The notes beneath the pieces are model-generated. The model was not told the origin of the DNA and did no database searches. It saw nothing but the letters and a program-made list of their open reading frames with translations. This document shows, one piece after another, positions 1 through 54,649 of a stretch of DNA of 54,649 nucleotides. The translations under genes were made by a program, and so were the position numbers. This stretch comes from Paludisphaera rhizosphaerae (GTDB taxonomy: Bacteria; Planctomycetota; Planctomycetia; Isosphaerales; Isosphaeraceae), in the NCBI RefSeq assembly GCF_011065895.1, contig NZ_JAALCR010000035.1:1-54649 (forward strand), read 5' to 3'. Numbering within the stretch: position 1 is the stretch's first letter; the number at the start of each line of letters is the position of its first letter.

Positions 1-834
1 CGGTCGAATTTGACGCGGTCGCGGTCCACCAAGATCCCAACGATGTTTCTTGGCCGCGTCATTCTGACGCCCGCCGAGTCACTCCCCTGGTACAACACGC
101 TCGTCTGGACGTTCTTCGTGACGCCAGTGGTTTTCCTCGGGCTCGCGATCACCGGCGCAGGTCGAGCCGTGCGGCGCATGCGGGCGGAGCCGTTGGCCGT
201 GTTGTTCGTCTTGCACTGGGTTTTCCTGTTGGTCCTTCGGGCGCTTCCCCATACGCCGGGGCACGACGGCGAACGCCAGTTTCTCGCGGCGTTCGGCTGC
301 CTGGCCTTGGTGGTCGGAGTGGGGGCGGCGTCGGTTGTGGAGCGGCTTGGGCGTTGGGGACGTGGCCTCGTGGTCGCCGCGCTGCTTGAAGGCGCGGTCT
401 CGATCGCGGTGATGATGCCGGTCCCGCTCTCTTACTACAGTCCGCTCGTAGGTGGGCTGCCTGGTGCGACCCGTCTCGGAATGGAACCCACCTACTACTG
501 GGACTCCTTCACGGACGACGCCATCGACTGGCTGAACGAGCACACACCCCCCGGCGGCAAGGTTCTTTTCCCGACCTACCCGACGACCTGGCGTTATCTT
601 CGCCAGTCCGGAAGGCTTAAGGTCCCTGTGGAGTACTTCGAGCCGGGCGTGTGGACATGGTACGTTCTGCAGAACCGTCCCGGCGCGTTCTCGCCTGAAG
701 ACCGGCTCTTGATCGAACGCGAGGGGGCGGAACATGTGCTCGTCTCGAAATGGGGCGTGCCGCTCCTCTGGGCTTTCCCCCATCAGGATCTCGAACGCGC
801 CCGCGCCGACCTACAGCGAAAGCCGCCGCCGTGA
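1..834 (+). CDS. GT-C glycosyltransferase family 39, C-terminal part (starts at 53741)
   Basis: The frame is already open at base 1. The codons before the first possible start read RSNLT, which completes the WWHNPVDG...KFL segment at the window's end. The part here (277 residues) has hydrophobic helices at about residues 32-50, 60-80 and 90-130. It ends in a soluble tail with a tyrosine-rich PTYYWDSFTDDAIDWLNEHTP stretch, as in planctomycete family-39 proteins. Read alone, it would be wrongly annotated as a truncated gene starting at 10. It ends with TGA at 834. A 163-base gap with no convincing promoter separates it from the efflux operon. Confidence 0.82.
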   Translation, partial: RSNLTRSRSTKIPTMFLGRVILTPAESLPWYNTLVWTFFVTPVVFLGLAITGAGRAVRRMRAEPLAVLFVLHWVFLLVLRALPHTPGHDGERQFLAAFGCLALVVGVGAASVVERLGRWGRGLVVAALLEGAVSIAVMMPVPLSYYSPLVGGLPGATRLGMEPTYYWDSFTDDAIDWLNEHTPPGGKVLFPTYPTTWRYLRQSGRLKVPVEYFEPGVWTWYVLQNRPGAFSPEDRLLIEREGAEHVLVSKWGVPLLWAFPHQDLERARADLQRKPPP

Positions 835-997
835 CCTCTCTTCCACCTCCTCTGGATCGAGCCGGTAGAATAGATCGGCCCAACGCCGAGCATCCCACCG
901 AGCGAGGGGCCCCCGAGCCCTCCCTTGCCGCGGACACGCCTCGATTTCCTCCGCGCGACGTAGTGAAGCCGCCCCGGACCGGGAGTTTCGAACACTC

Positions 998-3900
998 ATG
1001 AATCCCATCGTATTCGCGATGCGTCGCCCGGTTACGACGATGATGTTCGTCGTGGCCCTGATCAGCAGCGGCGTTCTCGCGTACAGCCGTATGCGCGTGG
1101 ATATCTTCCCCGCGTTGAATACGCCGAAGATCTATGTCTTCCTCGACTACGTCGGGATGAGTCCGGACCAGATGGAGGGCTTCATCGTCAACCAGCTGGA
1201 GCTTTTCTTCCAGTACGTCGACGGCGTCCAGGACATCAATACCCGGAACATTCAGCAGGTCTCGCTGTGCGAGCTCTCCTTCTATCCAGGCACCGATATG
1301 GGGCAGGCGATGGCGCAGGTGGTCGCCATGTCCAGCAGAGCCATGTCATGGATGCCCAAGGGGACGCTGCCGCCAATGATCATGCGAATGGACGCCGGCA
1401 GCGTCCCCGTGGGCTACCTCGTCTTCGAGAGCGAGAAGACGTCGCTCGGGGCAATGGGAGACCTCGCGCAGAACGTGGTTCGCCCCCTGGTGCAGAAGTA
1501 CGTTCCCGGTACGGTGGCCATCTCGCCGTTCGGTCCCAACATGCGGTCGATCATCATCAACGTCGACCCGCAGAAGCTCCTCGCCTACAACCTGAAACCT
1601 CAGCAGCTTGTGGAGGCTCTCGCCCAGGGGAACACCGTCGCCCCGGCAGGGAACATCTACGTCAAGGACTCGATGCCCCTCGTGTCCAACAACGCCACCG
1701 TGACCGACATTCAGCGGCTGGGAGACATCCCCCTACGGATCGGTGAGAACGTCTATCTTCGCGACGTCGCCTCGATCGCCGACGACACCGACATCACGTA
1801 TGGATACGCTCTCGTCAACGGCAAGAAGTCGGTCTATCTGCCGATCATCAAGAAGGATACGGGCTCGACGCTGACCGTCGTCGCCGACGTCCATAAGTCG
1901 CTGCCGGTCTTCCGGGACGCCGTCCCCAAGGACGTTTCCGTCAACTTCGAGTTCGACGAATCGCCGACGGTGCTCGCCGCCGTCGAGAGCGTGGCGACCG
2001 AAGGCCTCATCGGAGCCTGCCTGACAGGCTTGATGATCCTTCTCTTCCTCGGCGACCTCCGGAGCGTGATCGTCGTCGTGGCGAACATCCCGCTGGCCCT
2101 CATGGGATCCTTGTTCGGGCTGTGGGTGACGGGAAACACGATCAACATCATGTCGCTGGGCGGCATGGCGCTGGCCATCGGCATTCTTGTCGATGAGGCG
2201 ACGGTGACCATCGAGGCGACGCACGTCCAGATGCAGAGGTCTTCCAACATCGCCACGGCGGTTCTGCATGGAAATCTGATCACGGCGGTTCCTCGGCTGC
2301 TGGCCCTTTTGTGCATTTTGTCGGTCTTCATCCCGGCCTTCATCATGGGCGACCCGTTGCGCTCGCTGTTTATGCCGCTGACGCTGGGCGTCGGCTTCGC
2401 GATGATCGCGTCGTACATCCTTTCCAGCACGTTCGTTCCGATCATGTGCGTCGCGCTCCTCAAGCACAAGGAGCATGAGGACGAGGAGGCGGGCGTCTTC
2501 GGGCGCGTCTTGAAAGGCTATCGCAAGCTCGTTCACGCGTTCGTCGGATGGAAGTTGATCGTGGTCACGGCCTACCTGGGGGCATGCGTCGCGGTCCTGG
2601 CCCTCCTGGGGCTGCAGATCGGGACCGAGCTCTTCCCTCAGATCGACTCGGGACAGTTCGTGCTTCGGTTCCGGCCTCCACCGGGCTCGAACTTCGACCT
2701 CACTCGCGAGATGGCCGTGAAGTGTCTCGCGGTGATTGAGGAGGAGGCCAAGGCGGAGAACATCCAGATCTCCATGGGCTTCGTCGGCCAGGTCGCGCCG
2801 AACTTCGGCATCGACAACATGGTGCTCTTCATGCGCGGGCCGGACGACGGCCAGCTCCGGGTCGCTTTGAAGGAGGACAGCGGGATCAAGCTGGAAGAAT
2901 TGCGAGAGAAGCTTCGTGACGCGTTGCCTAAGCGCGTCGGAGGATGGTTGGCGAAGCGGTTGCAGGATGGAGGGCTTCCCCAGGCCGAGGCTGAGCGTCA
3001 GTCGAAGACGGCTCTTTATGGGTTCGAACCCGGCGACATCGTGACGAACGTCATGAGCTTCGGATCCCCGATGCCCATCGCCGTTCGGATCGTCGGCACC
3101 GACCTGAATTTGGTCCGCCAGCATGCGGAGAAACTCGCCGCGGAACTGAGGAAGATCGACACACTCCGCGACGTCCAATTCCAGCAGCAGCTCGACTATC
3201 CCACCGTCGAGGTCACGGTGGACCGGGAGAAGGCGGGACTTAGCGGCGCCAGGATCGAGGACGTCGTCCACGCTCTCGTTATGGCGACGGCTTCCACTCG
3301 TTTCGCCAACCTGAACTACTGGGTCGACGTGAAGACCGGCTTCGACTACCTCGTGCAGCTCCAGATACCGCCCAAGCGGCTGGACAAACCCGAGGACGTC
3401 GAGACGCTGCCGCTCGAATCGGTCAACCCGCTGATCAACCTGATGATTCGCGACGTCGCAAGCGTCGGACGGGGCGTCCGTCCGGGCGAGATCGACCGCG
3501 ACATGTCCCAGCGTTACTTGACGCTCGTCGCGAACGTCGAGGGCGTGGACATGGGTCGGGCGTCCAAATCCGTTCAGAAGGCCATTGACGACGCCGGGGA
3601 GGCCCCTCGAGGCGTCCGCGTCGAATTGATGGGCCAGCTTCCGCCGATGATCGAGATGTTCAAGGCTCTGGGTATCGGCCTGGGCGTGGCCGTCTTTGTG
3701 ATCTTCGTGCTTCTGACGGCCTACTTTCAGTCGCCGCGACTCGCCTTGATCTCGATTGGTGCGGTGCCGGGCGTGCTCGCGGGCATCGCGACGATCCTGT
3801 ACTTCTGGAATACGTCGTTGAATATCGAGTCCTTCATGGGCTCGATCATGTGCCTGGGCGTCTCGGTGTCGAACTCCGTCATGCTCGTGACCTACATGGA

Positions 3901-4549
3901 CGAGTACTGGAAGGGGGGATCGCCACCGTCGGAGGCGGCCGTCAAGGGGGCGGGCGACCGTCTTCGGCCCATCCTCATGACGGCCTGCGCCATGAGCGTC
4001 GGGATGGTGCCGATGGCCCTGGCGCTGGAACGCGGGAGCCAGATGCAGGCACCGCTGGGAAGGGCCGTGATCGGCGGACTCGTGATGTCGACCTTCGCAA
4101 CCCTCCTGGTCGTTCCGTCGATCTTTGCGTTGGTTATGGGGCGAAGGAAGGCGGAGTCGCCTTCGATCTATCCAGACGACCCGGACAGCCGTCACTACGA
4201 CCCCGACGTCTTCGTCGATCAGTCGCATGGCGCGCCCGGCCACGGCCCGGCTCATCACGCGGCGGAGGAGGTTGAGGAAGACGACGACGGAAGCAGTCGC
4301 GGACAGGTGCCTGGCCGCAAGAGGGAGGTGGAGACTCGGCACGAAGAAGACGCCGTCGCCTTCCTGCGGCGGATTCTTGACGAGGCCCGAGCCAAGCGTC
4401 ACGACATGGTGACTCATTACACGGTCGACGACCTCCGCGCCGCGCTCGGCTTCACTCGAAGCGATCCCCCAGAGGCGGAATCTCCTCATACTAACGGCGA
4501 CGACGGCCCGGCTTCCCCCGATCATGACGACCTGCACGGAGGCCGATGA
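998..4549 (+). CDS. RND efflux permease (AcrB/CusA superfamily) with long acidic/His-rich tail
   Basis: Inner-membrane proton-driven efflux pump of 1,183 residues. The N-terminus MNPIVFAMRRPV is the standard cytoplasmic start plus TM1 of RND permeases. Two periplasmic porter halves and twelve predicted TM segments follow. The TM4 relay motif is [15 protein letters not shown] (Asp399, Glu400, Glu406). After the last TM comes a tail of about 140 residues, rich in Asp, Glu and His and ending near the start of the adaptor gene; most RND pumps have only a short tail. The stop overlaps the first in-frame ATG of the adaptor reading frame (4546), but the adaptor's real start is at 4654. With the adaptor and TolC genes that follow, it forms a complete tripartite pump. 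Substrate is unknown; the HAE1 (hydrophobe) type seems more likely than metal. Confidence 0.93.
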   Translation: MNPIVFAMRRPVTTMMFVVALISSGVLAYSRMRVDIFPALNTPKIYVFLDYVGMSPDQMEGFIVNQLELFFQYVDGVQDINTRNIQQVSLCELSFYPGTDMGQAMAQVVAMSSRAMSWMPKGTLPPMIMRMDAGSVPVGYLVFESEKTSLGAMGDLAQNVVRPLVQKYVPGTVAISPFGPNMRSIIINVDPQKLLAYNLKPQQLVEALAQGNTVAPAGNIYVKDSMPLVSNNATVTDIQRLGDIPLRIGENVYLRDVASIADDTDITYGYALVNGKKSVYLPIIKKDTGSTLTVVADVHKSLPVFRDAVPKDVSVNFEFDESPTVLAAVESVATEGLIGACLTGLMILLFLGDLRSVIVVVANIPLALMGSLFGLWVTGNTINIMSLGGMALAIGILVDEATVTIEATHVQMQRSSNIATAVLHGNLITAVPRLLALLCILSVFIPAFIMGDPLRSLFMPLTLGVGFAMIASYILSSTFVPIMCVALLKHKEHEDEEAGVFGRVLKGYRKLVHAFVGWKLIVVTAYLGACVAVLALLGLQIGTELFPQIDSGQFVLRFRPPPGSNFDLTREMAVKCLAVIEEEAKAENIQISMGFVGQVAPNFGIDNMVLFMRGPDDGQLRVALKEDSGIKLEELREKLRDALPKRVGGWLAKRLQDGGLPQAEAERQSKTALYGFEPGDIVTNVMSFGSPMPIAVRIVGTDLNLVRQHAEKLAAELRKIDTLRDVQFQQQLDYPTVEVTVDREKAGLSGARIEDVVHALVMATASTRFANLNYWVDVKTGFDYLVQLQIPPKRLDKPEDVETLPLESVNPLINLMIRDVASVGRGVRPGEIDRDMSQRYLTLVANVEGVDMGRASKSVQKAIDDAGEAPRGVRVELMGQLPPMIEMFKALGIGLGVAVFVIFVLLTAYFQSPRLALISIGAVPGVLAGIATILYFWNTSLNIESFMGSIMCLGVSVSNSVMLVTYMDEYWKGGSPPSEAAVKGAGDRLRPILMTACAMSVGMVPMALALERGSQMQAPLGRAVIGGLVMSTFATLLVVPSIFALVMGRRKAESPSIYPDDPDSRHYDPDVFVDQSHGAPGHGPAHHAAEEVEEDDDGSSRGQVPGRKREVETRHEEDAVAFLRRILDEARAKRHDMVTHYTVDDLRAALGFTRSDPPEAESPHTNGDDGPASPDHDDLHGGR

Positions 4550-4653
4550 TGTCGAGCTTTGGATTTCGCCTAAGCATTCCCGAAACCGCTGCGGCGCTCG
4601 TGCCGCCGAGCTTTCCCACCCCCACGTCAGTCGTCCCTCGTCGGAGGTCCCCG

Positions 4654-6108
4654 ATGCATCGTTCGATTCGTTGCCGGGTTTCGGGCGGCCTCCTCGTCCT
4701 TGCGGCGCTGAGCGCGACAGGGTGCGGTCATGAGGAGAAGAGCCGCTATACGAGCGTCTCAAAGCCGCAGCCTGTCCAGATTGTCAAGCCGACGCCGCGA
4801 ACCATCGTTCGAACTGTGGGACAACCGAGCTTCATCGAGAGCTATGAGCGAACCTCGATCTATCCCAAGCTGACCGGCTACATCGAGAAGTGGAACGTCG
4901 ACATCGGCGACAAGGTCAAGAAAGGCGACGTGCTCGCCAAGCTCTTCGTGCCCGAGCTGGTCGAGGATTTCGGGACGAAGAAGGCCACGGTCGTTCTGGA
5001 CGAGCATCGCGTTGAACTGGCGCAAAAGCTTGTGCAGGTCGCCGACGCGGACCTGAAGGCCTCGCAGGCGGCCCTGGCGGAGTCGCGCTCGATCCTGGGC
5101 AAGTACACGGCGGAGGTGGAGCGCTGGGATATCGAGGTCAAGCGACTCGACCGCGAGGTGAAACGAAACGTCGTCGATCCTCAGATCTTGCTGGAATCGA
5201 CCAACCAGTTGAAATCCAGCACCGCCGCCCGCGACGCCGCTCAGTCGTCGATCGACAAGGCCCAGGCCGACGTGCTCTCGCGTGAAGCGGCCCTCGCCAA
5301 GGCCAAGGTGGACGTCCAGGTCGCTCAGGCTGACCTGGCGGTCGCCGAGAGTGAGAAGAAGCGAATCGAGGCGTGGGTCGGCTACATTACGCTGACCGCC
5401 CCTTTCGACGGGATCATCGTCACGCGCAACGCCAACACGGGAGACTTCGTGCAGCCCTCATCGGGCGACCCTACGGCGTTGCAACGTTCGCCGAACCTCT
5501 CTCCGTCAGGCCTGGCGGCGCCGATCTACACCGTCGACCGGACCGACATCGTCCGGATCTTCGTCGACGTCCCTGAACAGGACGCCAACTACGTGCAGAT
5601 CGGGACGAAGGCGAGCGTACTGGCCCGGGCGTTCAGCGACGAGCCGATCTCGGGATCGGTGACGAGGACCTCCTGGGCTCTCAATATCAAGAGTCGCACG
5701 CTGCGGGCGGAGATCGACCTTCCGAACCCCGAAAGCCGTCTGTTGCCGGGGATGTACGCGTATGCCAAGGTCCTGATTGAGCGCCCGAACCTGAAAGCCC
5801 TGCCGGCTTCGGCGCTGGTTCGGCTCGGGGACCAGACGTACTGCTGGCTCTTCCGCGACGGCAAGGCTTACCGCACCGAGGTCCGCACCGGAATCACCGA
5901 CGGCGATTGGTTCGAGATTACGGATATCAAGAGGGAGGCCGCCGCGAAAGGAGACGACGGCTGGAGGCCGATTGACCCCTCGGATCAGGTGATTCTCGGC
6001 GACCTCTCCATCCTGGCCGAGGGTGAACCGGTCGAGATCTCCACCCCCGAGGCCGAGAAGAAGCCGGCCACGGCAAGTAAAGCTGCGTCGGGAAATCCGG
6101 CTGGATAA
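4654..6108 (+). CDS. RND periplasmic adaptor (membrane fusion protein), lipoprotein
   Basis: HlyD/AcrA-type adaptor, 484 residues, linking the permease to an outer-membrane channel. The frame is open back to 4546, but ATG at 4654 is preferred. It has GGAGG at 4643-4647 six bases upstream, and it starts a lipoprotein signal (MHRSIRC...LLVLAALSATGCG) with a lipobox Cys. The order is: lipoyl half-motif (IEKWNVDIGDKVKKGDVLAKL), a long Ala/Lys/Glu coiled-coil hairpin, the second lipoyl half (ITLTAPFDGIIVTRNANTGD), a beta-barrel domain and the membrane-proximal domain. It is co-transcribed with the permease upstream. The tail (EKKPATASKAASG) is low-complexity. Confidence 0.92.
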   Translation: MHRSIRCRVSGGLLVLAALSATGCGHEEKSRYTSVSKPQPVQIVKPTPRTIVRTVGQPSFIESYERTSIYPKLTGYIEKWNVDIGDKVKKGDVLAKLFVPELVEDFGTKKATVVLDEHRVELAQKLVQVADADLKASQAALAESRSILGKYTAEVERWDIEVKRLDREVKRNVVDPQILLESTNQLKSSTAARDAAQSSIDKAQADVLSREAALAKAKVDVQVAQADLAVAESEKKRIEAWVGYITLTAPFDGIIVTRNANTGDFVQPSSGDPTALQRSPNLSPSGLAAPIYTVDRTDIVRIFVDVPEQDANYVQIGTKASVLARAFSDEPISGSVTRTSWALNIKSRTLRAEIDLPNPESRLLPGMYAYAKVLIERPNLKALPASALVRLGDQTYCWLFRDGKAYRTEVRTGITDGDWFEITDIKREAAAKGDDGWRPIDPSDQVILGDLSILAEGEPVEISTPEAEKKPATASKAASGNPAG

Positions 6109-6279
6109 AGAATAAATGCAGCGGCGGCGGTCTGATCGTCCCGATCGTTAAGGTCGTTCGTGTTCGGGCGGGCTCAACTCGGCGTGACTGGTCGATATAT
6201 CTCTCGTGATCGATGAATCGGTCTCGGAGAGTAGGCGGAAGGATTTCGCCGAACGATCGACGACGTCGAGGATGTTGCG

Positions 6280-7902
6280 ATGGATCGAACCGTCTGGACA
6301 TGGACGTCCGCGGCCGCCCTGGCGCTGCTGCTTTCGTCGACACCGATTCAGGCCCAAACGCCCGCCTCGCCACTGGCGCCCGACGTCGGAACGCGCGACG
6401 AACTTCCGTCGGCTTTGCCTGAAAGGCCTTCGCTGGCCCCGACCCCGGCGAACCCGTTGGCGACGGGTCTGGAGATGAAGGCGGCGCCGTTCGATGCGAA
6501 CGACGTTCGGTTCCCGATCAACCTGGCGGCGGCGTTGCGGCTGTCGGACGCGCGGCCGCTGATCGTGGCCGCCGCCCAGGCCGGCGTCTGGGTCTCCGAG
6601 GCTGAACTGACCCGCGCCAAGCTCTTGTGGGTTCCCACACTCAACCTCGGGTTCGATTACACGCGGCACGACGGCGGCGGCCCCGACTTCAACAAGGGGA
6701 TCATGACCGCCCCCAGCGTGAACTTCTTCTACGGCGGCGGCGGGCTGACAGGAACCCTCTACACGGCCGACGCCGTTTTCCAGCCGCTCGCCGCACGTCA
6801 GACGCTCAACGCGGCCCACTGGAACGTCCAGACCGCCAAGAACGACGCCCTGCTGCAGACCGCCGACGCCTACTTTCGAGTGCATCAACAACGCGGCATC
6901 TATACGGGGACGCTCTACAGCGTCGAACGCGGCCGAGCACTGCTCAACAGAATCGATGAACTCAGTCGCGAGTTCGTCCCCAAGGTCGAGGTCGACCGAG
7001 CGCGGAACATGCTCGCGGAGTTGGAGCAGAGGGCCGTCATGGCCCGCCAGGAATGGAAAGTGGCAGGTGCGGATCTCACCCAGATCCTGCGACTCGACCC
7101 CCGCGCCGTTCTGGAACCCGTCGAGCACGACCACGCGCAGATCACACTCATCGATCCGGGCCGCGCTCTGGACGATCTGATGCCGATCGCATTGACCAAT
7201 CGTCCCGAGCTCGCCGCTCACCAGGCTCTCGTCCAGGCGGCGATGAATCAGATCCGCGCCGAGAAGTGGCGACCGGCGCTCCCCAACGTCATGCTCAACG
7301 GCTTTCAAACCCCCAGCGAGTTGATCCAGGCGGGCGTCTTCGGCCTGGGTCCGAACAGCAGCATGAATCAGTGGAAGGCCAGGGCGGACGTCAGCATCCA
7401 GCCCCTCTGGCAGCTTGAGGCGATGGGTCTGGGGAACCTGGCCCGGATCAAGGAAGCGCGGGGGATGCAGTCGCAGCAGATCATCAAGTTCCTGATGAAT
7501 CAGGACGCCGTGGCGGCCGACGTCATGCGGGCCCAGGCGCGGGTGCAATCGGCGGCGGCGCGAGTGCATCAAGCGGATCGAGCCCTACGGACGGCGATTA
7601 TTACGTTCAACGGAAACTACGAGGGCCTCCGCCAAACAACCCGGCTCGGGGACGTTCTGGTTCTCGTCAATCGCCCGCAAGAGGCTGTCTTCGCCCTTGA
7701 GCTTCTTCAGGTGGCCTTCGACGAGTATTTCTCGACGGTCGGCGACTACAACCGGGCCCAGTTCGAGATGTTCCACGCCCTGGGCTATCCGGCCCGCGAG
7801 GTCGTTCAGCTCAACACGCCTGGCGAGCCGCTGCCGGTGGATGTCACGCGTCCTGCTTATCTGCCGCCGGTCGGCGTCGGGCCGCCGCCGGCGACTCGCT
7901 GA
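6280..7902 (+). CDS. TolC-family outer-membrane efflux protein (copy 1)
   Basis: Outer-membrane factor of 540 residues for the RND pump encoded just upstream. MDRTVWTWTSAAALALLLSS...QAQ is a signal peptide. After a Pro-rich linker comes the NLAAALRLSDARPLIVAAAQAGV helix typical of the first TolC repeat. A Gly-rich beta-strand region (FDYTRHDGGGPDFNKG) follows, then the second helical repeat (AADVMRAQARVQSAAARVHQADRAL). The end is Pro-rich (GVGPPPATR). It lies 171 bases after the adaptor gene. It is a close paralogue of the gene at 8728, sharing a 117-bp stretch of identical DNA (6478-6594) and a 59-bp stretch (6655-6713), while the rest has diverged. Confidence 0.92.
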   Translation: MDRTVWTWTSAAALALLLSSTPIQAQTPASPLAPDVGTRDELPSALPERPSLAPTPANPLATGLEMKAAPFDANDVRFPINLAAALRLSDARPLIVAAAQAGVWVSEAELTRAKLLWVPTLNLGFDYTRHDGGGPDFNKGIMTAPSVNFFYGGGGLTGTLYTADAVFQPLAARQTLNAAHWNVQTAKNDALLQTADAYFRVHQQRGIYTGTLYSVERGRALLNRIDELSREFVPKVEVDRARNMLAELEQRAVMARQEWKVAGADLTQILRLDPRAVLEPVEHDHAQITLIDPGRALDDLMPIALTNRPELAAHQALVQAAMNQIRAEKWRPALPNVMLNGFQTPSELIQAGVFGLGPNSSMNQWKARADVSIQPLWQLEAMGLGNLARIKEARGMQSQQIIKFLMNQDAVAADVMRAQARVQSAAARVHQADRALRTAIITFNGNYEGLRQTTRLGDVLVLVNRPQEAVFALELLQVAFDEYFSTVGDYNRAQFEMFHALGYPAREVVQLNTPGEPLPVDVTRPAYLPPVGVGPPPATR

Positions 7903-7961
7903 AACCGTCGACTCCAGCGTTGAAAAGGTCTTCGATTTCCGTGGAAGAGGGAGGGTCGTCC

Positions 7962-8663
7962 GTGTCCGATCGACCGAACGCCAGGTATCTCCCGAGCGTC
8001 GAACCGCTGGAGAGGAAGCAACTGCCCAGCGGGCTCGCGACGCATGCGGCCGGTAATCGCCATCGGGCTGCGGCGGAGACCCAGTCGAATGCGAGTCCCG
8101 CCGTGGACTCGAAGCCGACGGTCGGATACCTCGTCTACCGCATCACCAATCCAGACCGCTACAACTCCGTCGTCAAGCCGCCCTTCCAGCAGGTGATGGT
8201 TCAGCGCGACCAGCCAGTTGCGGGCCAGCAGTACAACATCCTTTCGATCCTGGTCCGCAATGGGACGGCCAAGACCTTCACTGCTGCTGACAACCTCCAG
8301 GTCAAACTTTCACAGCAGAACTACGACACCCCTGTGTTAACCGGCGACCAGCAATGGAAGCCCGGACAGTGGATCGTCTTCTATGTGCTGACAAAGAAGT
8401 ATTACCCGGTTCCCTCGCAGGTGAAGTCGGGCTTCCTGTTCAACCTCGAAGGGGCGCGCTCGGTTGCGGTTCCTGGACCCTCGGGCATCTTCCAGAGGAT
8501 CACCTACGATCCCGACAAATTCGCCAAGATGCTCGACTGGATCACGGCCTACGGGCCGGGCTCGCAGGGAGGCGCGGGCTACAAATATGGGCTGCCGGTG
8601 ACGAACGTGAATGAGATCGTCTCCGCCAAGACGAACCGGATGGACTTCGGCGGCTACTTCTGA
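7962..8663 (+). CDS. Hypothetical planctomycete protein between the two TolC genes
   Basis: About 233 residues, no recognised enzyme domain. The frame is open from TTG 7920, but GTG at 7962 is preferred because GAGGGAGGG (7947-7955) sits six bases before it. The N-terminus SDRPNARYLPSVEPLERKQLPSG resembles the 'LEP(L/R)xxR/K-LLS' head found on many planctomycete exported proteins. The body, with segments such as QYNILSILVRNGTAKTF and WKPGQWIVFYVLTKKYYPV, looks like a beta-rich domain. It sits 59 bases after copy-1 tolC and 64 bases before copy-2 tolC in the same direction, so it probably belongs to the efflux operon. Function is unknown; an envelope role is only inferred. Confidence 0.7.
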   Translation: MSDRPNARYLPSVEPLERKQLPSGLATHAAGNRHRAAAETQSNASPAVDSKPTVGYLVYRITNPDRYNSVVKPPFQQVMVQRDQPVAGQQYNILSILVRNGTAKTFTAADNLQVKLSQQNYDTPVLTGDQQWKPGQWIVFYVLTKKYYPVPSQVKSGFLFNLEGARSVAVPGPSGIFQRITYDPDKFAKMLDWITAYGPGSQGGAGYKYGLPVTNVNEIVSAKTNRMDFGGYF

Positions 8664-8727
8664 CGGCTCGTGAAGTCGATCGGACCGTCTCGCAGCAAGG
8701 AATCGGGGGGAGGGGGCGAGGATCGCC

Positions 8728-10509
8728 ATGTTCAATCGGGTCGGACGATCGCTGTTCGCCGCGACGGCCTTTCTCACAGGGCCGGCCGCGACGCTCTGCG
8801 CGGCGCAGACGCCAGAGGCGGCCGCCCCGACGTCCGCGCAACTGGACGCCATGCCCTCGACAGTCTCCCCGGCGATCGCTCGCTTTCTCCGCGAGAACGG
8901 AGACCGGGCGATCCCTGATTCTGCACCTCGTCCCGCAGTCTCCCCGACGCCTGTATCGGCCGTTGAGCAGCCCCCGTCTTTGACGCAGGAGCCTTTGCCC
9001 GCCCCTGCGCTTCCAGACGCGCCGCCAGTTCCGGCGTCGGTCTATCCAGACCCGTCCAACCCGTTGGCGACGGGGATGGAGCTAAAGGCGGCGCCGTTCG
9101 ATGCGAACGACGTTCGGTTCCCGATCAACCTGGCGGCGGCGTTGCGGCTGTCGGACGCGCGGCCGCTGATCGTGGCCGCCGCCCAGGCCGGCGTCTGGGT
9201 CGCCGAGGCCCAACTCACCCGGGCGAAGGTGCTTTGGGTGCCGAGCGCTCTCGCAGGATTTGATTACACGCGGCACGACGGCGGCGGCCCCGACTTCAAC
9301 AAGGGGATCATGACCGCCCCGAGTGTCAACTACTTCATGGCGGGCGCCGCGGGCGGTTTGTACGTCAATCTGACCGACGCGATCTTCGAGCCATTGGCCG
9401 CGCGGCAGGCCCTGAATGCGGCTCACTGGAACGTCCAGGCCGCCAAGAACGATGCGCTGCTGCAAACGTCCGACGCCTACTTCCGGGCCCACCAGTATCG
9501 TGGGATGTTCGCCGGGGCGCTATACACCGTCGATCGCGGTCACCAGTTGATCCGATTGATCGATAACCTGAGCGCCGAGCTGGTTCCGAAAGACGAAGTC
9601 GACCGAGCCCGAAACCTGGTCGCCGACCTGGAGCAACGGGCGGTGCTTGCGCGTCAGGAGTGGCGCGTGGCCGGGGCTGATCTGACGCAAGTCCTTCGAC
9701 TCGACCCTCGAGCCGTCCTCGACCTCCAGGAGCACGATCACGCCCAGATCACTCTGATCGACCCGGGCCGATCGCTCGACGAGTTGATGTCGATCGCTCT
9801 GGCTAATCGGCCTGAACTCTCCTCTCGGCGCGCGGACGTCCTGGCGGCGGAGATCCGGATTCGACGCGAGAAGATGAGACCGGCGCTCCCGCTTGTGACC
9901 TTGAACGGGTTCCAGCATCCAGGCTTCACGCTTCAGGCGGGCGTCTTCGGTCTGGGTCCGAACAGCAGCATGAACCAGTGGAAAGGAAGAGCGGACGTTT
10001 CGCTCCAGATGATCTGGCAGTTCGAGGGCCTTGGCCTGGGTAACATGGCCCGAGTCAAGCAGCAGCGGGGCAACGAATCAGCGGCGATCGTTGAACTTCG
10101 TCGCCGTCAGGACGAGGTTGCGGCGGACGTCATGCGCGCTATGGCTCGCGTTCAATCCGCGGCGGCGCGTGTCCATCAAGCCGACCGAGCCCTTCGCACG
10201 GGGATCATCGCGTTCAACGGCCACCTTGAAGGGTTGGGTCAGACGCGACGTTTTGGCGATGTGCTCGTTCTGACCTTCCGGCCGCAAGAGGCGGTGTTCT
10301 CATTGAACTTGCTCAGCAAGGCGTTCAAAGAGTACTTCTCGACGGTCGCCGAGTACAACCGGTCGCAGTTCGATCTTTTTCACGCACTGGGATATCCAGC
10401 AAACGAGCTGACCCTGCTGAAGCAACCCGGAGATCCCGTCCCGGTGAACGTGGATCGACCGGCGTATCTGCCCGCGGTCGGTCATGGTCCTCCCCCGGCG
10501 ACGCGCTGA
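8728..10509 (+). CDS. TolC-family outer-membrane efflux protein (copy 2)
   Basis: 593 residues with a signal peptide (MFNRVGRSLFAATAFLTGPAATLCAAQ) and a longer Pro/Ala-rich linker than copy 1 (about residues 30-110). From SNPLATGMELKAAPFDANDVRF onward it aligns with copy 1 along its length, including the same GGGPDFNKG segment and the same C-terminal GHGPPPATR ending. DNA at 9085-9201 is identical to 6478-6594, and 9262-9320 to 6655-6713. The neighbouring DNA is clearly diverged, which suggests gene conversion or selection on this part. One permease/adaptor pair is thus followed by two channel genes; the second may serve another pump or be an alternative exit duct. GAGG before the ATG supports the start. 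Confidence 0.92.
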   Translation: MFNRVGRSLFAATAFLTGPAATLCAAQTPEAAAPTSAQLDAMPSTVSPAIARFLRENGDRAIPDSAPRPAVSPTPVSAVEQPPSLTQEPLPAPALPDAPPVPASVYPDPSNPLATGMELKAAPFDANDVRFPINLAAALRLSDARPLIVAAAQAGVWVAEAQLTRAKVLWVPSALAGFDYTRHDGGGPDFNKGIMTAPSVNYFMAGAAGGLYVNLTDAIFEPLAARQALNAAHWNVQAAKNDALLQTSDAYFRAHQYRGMFAGALYTVDRGHQLIRLIDNLSAELVPKDEVDRARNLVADLEQRAVLARQEWRVAGADLTQVLRLDPRAVLDLQEHDHAQITLIDPGRSLDELMSIALANRPELSSRRADVLAAEIRIRREKMRPALPLVTLNGFQHPGFTLQAGVFGLGPNSSMNQWKGRADVSLQMIWQFEGLGLGNMARVKQQRGNESAAIVELRRRQDEVAADVMRAMARVQSAAARVHQADRALRTGIIAFNGHLEGLGQTRRFGDVLVLTFRPQEAVFSLNLLSKAFKEYFSTVAEYNRSQFDLFHALGYPANELTLLKQPGDPVPVNVDRPAYLPAVGHGPPPATR

Positions 10510-10540
10510 GCCCAAGCCGTATTTGGATAGGAGAGCGATT

Positions 10541-11143
10541 ATGCGAATCAAATCGATCACAAGTCGGGCGGGGCGGGCCGCGGCGGGGCTGATGCTGGGC
10601 GTTGGGCTCATCGGAACCGCGACGATTTCCGTATGGTCCGACGATCACGTCTATCAGGACCAGATTCGGCCCTGCTCTCGCGGTTGCAGCCTACAGCACA
10701 GCCATCGCTCGGCACCGGGCGTTGGAACCCTCGGGTACGGACCTCCAGGACCTCATCCGGGTTTCCAGGGTTTCGGCCTGGGTTATCACAAGGGTTACGG
10801 CTACGGTGGAGCGGCGCTCGGACCGGGGGCGGAGGGGGGCTATCCGTTGTATGGAGGGCCTGGTTATCCGCATCCCTGGCCGACGCTTCGGCGGATCGGG
10901 GGGATCAATCCGTTCCCATATTACGGCGGCCCTGGTGGACCGACGCCGACGTGCCCGCAGTACTTCGGCGGGGTCGGCCCGCTCGTCCAGGACAAGCCCG
11001 TCGTCACGATCATCGGCGGAAACGAGAACGAGAGCTACGGAGGCTTCAGCGGCATGGTTCCGTATCCGCCTGAGACCTTCGCCACCGGCACCGCAGCGGC
11101 TGCAGGCGAGACCTCGCAGCCGGCCGATGCTTCTCCCCGCTGA
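10541..11143 (+). CDS. Secreted Gly/Pro/Tyr-rich hypothetical protein
   Basis: About 200 residues. ATG at 10541 follows AGGAGA (10529-10534) and begins a signal peptide (MRIKSITSRAGRAAAGLMLGVGLIGTATISVWS). The mature part is dominated by Gly, Pro and Tyr (for example GYHKGYGYGGAALGPGAEGG), with two cysteines near the start (CSRGC). It ends in an Ala/Thr/Ser-rich tail. Such composition suggests an exported, poorly ordered or surface-associated protein. It lies 31 bases after the second tolC and probably ends the efflux operon. No known domain is recognised. Confidence 0.72.
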   Translation: MRIKSITSRAGRAAAGLMLGVGLIGTATISVWSDDHVYQDQIRPCSRGCSLQHSHRSAPGVGTLGYGPPGPHPGFQGFGLGYHKGYGYGGAALGPGAEGGYPLYGGPGYPHPWPTLRRIGGINPFPYYGGPGGPTPTCPQYFGGVGPLVQDKPVVTIIGGNENESYGGFSGMVPYPPETFATGTAAAAGETSQPADASPR

Positions 11144-11599
11144 GGCTTTCGCGATCGGTCGACCGATGCAGGATCACGGACGCTGCTCTGAAACGCCACC
11201 GAAGATCGACTTCCACGCGCACGTTCCGTGGTCACGCTGAGTCGACCGCTTGGCCTCGATCGCCACTGGACGCCGATCCTTCCGACGATCGCCTTCGTTC
11301 TGGTTGGGAGGGGCGACCCACGACCTTGGCGGCGAGTTGTACCACCCCAGCGGTTCGGCGCCGTCAAAGGGCTCGGCGCGCATGGCCCTTGTTTAGAATC
11401 GTCCCTGATTCGTCGTCTGGAAGCTATCGATGCAGTGTCCGCTCGGTTACGCTATTCGACTCCTATCGAAGCAGAGGAGGACGCTAGGTCATCACCTTTC
11501 GATGATCGAATCGCAAACCACACGGTGATCGTGGGTTCAGCCTCGTAGCCGCGTCTTCCTCCCAAATCGGTGAACCCACCTCCGGGAGGATTCGACGCC
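11144..11599 (+). other. Intergenic region before the sulfatase
   Basis: 456 bases without a credible gene. A short open frame (11228-11548) has no ribosome site or protein-like features. TAGAAT at 11394-11399 could be a -10 box for the sulfatase, but no good -35 box lies 16-18 bases before it. Confidence 0.4.
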
Positions 11600-13183
11600 A
11601 TGACAAGAACGACGTTGCATCGCCTCGTGCTGTTTGGACTCGCCTGCGCAGCGGCGGGAAGCAGTCAAGTCGCTCTCGCCCAGTCCACCAAGAAGCCGAA
11701 CATCCTGGTCATCTGGGGCGACGACATCGGGACGTGGAACATCAGCCACAACAGCCGCGGAATGATGGGATACAAAACGCCCAACATCGACCGCATCGCG
11801 CGTGAAGGCGTCTCGTTCACGGACTATTACGGCCAGCAGAGTTGCACCGCCGGCCGCGCGGCGTTCATCGGCGGCAACGTGCCGGTTCGAACGGGGATGA
11901 CGAAGGTCGGCCTCCCTGGGGCGAAGGAGGGCTGGCAGAAGACCGACGTCACCATGGCCACGGTCATGAAGAGCCTTGGCTACGCCACGGGACAGTTCGG
12001 CAAGAACCACCAAGGCGATCGCGACGAGCATCTCCCCACGATGCACGGGTTCGACGAGTTCTTCGGCAACCTCTATCACCTCAACGCCGAGGAAGAGCCT
12101 GAAAACCGCGACTATCCCCGCGACATGAAGCTTGCCAACGGCAAGACATTCCTTGAGACCTACGGCCCACGCGGCGTTCTGAAGTGCAAGGCCGACGGCA
12201 AGGGGGGGCAGACGATCGAGAACACCGGTCCGCTGACGAAGAAGCGGATGGAGACGATCGACGACGAGACCAGCGCCGCCGCCAAGGAGTTCATCAGCCG
12301 CCAGCATAGCGCCAACCAGCCGTTCTTCTGCTGGTGGAACGCCACTCGTATGCACTTCCGCACCCACGTCAAGGAAGCCGATCGCGGCAAATCGGGACAA
12401 GACGAGTACAGCGACGGCATGGTGGAGCACGATGGGCACGTCGGGCAGCTCTTGAAGCATCTCGACGACCTCGGCCTGGCGAACGACACGATCGTTTTCT
12501 ACTCGACCGACAACGGCCCTCACTACAACACCTGGCCGGACGCCGGCACGACGCCCTTCCGCAGTGAGAAGAACTCAAACTGGGAAGGCGCCTACCGCGT
12601 TCCCGCCTTCGTGCGATGGCCCGGACACTTCCCCGCCGGGACGACGCTGAACGGAGTCGTCGCCCACGAGGACTGGCTGCCGACTTTCGCCGCCGTCGGT
12701 GGAGATCCTGATATCTCGGCCAAGATCAAGGCAGGCGTCGAGCTCAACGGTCGCCGTTACCACAACTTCATCGACGGCTACAACCAGCTCGACTATCTCA
12801 GCGGTAAGTCGGAGGCTTCACCCCGGCGCGAATTCGTCTATGTGAATGACGACGGCCAGATCGTGGCGATGCGCGTGGGCGACTGGAAGGCGGTGTTCCT
12901 CGAGAATCGAGGCGAGGCCTTCGGCGTCTGGCGCGAGCCCTTCACGGAACTCCGCGTTCCGCTGCTGTTCCATCTTCGCCGCGACCCCTTCGAGAAGGCC
13001 CAGCACAACGCGAACACCTATAACGATTGGTTCCTGGACCATCCCTTCGTCGTCGTGCCGATGCAACAGATCGCCGCACGCTTCCTGACCACGATGAAGG
13101 AGTACCCCCCGAGCCAGACGCCGGGGTCCTTCAACCTGGAGAAAGTCCAGAAGATGATCGAGGCTGGGGCTTCCGGCCGCTGA
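11600..13183 (+). CDS. Exported sulfatase (arylsulfatase family, formylglycine type)
   Basis: Sulfate-ester hydrolase of 527 residues. ATG at 11600 is chosen over the upstream frame start because GGGAGGA (11584-11590) precedes it and it opens a signal peptide (MTRTTLHRLVLFGLACAAAG...ALAQ). The N-terminal metal site is ILVIWGDDIG (Asp41, Asp42). The active-site motif is Cys82-Thr-Ala-Gly-Arg86, the C-x-A-x-R form whose Cys must be converted to formylglycine. YSTDNGPH supplies the later metal and catalytic residues. No formylglycine-generating enzyme is encoded in the window, so maturation would depend on the chromosome. Planctomycetes carry many such genes for sulfated polysaccharides; the substrate here cannot be read. 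A hairpin follows 15 bases after the stop. Confidence 0.93.
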   Translation: MTRTTLHRLVLFGLACAAAGSSQVALAQSTKKPNILVIWGDDIGTWNISHNSRGMMGYKTPNIDRIAREGVSFTDYYGQQSCTAGRAAFIGGNVPVRTGMTKVGLPGAKEGWQKTDVTMATVMKSLGYATGQFGKNHQGDRDEHLPTMHGFDEFFGNLYHLNAEEEPENRDYPRDMKLANGKTFLETYGPRGVLKCKADGKGGQTIENTGPLTKKRMETIDDETSAAAKEFISRQHSANQPFFCWWNATRMHFRTHVKEADRGKSGQDEYSDGMVEHDGHVGQLLKHLDDLGLANDTIVFYSTDNGPHYNTWPDAGTTPFRSEKNSNWEGAYRVPAFVRWPGHFPAGTTLNGVVAHEDWLPTFAAVGGDPDISAKIKAGVELNGRRYHNFIDGYNQLDYLSGKSEASPRREFVYVNDDGQIVAMRVGDWKAVFLENRGEAFGVWREPFTELRVPLLFHLRRDPFEKAQHNANTYNDWFLDHPFVVVPMQQIAARFLTTMKEYPPSQTPGSFNLEKVQKMIEAGASGR

Positions 13184-13197
13184 CGTCGCGAGACCAA

Positions 13198-13228
13198 GCC
13201 GCGGCGCGCCGTGATGTGCCGCCGCGGC
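13198..13228 (+). terminator. GC-rich hairpin after the sulfatase gene
   Basis: GCCGCGGCG and its exact complement CGCCGCGGC are separated by 13 bases, starting 15 bases after the sulfatase stop. There is no T-run, so it may act as a weak or factor-assisted terminator or as a 3'-end stabiliser. The rest of the 329-base gap up to 13512 shows nothing further. Confidence 0.45.
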
Positions 13229-13512
13229 ACCAAGACCCTAACCCGACTCCTCGAACTCTGAGTGAAATCACTTCCCGTTTCGGTCCCGCTCGCAGGATTA
13301 TCGAGCATGCCGACGCGGCGACCCGGTCATTACAGGCCTGAACAGATCGGCTCTCGCGTCGGCGGCGGCTGTCTTGCTGTCGAAGAAGCGTGAAGCTCGG
13401 GTTATGAGTCCGTCGTTTCCACCGGGCATCGTCCGACCCTACGTCGAACGAGCGAATGTCATGCTCCTAGAGAGTCGCGGCTTGCCACCGCCATCGACTG
13501 GGGAGATCACGC

Positions 13513-14133
13513 ATGCAGTTCTTCCTTGTTCCTACGCTCCTTCTGGTGGCTGCGACCTTGGCCGTCACAGGAGGGGTCGACGAGCGGGGCCGGGATCGCA
13601 AGGTCCTTGAGACCGTCATCGCGGACGCGATGGACCCGAAGAATCCATTGAACGAGAACTACCTCATCTACCTCAAAAGGACGGGACGGAAGTTCGGCGA
13701 GGTGGTCGTCGTCGACGTCAAGACTCGGTCCCTGGAGGAACGGGTGGATGACCTCATCTATCTCGAATCGTTGGAGGCCGATGGAGAGATCCCGAATGGG
13801 CATTCGGCGGACCTGAAGCGACGCAACAAGGTAGGCCGATTTCCGCTGAAAGACCTCGGCATAGCCGACAAGCGAGTCCGGCTGGACGACCTTGGCGTCT
13901 TGCTCGGAGGCCGCGCGTTGCCCACATCCGGGGAGTTCCCTCTCGAGAAGAAATACCCGAACAACTTCGGCTACCTCCGTTTCTACCTACCGGGCTACTC
14001 GGCCGATGGTAAGACCTCGGTCGTGGTCACGGAGCATGGGCCGTCGCCGCATGGGATCGTCGACGTATACCACCTGGAGGAGTCGGGAAACGTCTGGAAG
14101 GTGAAGAGGAGATGGCGGCGAATCTACGAATGA
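13513..14133 (+). CDS. Hypothetical protein with signal peptide
   Basis: 206 residues. The ATG follows GGGGAG by a normal distance. The N-terminus MQFFLVPTLLLVAATLAVTGG is a probable signal peptide or anchor. The body is charged and soluble, with segments such as VLETVIADAMDPKNPLNENYLIYLKRTGR and an ending VTEHGPSPHGIVDVYHLEESGNVWKVKRRWRRIYE. The ending resembles small planctomycete proteins that pair a beta-sheet domain with a 'VYxLxxxxxxWxVxxRWxRxYE' finish. No function is recognised. It is alone between the sulfatase and the FKBP gene. Confidence 0.68.
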   Translation: MQFFLVPTLLLVAATLAVTGGVDERGRDRKVLETVIADAMDPKNPLNENYLIYLKRTGRKFGEVVVVDVKTRSLEERVDDLIYLESLEADGEIPNGHSADLKRRNKVGRFPLKDLGIADKRVRLDDLGVLLGGRALPTSGEFPLEKKYPNNFGYLRFYLPGYSADGKTSVVVTEHGPSPHGIVDVYHLEESGNVWKVKRRWRRIYE

Positions 14134-14276
14134 AGCAGAGGCTCGTCGTCCGGTCGCGGTTGGATCGGACAGCTAAAGACGTCCCATGGTCGTCAAAATC
14201 GGCACGTCCTTAAGTTCGAAAACATAAGCGCCATTATCGGACCCACGCAAAGCCGCCCCTCGTCGCCGGATTACCT

Positions 14277-14720
14277 ATGAGAATTCCCAAGCCCCGTCTG
14301 ACCATCGGCGGCATGCTCGCCCTGGTGGCCCTGGCCGCCGTGATGATGACCTACCTCAGGCCCGCCGGCACGCGGATCGTGGAGGTCAAGGTCGGGACCG
14401 GCCCGCCGGTCAAGCAGGGGGACTCGGCGACCGTCCACTACGTGGGCACCCTGGCCGACGGCACGAAGTTCGACTCGTCGAGAGTTCGGAACGTTCCGGT
14501 CGAATTCAGCATCGGGACGGGCCACCTCATCCGGGGTTGGGACGTCGGGCTGATCGGGATGAAGTCGGGAGGGATTCGAAAGCTGATCATACCGCCCGAG
14601 GAGGGCTACGGGGCGTTGAAGGCGGGTCGCATACCCCCGAACTCGACGCTCTACTTCGAGGTCGAGCTGCTGGGGATAAAACCGGCCCTCTCTGCAGCGC
14701 CCGGCTCTGGTCCGCCTTGA
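14277..14720 (+). CDS. Membrane-anchored FKBP-type peptidyl-prolyl isomerase
   Basis: 147 residues. An N-terminal hydrophobic segment (about 10-25) anchors or exports the protein. The rest is a single FKBP domain that catalyses cis-trans isomerisation of prolyl bonds. Landmarks visible are VHYVGTLADGTKFDSS (Tyr55, Phe65, Asp66), LIRGWDVGLIGMKSGG (Trp88) and IPPEEGYG (Tyr111), ending in TLYFEVELLGI. All usual active-site positions are present, so it should be active outside the cytoplasm. It is followed by the convergent tolC gene of the second efflux operon, 101 bases away. Confidence 0.93.
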   Translation: MRIPKPRLTIGGMLALVALAAVMMTYLRPAGTRIVEVKVGTGPPVKQGDSATVHYVGTLADGTKFDSSRVRNVPVEFSIGTGHLIRGWDVGLIGMKSGGIRKLIIPPEEGYGALKAGRIPPNSTLYFEVELLGIKPALSAAPGSGPP

Positions 14721-14821
14721 GGCCGTTGGGATGGCAAAACATCAAGCCTATCATCGGGCTCACTGCCCAGGAAACCGCCTCCGCCCAGTGGTGGCTTCAC
14801 GGTGGTGCTCGGCGCGACGGC

Positions 14822-16414
14822 CTATCGCAATTCTCTGTAAGAGGGCTGTTCGAGTTCTGATGAGTGCGTCGTCGGGGCTCCGAGTGCTCGGTGGAGCCGG
14901 AACTCGGAACGGTTGTAAGCCAATACGGCCGCCAGATGGTCGGCTCGGGCCTGGGCGAGGGCCTGGATGGGCTGGAGCACCTCAATGGGACGGGTGGCGC
15001 CGGGAAGTCCTGCGCCGCGGCGAATGTTCGTCAGGTTGAGGGAGAGAGACGCCTGAGCTTCGGGCAGCGCTCGAGCCGCCTGCTCCATCCGTCGCGAGGC
15101 TGCGATCCGCGCCTTGACGGACTGGACGACCTCGGCGGCGACCTTATCCTGCACCTTCAGAAGCTCGAGCTGCGCCGCGCGTTGCTGCGAGGCGCGCTGC
15201 CGGGTGATCGCCTTGTCGGCGAATCCCAGGTTTTGAAGCTCCCAGTAAAGGTTCACGTCGGCGTCGCTTCGGCTGGCGAAGTCGCCGAAGAAGCCGTTTA
15301 CGCCGCCGCCGAACCCGCCGCCGGAGTAACGGAAGGCGAGGCTCGGGATCAACGGACGCATCTTCGCCTGTTTGAGCCGGGTGAGCGTCACCTGGACGAA
15401 CGCCTGAGATTCGGCGAGCTCAGGGCGGTGCCTCAACCCAGTGGTGATGAGTTCGTCGATGGGAGATGACTCGGGGACCAGCCGGATCACGGTTTCCGGA
15501 GGCTCGACAGGCGCCACGACGATCAGGGGGTCAAGCCTCGTGCGCCGGACGAGCTCGGCGGAGGCGACCTCCAGTTCGCCCACGGCCGCCTCTACATTTT
15601 TTCGCTGTCGTTCTCGTTCGGCGGCCGCTCGGCGATGGTCGGCTTCCAGTCCGGCTCCGGTCCGAGCGTAGGCCTCGGTGAGGCTCGTCAACTCACCCGC
15701 GTTAGCGGCGGCTTCGCGAGCGATGGCGAGAGAACCCGCCGCCTGCTGCAGATCGAGATACGCCTCGGCCACCCCGAGAAGGGCGTCGTTCGTGGCCGTT
15801 TGGATGCCGGCGCGTCGGACCTCCACGACCTGCTTCGCCGCTAGAGAGTCGAAGATGGCGTCCGAGAATCGAAGGATAGAGGTCAGACCGGAAACCTGGG
15901 CCGGTCCGCCGGCCGGGACGGGTCCCGAAACGCTTGAGCCCGCCGCCGCCGTCCCTCCGAGGAACAATGAGCTCTTGCTGATCGTCCGGACCTGTCCCTC
16001 GACGACCTGAGCCTGACCGTCGTGCCGGATCCAGTTCGGCCCGAGGTAGATGCTGGGGAGCCACTCGACGCGGGCTTGCTGGAGATCCGCCACGGCTTCG
16101 CAGACGCGTTCTCGGGCGATGGCTACGTCCAGGTCGTTCGCCCCGGCGAGACGAAGGGCGTCTGCAAGGTCGATGGGTCTGATGACCTGGCCTTCGACGA
16201 GGGGACGCCCGAGAGTCTCCGCATCGTCGGCGGCAAGGGCCGTCGGATCTGCGGCAGGGGGAATTGAGTTCGGAAGCGGCTCAAGGCGCGAGTTGCTGCG
16301 AACCGGGGCTGCCGGCTCGTCGGGCCGCGTAGACGGCCGATCGGCTCCAAGCGAAAGGGTGGCGACAAGGAGTCCGATCAGCCGGACTCCAGTCACAGGC
16401 TTTTCGAATGACAT
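14822..16414 (-). CDS. TolC-family outer-membrane efflux protein (copy 3)
   Basis: About 530 residues, the channel of the second efflux operon. The frame opens at 16447, but ATG at 16414 is preferred: a GGGAGGG site precedes it, and it begins a signal peptide (MSFEKPVTGVRLIGLLVATLSLGA). The order is a Pro/Ala-rich linker, first helical repeat ([40 protein letters not shown]), a Gly-rich strand region, then the second repeat with long Ala/Arg/Gln helices. It is only distantly similar to copies 1 and 2. It is the last gene of a padR-permease-adaptor-tolC operon and lies 127 bases after the adaptor. Confidence 0.9.
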   Translation of the reverse strand: MSFEKPVTGVRLIGLLVATLSLGADRPSTRPDEPAAPVRSNSRLEPLPNSIPPAADPTALAADDAETLGRPLVEGQVIRPIDLADALRLAGANDLDVAIARERVCEAVADLQQARVEWLPSIYLGPNWIRHDGQAQVVEGQVRTISKSSLFLGGTAAAGSSVSGPVPAGGPAQVSGLTSILRFSDAIFDSLAAKQVVEVRRAGIQTATNDALLGVAEAYLDLQQAAGSLAIAREAAANAGELTSLTEAYARTGAGLEADHRRAAAERERQRKNVEAAVGELEVASAELVRRTRLDPLIVVAPVEPPETVIRLVPESSPIDELITTGLRHRPELAESQAFVQVTLTRLKQAKMRPLIPSLAFRYSGGGFGGGVNGFFGDFASRSDADVNLYWELQNLGFADKAITRQRASQQRAAQLELLKVQDKVAAEVVQSVKARIAASRRMEQAARALPEAQASLSLNLTNIRRGAGLPGATRPIEVLQPIQALAQARADHLAAVLAYNRSEFRLHRALGAPTTHSSELEQPSYRELR

Positions 16415-16541
16415 CGGGCCCTCCCTGGCCGCGCAACCGCGTATCACTTCAATCGTCGTCGTTTTGACGCGTCGGCATCATCCGATTGCGTTCGAGAAGG
16501 CCCCTGGAGTTCACATGACGCCGGCCAGGTCGACAATTCGT

Positions 16542-17900
16542 CTAGCGCTTGGCGGTCTCGACGGGCTGACCGTCCGTCAGCGACGCTGAATTCGCCTCGA
16601 CGACCTGTGAATCAGGACCAATCCCCGAGGCGATTTCGGTACGCTTTCCTTCGGTGAGGCCGACCTGGATTTCTCGACGCGTCGCTCGGCCGTCCTTCAC
16701 GACAACGCAGAACGACTTACCTCCGTCCTTGAAGACGGCCGAGGCAGGCAGAGTCAAGACGCCTGCATGCTCGTCGGCGATGATCGTCGCGTACGCGTAT
16801 AGGCCGGGTCTGAGGACCTCTTCCGGGTTGGGCAAATCGATTTCAACGAGAAGGGTTCGGGTCGCCGAATCGAGGGCCCATGCCGTCCGGGTCACGGTCC
16901 CTTCAAAGGTTTTGTCTCCGAGTGCCAGAAGCCTGACTCTCGCAGGGTCGCCGGGGTTGACGAACGGAGCATCCGCCTCGGGAACTCCGACCGAGATTGT
17001 CGCGACGTCGTGCCGAGCAACCAGGAATAGGGGTTCCCCCGACGTCCCGGGAGTCGTCAACTGGCCGCGATCGACCTTTCGGCGGACCACGACCCCGTCG
17101 AACGGGGCCTGGATCTTCGTGTAGGAAGCCATTGCCTCGGCCTGCTCGGCGTCGAATCGGGCGACCTCGACGTGCGAGTCCGCGGCCAGAACGTCGGCGC
17201 GTGCCTTGTCCAGCATCGCTTTCGCCCGAACAACGGCCGCCTCGCCGGATCTGACCTGGGCGTTGACTTCGTCGCGAGCCGCCTGAGCGGCGCCGAGTTT
17301 GCTCCTGGTCTCGTCGACGAGGCTGCCGACGAGGGCCCGCTCTTGAGCAAGCTGTTGCACACGGGCGAACTCGGCGCTCCAGCGCTCGATCTCAGCCTCA
17401 GTCCGTCGAATGCCAGCCCGGATCTCGACGACTTTCGCCTCGGCGCTTTCCACCTCGGCCTGGGCAACTTCAACCGCGGCCGCGTCCTGCTTCCGCTCCG
17501 CTTCGGCCTGTCCGATCATCGCTCGCTTCTGCCTGAGTTCGGCCTCGATCTCAGGAATTCGGAGTTCAGCTAGTACCTGCCCCGCCTTCACACGGTCTCC
17601 AATGTCGACGAGAACGGTCTGGACGTAGCCGGCGAGCTTCGCGTGGATCGGGGTCAGTTCGACCGACTCGATCTGCCCCGGCTGCTCGGCGATTCGCCGG
17701 ACCGTCGCCCGCTCGGGGACGACGGTCGCGACCTTTGCAACGGGGGACGGCTTTGGGGTCTCGGACAACGCCGCCGACTCACCGTGGATCCGATCGCAGC
17801 CCGCAGTGAAACCCGGAAGGAACGAGCAGGCGAACCACATCCAAATACGGGTAGTCGATCGCATCGCCCACGTTCGCCAATCTGAAGGTCGCTTCTTCAT
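16542..17900 (-). CDS. RND periplasmic adaptor of the second efflux operon
   Basis: Up to 452 residues, HlyD/AcrA type. The N-terminus carries a lipoprotein-like signal ending FTAGC (Cys35). The start at 17900 overlaps the permease stop by ATGA (17897-17900), so translation is probably coupled; ATG at 17864 is an alternative. Lipoyl halves ([22 protein letters not shown] and [20 protein letters not shown]) flank a long coiled-coil hairpin rich in Ala, Glu and Arg. Beta-barrel and membrane-proximal domains follow. It connects the permease encoded at 17897-21151 with the TolC protein encoded next. Confidence 0.92.
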
Positions 17901-20900
17901 GGATGGAATCCCCCATCGCGTTCTGATGCTGCCGCAGGCGCGACGTGTGCGACCTCACGGACATCCCCGTTCAGATACGGCTCGGAGTCCTCGTGAAGGC
18001 GTGTGAAGTACGGGCTCTCCGGGTCGTCAGGGTCGACCGAAGCGGACTGGCGTCCTGCCCGGCTCTGGACGAGCGCGAAGACGGCCGGAAGAACGAACAG
18101 CGTCGCCGCTGTCGCCGCGAGGAGTCCCCCGATGACGGCCCGACCGAGGGGCGCGGTCTGCTCTCCCCCTTCGCCCCAGCCGAAGGCGATCGGGGCCATG
18201 CCGGCGGTCATCGCGCAGCTCGTCATCAGAATGGGCCTAAGCCGTCCAACGGCCCCATGAATCGCTGCATCCCGCGCATCGGCGGCCCCCTCGCGGCGGC
18301 GGCGCTCGGCGAAGGTGACGAGTAGGATGGCGTTCGCAACGGCGACGCCGATGGACATGATCGCCCCCATGAACGACTGGAGGTTGATGGTGGTCCCCGT
18401 CGCCCAGAGCGCCGCGACCACGCCGCAGACGACGGCTGGGGCGGTCGAGACCGTGACGAATGCGAGCCGGACCGATTGGAAATTCGCCGTGAGCAGGAGC
18501 AGGACGACGACGATGGATGCTGCGAGGCCGAATGAAAGGCCGGAGAGAATCTCACGCATCGGAGCGATCTGACCCCGGACGTCGACCATAACCCCCTTGG
18601 GGGGCTCGCCAGCCCGCGTCAACGCCGCCGCGACCTGGCGGGCGGCCGTCCCCAGGTCCTCGCCGGCGACGTTCGCGGTGAGACTGATGGACCGCTTCAT
18701 GTTGTAGCGGTCGAACTCGCCGGGCATCGTCCCTCGCCGCACGGCCGCGACGTCGCGGAGGAGAAGCGAGGGCCCACCCGGCCTCTGCACGGGGATGGTT
18801 TCGACCTGCTTGACCGAGTCCATGATGGCTATCGGGATCTCGACCTGCACCTGATAACCGATGCCGGTTTTCGGGTCGGGCCAGTAGTTGGGCACCACGA
18901 ATCGGCTTGAGGAAGTGGCTGTGACGAGGGATCGAGAGATTTCCTCAGCCGTGACCCCGCTCAACCCGGCGCGCTCGCGGTCGATGTCGACGACGACTGT
19001 GGGATAGTCGAGGGCCTGGGCGAATTGAAGGTCTCGGAGCGAGGCGACTTTCGCGAGCTCCTCCCGGACTTTCTCGGCGTGGGCTCGGACGTCGGCATAA
19101 CTCGGTCCGCTTACGGTGACCTCGACCGGCGTCGGCGAACCAAAGCTCATGACGTCGCTCACGATATCCGCCGGCTCGAAGGAGAAGTGCACGCCGGGCA
19201 TCGAGGCGGAAAGCCGATCGCGCAATTTTCGTTTGAGGGCCTCAACGTCGACTCCGGACGAATCGTGGAGGGCGACCCGCAGGAGGGCTTCCTCTGGACC
19301 GGCGGTCCATTGATAGATGGCGTTGATCGGGTAGCTCGATGGGATAACGCCGACGTAGCCGACGGAAATCTCGACGCCGCCGCTTCCCACCTCGTCGTCC
19401 ACGGCGGCGAGAGCGGCCTTCGCGATCGTCTCCGTCTTCTCGATCCGGGTGCCGGCCGGCGCCTTGATGCGAAGCTGGAATCGACCTGCGTCGACCTGAG
19501 GGAAAATCTCCATGCCCAGCCTTCGGCCAACCCCGAATACGACGAGGCCCGCGAGGGCCAGATAGGCCGGCACGATAAGCCACCGGAGCATGACCACTCC
19601 CGCCACGGTCCGTTCGTAGGCATCGCACAGGCGACCGAAGAACGAACGTCGCGACGAGTGGGCGGCTGTCTGATGGTTGGATTTGAGCAGCCAGACCGAA
19701 AGGACAGGGACGAACGTGCTCGACAGCAAGTAGGAAGAAACCATCGCGAAGCCGACGGCCAGCGAAAGCGGGACGAAGAGGGCCTGCGCCGCCCCCTGCA
19801 TGAAGAAAGACGGAATGAAAACCGCCAGGATACAGAGCATTGCGAGAAGTCGAGGCACGGCCGTATCGAGATTTCCCTGCCGAACCGCCCTGGCAACGTT
19901 CTCAGCGTCGCCTAACCGGGAATGGATGTTCTCGACCTCCACGGTCGCCTCGTCGACGAGGATCCCGATCGAGAGAGCAAGACCGCCGAGCGTCATCAGA
20001 TTGATGGTTTGACCTGTGAGCCACAATGCGACGACCGCGCCGCAGAGGGCGAAAGGAATGTTCAAAACGACGACGAGGACGCTCCGCCAGTCTCGAAGGA
20101 AAAGCAACACCATGAGCCCGGTCAGAATCGCCCCGAGCGTCCCCTCGACCACAAGGCTTTTCATCGCGTTGGTTACAGTTGGGGACTGGTCGAATTCAAA
20201 GCTGACCTTGATGTCGTCTGGGAGTACGGCCTGCATCGAGGGGAGCGCCGCCTTCACGTTGCCGACGACGGACAGGGTGGAGGCGTCCGCCCGCTTGGTG
20301 ACGAGGATGTAAACGGCCCGCCGCCCGTTCACGAGCGCGTAGCCGGTCGTCGTGTCGGAAGCGTCCTGAACGGTGGCGACGTCGCGTAGGTAGACAGTCG
20401 GGTTCGATCCGGGCCGGATGGGGATCGACTTCAGATCGTCGACCTGCTTCACGAGCGAATTGACCGGGACGATCGGCATCTCGTCGCCGATGCGGACGTT
20501 CCCCGAGGGGCTGATCGCGTTCCCCGAGACGAGAGCTTTTGTCACTTCATCGGGCGACATCCGGTAGGACCGGAGTCGGTCGGGGTCGATGCGAACGACG
20601 ACTGTCCGCTGACTCCCTCCAAACGGAGGAGGAGCGGAAACGCCCGGAAGGCTCGCGAACATCGGCCGGACCTTGAAGAGGGCCTGGTCCTGGATCTCGC
20701 CGATGCTCTTCGTCTCGCTGGAGAGCACGAGGTAGCCGACGGGGACGCTTCCAGCGTCGAATCGGGTGATGAACGGCGAGACCGTGCCCGGCGGCATGAA
20801 GGCCCGCGAGCGGGTGACGTAGCCGATGGTCTCCGCCATCGCCTGGGCCATGTTCGTGCCCGGGTGGAAGTAGAGCTTCATCAGGGCCATGCCCTGAATG

Positions 20901-21151
20901 TTTTTCGACTCGACGTGATGGATGCCGCCGATGTAAAGGAAGTGATACTCGTAGTAGTTGGTTAGCAGCCCTTCCATCTGGGCGGGGTCCATCCCGCCAT
21001 AGGGTTGGCAGACGTAGACGACGGGGAGATTCAGATTTGGGAAGACGTCGATGGGCATTCGGTAAAGGGCAAGCCCGCTGCCCAGGGCCGCCGCGACGAC
21101 GACCACCATCACAGTCAACGGCCGCCGCATCGCGAAGATGATGGGGTTCAT
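17897..21151 (-). CDS. RND efflux permease of the second operon
   Basis: Proton-driven inner-membrane pump of about 1,084 residues. ATG at 21151 is preferred over TTG 21160 because GGAGAG is correctly spaced only for the ATG. The start [26 protein letters not shown] is TM1 of an RND protein. TM4 carries [15 protein letters not shown] with the usual Asp and Glu. Twelve TM segments and two large periplasmic domains are visible. The tail ([23 protein letters not shown]) is shorter than in the first pump but shares its PDDP-(D/E)-S element. It is 40 bases downstream of padR and overlaps the adaptor gene by four bases. Confidence 0.93.
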
Positions 21152-21190
21152 AACTCGCAAACTCTCCGGGCGGGGACGGGCCTCTGAACG

Positions 21191-21550
21191 TCATCCGGGC
21201 GGTTTGCGGCGCTCGGTCTTGATGGACGGCGTCGGCGGTTTGTCTTCGACGACCTCTTTGACGAGTTCTCTGAGCTTGGCCTTGGCCGTCTCGAGGGCCG
21301 CGACCCCCTCCGGAGTCGCACGATAGTACTTGCGCGTCTTGCCCGCGACGACCTCGCTGTACGAGGCGAGGTACCCGGCCTCCTCAAGCTTCTGAAGCAT
21401 CGGGTAGAGAGTGCCGGCCCCAACGTCATAGCCGTGGCGGGCGAGTTCCTCCATCATCTCCACGCCGAAGATCGGCTCCTTTGAAGCGTGGTAGAGGACG
21501 TGCATCCGCACGAACCCTCCGAAGAACATCCTGGTCAGCAGGTCGCTCAC
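21191..21550 (-). CDS. PadR-family transcriptional regulator
   Basis: 119 residues, close to the family's normal size. The winged-helix part reads LYHASKEPIFGVEMMEELARHGYDVGAGTLYPMLQKLEEAGYL, the standard PadR DNA-binding core. A wing (TRKYYRATPEGVAALETAK) and a C-terminal dimer helix follow. PadR proteins usually repress a neighbouring efflux operon until a ligand binds. Being first in the operon with the RND pump, it likely controls itself and genes down to 14822. A perfect palindrome 16 bases upstream of the start (21566-21582) is a candidate operator. Confidence 0.92.
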   Translation of the reverse strand: MSDLLTRMFFGGFVRMHVLYHASKEPIFGVEMMEELARHGYDVGAGTLYPMLQKLEEAGYLASYSEVVAGKTRKYYRATPEGVAALETAKAKLRELVKEVVEDKPPTPSIKTERRKPPG

Positions 21551-21565
21551 GCTTTCGTAGCTCCG

Positions 21566-21582
21566 ATATCGACGCTCGATAT
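21566..21582. promoter_or_regulatory. Candidate PadR operator (perfect palindrome)
   Basis: ATATCGA-CGC-TCGATAT is an exact inverted repeat with 7-base arms and a 3-base centre, lying 16 bases before padR. Its position next to the regulator and its dyad symmetry fit autoregulation. Binding is inferred. Confidence 0.5.
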
Positions 21583-21703
21583 TAGAAAGATTAGCGGATG
21601 CGCCGGCGAGTCGCCCAGTGACGGGCGGGGTTCGGCGGGGAATTCAACGCTCTGGAGCCCCACCGCCTGGACGTCGCATCGCCGACTTCAAAAAGCATCT
21701 ACT

Positions 21704-21731
21704 TTGGACAACAATATGCTTGACTTATATA
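21704..21731 (+). promoter_or_regulatory. Candidate sigma-70-like promoter for the heme/lipase operon
   Basis: TTGGAC (21704-21709), a 16-base spacer and TATATA (21726-21731) lie in the only AT-rich patch of the 428-base gap between padR and the cytochrome gene. They would leave a leader of about 240 bases before the start at 21979. Nothing else gene-like is visible in the gap. Confidence 0.4.
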
Positions 21732-21978
21732 GCCTGTCGGAGTGATAAACAGGCGACCGAATGGCCTGGCCAGGATTTCACATCCGAGGGCCGGCCCCTC
21801 GATGCATGGCATCGCATGAACGCTCGATTGCAATATTAGCCGTCGGCTCGCTGTGGAGGAACGCACGCGAGGTCGATCGTCGTCCGTCCCTTTCGGATCT
21901 TGATACTGACCGAGGCGACGGGATTCTCATGGCCGTGCAGCGACATCGTCCCTCTCACTCGTTTGGGGACAACATCAC

Positions 21979-23862
21979 GTGGTCGCACATCGACGTGTTG
22001 TCTTGAGCTTGTTGCTCGGGTTCCTTTCGCTGGCGAGCTCAGCATCGGCCGCGGAACCGCCGTTGGCTGTGAAAGGATGGCAGGCAACGTCCGAGGACCG
22101 ACGGAACGACGTGAATCGTCACGTCGAAACCAAGACCGCGGAGTGGCGATGGTTCGCGGAAGCGTCACACGGTCAGGAGGCCGGCGCGCCGTTCGTCCTT
22201 CTCCGATTGCTCCCCCAACTCGCCCCGGACATCTGGGGGCCAGGGGACCGCTTCGCGGGGTTCGGCCTCTTCGACCCGCCCGCTGACTATTACCGTGCGG
22301 GGGATGCCTCAAAGCGTCCCCTGCCCTTCGGCCTGGGTTGGGTCGTCGATCCGGTGACCGGCTGGAAGCCTTCCGAGGCCGGTGGAGCGCCGTCGATCCA
22401 TTACGCGAGTCTGACCTGCGCCGCCTGCCACGTCGGACGGGTTCAGACCAAGCCCGGCGAGTCTTCCTACCTCATCGGCGCGCCGAACAACGAAATCGAC
22501 GTCCGCAAGTATCGGCATGCGTTTGAGGCGACGGTGGTCGGCCTCATGTCGACCGACGCGGATCTGGATCGGACGGTGGCGAGCGTTCAGGAGCTCGTCA
22601 AGAAATGGTCCGACGGTGGACGGTCTCCCAACGCCTTCTTCGGCGGCTGGTACGGGATCGACGCCAGAGCGGAGGCCGACGAACTGGCCGTGTATCTGGA
22701 TCCAGTCCGTTGCAAGGCGCTGCTGAAGGACTTCGCGACCAAGGTGCAGCTTGGTCGGCTCGCCGTCGACAAGCAATTGAAGACGAGTTACTCGCTCCCC
22801 TGGGCTCCGCCGCTTGACGGCGGCACGCCTGGCCAGTCCGACGGCAGTGGAGACCTGATTCCCAAGCTATTGCTTTTCCGCGAGGCGGCGCCGCAGGTCT
22901 ACGGTTACACCGTCGATGCTGCCAAAAGTCCGGTCGAGCGGTTTCTCGCCGCAACCTACGTCGAGATGCCCTTTCAACTCGCCACGGCTACGGACGCCAT
23001 GAGCGTCTGGCGGCAAGCCGACCGTCCGTTTGGTCAACTTGACGGCAGCGTGAGATCCCCATTCGTTCGCCAGGTTGCGGCGATGACCGCGGTCGTCGGA
23101 CGGCCGATTGGGGTGAACTACGTCAATGCGGACTTCACGACTCGCTTCCTCCACGAACTCCCTGCCCCCCCCTACCCTTTCCCTGTCGACCTGACGCGAG
23201 CCCAACGAGGCGAAGCCTTGTTCAAGGCCAACTGCGCCGCGTGCCATCGTCCCGGGAACGGGTCGATCTATGGGAGAGAGGTCGTTGACACGGACATGAA
23301 TCGAGCCCGCGTCGTCTCCGATCCGTCGGGGCGCGAGCTTCTCGTCCGCAGCTTCCTGGCGGCGATTCCAAAGGACTATGAGGCCACGGGTCCCGACGGA
23401 ATGCGCTATTTCCCAGGCAAGCAGCCCGAGGCCGAGGTCGTCAACGATCGGTCGCGACCCTGGTCTCAGGGCTACGCAGCCGGGCCGCTCGATGGGATTT
23501 GGGCTCGCGCCCCTTACCTGCACAATGGGTCTGTCCCGACGCTCCGCCAACTCCTCGCGCCGGGGAATCCTGACAGCCGCCGACCGACGGCTTTTCTGCG
23601 AGGTCTGCCCGAATACGACCGGGTGAACGTGGGGTTCTCATGGGACGCACAAGTCGTGAACGGTCGCGTCGACCACGCTCCCACGGCGTCCCTGTTCGAT
23701 ACGCGATGGGACGGCGCTTCCAACCGCGGGCACGATCGCGAGGTGCGCGTCGACGACGAAGGCCGCCCGTCAGCCACGGCTCCGCCGAAGCGCCTTGATT
23801 GGAGCGGGCCTGAACGCCGTACTGACCTCGAAGACCTCCTGGAATACCTGAAGAACCTCTAA
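21979..23862 (+). CDS. Exported di-heme cytochrome c (RoxA/MauG-CcpA-like)
   Basis: 627 residues with a signal peptide (VVLSLLLGFLSLASSASAA); the GTG start has only a weak GGGGA upstream. There are two covalent heme sites: Cys147-Ala-Ala-Cys-His151 and Cys419-Ala-Ala-Cys-His423, the second in GEALFKANCAACHRPG. The C-terminal motif DGIWARAPYLHNGSVP is shared with the cytochrome at 30287 and is typical of the long di-heme peroxidase-like family that includes rubber oxygenase RoxA. Members act in the periplasm on H2O2 or, in RoxA, cleave polyisoprene with O2; which reaction applies here is unknown. It heads a four-gene run, with the AOS-like gene 46 bases downstream. Confidence 0.85.
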   Translation: MVAHRRVVLSLLLGFLSLASSASAAEPPLAVKGWQATSEDRRNDVNRHVETKTAEWRWFAEASHGQEAGAPFVLLRLLPQLAPDIWGPGDRFAGFGLFDPPADYYRAGDASKRPLPFGLGWVVDPVTGWKPSEAGGAPSIHYASLTCAACHVGRVQTKPGESSYLIGAPNNEIDVRKYRHAFEATVVGLMSTDADLDRTVASVQELVKKWSDGGRSPNAFFGGWYGIDARAEADELAVYLDPVRCKALLKDFATKVQLGRLAVDKQLKTSYSLPWAPPLDGGTPGQSDGSGDLIPKLLLFREAAPQVYGYTVDAAKSPVERFLAATYVEMPFQLATATDAMSVWRQADRPFGQLDGSVRSPFVRQVAAMTAVVGRPIGVNYVNADFTTRFLHELPAPPYPFPVDLTRAQRGEALFKANCAACHRPGNGSIYGREVVDTDMNRARVVSDPSGRELLVRSFLAAIPKDYEATGPDGMRYFPGKQPEAEVVNDRSRPWSQGYAAGPLDGIWARAPYLHNGSVPTLRQLLAPGNPDSRRPTAFLRGLPEYDRVNVGFSWDAQVVNGRVDHAPTASLFDTRWDGASNRGHDREVRVDDEGRPSATAPPKRLDWSGPERRTDLEDLLEYLKNL

Positions 23863-23908
23863 AGCAAGGCCTCCGACTCCACCTCCCCACGCCCCGGAGC
23901 GACCAACG

Positions 23909-24979
23909 ATGGCACGCACCGAAGAAGAGCTGAAGGCGCCGATCGACGAGGATTTCCGGAACGTCATCCAGCAAATGATTGATCTCTTCACGCGGGTCTC
24001 GAAGATCGTCCACGGTCGCGCTACACACACCACGGGAATCGCGGCGCGGGGCTTTGCGAGGATCATCACCCCGCCCGACTTTCCCCCTTGCGACTTCCTG
24101 AAATTCGGCAACGTCTATCCCGTCGTCGTCCGGCACGCCACTCCCAGAACTGCGCTGGCCCCCGACCCCGACCCGACCAAGCCCCCGCTCGTGGACGTCG
24201 ACGACCGGACTCTCGACGGCGGCGCCATGTCCATCAAGTTCCTGCAGCCCAACGATGCCAGCGGTCTGGGCTTTCACGATGTGATGATGAATACGGGACG
24301 CGTCCTCTTCGTCCGATCCGCTCGCGCCTTCAACACGATGATTCATACGCCGTTCGGAAAACGCGCCCCCCTGCTCCGCGTTAAGGGGAAGGACGATTGG
24401 GTCATCGACGATGAGAAGCTGACGGAGGCCTATCGAACCGGATCGTTCACCGAATTCTACTACCACAGCCAGATCGCGTTCGAGCTGACCGACTCCAACG
24501 GCGTCGTCCGTTACATCAAGTTCCGCAGCATCCCCGGCGACCGCGGCCCGGAGCGAGGCCTCTTCCCACCTGAAATCCGAGCGGGGGGTGATACGTTCGC
24601 GCCTCGATGGACGGACGACGATCGCGCCGAGAACTTCCGCCGAACCGACTTCGCGACGCGAGTCAATCACCTGGGCGTCGACTACATCCTCCAGGCTCAA
24701 CTCCATCCTTCGGGCGACGCCGACGCCCTGAACCCGTCGGAGTACTGGGACGAGCGTTACCACCCCTGGCTCGACGTGGCCCAGATCCATCTGTCCCGAA
24801 CGCTGACCCATGAAGAGATGGACGCCCTGGAATTCGACGCCAACCGGACTCACTCCAGCATCAACCTGCCGTTGGCGAAAACGGCCGACGACTACGCTTC
24901 GATGGGTCATGCTCGGGCGCTAATCTACTGGACCGTCCGCAAGGCCCGCCGCGATTCGCCGCAGCCTCACCGCGACTAG
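23909..24979 (+). CDS. Catalase-related heme protein, allene-oxide-synthase-like
   Basis: 356 residues, the size of the catalase-related allene oxide synthase (cAOS) domain and much shorter than true catalases. Alignment by eye gives distal Thr39-His40 (GRATHTTG), distal Asn128 (DVMMNTG) and the proximal R-x-x-x-Y heme ligand motif Arg336...Tyr340 (RALIY). In coral cAOS a Thr next to the distal His (instead of Val in catalases) suppresses H2O2 breakdown and favours fatty-acid hydroperoxide conversion; the same Thr-His pair is present here. IPGDRGPERGL and YHPWLDVAQIHL are further family landmarks. No signal peptide is seen, so it is probably cytoplasmic. No lipoxygenase is encoded nearby, so the hydroperoxide source is open. 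Confidence 0.8.
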   Translation: MARTEEELKAPIDEDFRNVIQQMIDLFTRVSKIVHGRATHTTGIAARGFARIITPPDFPPCDFLKFGNVYPVVVRHATPRTALAPDPDPTKPPLVDVDDRTLDGGAMSIKFLQPNDASGLGFHDVMMNTGRVLFVRSARAFNTMIHTPFGKRAPLLRVKGKDDWVIDDEKLTEAYRTGSFTEFYYHSQIAFELTDSNGVVRYIKFRSIPGDRGPERGLFPPEIRAGGDTFAPRWTDDDRAENFRRTDFATRVNHLGVDYILQAQLHPSGDADALNPSEYWDERYHPWLDVAQIHLSRTLTHEEMDALEFDANRTHSSINLPLAKTADDYASMGHARALIYWTVRKARRDSPQPHRD

Positions 24980-25043
24980 GCTCAAGACGGGACTCGAAGC
25001 TCACAGGCACGAGACGCTGGGATCGAAGCGGGGAGCCTCATTG

Positions 25044-28000
25044 ATGGCGACTTCGGACGACCAGAAGCAGGCCGCCTTCAAGCGCATCGAGGAAGCGAGC
25101 CTGAAGCTCATCGACCTGAACCAGCGTCCGGTGCCCCGGGATCAGCACCCGAAGCATCACGGCTGCGTTCGCGCGAAGTTCGTCATCAAGCCAGGGCTCG
25201 ACGCCAAGTACAGACAGGGTCTGTTCAGTGAGCAGGCTGTCTACGACGCGTGGGTCCGTTTTTCGAACGGCCGCCAACACGACGACGCCAAGGCGGACGC
25301 TCACGGGATGGCCGTGAAAGTGATGGGAGTCAATGGCCCCAAGGCCCTCGATGAGGAACCGGACGGTCGAACGCAGGATTTCGTGATGGTCGACCACCCC
25401 GTTTTCTTTCTACGGGGCGCCGAGGACTACGCCGACTTCAGCGACGCCGTCCTCGCGGCCCAGGGGAAGATCCGCACGACCGTCCGGACGCTCCTCCGCT
25501 CGATACTCCCGAACGAGGCGGCCTCGGCGGGGACGCTGTTCCTTCTCTACTTCTTCCCGACTCGCCTGGGAACCTTGCGCCTCGTCCGCACCTTCGCGTC
25601 GAAGCTCATCGCCAACCCGCTGACGACTCGGTACTGGAGCACGACGCCTTACCGTTTCGGCTCCGGCGCGGCGATGAAGTTCACCGCGAGGCCGGCGAGC
25701 CTTCCTGTGAGCGTCGTTCTCGATCCTGCACAGAAAGACGAATCTCCCGAGTCTGAATACACGCGACTTACCAAGTATCTCGGCAAGGCTGTGGTCATCG
25801 AGACCCAACCCAAGGCCGAGATCCAAACCGCGCCCAACTATCTCCGAGAGGCGATGATCGCCTCGCTCCGGGACGGCAAGGACGCCGTCTTCTCGTTTCA
25901 GGTCCAACTCGGGCAAAACAATCGCTCGACCCCGATCGAGGACCCGACCGTCGAGTGGCCGGAGAAGGGGAAAACCCAACCGGAGACGGTTGCTTGGCTC
26001 TGGATCCAAGCTCAGGATTTCGCCGACCCGCGTCGCGACGCGTTCGCGGAGAACCTCTCGTTCACCCCCTGGCACGCCCTGAAGGCCCATGAGCCGCTCG
26101 GTGAGATCAACGAGATCAGGAAACTCGTCTACAAGCGGGTCTCGGCGGCGCGCCACGCCGCGAACGGGATGCAGGAGCATGAGCCGCAGGCCAGCGACCC
26201 CGATCCGCTCACCGTTCCGGGGCCGGCACGCTGGGGAGACGACCCGTCGGCTTTCGGCGCCGTCCTCTCGGATGAGCTGGATCTGATCTGGCAGCGTCGC
26301 AAACGCCTCGTCGATTCTGATGGAAAGCTGATCGAGCCCGAAGAGAGCAGACCAGGGCCCACGCCTCCTTACACCCCGGGAGACGAGGACGCCCGGACGA
26401 AGGCCCATCGGCTTCGAGCCCTTCGAGGACATGTCACGGGCCTGGCGATTTCGGGCGGCGGAATTCGGAGCGGGACGTTCGCCGTGGGTTTCTTGCAGGG
26501 GCTGGCGGCCCTCGGGCTCATCAGGCGGTTCGACTATCTCTCGACGGTCTCTGGCGGCGGTTACGCCGGAGCCTGGCTGACGGCCTGGCTCAAACGCGAA
26601 GGGGGCGACCCGCGCAACGTCGAGAAAATGCTCTCGCCGAGCCGCGTCGACCAGGCGGATGCTCATCGGGAATACGTGGATGGGCAGGTCGTCGATACAG
26701 AGTCCGACCCGATCCGCCATCTGCGCGCATACAGCAGCTATCTGTTCCCCCAGGGAGGCATCCTCTCGGCCGATCCATGGACGGTCGTCCTGATCTGGCT
26801 ACGGAACGTCGTAATCAACTTCCTGATGCTGCTGCCGGCGATCATGCTTGTGGTCGTCGCCGTGCGACTGGCGGTCCTGCTCTATGGGGCGTTCAATCCA
26901 TTGGAGATCGAGTCCCCCGGCAAGTATCTTGCGTTCTCCTTGTTGTTCGCCGCGCTCGGGCTGCTGGCTGGGATATCGGCCTATCGTAGTAACGCCGAGG
27001 CCTTGAGACTGATCCGTTCCAGACCTCCCGCCGATCCTTCCCTAAGCAGTCTGGGACCGCCCACGGAGGTGCGCTCGCGAGTCAACCGGGGCGTCCTGCT
27101 GCCGGCCTTCCTCGCCTTCTTCCTGCTGACGCTTTCGATCCGTCCCCTGTTCTGGGCGATCGGCGACTATCTAGCGAACCAGCGTCTGCGCCTGACGCGT
27201 ACAGACCTACCGGAAAACGGCCTGGCGAAGCTGGCGGCGCAGGGATTTCAGTTCGCCTTCGATTTCCTGCAATCGAACCTGGATCTCCTGGGGCTGCCGA
27301 TGTTCCTGGGGATCGGTCTTTTCGTCGGCCTGTTGACCGCCTGGGGAGGGCGGAAGAACGTCCCTCCGACGCCACCCCACTCCCGCCCGCATTTCATCTG
27401 GGCCTCGTTCATCGCTGGAGCGACCGGCGGCGTACTCTTCGTCCTGGTTGCGGGCCTGATCCGGGCTTTCGCGCGAGGCGTTCGACCTGACCTGATGGCG
27501 ATGTTCGCCACCCCGCTGGGGCTCCTCGTCGTGGTCGCGGTCCTGATCGTGTTGGTGGCCCTGCTCGGCCGACGCATTGACGAGGCGGAACGAGAGTGGT
27601 GGGCTCGCCTGAGCGCTTCGGTATCGCTGCGGGCCGCGATCTGGGTGGGGCTGTTCGCGACGATTCTCTACGTCCCTGGGCTGTTCCTCTCGGCGGGCCC
27701 CTGGCTGCGGACGGCGATCGCCTCCGGCTGGGCCGGGAGCGCGGCGGTCGCCGTGTTCTCGGGACATTACATCCTGCCAAGGCTGGGCCCGATCGGCGGC
27801 AACCGACTTACCTCGATCCTCGCCCTGCTCTCGGGCGTTTTCCTCGTCGGCCTCGTCGGCGCGGTGGCGCTTCTCGCCTCGCTGCTGGCGAACATCCCGT
27901 CGCCGCTGGCCCCCTCGGCCGACGACATCAGCCGCTTCGCATATTACCTACGAGGTGTCAACGGGGGGGACGCCTCGCAGTACGACCTGCTTTTCGAGGC

Positions 28001-30230
28001 GCTCCGGCTCGTCCTGATCGGGGTCGCCTCCCTGGTCATGTTCGTGCTGGCTCGGCGCTTGATCGACGTCAACCTGTTCTCGCTGAACGCGATGTACGCC
28101 AACCGACTGACCCGATGCTATCTGGGCGCCTCGCGGTCCAAGCCGACGTGGGAAGATCGCTGGAAACTCCCGCGAGACGCTCGGGCCGAAGTCGGGGCGC
28201 CGTCGCTGAGTCACGAAGACGGGCCGCCTCGCATGGAGAACCCTGTCACCGGCTTCGACCCTCATCGAGACGATCTGACGCTCCGCAGCCTGAAGATCGG
28301 GACCGGCGACGCCGCCCACCCTTACCTCGGGCCCCACCTGCTGATCAACACCTCCCTCAACCTGGTCGGCGAGAACTCGCTGCAGCTCCGCGACCGCAAG
28401 GGGGACTCCTTCGTCCTATCGCCCCTCTATTGCGGCTCTCCGCGTGTCGGTTATTCGAAGCTTGAGCCTGTGCCGGAGTCCGACGCCGACGACGACCTGA
28501 CCCTCGGCCGGGCCGTCTCAATCTCCGGCGCGGCCGTCGACCCGAACATGAGCTTCTATCAGTCGGGAACGCTCACCGCTCTGCTGACCCTCTTCAACGC
28601 GCGGTTGGGTTACTGGATCGAGAAGCCCGGAACTTCCGGATGGGCGGCCCGGAGCCCCGTCTTCGGCGACCTCATCCTGAACGAGTTCTTCGGCCGGACG
28701 AATGACCGCGGCGACTTCGTCCACATCTCCGACGGCGGCCACTTCGAGAACATGGGCGTCTATGAGTTGATCCGACGCCGATGCCGATACATCGTCGCCC
28801 TGGACGTCGGCGATGACGGCGACCCTTCGAGCGACAACCTGGCCAACCTGATCCGGCTCTGTCGCATCGACTTCGGCGTGCGCATCAGGGTCGACACACG
28901 CGGCCTGACCATGCAAGGCCCGGACAAACTCACTCGCAGCCACGTCGCGGTCGGGAGCATCCACTATGAGGACGTCGACCGGGGGGAAATGCCCGGCGTC
29001 CTCGTCTACGTCAAAAGCTCCCTGACGGGAGACGAACCCCCAGACGTCCAGAAGTATGCCCGGAAAGACTCCCGTTTCCCCCACCAGCCGACGGATTTGC
29101 GGCAGTCGTTCGACGAGGAGCAGTTCGAGAGCTATCGCTCCCTGGGCGACCACATCGCCTGGGAAGTCTTCGCCGATCCGGTGGACCAGATCCGTAACGA
29201 CTTGCGCGACCAGGGTCGCGGACCGGCTGACTCCGTTCCGCATGAGGAATACGCATCGCGGCTGTTCGCCGCGGTTCAGGATCGCTGGCTCGAAGTCCCC
29301 GACGGTTTGGACGCCCTTTACGCCTCGATGAGCCGCGATTGGCCGGAGATCCAGGGGGATCTCGCGAACCGGTCGGGCCTGGGCGCCCTAAGCCGCAGTC
29401 TTTACCCAGACGTCGAGGTCCCCGACGGCGAGGCGGGGGTCTCCCTGCGTCGCGAGGAGCTGCACACCGTCGCCCGGATGCTCGCCGCGATGGAGAACGC
29501 CTGGCTTGGGCTTTCGATGCAGCGGACCTCGGCTCTCCCGCTGAATCGCGGCTGGATGAACGCCTTCCGAAGGTGGGCCGGCTCCGACGCTTTCCGCCGG
29601 GCCTGGCCGATCCTGCGATCCGAATACAGCGACCAGTTCGTTCGGTTCTGCGAGGACGAGCTACACCTTCAGACCGCCAGGCCATCGGCAATCCGGCTGG
29701 AAGTCGGCTTCGACCAGCTCGACGACGCGGACGGGCGCAAGAAAGCCCTCGATCTGATGGACGAGGAGTTCGCCCGCGACTGGCCCGACGAGCACCGGGC
29801 CGAGCGGGGCGTCCTCGACCAGGCACGAAAGAGCCTGACCGTCGACGGAAAGCCGGCGGTCTGGCTGATGGCCCAGGCTTCCTCGGAATACTCTGAGGCT
29901 CGGCAGTCCCCCGCCCCGCTCTACGGCGGCGTGATCCTGGCCGTCGCGATCGGCGATGCGGCCGACGCTCCGGTCGAGATCGCCGTCTGGGTCAGGCCGC
30001 CGTATCGTCAAATCGGGCTGGGATCGATCTGCCTCTCCGAAGTCATGGCGGAACTGGACCCGAAGCTCAGCGGCAGGCTCCTCCTGACCCGCTACCCCGA
30101 TGACGATCCAGGCGAGGATCAGAGCTATCTGAGTTTCCTTCGATTCTTCTCCCGGTACGACTTCCGCCCCATCTCGAGCAAGGCGAGTCTCGCAAGACCG
30201 GGATCCACGACGTTGCAACGGCCGGCTTGA
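25044..30230 (+). CDS. Giant fusion: catalase-like domain + membrane-embedded patatin lipase + GNAT-like domain
   Basis: 1,728 residues from ATG 25044 (GGGGAG eight bases upstream). Residues 1-375 are a catalase-like (y4iL-type) heme domain: His38-His39, VRFSNG, QDFVMVDHPVFF and proximal Arg359-KLV-Tyr363; the usual distal Asn appears to be Asp117. Residues 460-1300 are a patatin phospholipase: oxyanion loop GGGIR (471-475), nucleophile Ser503 in TVSGGG, Asp1230 in SDGGHFENMG. Between Ser503 and Asp1230 lie about nine or ten hydrophobic segments (about 585-1003), so the lipase is membrane-anchored. Residues about 1540-1715 resemble a GNAT acetyltransferase, with an acetyl-CoA loop R1655-QI-G-L-G1660. 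It would release acyl chains at the membrane and process oxidised lipid or peroxide; activity is inferred. Confidence 0.85.
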   Translation: MATSDDQKQAAFKRIEEASLKLIDLNQRPVPRDQHPKHHGCVRAKFVIKPGLDAKYRQGLFSEQAVYDAWVRFSNGRQHDDAKADAHGMAVKVMGVNGPKALDEEPDGRTQDFVMVDHPVFFLRGAEDYADFSDAVLAAQGKIRTTVRTLLRSILPNEAASAGTLFLLYFFPTRLGTLRLVRTFASKLIANPLTTRYWSTTPYRFGSGAAMKFTARPASLPVSVVLDPAQKDESPESEYTRLTKYLGKAVVIETQPKAEIQTAPNYLREAMIASLRDGKDAVFSFQVQLGQNNRSTPIEDPTVEWPEKGKTQPETVAWLWIQAQDFADPRRDAFAENLSFTPWHALKAHEPLGEINEIRKLVYKRVSAARHAANGMQEHEPQASDPDPLTVPGPARWGDDPSAFGAVLSDELDLIWQRRKRLVDSDGKLIEPEESRPGPTPPYTPGDEDARTKAHRLRALRGHVTGLAISGGGIRSGTFAVGFLQGLAALGLIRRFDYLSTVSGGGYAGAWLTAWLKREGGDPRNVEKMLSPSRVDQADAHREYVDGQVVDTESDPIRHLRAYSSYLFPQGGILSADPWTVVLIWLRNVVINFLMLLPAIMLVVVAVRLAVLLYGAFNPLEIESPGKYLAFSLLFAALGLLAGISAYRSNAEALRLIRSRPPADPSLSSLGPPTEVRSRVNRGVLLPAFLAFFLLTLSIRPLFWAIGDYLANQRLRLTRTDLPENGLAKLAAQGFQFAFDFLQSNLDLLGLPMFLGIGLFVGLLTAWGGRKNVPPTPPHSRPHFIWASFIAGATGGVLFVLVAGLIRAFARGVRPDLMAMFATPLGLLVVVAVLIVLVALLGRRIDEAEREWWARLSASVSLRAAIWVGLFATILYVPGLFLSAGPWLRTAIASGWAGSAAVAVFSGHYILPRLGPIGGNRLTSILALLSGVFLVGLVGAVALLASLLANIPSPLAPSADDISRFAYYLRGVNGGDASQYDLLFEALRLVLIGVASLVMFVLARRLIDVNLFSLNAMYANRLTRCYLGASRSKPTWEDRWKLPRDARAEVGAPSLSHEDGPPRMENPVTGFDPHRDDLTLRSLKIGTGDAAHPYLGPHLLINTSLNLVGENSLQLRDRKGDSFVLSPLYCGSPRVGYSKLEPVPESDADDDLTLGRAVSISGAAVDPNMSFYQSGTLTALLTLFNARLGYWIEKPGTSGWAARSPVFGDLILNEFFGRTNDRGDFVHISDGGHFENMGVYELIRRRCRYIVALDVGDDGDPSSDNLANLIRLCRIDFGVRIRVDTRGLTMQGPDKLTRSHVAVGSIHYEDVDRGEMPGVLVYVKSSLTGDEPPDVQKYARKDSRFPHQPTDLRQSFDEEQFESYRSLGDHIAWEVFADPVDQIRNDLRDQGRGPADSVPHEEYASRLFAAVQDRWLEVPDGLDALYASMSRDWPEIQGDLANRSGLGALSRSLYPDVEVPDGEAGVSLRREELHTVARMLAAMENAWLGLSMQRTSALPLNRGWMNAFRRWAGSDAFRRAWPILRSEYSDQFVRFCEDELHLQTARPSAIRLEVGFDQLDDADGRKKALDLMDEEFARDWPDEHRAERGVLDQARKSLTVDGKPAVWLMAQASSEYSEARQSPAPLYGGVILAVAIGDAADAPVEIAVWVRPPYRQIGLGSICLSEVMAELDPKLSGRLLLTRYPDDDPGEDQSYLSFLRFFSRYDFRPISSKASLARPGSTTLQRPA

Positions 30231-30286
30231 ACCGGGGCTCGACAGGCGGTTGCAGGTTTCACCGACGACCCTTGAGGGAGACGCTG

Positions 30287-32917
30287 ATGGCCGTGCGGTC
30301 GCGATTCGCCAAGGGGGCACGCGGCCTCCTCCTGGTTCTGGGCATCCTCATCGCCCTGTTGCTCCTGTACATCGTCCTCGCCCCGCTGCTGGGGATCGGC
30401 GGCGTCACGACGCCCGCCGCGCAGGGGCCGCTTACGGTACGTCTGGATCAGGGTTGGAACGGTTACGACTCGCTTCGCTTCCACCACTCGACGCAGGGCT
30501 CGCGAATCCTTCCGCTCAGTTGGTTCATGGCCCTCGAGCAACCCGTCTTCACTCCTCTTCCGGTCGGCCTGCTCGCGGAGCGCGACTACATGGGCCGGTT
30601 CGGCTTCATGTACGAAACTGAGAGGCCGGCCGCCGTGAAGTCGGGCGTTCTCGAACCGACGCCCAAGGGGGCGCCCGCGAAAGACCCTTATGCGGAGGCC
30701 AAGCTTGCCCAGGACGATTTCGACCTGCCTCTCGGCTTCGCCATCCATCGCAACTTCAAAGCCCCCTATGCGGACCCGCCGGTCTCGACCGAGACTCCCG
30801 TGGTCGGGCTCACCTGCGCCGGCTGCCATACGGGGCGACTCGACGTCAAGCTGGAGGACGGCACCCTGAAGTCGGTGATGATCGAGGGGGGATCAGCGAT
30901 GATCCACATCACCAACTTCCAGCAGGCGGTCGGCCGGGCGCTGTTCTTCACCCAGTTCTTCAAGGAACGGTTCCGTCGATTCGCGCGAGCCGCCCTGGGC
31001 GAGTCGCTGCCGGACGACAACCCCAGGATCCTGGCGCTGAAGAAGGACCTGGATCGGTTCATCGAACTCGGCCTGGCGAGCGAGGACTACGCCAAGGAGC
31101 ACAAGCTCAACTCAACGCTCTCGGGCTACTCGCGGACCGACGCGCTCGGCCTCATTGGCAATCGCGTCTTCGGCGTCCTGAACCAGGAAAACCAGGTGGT
31201 TACAGACGCGCCGGTCAACTTCCCGCACTTGTGGGATACGCCCTGGTTCGACTGGGTCCAGTACAACGGGTCGATCCGCACGCCGATGGCGCGGAACATC
31301 GGCGAGGCGCTCGGCGTGGGCGCGGTCATCAATTTGAAGGACCCACTGAAGCCGACCGATCCCCCGCTCTACGAATCCTCAGTCCACCTTGCCAACCTGT
31401 CCTGGATGGAAGATGCGCTCGGCGGCGACGAACCATTCCAGGGGCTGCAACCGCCGAGCTGGGCGGACATGGCCCGCAAGGTCTTCGGCAACGATCCCCC
31501 CGCGGGCTCGCCTTATGCCATCAATCGGGAGATGGCCGAGGCTGGGGAGAAGCTCTACAAGGCGAACTGCGTCCGCTGCCATCTTCCTCCCCATAAGACC
31601 CTGACGGCCGTGCCGGATCGATCCCACTCCGAGTATTTCTCGAAGCCGGATCCGGGCAGCGGCAAGCACTTCCTTCGGCTGAACGTCGTGGGTCTGAACG
31701 TGATCGGCACCGACCCCAATCAGGCGCTCAACTTCTACCGCCGGGTCGCCACCGCGCCCGAGCCGCCGACGCGCGCTTATTCCAACACCGACGACGACGC
31801 CGCTCAGCAGAGGGTGGATTACGCGAAGCAACAGGCCGTGAACGAAAACTACGCCTACTGGTCCAGGCTCGTCCGGCAGGCGACGCCGAATTCCTCCAGC
31901 TTCGCGATGATCTCGGCCGAGGACGGGCTCTTTCGCGTCACGTCGATGATCCGACGGCTCCAGTACCAGAGCCAGCAGTACCAACTCCTGCCGCCCAAAC
32001 TTGAACTCCAAAAGCTCCTTGAACACCACGAAGGCGACATTCAGCGCGCTGGCGCCGGCCTGGTCGTCGTTGCGTTCGTAGGAGACGCCCTGTACTGCCG
32101 CGTCTTCGACGTCGACGGCGTGCCCGTCATTGATCGAAGCGAGCGTGACGTGAAGACGCCTCCCGCTCGCCTCGCGGCCCTCAAACAGAGCCTCAAAGCT
32201 CAGCAGCCCGGCAGCCTTCCCGTCGCGAAATACCTCGGCGAGATCGCCGCTGTCTTTTTCCCCGACCAGGCCAGGTTCTTCGACGAGAAGTCGCGAACTG
32301 AGCAACGGAAGCGATGGGACCGATACCGGGCAATCCCCGCGCCGCTCGACCTCGGCGACGAGCGTGCGATCCTCGAAGCCGCGGGCAAGGACTGGGTGAT
32401 CATGGCGAACCTCGGATACCGGGCTCGCCCTCATGACGGGATCTGGGCCACGCCGCCGTTCCTTCACAACGGCTCGGTGCCAAATCTCTACGAGATGCTC
32501 GTGCCGGCGAAGGAGCGGAGCCCGAAGTTCTATCTCGGCTCCACCCGTTTCGATCCCGTCCGCGTCGGCTATGAGTCGAGCCAGTTCCACGGCGGATTCG
32601 AGATGGATACGTCACTCCCCGGCAATACGAACGTCGGCCACGAATTCCGTAACTTCACCCTGGAGGATTTCGAGTACCTCAAAGGCACGCCCCCGAACGA
32701 GAAGTCCACGCTGGCGCAACGATGGTGCGACGTCCTCGGAATCGAGGAGACGGAATATCATGCCCTGGTGAAACAAGACGCGCTGAAGGCGTTGATCACA
32801 AAGAAGACCCACGAGCGGCTCGACGAGCCTGGACCGCGTGCGATCAAGGGAGTCATCGGCGCGGAGTTCACAGACGACGAGCGTTGGCGGCTGGTGGAGT
32901 ACCTCAAGACTCTGTGA
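30287..32917 (+). CDS. Membrane-anchored di-heme cytochrome c with inserted domain
   Basis: 876 residues. ATG 30287 (site GAGGGAG at 30274-30280) is chosen over the open frame from 30227, which overlaps the previous stop. One TM segment (about 13-35) anchors a periplasmic body. Heme sites are Cys177-AG-Cys-His181 and Cys428-VR-Cys-His432. The C-terminal DGIWATPPFLHNGSVP and the YLGSTRFDPVRVGY stretch match the RoxA/di-heme peroxidase-like family. About residues 505-690 are an extra module absent from the cytochrome at 21979, containing GLVVVAFVGDALYCRVFDVDG. I recall similar 'IFDxDG' modules in cyanobacterial and planctomycete multidomain proteins, of unknown role. It is the last gene of the heme/lipase run. 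Confidence 0.84.
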   Translation: MAVRSRFAKGARGLLLVLGILIALLLLYIVLAPLLGIGGVTTPAAQGPLTVRLDQGWNGYDSLRFHHSTQGSRILPLSWFMALEQPVFTPLPVGLLAERDYMGRFGFMYETERPAAVKSGVLEPTPKGAPAKDPYAEAKLAQDDFDLPLGFAIHRNFKAPYADPPVSTETPVVGLTCAGCHTGRLDVKLEDGTLKSVMIEGGSAMIHITNFQQAVGRALFFTQFFKERFRRFARAALGESLPDDNPRILALKKDLDRFIELGLASEDYAKEHKLNSTLSGYSRTDALGLIGNRVFGVLNQENQVVTDAPVNFPHLWDTPWFDWVQYNGSIRTPMARNIGEALGVGAVINLKDPLKPTDPPLYESSVHLANLSWMEDALGGDEPFQGLQPPSWADMARKVFGNDPPAGSPYAINREMAEAGEKLYKANCVRCHLPPHKTLTAVPDRSHSEYFSKPDPGSGKHFLRLNVVGLNVIGTDPNQALNFYRRVATAPEPPTRAYSNTDDDAAQQRVDYAKQQAVNENYAYWSRLVRQATPNSSSFAMISAEDGLFRVTSMIRRLQYQSQQYQLLPPKLELQKLLEHHEGDIQRAGAGLVVVAFVGDALYCRVFDVDGVPVIDRSERDVKTPPARLAALKQSLKAQQPGSLPVAKYLGEIAAVFFPDQARFFDEKSRTEQRKRWDRYRAIPAPLDLGDERAILEAAGKDWVIMANLGYRARPHDGIWATPPFLHNGSVPNLYEMLVPAKERSPKFYLGSTRFDPVRVGYESSQFHGGFEMDTSLPGNTNVGHEFRNFTLEDFEYLKGTPPNEKSTLAQRWCDVLGIEETEYHALVKQDALKALITKKTHERLDEPGPRAIKGVIGAEFTDDERWRLVEYLKTL

Positions 32918-32956
32918 GCGCTCGATGCCATTCCGACGGTCGATCCGGGGGTCGAG

Positions 32957-32973
32957 CTATACGCCGCGTATAG
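32957..32973. promoter_or_regulatory. Perfect 17-bp palindrome, copy 1 of the TATAC-N5-GTATA motif
   Basis: CTATACGCCGCGTATAG is an exact palindrome (8-base arms, one centre base) 40 bases after the cytochrome stop. Related sites lie at 33139-33153 and 34598-34612. Candidate binding site for ParB or the antitoxin. Confidence 0.5.
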
Positions 32974-33138
32974 GCGGCCTCCGGAGTCGAAGAGCAGGGG
33001 AGTCGGGAGCCTGGACCGGTGGGGATGTCAGAGTGATTTGCGTCGAGATGACAGACGCCGTAGGGTTGTTGAACGGGTAGCCCGGGCGGGTCGCCTGGAC
33101 TACTGCTCCCGCTTGGCTTCAATCCTGAACGATCTGCT

Positions 33139-33153
33139 TATACTCCGCGTATA
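33139..33153. promoter_or_regulatory. TATAC-N5-GTATA motif, copy 2
   Basis: TATACTCCGCGTATA lies just beyond the antitoxin stop codon. Its right half plus flank (CCGCGTATAGG) is identical to copy 1, so the two are probably sites for the same protein. Confidence 0.45.
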
Positions 33154-33170
33154 GGATGGCTCGAGGGTCG

Positions 33171-33560
33171 TTACACCCCGCCTCGAATCGGCGGAGCCAA
33201 TCGACGACGCCAGTAATCGGGGTCAGCCTCGATCTCTCCCATGAATCGCCGTGCGATGGGACTTGGTGGACGCGTCCCCTGTTCCCAGGCCCGGACGGTA
33301 TTGGCGCCTACCCCGAGAAATCGGGAGAAGACGACCTGGCTCATCTCCAGCAGATCCCGAACGCGGCGGACGTCGGCGGGCCCGTATTGAGGAAGCGCGA
33401 AATCGGCGGCGTACGTCCTCACGGTGAGTTTCGTTGCGGGGGACCGAGCCTCGGATCGAACGGCCTCGATCGCCTCGTCGAAGGCTGCGACGATTCGAGA
33501 ACCCGCCGTCGAGAGCGAACGGTCCGCTCGCTCCGCCCTACGGTCAGTTGTTCGCTTCAT
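33171..33560 (-). CDS. XRE/HigA-type antitoxin
   Basis: 129 residues from ATG 33560; the open frame extends to 33635 but the extra part is Gly/Arg-rich shadow of the toxin gene. The C-terminal half is a helix-turn-helix of XRE type (LLEMSQVVFSRFLGVGANTVRAWEQGTRPPSPIARRFM). The N-terminal half would neutralise the toxin. It overlaps the upstream toxin gene by 17 bases, in toxin-first (HigBA) order. Antitoxins of this class repress their own promoter, so the nearby palindromes are possible targets. Likely role: plasmid stabilisation. Confidence 0.82.
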   Translation of the reverse strand: MKRTTDRRAERADRSLSTAGSRIVAAFDEAIEAVRSEARSPATKLTVRTYAADFALPQYGPADVRRVRDLLEMSQVVFSRFLGVGANTVRAWEQGTRPPSPIARRFMGEIEADPDYWRRRLAPPIRGGV

Positions 33561-33957
33561 GCCCGTTCCCCCTCCGCCGCGTCCGACGGAATGCGACTTC
33601 CAACTCCCTGCGGAAACTTTCAATGGCGGCGGCAATCGCCTGACGGTCTGCTGAGCTCAGATCGGCCTTCTCGTTCTTCCCGAACACGACGACCAGCGCC
33701 ACCGTTCCGAACTCCGGGTAGTGGACGTAGCAAACTCGATGGGCCCCGCTCTTGCCCTTCGCCGACCGCCGACCCGCGAATCGGACCTTGCGCAGTCCGC
33801 CGGTATCACGCACGACGGGCGCGGCCGTCGGGTCCTTGAGAATCTCCAACTCCAGACGCCGAAGATCCTCGCCGTCCAGGTCGAGACGCTCCCAGTCGCG
33901 CGTGAAGGCCGGAAAGCGGACGAACCGCAGCCATCGCTCGGGATCGATCTCGCCCAC
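33544..33957 (-). CDS. HigB/RelE-type toxin
   Basis: 137 residues. GTG at 33957 follows GAGGAGA by 4-5 bases. The sequence (FPAFTRDWERLDLDGEDLRRLELEILKDPTAAPVVRDTGGLRKVRFAG...GAHRVCYVHYPEFGTVALVVVFGKNEKADLS) fits the RelE/HigB ribosome-dependent mRNase fold: conserved GLRKxRF, RVxYxxY and the 'vFgKneKadLs' strand-turn. The C-terminus is Arg-rich. It is translated just before its antitoxin. Together they should kill or arrest cells that lose the plasmid. Confidence 0.82.
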   Translation of the reverse strand: MGEIDPERWLRFVRFPAFTRDWERLDLDGEDLRRLELEILKDPTAAPVVRDTGGLRKVRFAGRRSAKGKSGAHRVCYVHYPEFGTVALVVVFGKNEKADLSSADRQAIAAAIESFRRELEVAFRRTRRRGNGHEANN

Positions 33958-34226
33958 CGGCTCTCCTCGTCACTCCCAGACCCACCACCGCCACAACTGA
34001 TGGTATACCACTGAGCGGCATAGCAAACCAGCCTGATCTCCACCCGAGGCCATCCACACATCGCCCAGATGACAGGCAGCACTGGATTCCTGGTGAAAAT
34101 CCAACGGACCTCGGACGCATTCCGCATTCAGGTTCATATTCCTAGATGGAGGAAGGAAGTCCAACACGCCCTGTGAGTTCGACCCAGCCGTAAGTCGATC
34201 GCCCTCTGGTAACGTGCCGCCCATGC

Positions 34227-34504
34227 CGAACGAACCCAACGTGGCCCGCCGCCACGATCCGCCCTGCGGCTCCCCGAAGCCGGCCAACGCGAGCCGTACC
34301 GCCGCCGCGCACCAGAAATCTGACCAAACGAACCCAAACGCCCGCACGAGGAGGGGACGCCGTAATGCAAACGGCGGTCAGCCGGTTCAGCGACGAACAA
34401 ACCCAAACTCTGGCCCCGCCACGATTCGCCCGGCAGCTTCCTGAAGGCATTTAGGAAGAACCTCGCCACGGAAACACGCTGAAGAAGTCGCCGAACGAAC
34501 CCAA
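34227..34504 (+). repeat. Four CGAACGAACCCAA repeats in a 98/69/98 spacing
   Basis: Copies at 34227-34239 (CGAACGAACCCAA), 34325-34337 (CAAACGAACCCAA), 34394-34406 (CGAACAAACCCAA) and 34492-34504 (CGAACGAACCCAA). Start-to-start distances are 98, 69 and 98, so the block is two 167-base units. Copies 1 and 3 also share a downstream GCCACGAT(C/T)CGCCC segment, which supports an old tandem duplication. Possible roles are a partition or replication site; it could instead be a dispersed chromosomal repeat of the host. Confidence 0.6.
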
Positions 34505-34597
34505 TGTCCCGTCGCCTACAGGTCACGAGGACGGCGGCAGAATCGAACGCCTGCGGCGCGCGATCGAACCCACGCCGAGGGGCGGTTCAGAAAGGCT

Positions 34598-34612
34598 TAT
34601 ACGCAGGGTATA
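34598..34612. promoter_or_regulatory. TATAC-N5-GTATA motif, copy 3, upstream of parA
   Basis: TATACGCAGGGTATA lies 50 bases before the parA start. Its position suits an operator for parAB autoregulation or a ParB-binding site. Binding is inferred from position and symmetry. Confidence 0.45.
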
Positions 34613-34662
34613 CCCGGGCCGATATCTCCCCCTGTGGAAACGGACTTCAGGGAGGGGGACGC

Positions 34663-35478
34663 ATGCCGGTCATTACGGCCTTGAATCAAAAAGGGGGGGT
34701 CGGCAAAACCTCCACCTGCTATCACCTGGCGGGAGCCCTGGCACTGACCGGCAAGCGGGTGCTGCTGGTCGACAACGACCCCCAGGCCAGCCTTACGCAG
34801 GGGTTCCTCGGGCCCCAGGCGACCCGGGCGCTTGATCCGTCAGAGACGATCGCGGCCGTCTATCATCAGGAGGCCATGGCGGAGCAGGTGATCCGAGGGA
34901 CCCACGTCCCCGGGATCGAGCTTTTGGCCGGCGGCCGGTCGGCGGGGAGCTTCAATATCCCCGACCCGCACCTGGCGGAATGGCCCCTCCAGATGGCGCT
35001 CCGGGACTTCCTGGCCGAGGTCGCCGACGCCTATGACCTGGTCATGATCGACTGCCCCCCCAACCTGCACCTGGCCTCGTGGACGTCGCTCGTCGCCAGC
35101 GACGCCCTCCTGGTCCCGCTCCAGCCGGAGGACTTCGGCGCGCAGGGCATCGCCGACGTCCAGGAGTCGATCGACCGCGTCGTCTCCGGACCCAACCCGG
35201 CGCTCAAGCTGCTGGGGTTCCTCGTGACGATGTCCAACCCCCGGCTTTCGGTCCACAAGGGGTTCGAGCAACTGCTGCGCACCCACTACGGCGACGCCGT
35301 CTTCACGACGACGATCCCGATCTCGACCGACTACAAGGAGGCGATCGTCCAGCGCCAGCCGGTTGCACAGTACAAGCCCAAGGGGGCGGCGACCAAGGTC
35401 ATGAAGGCGCTGGGGGACGAGATCTTCGCGCGACTGGCCGCCGCCGACGCGCCGCACGCCGCGGGGGAGGCCGCCTGA
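34663..35478 (+). CDS. parA: ParA partition ATPase
   Basis: 271 residues. ATG 34663 follows GGAGGGGG; the frame is open further upstream into the repeat region, but that part has no protein features. The deviant Walker A box is LNQKGGVGKTSTCYHLAGAL. VLLVDNDPQASLTQGF and DLVMIDCPPNLHLASW supply the Walker A' and B motifs. It lacks the N-terminal DNA-binding extension of P1-type ParA and so is of the small (type Ib or chromosomal-like) class. It segregates plasmid copies over the nucleoid with ParB, whose gene starts one base after its stop. Confidence 0.93.
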   Translation: MPVITALNQKGGVGKTSTCYHLAGALALTGKRVLLVDNDPQASLTQGFLGPQATRALDPSETIAAVYHQEAMAEQVIRGTHVPGIELLAGGRSAGSFNIPDPHLAEWPLQMALRDFLAEVADAYDLVMIDCPPNLHLASWTSLVASDALLVPLQPEDFGAQGIADVQESIDRVVSGPNPALKLLGFLVTMSNPRLSVHKGFEQLLRTHYGDAVFTTTIPISTDYKEAIVQRQPVAQYKPKGAATKVMKALGDEIFARLAAADAPHAAGEAA

Positions 35479-35479
35479 A

Positions 35480-36409
35480 ATGGGAAAGCTCGACAACCTG
35501 CTGAAGGCCGGCGGCGCGAACATCGCCGAGAGCATGGGCGCCGGCCTGAACCGTCCGGCCGCCGGAGTCGCCCCGACCTCCACCGTCCCCAGCCGATGGC
35601 AGGGGGTGGCCAAGAGCAAGAACGCCGTCGAGGTGCCTATCGACAAGATCGTCCCCGACCCCGATCAACCCCGCGAGGAATTCGAGCCGGAGGCGCTCGA
35701 ACGCCTGGCCGAATCGCTGAAGACTCGCGGCCAGCTCCAGCCGATTCGCGTCCGCTGGGACGAGGCCCAGGATCGATACGTCGTCGTCTGCGGCGAACGC
35801 CGCTGGCGCGCGGCCTCCATCGCCGGCCTGGCTACCCTGCAATGCGTCGTCTCGGAGGGGCCGATCGATGAGGGCGAGTTGCGGGCTCTGCAACTCATCG
35901 AGAACTGTCTGCGCGAAGACCTGAAGCCTATCGAGCAGGCCAAGGCGTTCCGCGCCCTCATGGATCGCAACGGCTGGTCGGGTAACCAGACCGCGAAGGC
36001 CCTGGGCGTCGCGCAGCCGACCGTCGTCCGGGCGCTCGCTCTTCTCGATCTGTCCGAGCCGGTGCAGGAGCGCGTCGAGGCCGGGACGCTCGCGCCGGGG
36101 ACGGCCTACGAGATCGGCAAGATCCGAGATCCCGAGGTCCAGCATGAGCTGGCCGACCGCGTCGTCTCCGAGGGCCTGAGCCGCGCGGAGACCGTCGAGG
36201 CCGTCCGCGTCGCAGCCCGTCGCGCGCCGTCGACGGTCGGCAAGGGGAGGGGAGCCGGCAAGACCAAGCTCCCGATCTCGCGGACTCTCCGAGCCGCCGG
36301 TTGCAAGATCACCGTCGAGAATCGCAAGGGCGTCGACGACGCCCTGATGATCGCGGCCCTCCGCGACGCTCTCGACCAGATTGAAGCCCTCGCCGACCAG
36401 GCCGCCTGA
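35480..36409 (+). CDS. parB: ParB partition protein
   Basis: 309 residues of the ParB/Spo0J family. The CTP-binding N-terminal domain is visible as VEVPIDKIVPDPDQPREEFEPE through VVCGERRWRAASIAG (box II is GERRWRA). LIENCLREDLKPIEQAKAFRAL and the helix-turn-helix (GWSGNQTAKALGVAQPTVVRALALLDL) follow, then a C-terminal dimer region. The start ATG at 35480 lies directly after the parA stop; its GGGGGAGG site is inside parA. It converges with cheB, with only eight bases between the stops. Confidence 0.92.
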   Translation: MGKLDNLLKAGGANIAESMGAGLNRPAAGVAPTSTVPSRWQGVAKSKNAVEVPIDKIVPDPDQPREEFEPEALERLAESLKTRGQLQPIRVRWDEAQDRYVVVCGERRWRAASIAGLATLQCVVSEGPIDEGELRALQLIENCLREDLKPIEQAKAFRALMDRNGWSGNQTAKALGVAQPTVVRALALLDLSEPVQERVEAGTLAPGTAYEIGKIRDPEVQHELADRVVSEGLSRAETVEAVRVAARRAPSTVGKGRGAGKTKLPISRTLRAAGCKITVENRKGVDDALMIAALRDALDQIEALADQAA

Positions 36410-36417
36410 ACGCGGGG

Positions 36418-37518
36418 CTACTTTCCAACTCGCGTCGCCGCGAGGTTCTGGATCAGCTCGGGGAGGTCGTCGAGGGCGAACTGTTCCTTGACGGCCCCTT
36501 CGAGGAACGCGGCCTTGTTCATGCCGTACACGACGGACGTGGCCTCGTCCTGACCGAACGTCAGCCCGCCGGCGTCGAGAATGGCCTGACAGCCCTCGAC
36601 GCCGTCGCGGCCCATCCCCGTCATGATGATCCCCACGGCCCCCTTCTTGTGGAGGCGGGCGACCGACTTGAACAGGACGTCGACCGACGGCCGGTGGCCG
36701 CTCACCGTCGGATCCTCCTGACTGGAGAGCGCCGCACGGGATCGCGCGACGGATCCAGTCAGCGTGAGATGCCGTCCCCCAGGCGCCACAAGCACGCGGT
36801 TCGGCGTCGCGAAATCCCCTTCGGCCGCTTCCTTGACCTCGACGGACGAGGTCCGGTTCAGCCGTTCAGCGAAGACCGCTGTGAACTGCGCCGGCATGTG
36901 CTGAACGATGACGATGGGCGGCACGGGCGGTCGAAGCAAGGGGATCACCCGCGCCAGCGCCTGAGGCCCTCCCGTGGAAATGCCGATCGCCACGCAGGTC
37001 ACACCCTCGCCCGTGGAAGATGCGAACACCCGCGGCGGCCGAGCGGCAGCCGAAGAGGAAGCCGACGCGGAAGGGAGGTGTCGAATCACCCGCCCCTGCG
37101 CCGCGCCGAGAACCTTGGCGACCAACAGCTCGCCCTCAGCCCGCATCTCGGCGAGCTGGTTCCGCACCGGCTTGGCGTGAAAGTCGACGGCGCCGAATTC
37201 CAGGGCCTTCAGAGTGACGTCGGCCCCTTCCTGGGTCAGCGCACTGACCATGACGACCGGGACCTCGTGAACGGCGAGGATCGCCGGCAGGGCGTCGAGA
37301 CCGGAAACCTCGGGCATCTCAACGTCCAGCGTCACCACATCCGGCTTGAGCTTCGCCGCCTGGACGACGGCCTCGCGACCGTCGCGAGCCACCCCCACGA
37401 CTTCGAGCCGCCCCGACGAGTTGAAGACGTCGGTGAGGAGCCGGCGCATCAAGGCCGAGTCATCGACGACCAGCACGCGGACGCGCCGCGGAGCATCGGA
37501 AAGTCGGGACTCAGCCAT
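36418..37518 (-). CDS. cheB: CheB chemotaxis methylesterase/deamidase
   Basis: About 366 residues from ATG 37518; GTG 37563, directly after the cheY stop, is an alternative. The N-terminal receiver domain has Asp19/Asp20 and phospho-acceptor Asp65 (VVTLDVEMPEVSG). The C-terminal methylesterase has the Ser motif GISTGGPQAL, the His motif IVIVQHMPAQFTAVFAERL and Asp in IMTGMGRDGVEG, a complete Ser-His-Asp triad. It removes methyl groups from the receptor for adaptation. It is the last gene of the chemotaxis operon. Confidence 0.94.
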   Translation of the reverse strand: MAESRLSDAPRRVRVLVVDDSALMRRLLTDVFNSSGRLEVVGVARDGREAVVQAAKLKPDVVTLDVEMPEVSGLDALPAILAVHEVPVVMVSALTQEGADVTLKALEFGAVDFHAKPVRNQLAEMRAEGELLVAKVLGAAQGRVIRHLPSASASSSAAARPPRVFASSTGEGVTCVAIGISTGGPQALARVIPLLRPPVPPIVIVQHMPAQFTAVFAERLNRTSSVEVKEAAEGDFATPNRVLVAPGGRHLTLTGSVARSRAALSSQEDPTVSGHRPSVDVLFKSVARLHKKGAVGIIMTGMGRDGVEGCQAILDAGGLTFGQDEATSVVYGMNKAAFLEGAVKEQFALDDLPELIQNLAATRVGK

Positions 37519-37563
37519 GACGGTCGCGTTCCTCGCGAGGATGTTATCAGGACGTAGGCCCAC

Positions 37564-37926
37564 TCAGGTAGCGGCGCCGACCTTGTTGAGCAGCGACGCC
37601 ACGCGGTCGCGGTCAAAGGGCTTGACGACGAAGTCGAGCGCCCCGAGTCGGATGGCGTCCATCACCGATTGCTTCTGGTCGACGGCGGTTATCACAACCA
37701 CCTTCGCCTCTGGGTCAAGCTCACGGATCTTCTTCAGGGCTTCCAGTCCGCCCATCACGGGCATGACCAGGTCCATTGTCACTAGATCAGGCTTGAGCTC
37801 GGCGTAGAGCTCGACGCCCTGCGAGCCGTCGGCCGCCTCGACAACTTCCCACCCGGCGTCGCGCGCGACGCCGCCGATCAGCCGCCGCATGAACATGGCG
37901 TCGTCGACCACCAGGAGCCGCTTCAT
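37564..37926 (-). CDS. cheY: CheY response regulator (single receiver domain)
   Basis: 120 residues, a bare receiver domain. Asp8/Asp9 bind metal (LLVVDDAMFMRR), Asp52 is the phosphorylation site (LVTMDLVMPVMGG) and Lys lies in DFVVKPFDRDRV. It carries the CheA signal to an output. No flagellar or pilus motor gene is present in the window, so its target must be encoded by the chromosome. It lies between cheD and cheB. Confidence 0.93.
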   Translation of the reverse strand: MKRLLVVDDAMFMRRLIGGVARDAGWEVVEAADGSQGVELYAELKPDLVTMDLVMPVMGGLEALKKIRELDPEAKVVVITAVDQKQSVMDAIRLGALDFVVKPFDRDRVASLLNKVGAAT

Positions 37927-37980
37927 GCACGACCTCCAGAAACCAGGAAGGGCCCGACTCTCCAGTCTATCACCGAGAAC

Positions 37981-38487
37981 CTAGATCTCACGCTCGTCCC
38001 CCCCCGGAGTCCGAATCCAAACGCGGCCTGTGGCCGGCTCAAAGACCATTCGACGCCCCGCGTCGCCGCCGAGATCCCGGGCCAGAATCGGGATCCGCAA
38101 GCCTGCCAGAATGGCCTCGACGGCTTCCTGGTTGAGTCGGCCGATGTTCCTGGCGGCCGCTTCAGGACCAGCCTGGAACATGCTCGCCCCGCCGGCCAGT
38201 TTGGCGACGAGGCGGCCGGTCGTCTTCCCCTGCAAGGCTCGTTCCATGTCGGAGATCAGCGCCGGGATGGCTGTATCGGCGTACTTGCCCGGGCTCTCGA
38301 CAGAGCCCCGCGCGGAGGGGAGGACGATATGCGCCAGGCCCCCGAGTTTCGTCGCCCGATCGTGGAGCACCACTCCCACGCACGAGCCGAGCAGCGTGCT
38401 GAGCCGCGCCGGAGCGGCAGCCACGGCCCAACGGCCGATCGCCACGGACGTCGTTCCCTGGAAGTCGGATTCCCTGGTTCCGGGCAT
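37981..38487 (-). CDS. cheD: CheD receptor deamidase
   Basis: 168 residues, normal size. The Cys-His active site is seen as LLGSCVGVVLHDRATKLGGLAHIVLPS (Cys36, His53), with a downstream GGASMF stretch typical of CheD. It deamidates receptor glutamines and binds CheC, which links adaptation to CheY-P levels. GGAGGAG precedes the ATG. It sits 19 bases after the cheC-like gene. Confidence 0.93.
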   Translation of the reverse strand: MPGTRESDFQGTTSVAIGRWAVAAAPARLSTLLGSCVGVVLHDRATKLGGLAHIVLPSARGSVESPGKYADTAIPALISDMERALQGKTTGRLVAKLAGGASMFQAGPEAAARNIGRLNQEAVEAILAGLRIPILARDLGGDAGRRMVFEPATGRVWIRTPGGDEREI

Positions 38488-38506
38488 GTCTCGACTCCTC
38501 CGACTT

Positions 38507-39145
38507 TCAAGACGCGTCCGAGCCGGGGAGTGCCGAAGCCAGAGCCGCCAGCGATGGGGCGTCTGGTACGAGGAGGAGCGTCCATTCCAACTCGTCGCCC
38601 GGCGTCGCAGTCTCGAAGGCCGTTCTGACGAGGAGGACCTTCTCCAACTCCAGGGCCTGATCCATCAGGGCGAACTGAAGCAGGCTGCCCGCGAACTCAT
38701 GGAGGAAGACCGGCGGCGTCGGGGCCAGCTCGCCCGACGCTCCAAGACCGCTGGGCAGATGCGCGGCGAGGGCGTTCAGGTAAGCGCAGCCGACGATGTT
38801 GGTCGTCTCCATCGCCGCGGACCGCTCGACTTCACCCCATTCGACCGTGGTCCCGAGCGGCTGGCGAAGGAGCAGATCCACGAGCGCGAGGCCGGCGCGG
38901 TCCTTGAAGCAGAGGAGGATCGAACCGCCGAGCGGGCCTGTCAGCCCCATTCGACAAGCCGCCACGAGGGTCTCCGGCGGCCCGAGCGCTTCAGCCGCCT
39001 GCTCAAGCTCAACCTGATCCACGTCGCCGAGCTTGAGGTGGACTTCCTGACCGAGCCAGCGTGAAAGCGCTTGAGACGCCGAATCGGCTCCCCGCTCCAG
39101 GATCGTCCGCAGCATCCGTTTCTGCACGTCCGACAGGTGCGTCAT
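38507..39145 (-). CDS. cheC: CheC-like CheY-P phosphatase / CheD partner
   Basis: 212 residues of the CheC/CheX/FliY class. The second catalytic E-x-x-N is intact (AMETTN: Glu113, Asn116) with a downstream Pro. The first site looks degenerate (LERGADSASQAL: Glu17 but no Asn three residues later), so at most one of the two classical sites would act. Its start overlaps the cheA stop by ATGA (39142-39145), so translation is coupled. No CheZ is encoded in the window; this protein is the likely CheY-P sink. Confidence 0.82.
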   Translation of the reverse strand: MTHLSDVQKRMLRTILERGADSASQALSRWLGQEVHLKLGDVDQVELEQAAEALGPPETLVAACRMGLTGPLGGSILLCFKDRAGLALVDLLLRQPLGTTVEWGEVERSAAMETTNIVGCAYLNALAAHLPSGLGASGELAPTPPVFLHEFAGSLLQFALMDQALELEKVLLVRTAFETATPGDELEWTLLLVPDAPSLAALASALPGSDAS

Positions 39146-41484
39146 GCGAAGGCTCCTCGGCGGGAGGCTGCGGCGTCGATCACGGCGTCGACGTCGAGAA
39201 TCAGCGAGACGCGGCCGTCACCCAGGATGCTCGCTCCCGAGAGTCCCGGGACTGGGCGATAGTTCCGCTCCAGCGACTTGAGGACGACCTCTTGCATGCC
39301 GATCAACTCGTCCACGACCAGGCCGATCGTCGTCTCTCCGTCCTGGACAATCACAACGTGGAACGACGACGACGGGTCGCGGAATCGGTCGCCCTCAGGG
39401 GCCGAGGGATGGCGCTCGCCGCCCCAATCGAAGACGTCGCCGAGAGAGGCCAACGCGATGAACTTGCCCCGGATCTCGATGGTCGGCCGGCCCTGCACCC
39501 GGGCGATCCGGTCGCCGTGGATCTCCACGATCTCGTCGATGTGGTCGAGCGGCAAGGCGTACACCTCGTCGTAGATCCGGACGAGGAGGCTGGACATGAT
39601 GGCCAGCGTGAGCGGCAGGCGAATCGTAAAGACGGTCCCCTGTCCGGGCGTCGTGCGGATGTCGACGCTGCCGCTGAGGTTGTCGATCCGATCCTTGACG
39701 ATGTCCATCCCCACGCCGCGGCCCGAGATCTCCGTCACAGTCTCGGCCGTGCTCAGTCCGGGATGCCAGATGTATGGGACCAACTCGCGGTCGGTCATCT
39801 CCGCGGCCTGCTCGCGGCCGACGAGCCCCTTCGCCACGATCTTGCGGCGGATTCGCTCGCAGTCGATCCCTCGGCCGTCGTCGCTCACGGTGATGACGAC
39901 GCTGTTCCCCCGGTGCGAGGCCTGGAGCGACACCGTCCCCGCGCGCGGTTTGCCGGCGGCTTCGCGGTCCTCGGGCGGCTCCAATCCGTGGTCGACCGAG
40001 TTGCGGACCATGTGGATCAGCGGGTCGCTTAGCTCGTCGATCATCCGCTTGTCCAGCTCGGTCTTCTCGCCGTCGATCCGCAGCAGAACTTCCTTCCCCG
40101 AGGCGTGGCTCAGGTCGCGAATCACCCGGCGGAACCGCTCGAACAGCGGGCCGATCGGGACCATCCGAGTTTCCAGAACGCCCTTTTGCAAGCCGTCGGC
40201 GACACGCCCCAGACTGTGGATGGCGTCGGCCAACGTCTTGAGACGCTCGCGACCCTGACGAAGGCGGTCCAGTTCGCCTCGGATCGTGCGGAAGTCCTCG
40301 CGAAGACGACGGACGTGGCCCGCCCACCGGTCGACAAGACCATCGGCCGCTCTGGCGGATGCAGGGCCGACGACCTGGTCGAGCCCGCGCATGATGACGT
40401 CGAGCCGTTCCTCGGTTTCGACGGCCAGGCCGCGGGCGTCAGCCCCGCGAAAGACGTCGTCGAGGCCTCGGGCGACATCGATGAATCGGGCCTTGTTGAT
40501 GACCAGCTCGCCCGCCAGGTTCATCAGGTTGTCGAGTCGGTCGCTGTCGACGCGAATCGTCTCGACCACTTTGGCCTTCTTACCAGTCCCTGAGGGAGCC
40601 GACGCCGATGTCGATTGGGGCGGACTCTCAACGATTTCCGCTTCCGCCTCACGAACGACCGATTCGACGGGCGCCGGCGCTGGTTCCTCGACAACCGTCG
40701 CCGGTTCAGACTCTTCGTTTGGGCGATCCACCAGAATGGCTCGAGCACCGTCGACGTCAGCAAGGGCGCGAAGTTCGTCCAGGTCCCCGGCCGCCACGAT
40801 CCAGACGGTGAAGCTGTCCAGTTTGTCGAACTCGTCCAGACGCTCCAACGGCGGCTCGGTGGCCGTGATCCGTCCCCTCCCCGCGAGCCGTTCGGCGATC
40901 AGACGCGACTTCATATCGGCCAGCTGCAAGCCGGCCTCGAACTCCACGACCACGCGGATCAACTCTTCCACATCGTCCGGAGGACTCGGGAGAGTCGGGG
41001 CTGGAGCGGCCGGAAGAGGAGAATCCGTCGTCGTCGGCGGTGCCGCCGCCGACGACGACGCAGGCGCGGGAGCCGGAGGAGGCGTTGCCGTCGAGGGTGC
41101 CTTGAGGGCAACGTCGACCTCACGCGTCAGACCGGCGAGATCGCGGTTGCTCCGTCCTTCCGATCGTAGCTCACGGTGATAGTCTCGCAACTCGTCGAGA
41201 CATCGGAACGTAATATCGAGGACAGGGCGGTCCAGCTCGCGTTTCTTGTTCCGAAGCTGGTCGAACAGGCTTTCAAGGACGTGGGTCAGCTTGTTGACCG
41301 CCTCGAAGCCCATGACGATTGAGGCGCCCTTGATGCTATGGAACATCCGGAAGGCTTCGGCCAATGACTTGGCGTCGGTCGGATCTTGTTCCAGGCGCAG
41401 CAGGGCGTCGTTGAGCGCGGCGATGTTCTCGTCGGTCTCGTCGAGGTAGAACGGCAGTAGTCCGGCCAGGTCGAAGTCCGCCAT
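39142..41484 (-). CDS. cheA: CheA chemotaxis histidine kinase
   Basis: 780 residues. The Hpt domain has phospho-His49 (AEAFRMFHSIKGASIVMGFE). A Pro/Ala-rich linker (about 130-175) and a P2-like region (about 180-265) follow. The dimerisation domain, the ATPase domain (N-box HMVRNSVDHGLEPPEDR, G1 box VSDDGRGID, G2 box SGRGVGMDIVKDRI) and a C-terminal CheW-like domain complete it. It autophosphorylates under receptor control and passes phosphate to CheY and CheB. It is nine bases downstream of cheR. Confidence 0.95.
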   Translation of the reverse strand: MADFDLAGLLPFYLDETDENIAALNDALLRLEQDPTDAKSLAEAFRMFHSIKGASIVMGFEAVNKLTHVLESLFDQLRNKKRELDRPVLDITFRCLDELRDYHRELRSEGRSNRDLAGLTREVDVALKAPSTATPPPAPAPASSSAAAPPTTTDSPLPAAPAPTLPSPPDDVEELIRVVVEFEAGLQLADMKSRLIAERLAGRGRITATEPPLERLDEFDKLDSFTVWIVAAGDLDELRALADVDGARAILVDRPNEESEPATVVEEPAPAPVESVVREAEAEIVESPPQSTSASAPSGTGKKAKVVETIRVDSDRLDNLMNLAGELVINKARFIDVARGLDDVFRGADARGLAVETEERLDVIMRGLDQVVGPASARAADGLVDRWAGHVRRLREDFRTIRGELDRLRQGRERLKTLADAIHSLGRVADGLQKGVLETRMVPIGPLFERFRRVIRDLSHASGKEVLLRIDGEKTELDKRMIDELSDPLIHMVRNSVDHGLEPPEDREAAGKPRAGTVSLQASHRGNSVVITVSDDGRGIDCERIRRKIVAKGLVGREQAAEMTDRELVPYIWHPGLSTAETVTEISGRGVGMDIVKDRIDNLSGSVDIRTTPGQGTVFTIRLPLTLAIMSSLLVRIYDEVYALPLDHIDEIVEIHGDRIARVQGRPTIEIRGKFIALASLGDVFDWGGERHPSAPEGDRFRDPSSSFHVVIVQDGETTIGLVVDELIGMQEVVLKSLERNYRPVPGLSGASILGDGRVSLILDVDAVIDAAASRRGAFA

Positions 41485-41493
41485 CGTCGGCCC

Positions 41494-42321
41494 TCAGCCC
41501 CCCTTGCGATAAAGCCAGGGTTTGAGCTTCTCCAGCGCCCCGAGCATGCCGTAGATGCCCTCCGTCGGACCGGTCACCAGATGACCGCCGCGGGCCATCG
41601 CCGCGAGGACGACGTCCACCACCTTCTTCTTGCTCGCCGCGTCGAAGTAGATGAGCACGTTCTTGAGGAAGATACAATCGAACGGCTCACCGAGCAGCGG
41701 AGAGAGGAGGTTGTGGTTCCGAAGAGTGACCAACGAACGGACCTCAGGCTTGAGCGTCCATTTCCCGGGCGGAGTCGCGTCGAAGTAAGCACGGCGGTCC
41801 TCAGCGCCGACGCGATGCAGGGCGCGTTCGTCGTACACAGCGGCCCTGGCGGCGGTCAGCGCCGAGGCGCTCAGGTCGGTCCCCACGACCTCCAGACGCC
41901 AGCCGGTCATTTCCTTCCGATGAGCCGCGAGCTTCAGGGCGATGGAGTACGGCTCTTCCCCCGTGCTGCAGGCCGCGGACCAGAATCGGAGCGATCGCGG
42001 ACGCTTCCGCGCGGCGGCGTCAGCGATCGCGCCGGGGATGTAAACGTCGGCAAGCCAGCGATAGTGAGCGTCGTCCCTGAAGAAGTAGGTCTCATTGGTC
42101 GTGACGACGTCGAGGAAGGGCTGCATCTCCTCCCGCCCGGCAGGGGACCGGAGGAACTCGAAGTACCGGGCGTAAGAGTCGATCCCGGTAGCCCGCAGCC
42201 TCCTGCGAATCCGGTTGGAGACCAGCACCCGCTTGTTCTCCGCGAGCCGGATCCCGGAGGTCCGATAGATCAGGTCGCGGAATCGGGTGAATTCGTCGTC
42301 GGTCAGCTCGACGAGGTTCAT
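41494..42321 (-). CDS. cheR: CheR receptor methyltransferase
   Basis: 275 residues. The N-terminal helical domain (MNLVELTDDEFTRFRDLIYRTSGIRL...NRIRRRLRATG) is followed by an S-adenosylmethionine-binding domain (LRFWSAACSTGEEPYSIALKL). DCIFLKNVLIYFD is the later Rossmann strand with Asn. It methylates receptor glutamates. There is no TPR extension. It lies between the receptor gene and cheA. Confidence 0.94.
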   Translation of the reverse strand: MNLVELTDDEFTRFRDLIYRTSGIRLAENKRVLVSNRIRRRLRATGIDSYARYFEFLRSPAGREEMQPFLDVVTTNETYFFRDDAHYRWLADVYIPGAIADAAARKRPRSLRFWSAACSTGEEPYSIALKLAAHRKEMTGWRLEVVGTDLSASALTAARAAVYDERALHRVGAEDRRAYFDATPPGKWTLKPEVRSLVTLRNHNLLSPLLGEPFDCIFLKNVLIYFDAASKKKVVDVVLAAMARGGHLVTGPTEGIYGMLGALEKLKPWLYRKGG

Positions 42322-42353
42322 GGCGGCGGCCCTCCGGGGCGTGGGGAGTCGCG

Positions 42354-44807
42354 TCAGACCTTGAACCCTGAGATGACCTGTTTCAGCGACGCTGCCTGGG
42401 CTCCAAGCTCCTCAGCGCTGGCGGAGAGTTGCTCGGAACTCGAGGCGTTCGTCTCGGTCAGGCTGGAGACGTTATGGATCGCCTTGCCGACCTCGGCGGA
42501 CGCGTCGGACTGCTCGCGAGTGGCCGCGGCGATCTTGGCGATGCTGGCGGCCGTTTCCTCAACGCCCTGAACGATCCTCGCCAGCGACTGCCCGGCTTTC
42601 TCGGAGAGGCTGGCGCCGTCGGCGACGCGGCGGGTGGATTCCTTGATCAGCGCGGTGATCTCCTTGGCCGCGCCGCTGGAACGTTCGGCGAGCTTACGCA
42701 CCTCGTCGGCCACAACGGCGAAGCCCAGGCCGTGCTCACCGGCCCGGGCGGCCTCGATGGCCGCGTTCAGGGCCAGCAGGTTCGTCTGGCTGGCGATCTC
42801 GCTGATGACCTGGATGATGTCGCTGACCTGCTCGCTCGACTTCTTGATGAGGACCATTGCCTCGATGGCCTGCTCAACTGACTCGCCGCCCTGCTTGGCC
42901 AGGTGCGAAGTCTTGTCGGCGAGACCTGCGGCCGAGACGGCGTTCTTGTCGATGTCCTCGATCGCATGCGAAAGCTGCTGGACCGAGGCCGACATCTCCT
43001 CCACGGTCGCCGCCTGGTTCTGCGCCGATTCGCTCAGGTAGTTGGCGCTCTCGGCCACGACCCGCGAGCCTTCGGCGAACTGGCCGGCCGACTCCACCAC
43101 CTGACTGATAACCTCCTTGAGATCGCCGATCATCCCGGCCAGAGACTCGCCAAGCCGGCCCAGGTCGTCCTCGCCCCGAACGTCGATCGACACGGTGAGG
43201 TCGCCTTGCGCCGCGGAGCGGGCCGCCGCCATCAGTCGACCGACCTTGGTCTCCAGGTCGCGCTTACTGCGGTCGATGTACGCCTGACGGTCGAGACGTT
43301 CCAGAACCGTGGAAACCTGCCTCCCGACATTCCGCAGCGTCTCCAGCCGGCTCGGGGATGGCCTGAGCTCTTCCTTGGTGAAGAAGTCCATCGTCCCGAT
43401 CACCCGGCCGTCGACGATGACCGGGAAGCAGACTCCGGACTTCAGGCCGTTCCGCTTGGCAGTCGGGGCTCGCGAGCAGCCTCGCATCTCACCCAGGTCG
43501 GGAACGAACACCAGGTCGCGCGACTGCCACGCCTGCCCGTTAAGCCCCTCACCCTCTCGGAACCGAGACGTGGAGCTGACCCGACGGAACTCCTCGTCGA
43601 CCGAGCCTGAGTCAGCGACCCATCGCAGACGGTTGTCTGCTGGGTCGACCTGCCAGAACGAGCCGTACCACCAGCCGAACGCCTCGCGGACGGTGCCAAG
43701 CGCGATCTCGGCGGCCTCCTCGGCGGAAGTCGCCCCCCCCATGCCGGTCAAAAGACGGACCATCGCCGCGGAGTCGGCCTGCATTTCCTCTTCGCGTTCG
43801 CGAGCCCGGACCTTCTCGGTCACGACCTCCCAGGTCACCATCGGGAAAAGATAGCGGCCGCTCTTGTCCTTGATCGGCGTCACCAGCAGCTCGAAAAGGT
43901 CCGGGCCCACCTGGATCGTCCTCGTTCGCGGCAGATTACCCGAGTCGGCCAGAATCCGGCGCTGGTGCGATGGGTCCTTGTGAAAGACGTCGATCGAGGT
44001 TCCGATCATCTCGTCGACTCGGACGGGGAGGTGGGCTTCCAGCTTCTCCAGCGTCTTGCGGGCGCAGGGGTTCATGTAACGGATCTTCAGGTCGGAGTCC
44101 GCATACATCATGTTGACCGGAGCGTTTTCGACCATCTCGCGGATCCGCGTCAATTCCAGATCCTTCGCCAGGTCCCCGATCCGCTCCGAGGCCAGCCGCG
44201 CGATCGCCCGGACGGTGTCGCGTCGTTCCGGAGAGACCGTCTCCTCGCCGGGGATCGGAAATTCGAGCACGCCTATCACCTGGCCGTCGACGAAGATCGG
44301 CGCACCAAGGCCGGCGCGATAGCCGGCGCGCGCCGCCAGGGGGGCGCGAGCGTCGTCGCGAGCCGCCGTGAGATCGTCCAGGACGGCGACGTCCCGTGTT
44401 TTCCAGGCTCGACCGACAGCACCGTCGCCCTCGCGGAATCGCGCGCCGCGGGTGGCCCGCTCAAACTCGTCTGCCGCCCTTCCGGCATCGAGGGAGAAAG
44501 CTAACGCGCGACCGGTCTCGTCCGGCTTCCAGTACGATCCATAAGACCACCCGAATTCATTGCGAGCGACTTCGAGAACCGTCCGGACCACGTCTTCAAG
44601 CGTAGCGGAGTCGGACAGGGACTCGACGGCGGCGATCAACGCGCGGGCGTCGGCCCGCAGGTCTTCCGCAATCGAGCCGGCCCCAGGAGCGGCAGCCGAC
44701 ATCGCACGACGCGTTTTCGAGGCCGCGCCGGACGGCGCCTTCCGTCGAGCGGGTTTCGGCGGAGTCGAGGAGGCGTCGGCTTCATGGGGAGTCGAATCGG
44801 GATTCAT
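42354..44807 (-). CDS. Soluble methyl-accepting chemotaxis protein with GAF-PAS-GAF sensor
   Basis: 817 residues from ATG 44807; the open frame starts at 44924 but the extra 39 residues overlap the gap and cheW end. There is no TM segment, so the receptor is cytoplasmic. The order is: basic, Ala-rich start (1-45), GAF1 (about 50-210), PAS (about 222-335), GAF2 (about 340-505), HAMP-like helix (about 515-570) and signalling hairpin with tip [30 protein letters not shown] (about 681-710). The GAF domains repeat an FGW-(S/W)-YGS-(Y/F)-W motif and are probably a duplication. Ligand unknown. It lacks the C-terminal pentapeptide used to tether CheR. Confidence 0.92.
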
Positions 44808-44883
44808 CGGTGTCTGGAACCTCGCCGTACGCAAGACCTCGATGCGATGTGGACACAATGGATGAGTAGCGGAATCGAACGCG

Positions 44884-45387
44884 TCAGGACTGACCAACGG
44901 CCGCGGCCAGCGCGGACTCGTCAAACTGAAACAGCTTCTCGACGTCGAGCATGATCAGCAGTCGATCGTCGACCCGAGCTAGACCCGAGACGTACCGACA
45001 CGAGGCCCCGGCCGAGCCGAGAGGGGATGGCTGGATCTGGTCGCGGTTGATCCGCATCACTCGGGTGACGGCGTCCACGATGCAGCCGACCGTCTTGTCC
45101 TGCACATTGACGACGATCGTTCGCGTTTCCTCGTCCAGGTCGCGGGACGACATCCCGAATCTCTTCCGAAGGCTGACCACCGGAATCACCGAGCCGCGCA
45201 GGTTGATCAGGCCCTCGATATAGTCGGGCGTCTGAGGAAGCCGGGTGATCGGCTTCATCAGAATGATCTCCTGGATTTTGGTGATCGCGATCGCGTAGTC
45301 CTCGTCGCCGAGCCGGAAACCGACGAACTGCAAGACCGGCCCCTCGGCGCGGTCGGCCCTGGCGTTGGGAGGACTTTCGTGGCTCAT
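44884..45387 (-). CDS. cheW: CheW coupling protein
   Basis: 167 residues, slightly long because of a 17-residue polar N-terminus. The CheW fold is visible as [55 protein letters not shown] and MLDVEKLF. It bridges the soluble receptor to CheA. It is the first gene of the eight-gene chemotaxis operon; a palindrome and a TACAAT box lie just upstream. Confidence 0.93.
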
Positions 45388-45429
45388 TGCGGCCTCGGTG
45401 CGACTCTTCGGGACGGCGACATCAAGGGG

Positions 45430-45473
45430 ATTGTATCACTCGGACCGATTCCGGCCTGCTTTCCGATTCGGAA
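45430..45473 (-). promoter_or_regulatory. Candidate promoter/operator of the chemotaxis operon
   Basis: On the minus strand, TACAAT (45435-45430) could be a -10 box 43 bases before cheW; no good -35 box is seen. A perfect 13-bp palindrome, TTCCGATTCGGAA (45461-45473), lies where an activator or repressor would bind. Confidence 0.35.
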
Positions 45474-45573
45474 TCCTGGGCAAGCTCTCCGTGCGGACAA
45501 GTGCAACCCCTACGGTCGCGCCAACCCGACAAAAGTATGGCGCGGCCGTTCCGCGAGAGAACGCGCAGCATGA

Positions 45574-45609
45574 ATGACGACCCTCCCGCGCGGGCAGGAG
45601 GGTCGTCAT
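45574..45609 (-). terminator. Strong hairpin after the DUF1552 operon
   Basis: Two exact 13-base arms (ATGACGACCCTCC and GGAGGGTCGTCAT) enclose a 10-base loop. It lies 35 bases beyond the DUF1552 stop and before the chemotaxis promoter, so it probably separates the two operons. It lacks a T-run. Confidence 0.6.
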
Positions 45610-45643
45610 CTCTCCGAATCATGGGTTCAGCCGCGCCGAACGA

Positions 45644-46948
45644 TCAGATCTCGGCGAGTGGCTCCTTCGAATCGCCGAAGGCGTCCACATGCAGGCCGGC
45701 CTTGTCGAGCATCGACATGTACAGGCTGCACATCTTGCGGTTGGGGGCCTTGAGGTAGTCGAGGACGCGCCCACCCTGGAGCTTGCCTCCGCCGCCGCCG
45801 ACGAGAACGACCGGAAGCTGCGTTGCATCGTGGGTGCCGCCGGAGAGCATGCTGGAGCAGAACAGGAGCATCGAGTTGTCCAGGGCCGTGCGTTCGCCTT
45901 CCTGGATCGCGTCGAGCTTGCGAGCAATGTAGGCGAGTTGGCCCGTGAAGAGCTGGTTGACCTTCAGCCAGTCGGCCGTGTCGGTGTGAGAGAGAAGGTG
46001 GTGGATCATGTAGTCCACGCCGAGCTGCGGGAACCGCAGCGAGCTGTGGTCGTTGTTCAGCTTGAGCGTGGTGACACGAGTGGCGTCAGTCTGGAAGCCC
46101 AGGACGAGGATGTCGCACATCAGCTTCATGTGCTCGGCGATGTCCTGGGGAATGCCGTCGGCGGGGCGGGGGACGTTAGGCTTTTCCAGGGTCGGCTTCC
46201 ATCCCTGAAGCTCGCCGCGATCACCGGCCCGTTCGATCCGACGCTCGACCTCGCGGACCGACTCCAGATACTCGTCGAGCTTGCGGCGGTCGGCCTGCGA
46301 GACGTCGCGGCGGAAATCCTGGGCGTCAGCCATCACGGCGTCGAGAACGCTCTCGTCGCCCCGGGCTGACTCGTCCTTGAAGAGCCGGTCGAACGCCAGG
46401 GCGGGGAACAGCTCCAGCGGCGTCGGGCTGGTCGGCGACGTCCAGGAGATGTGCGAGCTGTAGAGCATCGAGTAGTTCTTGTGGACCGCCGGGTTCGGCT
46501 GCTCACAGCCGAGGACGAGGCTGGGAACCTTCGTCGACCGCGAGTGGCTCTGCGCCAGCAACTGGTCGAAGCTCGTCCCCGAACGGATCTCGCCTCCCGA
46601 GGCCAGCGGCGCGCCCGACAGCAGATTGCCGGTCTGCGAGCTGTGGATGTTCCCCTTCAGCGCTTCCTCGTTGTAGAGGCCGCGGATGAAGAGGAGTTTC
46701 TCGCGGAAGTCCTGGAGCGGGGCGAGGACGCCGCCCAACTCCATGTCCTTGCCTTTACCCTTCGCCCACCATTCCTTGCCGTGGAAGCCGTTGCCGGCGA
46801 ACAGGACGCCCACGCGAACCGGCGGCTCGCTCGAAGGCCGAGCCGTCGGCGACTCGACGCCCCAGACGTTGCGGGACTCCAACCACGGGAGGGCCATCGT
46901 GACGCCCACGCCACGGAGGAACGTGCGACGGGAAAGCTCGGGGGTCAT
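45644..46948 (-). CDS. DUF1552 protein with Tat signal
   Basis: 434 residues. MTPELSRRTFLRGVGVTMALPWLES carries a twin-arginine signal (SRRTFLRG), so the protein is exported folded. The rest matches DUF1552, a planctomycete/verrucomicrobial family whose genes almost always sit next to a DUF1592-type cytochrome, as here (39 bases downstream of it). GAGG precedes the ATG. The biochemical role is unknown; partners suggest extracytoplasmic electron transfer or substrate oxidation. A strong hairpin follows. Confidence 0.93.
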   Translation of the reverse strand: MTPELSRRTFLRGVGVTMALPWLESRNVWGVESPTARPSSEPPVRVGVLFAGNGFHGKEWWAKGKGKDMELGGVLAPLQDFREKLLFIRGLYNEEALKGNIHSSQTGNLLSGAPLASGGEIRSGTSFDQLLAQSHSRSTKVPSLVLGCEQPNPAVHKNYSMLYSSHISWTSPTSPTPLELFPALAFDRLFKDESARGDESVLDAVMADAQDFRRDVSQADRRKLDEYLESVREVERRIERAGDRGELQGWKPTLEKPNVPRPADGIPQDIAEHMKLMCDILVLGFQTDATRVTTLKLNNDHSSLRFPQLGVDYMIHHLLSHTDTADWLKVNQLFTGQLAYIARKLDAIQEGERTALDNSMLLFCSSMLSGGTHDATQLPVVLVGGGGGKLQGGRVLDYLKAPNRKMCSLYMSMLDKAGLHVDAFGDSKEPLAEI

Positions 46949-46987
46949 GGGAGCACCTCGGCGTTCTTGGCGGAGCAGGAGGGTGGT

Positions 46988-49900
46988 TCAGTGGACCTCG
47001 GCGACCGTCGGCGAAGTCCCTCGGATCTCTCGAAACTGGCGGCTGCGAACGATGGCGTCAATCACCGAGGAGACGCGGTGGTCCTCGGCGTTTAGACGAG
47101 TCAACATCTCATCCAGGAGCGGCTCATCGGAGAGTGTCAGCCCTCTCCCCAGTGCATAGCCGAGGAGCTTTTTGCAGAACTGTCGTTCGACGGCGTCGCG
47201 GCGTTTCGTCAACAGGTGGTTTCTCAGACCGTCGACGCCGTTGAACTCGGTCCCGTTGATCAATTTCGCCCGCGCGTCGATGGACTGGCCGGTCGTGTCC
47301 CTCTCTCGGAAGCGACCGATGGCGTCATAAGCCTCCAGCGAGAACCCATAAGGATCCATCTTCGCATGACAGCCCGAACAGCGGATGTCTCGTGTGTGCT
47401 TCTCGACGAGTTGACGGACGCTCAGACCGCCCCCCGAGGCCTCGTCGTCTGGAAGAATCGGCACATCCTTGGGAGGCTTCGGCGTGCGCTCGCCGAGGAG
47501 GACCTCCGTCACCCAGTTGCCCCGAAGGATGGGACTGGTCCGCGACGCCCCCGATTCCTTGGCGAGCGTCGCCGATAGGCCGAGGATTCCGCCCCGACCG
47601 TACTTCCGTACTCCATCGACTCGTCGCCACTCGGGACCGGTCACACCGGGAATGCCGTAGTGCTCGGCGAGCGTCTGGTTGAGGAATGCGTGGTCGGCGT
47701 CATAGATCGAGAGGACGGAGGCGTCGGACTGGAAGAGGTCGGCGAAGAAACGGATGGCCTCCTCGTACATCGCCCCCTTCACGGCGGCGAAAGTCGGGAA
47801 GTGCCTGGCGCTCTTCTCGTCCTGGGCGTCGAAGCCGTAGATGTGAAGCCACTGGCAGGCGAACTCCTCCGCCAGCCGTCGGACGTTGGGCGATCTCAGC
47901 AGACGCTTCGCCTGGGCCGCGATCTCGTTTGGATCGCGGAGTCGGCCGGCCGCGGCAGCCTTGCGCAGCTCGTCGTCCGGAGCCGAAGAGGTGAGGAAGT
48001 AACTCAACCGGCTGGCCGTCTCCCAGTCCGAGACCGGTGCGGAGGTCACGCCGTCGGGAGTCCTTTCAAGGCGGTAGAGGAAGCTTGGTGCGGTCAGAAT
48101 ACGGGCAAGCGTCAACCGGAACGCCTCGTCGTGGGGAATCTCCTCACTGCGAAGCTTGGTGTAGAGGCCGCGGAGGTCGCGCTCTTCTTGTTCGGTCGTC
48201 GGCCGGCGATAAGCCTGCGAGGCGAACGCGATGAGCCGATCGATCTGACGCGGCTCGGCCGCTGCCACTTTCTTGCGGAACGCCTCGGCATCCTCGGCAA
48301 AGGGCTTCCGAAACGGGATGAAGAGTTTGGGATCACCGTCCTGGGTCGCGTACTGGATGATGTGCTCCAGCGCTTGAACCTGCGTCAGCGCATCCTGACT
48401 GACGAAGTGCAACTCCTCCCAGAGCCGATCCAGTCGCGCGGCCTCTGCTTCGTCGAGCATAAGCCGCCGGAGCGGTTCATCCTCACGATGGAAAAGCGTG
48501 AGTGTGACCGCCTCGTCCACCGGGACGATCTTCGCGTAGCAAAAGACGGGTGGGAACCACGAGCGGAACTCGGAGAAGGCCCGCTTCATCCGGTCCTCAG
48601 CCGAGGCGTTCGCGACCAGGACGGGAGCGTCTGGCTTGAGCCCCGGCGCGGTCGTCGGCGGCTCGACCCCGATTCGAAGCTGGACGAAGTCGTCGCCTCC
48701 CTCGACAGGCCGCACGACGGCCGTGCCGACCAGTTCGGCCCCCGCCGCGAGTTCAGCCGGTATCCGAACCGGGACCACGGAAGGACTCTTCACGGCGAGA
48801 TCCACAGGCGCAATCCCGGCCGCCAGCGGGCTCGGTCCGAATTCGTCGGGGCGTCGTCCCCAGATCGAATCGTCGGGGATCGGCCCGACGGACGGCCGCG
48901 CGGGGATGATGGGGCCGCCAGGCGCTGTTAATGCCCGATAGAGCGAGGAGTCTGCGGCCGGAGCGCCGGCCGGTCCGTCGACCAGGAGCTTCTGAAGATC
49001 GGCGGAGAGCTTCTCCCGAGTCGAAGGATCCCGGGTCTCCAACCAACGAGCCAGGATCGAACCGGCCGGCAGCGCGAGTCCGCCGGCGTTTCCTTCAGGT
49101 TCCCGGAAGAACCGCCAGACGTCGGCATTCCCAAACCGGTCGGCGTGCGGATTGGCGGCCAGCGCGTCGACGGAGACGTCCGCCGCCATGTTCCATGTCT
49201 TTCCCCCTTCGGCTGTGGCGGAAAGGGTGAGGTCGACGGCCGTCAGATCGCAGGCGTGGTTGCCGTCGCGTGGTCCGATCGTCAGAACGACCAGGTCGCC
49301 AGGATTGAGGGCGACAGGCCCGAATGGCCCGATCTTACCCGGAGCGCCGCCGGAAACGTTCCCCTCGCCGAATGCGAGTCGCACGGCACCGCGGCGAAGC
49401 TCCAGTCGCCAGACTGTGCCGTTGCCGCACGCGGGGTGGGCATGTTTCACGAAGCCTTCGATGCGGTAATCGGCTGCGGCGGGACAGGCCCAGGCGCTGG
49501 CCGCGCGAAGCGTCGGCGAAGGGTGCACGACAACGCCGCGCCCTTTCAACTCGCCTGGGATGTGCAAGGTCTCGTCCGATGAGTTCGCGACGACGAGGGG
49601 AGTCTCGCTCTTTCCCCAACCTGCCGCTGCGTCGTATCCGCCGACCTGGGTCATACGCTCGGAGAAGAGGTCGATCTTCAACGTCGGAGCCGCACCGGCT
49701 CCCAGACAATCAAGCCACGCGCCGAGGATCTCCGGATCGACGTTGTACTTTTTGGCCAGCACGCTGCGATCGACCGTCGCGGGCGATGCGGCAGCCAACG
49801 CTTCATCAGCGGCCGACAGGCAGCGAGCGGCCGATTCGACCACCTTCGCCCGATACGCGGCCATCCCTTCGGCGATTCCTCTCACATCGCGAAGCGCAAC

Positions 49901-51007
49901 GTCTGGCCGTCCCGGCCTGGTAATACGGAGGTTTTCCCAGACGACCACATTCGGGCGTTGGACGCCGCCAGCGGCGAGATGAACGGTCAGAGCCTTGCCG
50001 TCGGGGGCTTCAGGCAGTTTGAAACTCAGGTTCTGTCGAGTGACCACAGGATCAACGTCGGCCACTCGGGGTTTCATGTGTCCGACAGACTGAAACCGTG
50101 TGAGCGCCTTCTGCCAGGCGTCGATCTCGGCGGCTAGCGCCGGTGCGTCGGCCGCCTTGGCCGTCTTCCAGTGGGCGCGGATGGGATCCAGAACGGGGGA
50201 GGAGTCACCCTGGCTAAGATTCCGTTCCACCGTCTCCAGGTAACGGGCGTTGAGCCCGACGGCGTCGGCCGGTCGATGCTCCATCGCGGCCTTCAGGTAC
50301 TTCTCCAGCGGGATGCGGCCTTCGGCGTCAGCGTATCGGGAGTAGAGGGCGCGGATCGAGCCGAGAATGTCATCCGTCCAGTCGCGACGAGTCTCGCCGG
50401 CGGCGAACCGGAATCCGTCCGGCAGCAGCACGGCATGCGCGGCGATCTTCTTTCCGGCCTCCAGATACTTGCCCAGCAGGGCGGGGGACATCACCAGCGC
50501 GTCGCCCGTGTTCGTGAAACCCTCTCCAGCCGCGCTGTCGGCGGGGAACTCGCGAGCCGGCTTGAAGTCGAAGCCCGTGAGATCTTGAAGCGTGTACGTG
50601 TACTGGGCGTTATTCAGCCGACGAAGCACCACGGGTCCGGGGTCGCCCGCGTTCGCCAGGGCCTCGGCGTGGAGATAGCGGCCGACCCAGCCTCGAACCA
50701 ATCCCCGTTCGTCCGCCGCGGGCTTGGGTGAGTCCTTCGGCGGCATCTCGGCCGAATCCAACATCTCCGCAACTTTGCGCCAGGTTCCCGGGCTGCGGCG
50801 GATTTCGTTCAGGCCGGCGAAAACCTCCAGATCGAGGTCCCCTTCCTTGTCCTCCGTCGAATGACAGTCGAGACAGTATCGCGTCAACAACGGCCGGATC
50901 TGGCTGGAATACTCCTTCGCCAGCCCGTCGAACGAATCGGCTCCGACTGCATTCGCGGTGGAGGACAACACAGCCAAAATCATGGCGCCTGTCACGACGG
51001 CCTTCAT
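46988..51007 (-). CDS. Planctomycete multi-domain cytochrome (DUF1587/1592/1588/1585)
   Basis: 1,339 residues with a signal peptide (MKAVVTGAMILAVLSSTANAVGA). Near the N-terminus is a heme c site, CLDCH, in RYCLDCHSTEDKEGDLDLEVF, followed by the DUF1587 segment (VVLRRLNNAQYTYTLQDLTGFD). A long middle region, beta-rich by appearance, lacks a named match. The C-terminal third carries DUF1595/DUF1592 (AYRRPTTEQEERDLRGLY), DUF1588 (with a second site, CSGCH, in RCSGCHAKMDPYGFSLEAYDAIGRF) and DUF1585. It is longer than most relatives because of the middle insertion. Its ATG overlaps the gntR stop by ATGA (51004-51007). Role: probably periplasmic redox; substrate unknown. Confidence 0.93.
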   Translation of the reverse strand: MKAVVTGAMILAVLSSTANAVGADSFDGLAKEYSSQIRPLLTRYCLDCHSTEDKEGDLDLEVFAGLNEIRRSPGTWRKVAEMLDSAEMPPKDSPKPAADERGLVRGWVGRYLHAEALANAGDPGPVVLRRLNNAQYTYTLQDLTGFDFKPAREFPADSAAGEGFTNTGDALVMSPALLGKYLEAGKKIAAHAVLLPDGFRFAAGETRRDWTDDILGSIRALYSRYADAEGRIPLEKYLKAAMEHRPADAVGLNARYLETVERNLSQGDSSPVLDPIRAHWKTAKAADAPALAAEIDAWQKALTRFQSVGHMKPRVADVDPVVTRQNLSFKLPEAPDGKALTVHLAAGGVQRPNVVVWENLRITRPGRPDVALRDVRGIAEGMAAYRAKVVESAARCLSAADEALAAASPATVDRSVLAKKYNVDPEILGAWLDCLGAGAAPTLKIDLFSERMTQVGGYDAAAGWGKSETPLVVANSSDETLHIPGELKGRGVVVHPSPTLRAASAWACPAAADYRIEGFVKHAHPACGNGTVWRLELRRGAVRLAFGEGNVSGGAPGKIGPFGPVALNPGDLVVLTIGPRDGNHACDLTAVDLTLSATAEGGKTWNMAADVSVDALAANPHADRFGNADVWRFFREPEGNAGGLALPAGSILARWLETRDPSTREKLSADLQKLLVDGPAGAPAADSSLYRALTAPGGPIIPARPSVGPIPDDSIWGRRPDEFGPSPLAAGIAPVDLAVKSPSVVPVRIPAELAAGAELVGTAVVRPVEGGDDFVQLRIGVEPPTTAPGLKPDAPVLVANASAEDRMKRAFSEFRSWFPPVFCYAKIVPVDEAVTLTLFHREDEPLRRLMLDEAEAARLDRLWEELHFVSQDALTQVQALEHIIQYATQDGDPKLFIPFRKPFAEDAEAFRKKVAAAEPRQIDRLIAFASQAYRRPTTEQEERDLRGLYTKLRSEEIPHDEAFRLTLARILTAPSFLYRLERTPDGVTSAPVSDWETASRLSYFLTSSAPDDELRKAAAAGRLRDPNEIAAQAKRLLRSPNVRRLAEEFACQWLHIYGFDAQDEKSARHFPTFAAVKGAMYEEAIRFFADLFQSDASVLSIYDADHAFLNQTLAEHYGIPGVTGPEWRRVDGVRKYGRGGILGLSATLAKESGASRTSPILRGNWVTEVLLGERTPKPPKDVPILPDDEASGGGLSVRQLVEKHTRDIRCSGCHAKMDPYGFSLEAYDAIGRFRERDTTGQSIDARAKLINGTEFNGVDGLRNHLLTKRRDAVERQFCKKLLGYALGRGLTLSDEPLLDEMLTRLNAEDHRVSSVIDAIVRSRQFREIRGTSPTVAEVH

Positions 51008-51693
51008 GACGACGCCTCCAGCAGAGTGAGATAGAACTCGACGTGTCGCCGGACCTCGCGATCGGCTTCGGCGACGTCACCGGACCTGAGCGAGTCGATG
51101 ATTACCTTGTGTCCGCGAACAGCCGCCGCGATATCAAGATACTTGCCGTATCGACGGAAGAAGACGGCGAGAAGATCGCCGAAAGCGAGGAACGGAGTCA
51201 GGCCGCTGGCCGCGATCAACTGCTGGTGAAACCGGCGGTCGAGCTCGACGCCCTCCTGCAGATCCTTGGCTCGTCGAAGTTGTTCATTGATCCCCTCAAG
51301 CGTCTCGAAGAGCGACGGGTCGCCGGCCATTCGCCTCGCGACGTGAGGCAGGACGCCGGCTTCCAGAACGACCCGCGTGTCGATCAGCACCCGCGGAGAG
51401 AGTTCCTGCAAGGCGGGATGGAACCCCAGATACTCCGTCACCCGGTCCATATCGACCTGGCCGACGACCAGCCCGCGACCCGGACGCGCTTCCAGGATTC
51501 CCAGGAACTCCAGCGATTTGGTCGCCTCGCGCAGGCTCAGTCGACTGACCCCGAACCGCTTCGCCAGGTCGGCCTCAGTCGGCAGACGATCGCCTGGCTT
51601 CAGGTTCTCATCGACGATGTATGTCTTCAGCCGCCCTGCGACGACTTCCCGCAGTTTGGGGCGCGACAAGGTGTTCAGCATCAGCTTCCCCAT
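51004..51693 (-). CDS. GntR-family regulator (FadR/FCD type)
   Basis: 229 residues. An N-terminal winged helix (VAGRLKTYIVDENLKPGDRLPTEADLAKRFGVSRLSLREATKSLEFLGILEARPGRGLVV) is followed by an all-helical FCD domain that binds a small acid and often a metal (LDRRFHQQLIAASG, RGHKVIIDSLRSGD, VRRHVEFYLTLL). Such regulators usually control sugar-acid or related catabolic genes. It is first in the operon with the DUF1592 and DUF1552 genes and is translationally coupled to the former. A 13-bp palindrome lies 30 bases before the start. ATG 51681 is an alternative start. Confidence 0.92.
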   Translation of the reverse strand: MGKLMLNTLSRPKLREVVAGRLKTYIVDENLKPGDRLPTEADLAKRFGVSRLSLREATKSLEFLGILEARPGRGLVVGQVDMDRVTEYLGFHPALQELSPRVLIDTRVVLEAGVLPHVARRMAGDPSLFETLEGINEQLRRAKDLQEGVELDRRFHQQLIAASGLTPFLAFGDLLAVFFRRYGKYLDIAAAVRGHKVIIDSLRSGDVAEADREVRRHVEFYLTLLEASS

Positions 51694-51722
51694 CGTTTAA
51701 CAATCGTTCGACGGGGAGTTTA

Positions 51723-51735
51723 TCAGATGATCTGA
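51723..51735. promoter_or_regulatory. Candidate GntR operator
   Basis: TCAGATGATCTGA is an exact palindrome with 6-base arms in the 72-base gap between rep and gntR. It suits autoregulation by the GntR protein. A direct repeat of ATCGTT (51692-51697 and 51703-51708) lies at the gntR start. Confidence 0.45.
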
Positions 51736-51765
51736 CACCGAGGAAGTCCCCAGCGGGAAGACCTG

Positions 51766-53238
51766 TCATACGCGCGAGTCGAGGATGTGGAGGATGTGGC
51801 CGTCGAGGATCGTCTTGAGCGTCCTCGCGGCTTGTTCCGGATCCTTCTGGGCTCGATACCGCTTCACGAGGAACGCCAGGGTCGTTGAACCGAGAGCGTC
51901 CTCGCGAACACGTTCCTGCTCGGCCTTGGAGAGAGATTCCCAGTAGTTACGGATTCGTCCCTGATCGGCGGCTTCCTTCTCACGCTGGGCTTCGACGGCC
52001 TTACGCTTGGCGTCCTCGACCTTCCTTCGCTGTTCATCGAGCGCAGCGGCGCGCTCCCGACGTTGAGCCTCGGATTCAAAGCCTCGGGGCGGCGCGTAGT
52101 CCTTGCGAATCGATTCGGCGAGGTAGCCGGCGGGGTTCTTGGAAACTCGCTTGTCCTTACGAGCGACGAGCCAATCGAAGATCTCGATCTTGGCCTGGAC
52201 GCGGTCAGCCGAATGGCTAAGAGCCAACTCGGCCGCGGCCGCTGCGGTCACTCCCCGATCGATCAGGGCTTTCTCCTGCTCCGTGGGCTCTGGTCCAGCC
52301 AGCGGCGAGCCGACGTCGAGGGGATCGTCGACGAGTTCCAGGTCTGACCGACGCCGCAACGTAATCGTCCACTTCCCCGGACCGACCTTGGTGTAACGAT
52401 CGTCGCGCGCCATCGGCTCCAAAAAGCCGATCTCCTCCAACTCCTCAATCGCCGGCTGGAGCTTCTCCTTCAGCTTGCCGTTGTCCTTGTAGCCGCGATC
52501 CAGGCCGACGTGCTCGCAGGCGAACGTCCGGAGGTCCAGCGTCAGGGAGGGCGTATGGTAGAAGTGCTTGCCAAGGAAGCGATACATCTGCTGCGAACTC
52601 GGGTGCCGCAGACGGAGGAGCAACTTCAGGTCGATCGTTCGGACGAAGCCCGCCTCAAGGCTTTGGAAGAATACCTCGTTCCAGGCAATGTTCGACCTCG
52701 TCGCCTCCCCCGCTCGCGAGGCCGACCCATCGTGAACCTCGAAGTCGTCGATGATCCCAAAGCCCTTCGACGAATAGGTCTGTCGGGGCTTCTCCCACCA
52801 GGCGTTCTCATAAAGGACGAACACGTTCGCCCAGCGCTTGAGCGACAGCTCAATCCGAGCGTACGACTGACCTGAGTCAGCCCAGCCCAGAACCTTGATG
52901 ACTTCACTTCGGCTGAAACCCACACGGCGTTCGCGGAAGTTGTTCGCCCGCTTCGTCAGATAAATCAGGCCGAGCAGGATCAGGTTATCCTGCGCGGAAG
53001 GGAGTCCGTACAACTCCGAGCCCGTAACCGTCACCTTCCGCAAAATCATCGACCCAGTCTGCTCGTCCCGCGTGGGAACCTCGCGGATGATGATCGAGAC
53101 GTCCTTGCGGTCGGCGAGGAGCGTGATCGGGAACTCGGCGAGATTCATCTCGTCCTTGCCGAGCAGCCGTTCGTCGGGGATCGACTCAATCGTCGGCGAG
53201 GCTTCCCGAAGCTCCTCCGCGTTTCCAGGAAGTCCCAT
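51766..53238 (-). CDS. Plasmid replication initiator (RPA family)
   Basis: 490 residues from ATG 53238, which has AAGGGG six bases upstream. TTG 53295 would extend it by 19 residues but lies only about 10 bases past the likely -10 box and has no ribosome site. The core matches replication initiator protein A (RPA, PF10134): NLAEFPITLLADRKDVSIII, KVTVTGSELYGLPSAQDNLILLGLIYLTKR, FSRSEVIKVLGWADSGQSYARIELSLKRW and NAWWEKP. The C-terminus (about 380-460) is an Arg/Glu/Lys-rich coiled coil. It should bind the 22-bp iterons just upstream of its own gene, start replication and repress itself. Confidence 0.9.
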   Translation of the reverse strand: MGLPGNAEELREASPTIESIPDERLLGKDEMNLAEFPITLLADRKDVSIIIREVPTRDEQTGSMILRKVTVTGSELYGLPSAQDNLILLGLIYLTKRANNFRERRVGFSRSEVIKVLGWADSGQSYARIELSLKRWANVFVLYENAWWEKPRQTYSSKGFGIIDDFEVHDGSASRAGEATRSNIAWNEVFFQSLEAGFVRTIDLKLLLRLRHPSSQQMYRFLGKHFYHTPSLTLDLRTFACEHVGLDRGYKDNGKLKEKLQPAIEELEEIGFLEPMARDDRYTKVGPGKWTITLRRRSDLELVDDPLDVGSPLAGPEPTEQEKALIDRGVTAAAAAELALSHSADRVQAKIEIFDWLVARKDKRVSKNPAGYLAESIRKDYAPPRGFESEAQRRERAAALDEQRRKVEDAKRKAVEAQREKEAADQGRIRNYWESLSKAEQERVREDALGSTTLAFLVKRYRAQKDPEQAARTLKTILDGHILHILDSRV

Positions 53239-53304
53239 CAGCGACCCCTTCAAAGGAGCAACAACACTCGCTCGGCTGTTGTTGTTAGTTGGCAAGGTAA
53301 CAAG

Positions 53305-53334
53305 GTTATACTGTTAGGGGAATAATAGAATCAA
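53305..53334 (-). promoter_or_regulatory. Candidate rep promoter in AT-rich DNA
   Basis: On the minus strand, TTGATT (53334-53329), 18 bases, then TATAAC (53310-53305). Transcription would start near 53298, leaving a leader of about 60 bases before the ATG at 53238. The surrounding AT-rich patch (53280-53360), unusual for this window, may also be the strand-opening region of the origin. Confidence 0.5.
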
Positions 53335-53360
53335 CAGGCATAAGGACTTAGGGAAAAAAT

Positions 53361-53487
53361 CCTCCCCGGGTTATCGGTGATTCCTCCCCGGGCTATCGGC
53401 TGTTCCTCCCTGGGCTATCGGTCGTTCCTCCCCGCGATATCGGTGATTCCTCCCTGGGCTATCGGTCGTTCCTCCCCGCGATATCGG
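53361..53487. repeat. Six tandem 22-bp iterons (origin of replication)
   Basis: The unit CCTCCC(C/T)G(G/C)G(C/T/A)TATCGG starts at 53361, 53383, 53405, 53427, 53449 and 53471, exactly 22 bases apart (two helical turns). Two subtypes alternate after copy 3: CCTCCCTGGGCTATCGG and CCTCCCCGCGATATCGG. Such phased repeats upstream of a rep gene are the mark of an iteron-controlled plasmid origin. Confidence 0.88.
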
Positions 53488-53588
53488 TCGGTTGTCCTGT
53501 TTGTGAGCGATGTACGAGAGGCTCGATTGATCGTATTCGGAGTGGGCTCGTCGAGCCTCACCGGGGATGAAAACCGAGGGGTAGTTTT

Positions 53589-53605
53589 CCTCCCCGGGCT
53601 ATCGG
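53589..53605. repeat. Isolated seventh iteron
   Basis: CCTCCCCGGGCTATCGG, identical to iteron 2, lies 118 bases from the start of iteron 6. Inverted repeats occupy the space between (GAGGCTCGA 53518-53526 with TCGAGCCTC 53551-53559). The rest of the gap up to the glycosyltransferase start at 53741 shows nothing more. Confidence 0.75.
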
Positions 53606-53740
53606 AAGGTTCGCGGCGAAGTCGGAACGACCGGTCTTCGACTCGTTGCCAACGACGACCCAGTCGCGGATAGTGGTGATCCGGGGGGTTGCTCGGTTGT
53701 GGTTCGGCCGGTGCCTGCCGCTCGCGCGAGGAATGCTCCA

Positions 53741-54649
53741 TTGACTGCGAAGGATGCCGACGCGGGGGATGAACGCGGCAGGCCGGCGAGTCGGACGCCG
53801 TGGCTCGGAGGAATCGGGGTCGCTGCGGCGACGCTCGCTCTCTTGGTGGCCACGGGGCCGCTGTTGACGATCACCTGGGATGAGGCGTTCGTCCTGGGAA
53901 GGCAGGAGCGCGTTCGCGAGTGGCTTCACGCAGTGCGCGATCCCTCTGGCTTCGCCCCAAGCTGGCGGCCGATCCCACTGCAGGATGAGTTGCTCGAGCC
54001 GGATTCGGAAGGTCGAACACCTCCGGCTCCGGCCGATCTCGACACCCGGGCCAAACTCTTCAGTCAACCGGTGATCGAATGGTTCTGGCCGTTCGCTCGT
54101 GCCATGCCTTACGGCCATCCGCCCGGCTGCGCGCTCGCGGGCTTGATTGGCGATGTCCTGGCGCCTTCGTGGGAGGTGCTCGCCCGCGCGCGGCTCGGGC
54201 CGATGTTGCTGGTCAGCATTGTGGCTGGTGCGATCTACGGCTTCGTCTGTCGGCGTTGGGGACCGTGGGCGGCGGCCGCGGCGGCGGGGGCTTGGGTTCT
54301 GCAGCCGAGGCCGTTCGCGCACTGGCATTTCGCCCATTTCGACGACGTGCTTGTCTGTTACTGGGTTGGATCGGTCTTGGCGTTCTCGAAGGCCGTCGAG
54401 GCGGTCGAGGGCTCGAGCAAGCCTCGATGGGGGTGGGCGGTCGCGTTTGGAATTCTGGCGGGAGCCGCGGCAAATACGAAATTGACGGGCTGGTTTCTGC
54501 CTATCCCATTCATCGTCTGGACGTTGATGTATCGCGACCGTCGAGGGCTGCTCACGCTTCTTATCGGCGGGGCGCTCGGGCTGCTGACGCTTTATCTGCT
54601 CACGCCGCCGTGGTGGCACAACCCGGTCGACGGCGTGGAGAAGTTCTTG
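53741..54649 (+). CDS. GT-C glycosyltransferase family 39, N-terminal part (continues at base 1)
   Basis: This frame is open to the last base and continues without a break or shift at base 1, giving one protein of about 580 residues. I chose TTG at 53741 because GAGGAA (53728-53733) lies 7 bases upstream; GTG at 53711 or 53699 are alternatives. A first membrane segment (about residues 21-43) is followed by Trp46-Asp47-Glu48, the acidic loop typical of ArnT/PMT-type GT-C enzymes, which use polyprenyl-phosphate sugars on the outer face of the membrane. Several further hydrophobic segments follow, with a second Asp-Asp pair in the HFDDV segment. The gene begins just beyond the iteron origin and reads away from rep. 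The sugar and acceptor are unknown. Family assignment is fairly sure; specificity is not. Confidence 0.82.
   Translation, partial: MTAKDADAGDERGRPASRTPWLGGIGVAAATLALLVATGPLLTITWDEAFVLGRQERVREWLHAVRDPSGFAPSWRPIPLQDELLEPDSEGRTPPAPADLDTRAKLFSQPVIEWFWPFARAMPYGHPPGCALAGLIGDVLAPSWEVLARARLGPMLLVSIVAGAIYGFVCRRWGPWAAAAAAGAWVLQPRPFAHWHFAHFDDVLVCYWVGSVLAFSKAVEAVEGSSKPRWGWAVAFGILAGAAANTKLTGWFLPIPFIVWTLMYRDRRGLLTLLIGGALGLLTLYLLTPPWWHNPVDGVEKFL

Follow-up and report, generated by a model that had tools for sequence, protein, structure and literature searches.

A recurrent, mobile set of di-heme cytochrome, catalase-fold and patatin genes as a candidate lipoxygenase-independent pathway for fatty-acid hydroperoxides

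The catalase-related allene oxide synthases (cAOS) of corals and cyanobacteria are typically fused to, or encoded beside, a lipoxygenase (LOX). A contig of Paludisphaera rhizosphaerae (C35 of the 8.05 Mb assembly), which was analysed over its whole length of 54,649 nt and is called the window here, contains a gene for a protein resembling these enzymes, flanked by genes for a patatin-containing protein and di-heme cytochromes. This raises the question of whether these genes belong together and, if so, which chemistry they could carry out. The relevant features are as follows.

Gene 1: 21979-23862, + strand, predicted RoxA-like di-heme cytochrome, 627 aa, GTG start
Gene 2: 23909-24979, + strand, predicted cAOS-like protein, 356 aa
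Gene 3: 25041-30230, + strand, predicted catalase-like/patatin fusion, 1729 aa, with an ATG at 25044
Catalase-like heme domain of gene 3: 25041-26210, + strand, with R33xxH36xK38 and R360xxxY364
Patatin domain of gene 3: 26442-28740, + strand, with the hydrophobic insertions counted in, up to DGG (residue 1231)
Gene 4: 30287-32917, + strand, predicted di-heme cytochrome, 876 aa from the ATG
ParA/ParB: 34504-36409, closest to Isosphaeraceae plasmid proteins
RepA: 51766-53295, closest to Isosphaeraceae plasmid proteins

The original prediction described four genes in the same direction with gaps of 46, 64 and 56 bases, and the coordinates agree: all four genes are located on the + strand with gaps of 46, 61 and 56 bases, the second being 64 when measured from the ATG. 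An alternative TTG start of gene 4 at 30227 would result in an overlap with gene 3. As to the likely promoter that the genes were thought to share, a single transcript is plausible from the layout, but a screen of region 21100-33300 with a sigma-70 pattern, from which planctomycete promoters may differ, revealed no sigma-70-like promoter.

The best matches of ParA and RepA are encoded by a plasmid of Planctomyces sp. SH-PL62 (82% and 76%, respectively), and the next-best by plasmids of Isosphaera, Singulisphaera and other Isosphaeraceae, which argues that the window contig is very probably an Isosphaeraceae plasmid. When the two contig ends were compared as a check for circularity, they shared no exact overlap between 15 and 399 bases long. 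A foreign base composition of the module was ruled out, its GC content (0.645) lying within that of its surroundings (0.63-0.67), and a phage origin was rejected as there was no phage match at E 1e-5. Among the other genes of the contig are RND efflux sets, genes for chemotaxis and PSD/DUF1552 genes of the planctomycete type. One complete tripartite RND set (14822-21160, - strand) is divergent from the upstream region of the module and could export products; a second RND set is located at 998-7902 (+ strand).

Di-heme cytochromes were expected at both ends of the set, and the family searches agree. The product of gene 1 has a hydrophobic leader, two CXXCH motifs (CAACH at 147-151 and 419-423) and the sequence PYLHNGSVP; it matches RoxA-like_Cyt-c (E 6.9e-17) and scores 137.8 bits with NF040606 (di-heme cytochrome c peroxidase), under the curated cut-off of 150. 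We assign it from its sequence as a periplasmic RoxA-like di-heme cytochrome. Gene 4 passes the NF040606 cut-off with 411.6 bits, and its product contains an N-terminal hydrophobic anchor, CAGCH at 177-181, CVRCH at 428-432 and PFLHNGSVP, together with an insert that is absent from eight aligned relatives. For both proteins, RoxA (4b2n) is the best relative in the PDB, the other matches being short heme-motif matches or chance. The likeness to RoxA lies in the C-terminal heme region and the PY(F/L)HNGSVP motif; in contrast, the N-terminal half is barely alignable, pocket residues are changed, and the NCBIfam models for RoxA, RoxB and RoxC gave 36-54 bits, far from their cut-offs of 900-1000. 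The AlphaFold model of gene 1 is of low confidence (pLDDT 50.7) and was left out of the structural comparison.

At three RoxA pocket sites, all of which were aligned through a weak HMM segment (6.5 bits), gene 1 has Gln353 (F301), Leu354 (W302) and Ala368 (F317). Trp at the W302 site is kept in the gene 1 relatives of S. terangae, P. yeei and locus L082. Gene 4 has a Gln at seemingly the same site as F301, according to a motif comparison by eye. A Q-x-[DN]-x-S motif is present in six of ten sequences of the gene 1 type and in seven of ten of the gene 4 type (DHC), with its Gln being aligned to RoxA F301 in gene 1 and the DHC site being equated by eye.

Genes 1 and 4 also resemble the FadCcp proteins PA2077/PA2078 of the oleate diol synthase operon of P. 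aeruginosa, for which we draw on parts of PMC4496055. These are likewise paired periplasmic di-heme proteins with two CXXCH motifs and a PY(F/L)HNGSVP-type motif. PA2077, which is RoxA-like, converts oleic acid into the 10-hydroperoxide and needs both hemes to do so; cells tolerate its overexpression only when the whole operon is expressed, including PA2078, the consumer of the hydroperoxide. The same parts of PMC4496055 report the change of RoxA F301 to Gln for both proteins. Compared by published values, gene 1 has the leader, the two CXXCH motifs, PY(F/L)HNGSVP, the length of about 620 aa and the Gln at the F301 site that are described for FadCcp. The heme spacing is 272 (gene 1) and 251 (gene 4) residues versus 245 and 235 in PA2077/PA2078 (PMC4496055, in part), with ranges of 238-273 for the gene 1 type (n = 10) and 229-308 for DHC (n = 10), wider than the 199 of RoxA. 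Unlike gene 1, with Leu and Ala in the weak segment mentioned above, PA2077 has Trp at W302 and FadCcp has Phe at F317 (same source, in part). No PA2077/PA2078 was identified among 381 genomes of the Halioglobus order, and we do not class gene 1 as a FadCcp.

The assignment of gene 2 as AOS-like was upheld. Its best solved relative is coral AOS 1u5u (E 2.5e-27), its identity to Plexaura homomalla cAOS is 26-30%, and the Pfam catalase model does not recognise it (E 0.098). The residues R37, T39, H40, N128, R336 and Y340 correspond to the coral catalytic set R64, T66, H67, N137, R349 and Y353, a list that, R349 apart, is taken from the consulted part of PMC5617202, and all six residues are kept in six of the six module cAOS sequences. 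The predicted structure of gene 2 (pLDDT 86.9) gave Z 37.1 with 1u5u (rmsd 2.5 over 322 residues), versus 27-28 with a mycobacterial catalase-related protein and about 25-26 with true catalases. With AOS ahead in both sequence and fold, an ordinary catalase was rejected as the closest family. Sequence and model thus indicate a catalase-related allene-oxide-synthase-like protein, which has no leader. At coral position 150, the module cAOS proteins share a Phe with the coral lyase; gene 2 may therefore be a synthase or a lyase, and we refer to it as cAOS-like and not as an AOS. Gene 2 differs from the coral enzyme in this Phe, in belonging to a separate clade, and in having no LOX fused to it, in its locus or in its genome; a linked LOX is usual for the coral enzymes but is no condition for belonging to the fold family.

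In a phylogenetic tree, the module cAOS sequences (n = 6) form one clade with 100/100 support, apart from 20 others. Within this clade the two sequences from Planctomycetota are separated, in keeping with transfer, although the fork parting them has a support of only 81/75; Schlesneria and Bryobacterales come together with a support of 98/97. In many LOX-linked cAOS homologues (L021, L022, L024, L027, L029, L030, L038 and others), the motif at the distal His is MSHxN or MSHxQ, not ATHT, and Tyr is missing from the column of the proximal ligand, where rows end at the tblastn match, some of them before that column. By their sequences, these homologues are perhaps a separate subfamily with another ligand.

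Gene 3 had been described as a catalase-patatin-GNAT fusion, of which the first two parts are borne out and the third is weak. Its sequence points to a y4iL-type catalase-like domain (residues about 1-390), a patatin phospholipase and a weakly GNAT-like tail. The catalase-like start, which has no leader, stays below the Pfam catalase cut-off (E 0.11), and 118 plasmid records align over 80% of its length or more. R33xxH36xK38 and R360xxxY364 are invariant in six aligned domains, and the catalase Asn position is lost, as judged by eye. In the part of PMC4417212 consulted, the y4iL-type catalase-fold family is called uncharacterized, and CD08152 is related to y4iL of NGR234. The patatin part passes its Pfam cut-off (32.1 versus 27.7 bits), with a putative dyad of Ser504 in TVSGG, in which the first Gly is replaced, and Asp1231 in DGG. 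Hydrophobic segments are located in between, at residues 590-1008; the two dyad residues could meet only with an even number of segments, and a simple hydropathy scan gave nine. The tail scores 13.5 bits with Pfam Acetyltransf_1 (GNAT; E 0.087, cut-off 20.7) over a stretch at about 1630-1672, and no plasmid relative of it was found at E 0.01. The term "membrane system", used before for the whole module, applies to the inserted segments of gene 3 and the anchor of gene 4, and is limited to those parts.

Do the four families occur together elsewhere, as had been proposed, and in the same order? A cAOS alignment scanned against genome contigs identified 22 loci. Searching plasmids brought in pNGR234a and, with cAOS matches of reduced length, six plasmids of Sinorhizobium, one of which was inspected. 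The close relatives found with gene 2 are from Schlesneria, an acidobacterium (Bryobacterales) and two Sinorhizobium, one copy being broken. In three of the 22 loci (42-49% identity) and in pNGR234a, a RoxA-like cytochrome, a second DHC and a catalase-like protein are encoded beside cAOS. At E 1e-4, di-heme cytochromes plus catalase were found beside cAOS in none of the other 19 loci (24-30% identity). This contrast (4/4 versus 0/19) gives Fisher 1.1e-4, and 6.5e-4 once the near-copy pNGR234a is removed. It depends chiefly on the longer loci because seven of the 19 have <3 kb on one side; nine have 5 kb or more on both. A fifth case came from searching with gene 1: L082, a 5.2 kb contig of a genome in the Pseudomonadales sample, has a patatin piece, RoxA, catalase and cAOS. 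It was missed by the cAOS contig scan, and more module loci may therefore exist.

With L082 included, cAOS, the RoxA-like cytochrome and the catalase-like protein occur together in all five other module loci. The second DHC is present in four, the exception being the short contig of L082, and patatin sequence also in four, in two as pieces only. Co-occurrence was thus found, but the gene order differs between the loci:

Window: RoxA-cAOS-catalase/patatin-DHC
Schlesneria: (DHC+RoxA fused)-cAOS-catalase, followed by 2.4 kb that contain no patatin
Bryobacterales (Acidobacteriota): DHC-RoxA-cAOS-catalase-patatin
S. terangae: RoxA-(catalase+cAOS fused)-DHC-patatin piece
pNGR234a: RoxA-catalase-cAOS-DHC-patatin, the reading frames being broken within RoxA and across catalase-cAOS; its catalase, at 410107, is presumably y4iL itself

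The presence of the same families together in other phyla argues that the module is more than chance, and these comparisons indicate that it is real, recurrent and mobile. Of the copies on symbiosis plasmids, that of NGR234 (L009, 8932-12951) is interrupted by frame breaks and that of S. sojae (L011) is truncated next to an IS110 gene, while S. terangae retains open frames, which suggests decay in some nodule strains.

The module is also rare. Gene 2 was found in one of 45 genomes of the family, the source genome itself, and a homologue in two of 392 genomes of the phylum sample, the second being distant and LOX-linked. A gene 1 alignment run on 392 genomes of the window phylum, 347 of the Bryobacterales phylum, 381 of the Halioglobus order and 376 of the S. 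terangae class gave at least one, one, four and two matches of 300 bits or more, respectively, centre genomes included; at most three candidates per genome were scored, so that weak or extra copies can be missed. The set of full-type gene 1 loci (n = 11) comprises the window, L009, L016, L018, L019, L020, L082, L083, L084, L085 and L093, with pNGR234a (L009) and Paracoccus yeei (L016) among them; the latter has gene 1 matches on four plasmids, one of them inspected. A catalase-like protein adjoins the gene 1 type in nine of these loci and a DHC in eight (two of the three misses are on contigs <10 kb); cAOS is present in six, four of which were chosen by cAOS and one of which is the window. None of five weaker gene 1 loci (L086-L090) has catalase or cAOS. 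A catalase-RoxA-DHC trio without cAOS is present in L084 and L093, with the catalase having a leader-like N-terminus (by eye), and in L085 the RoxA-like gene is alone; cAOS is therefore not obligatory for the set. Among the weaker loci, a DHC and a patatin match are about 9 kb apart in L089, and two di-heme cytochrome genes enclose a match to an animal-type peroxidase in L087 (2782-10493, Pseudomonadales sample).

The distant cAOS loci have another partner. A LOX is present in 16 of these 19 loci, some matches being weak (to E 4e-6), and is fused in frame with cAOS in five; PF00305 matches were found in all 19 genomes, the LOX being on another contig in three. None of the four close relatives has a LOX in the locus (0/4 versus 16/19; Fisher 0.004), and none was found in L082 within its 5.2 kb contig. 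The earlier remark that the window lacks a LOX extends to the whole genome, in which the PF00305 search gave 0 matches; the same search matched 21 of 24 genomes, a count in which one genome was entered twice (as G235, the genome of L033, and as G450). In total, one of five module genomes (window, L018, L019, L020 and L082) has a LOX versus 19 of 19 distant ones (Fisher 4.7e-4), or one of three versus 19 of 19 when only genomes found with gene 2 are counted (Fisher 0.013). The exception is Schlesneria, where the LOX is on another contig. The search of the L082 genome had no positive control within its run, the same model having matched in other genomes, and several genomes are MAGs, so that absence of LOX is not proof. 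L007 (542-3227, the start of L033) has a cAOS homologue followed by a lipase-like frame (GHSMGSA, by eye), with a LOX on the other strand.

Domain fusions tie the parts of the module together: DHC+RoxA in the Schlesneria MAG (1259 aa, four CXXCH), catalase+cAOS in S. terangae (687 aa) and catalase+patatin in gene 3. The first is provisional, since the Schlesneria and Bryobacterales contigs are from MAGs. Partners are also exchanged. A P450 is located between DHC and the RoxA-like gene in L083, and the same P450 family (32-40% identity) follows DHC in Bradyrhizobium (L017) and DHC plus a regulator gene in Methylobacterium (L012). In Paracoccus yeei (L016), an animal-type heme peroxidase comes after RoxA and catalase. 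Phyllobacterium encodes a fusion of a peroxidase of this kind with the catalase-like domain, and patatin is located upstream past two short annotated genes. Thus, di-heme cytochromes repeatedly travel with a hydroperoxide-capable heme enzyme. The Bradyrhizobium plasmid (L017, 5025-13186) has an oleate hydratase about 3 kb upstream of DHC and P450, suggesting oleate chemistry, and a 46 kb plasmid of Methylobacterium currus has a peroxidase family gene, a catalase and DUF1353. Rhizobium DHC-patatin loci are near trypsin-like, caspase, DUF1353 and lysozyme genes (L013, L014 and L049, for these loci and the M. currus plasmid together).

The observed families, predicted cAOS fold, kept residues, linkage, fusions and LOX/di-heme exchange are best explained by a mobile, LOX-independent fatty-acid-hydroperoxide pathway of di-heme oxygenase(s) and cAOS/catalase-like converters, to which we give about an even chance. 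In this pathway, the patatin of gene 3 would free acyl chains at the membrane; gene 1 and/or gene 4, acting like PA2077, would oxygenate an unsaturated chain with O2, yielding a hydroperoxide; and gene 2, assisted by the catalase-like part of gene 3, would rearrange or break this hydroperoxide. Candidate products are an allene oxide, epoxy alcohol, aldehyde or ketol. The proposed substrate and product, the sequence of steps and the assignment of the cytochromes as oxygenases are inferred from the chemistry of PA2077 together with the shared motifs, the wide heme spacing and the Gln at the F301 site. The idea that a di-heme cytochrome may substitute for the missing oxygenation step was part of the original prediction and fits, by analogy, the PA2077 work (PMC4496055, in part). 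The maker and consumer of a hydroperoxide would be paired as in PA2077/PA2078, with a catalase-fold enzyme as the proposed consumer here.

The weakest point of this pathway is its compartments. Cytochromes of the c type mature in the periplasm. The two cytochromes are apparently outside and gene 2 and the catalase domain, without leaders, inside; the hydroperoxide would therefore have to cross the membrane. The Ala and Leu of gene 1 at the F317 and W302 sites, placed by the weak 6.5-bit segment, would also argue against the pathway, as would the loci without cAOS and the LOX on another contig of the Schlesneria genome.

The main rival, which we regard as less likely, is a peroxide defence in which lipid hydroperoxides and H2O2 are broken down by the module. 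Cytochrome c would then feed the di-heme proteins, acting as peroxidases in the periplasm; gene 2 together with the catalase-like domain would form an inner defence, and the patatin would excise damaged acyl chains from phospholipids. The name of the family to which gene 4 belongs (di-heme cytochrome c peroxidase) fits this, as do the wide distribution of this catalase-like type on plasmids (122 records), the trios without cAOS in which the catalase has a leader-like N-terminus, and a plasmid catalase homologue adjoining a sigma factor and a ChrR-type anti-sigma gene. However, the module cAOS keeps the cAOS residues and has a fold nearer to AOS than to catalase, and Capnella cHPL and cAOS have kcat values of 133.5 and 1835 per s on 8R-HpETE versus about 3 and 303 on H2O2, the 303 being not negligible (PMC5617202, in part). 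Peroxide defence alone also gives no account of the mutual replacement of LOX and di-heme cytochromes around cAOS, or of the swap to a P450 or an animal-type peroxidase. It is improbable that genes 1 and 4 are RoxA-like oxygenases cleaving rubber-like polymers, carotenoids or squalene-type chains, with the catalase-fold proteins handling by-products: RoxA is indeed their best PDB relative, through its C-terminal heme region, but the scores with the Rox models are far below the cut-offs, the F301Q change of gene 1 is that of PA2077/PA2078, and patatin and cAOS point to acyl substrates. Least probable is a conflict module whose oxidases and membrane patatin would produce oxidised lipids that are toxic to competitors or phages; plasmid location and the caspase-like, trypsin-like and lysozyme genes near related patatin-DHC loci on Rhizobium plasmids would suit it, but no such genes are among the annotated or family-scanned neighbours of cAOS loci (those of L018-L020 scanned in part).

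The hydroperoxide pathway has the logic of fungal DOX-CYP and coral cAOS-LOX, in which an oxygenase is paired or fused with a hydroperoxide-converting heme enzyme (parts of PMC13049297 and PMC5617202), with the P450 in L083 taking the place of cAOS and that in L017 and L012 following DHC; it differs in that the oxygenase candidate is a c-type di-heme cytochrome. In the literature searched, with most subscription journals outside it and PMC11719350 covered in part, no description of the module as a set was found. The families are known and their combination is new.

We tentatively suggest that the set may be a second bacterial route to allene oxides or related oxylipins, one independent of LOX, in which di-heme cytochromes of the c type would be the primary fatty-acid dioxygenases for a dedicated cAOS clade. 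The set would be spread by plasmids, among them the symbiosis plasmids of rhizobia, and across Planctomycetota, Acidobacteriota and Pseudomonadota. If so, the oxygenase step of oxylipin formation would be replaced by an enzyme unrelated to LOX, and the poorly known RoxA-like/NF040606 cytochromes would gain a testable substrate class. Nodulation plasmids such as pNGR234a would then carry a possible oxylipin pathway, whose products could act on plant jasmonate-type signalling.
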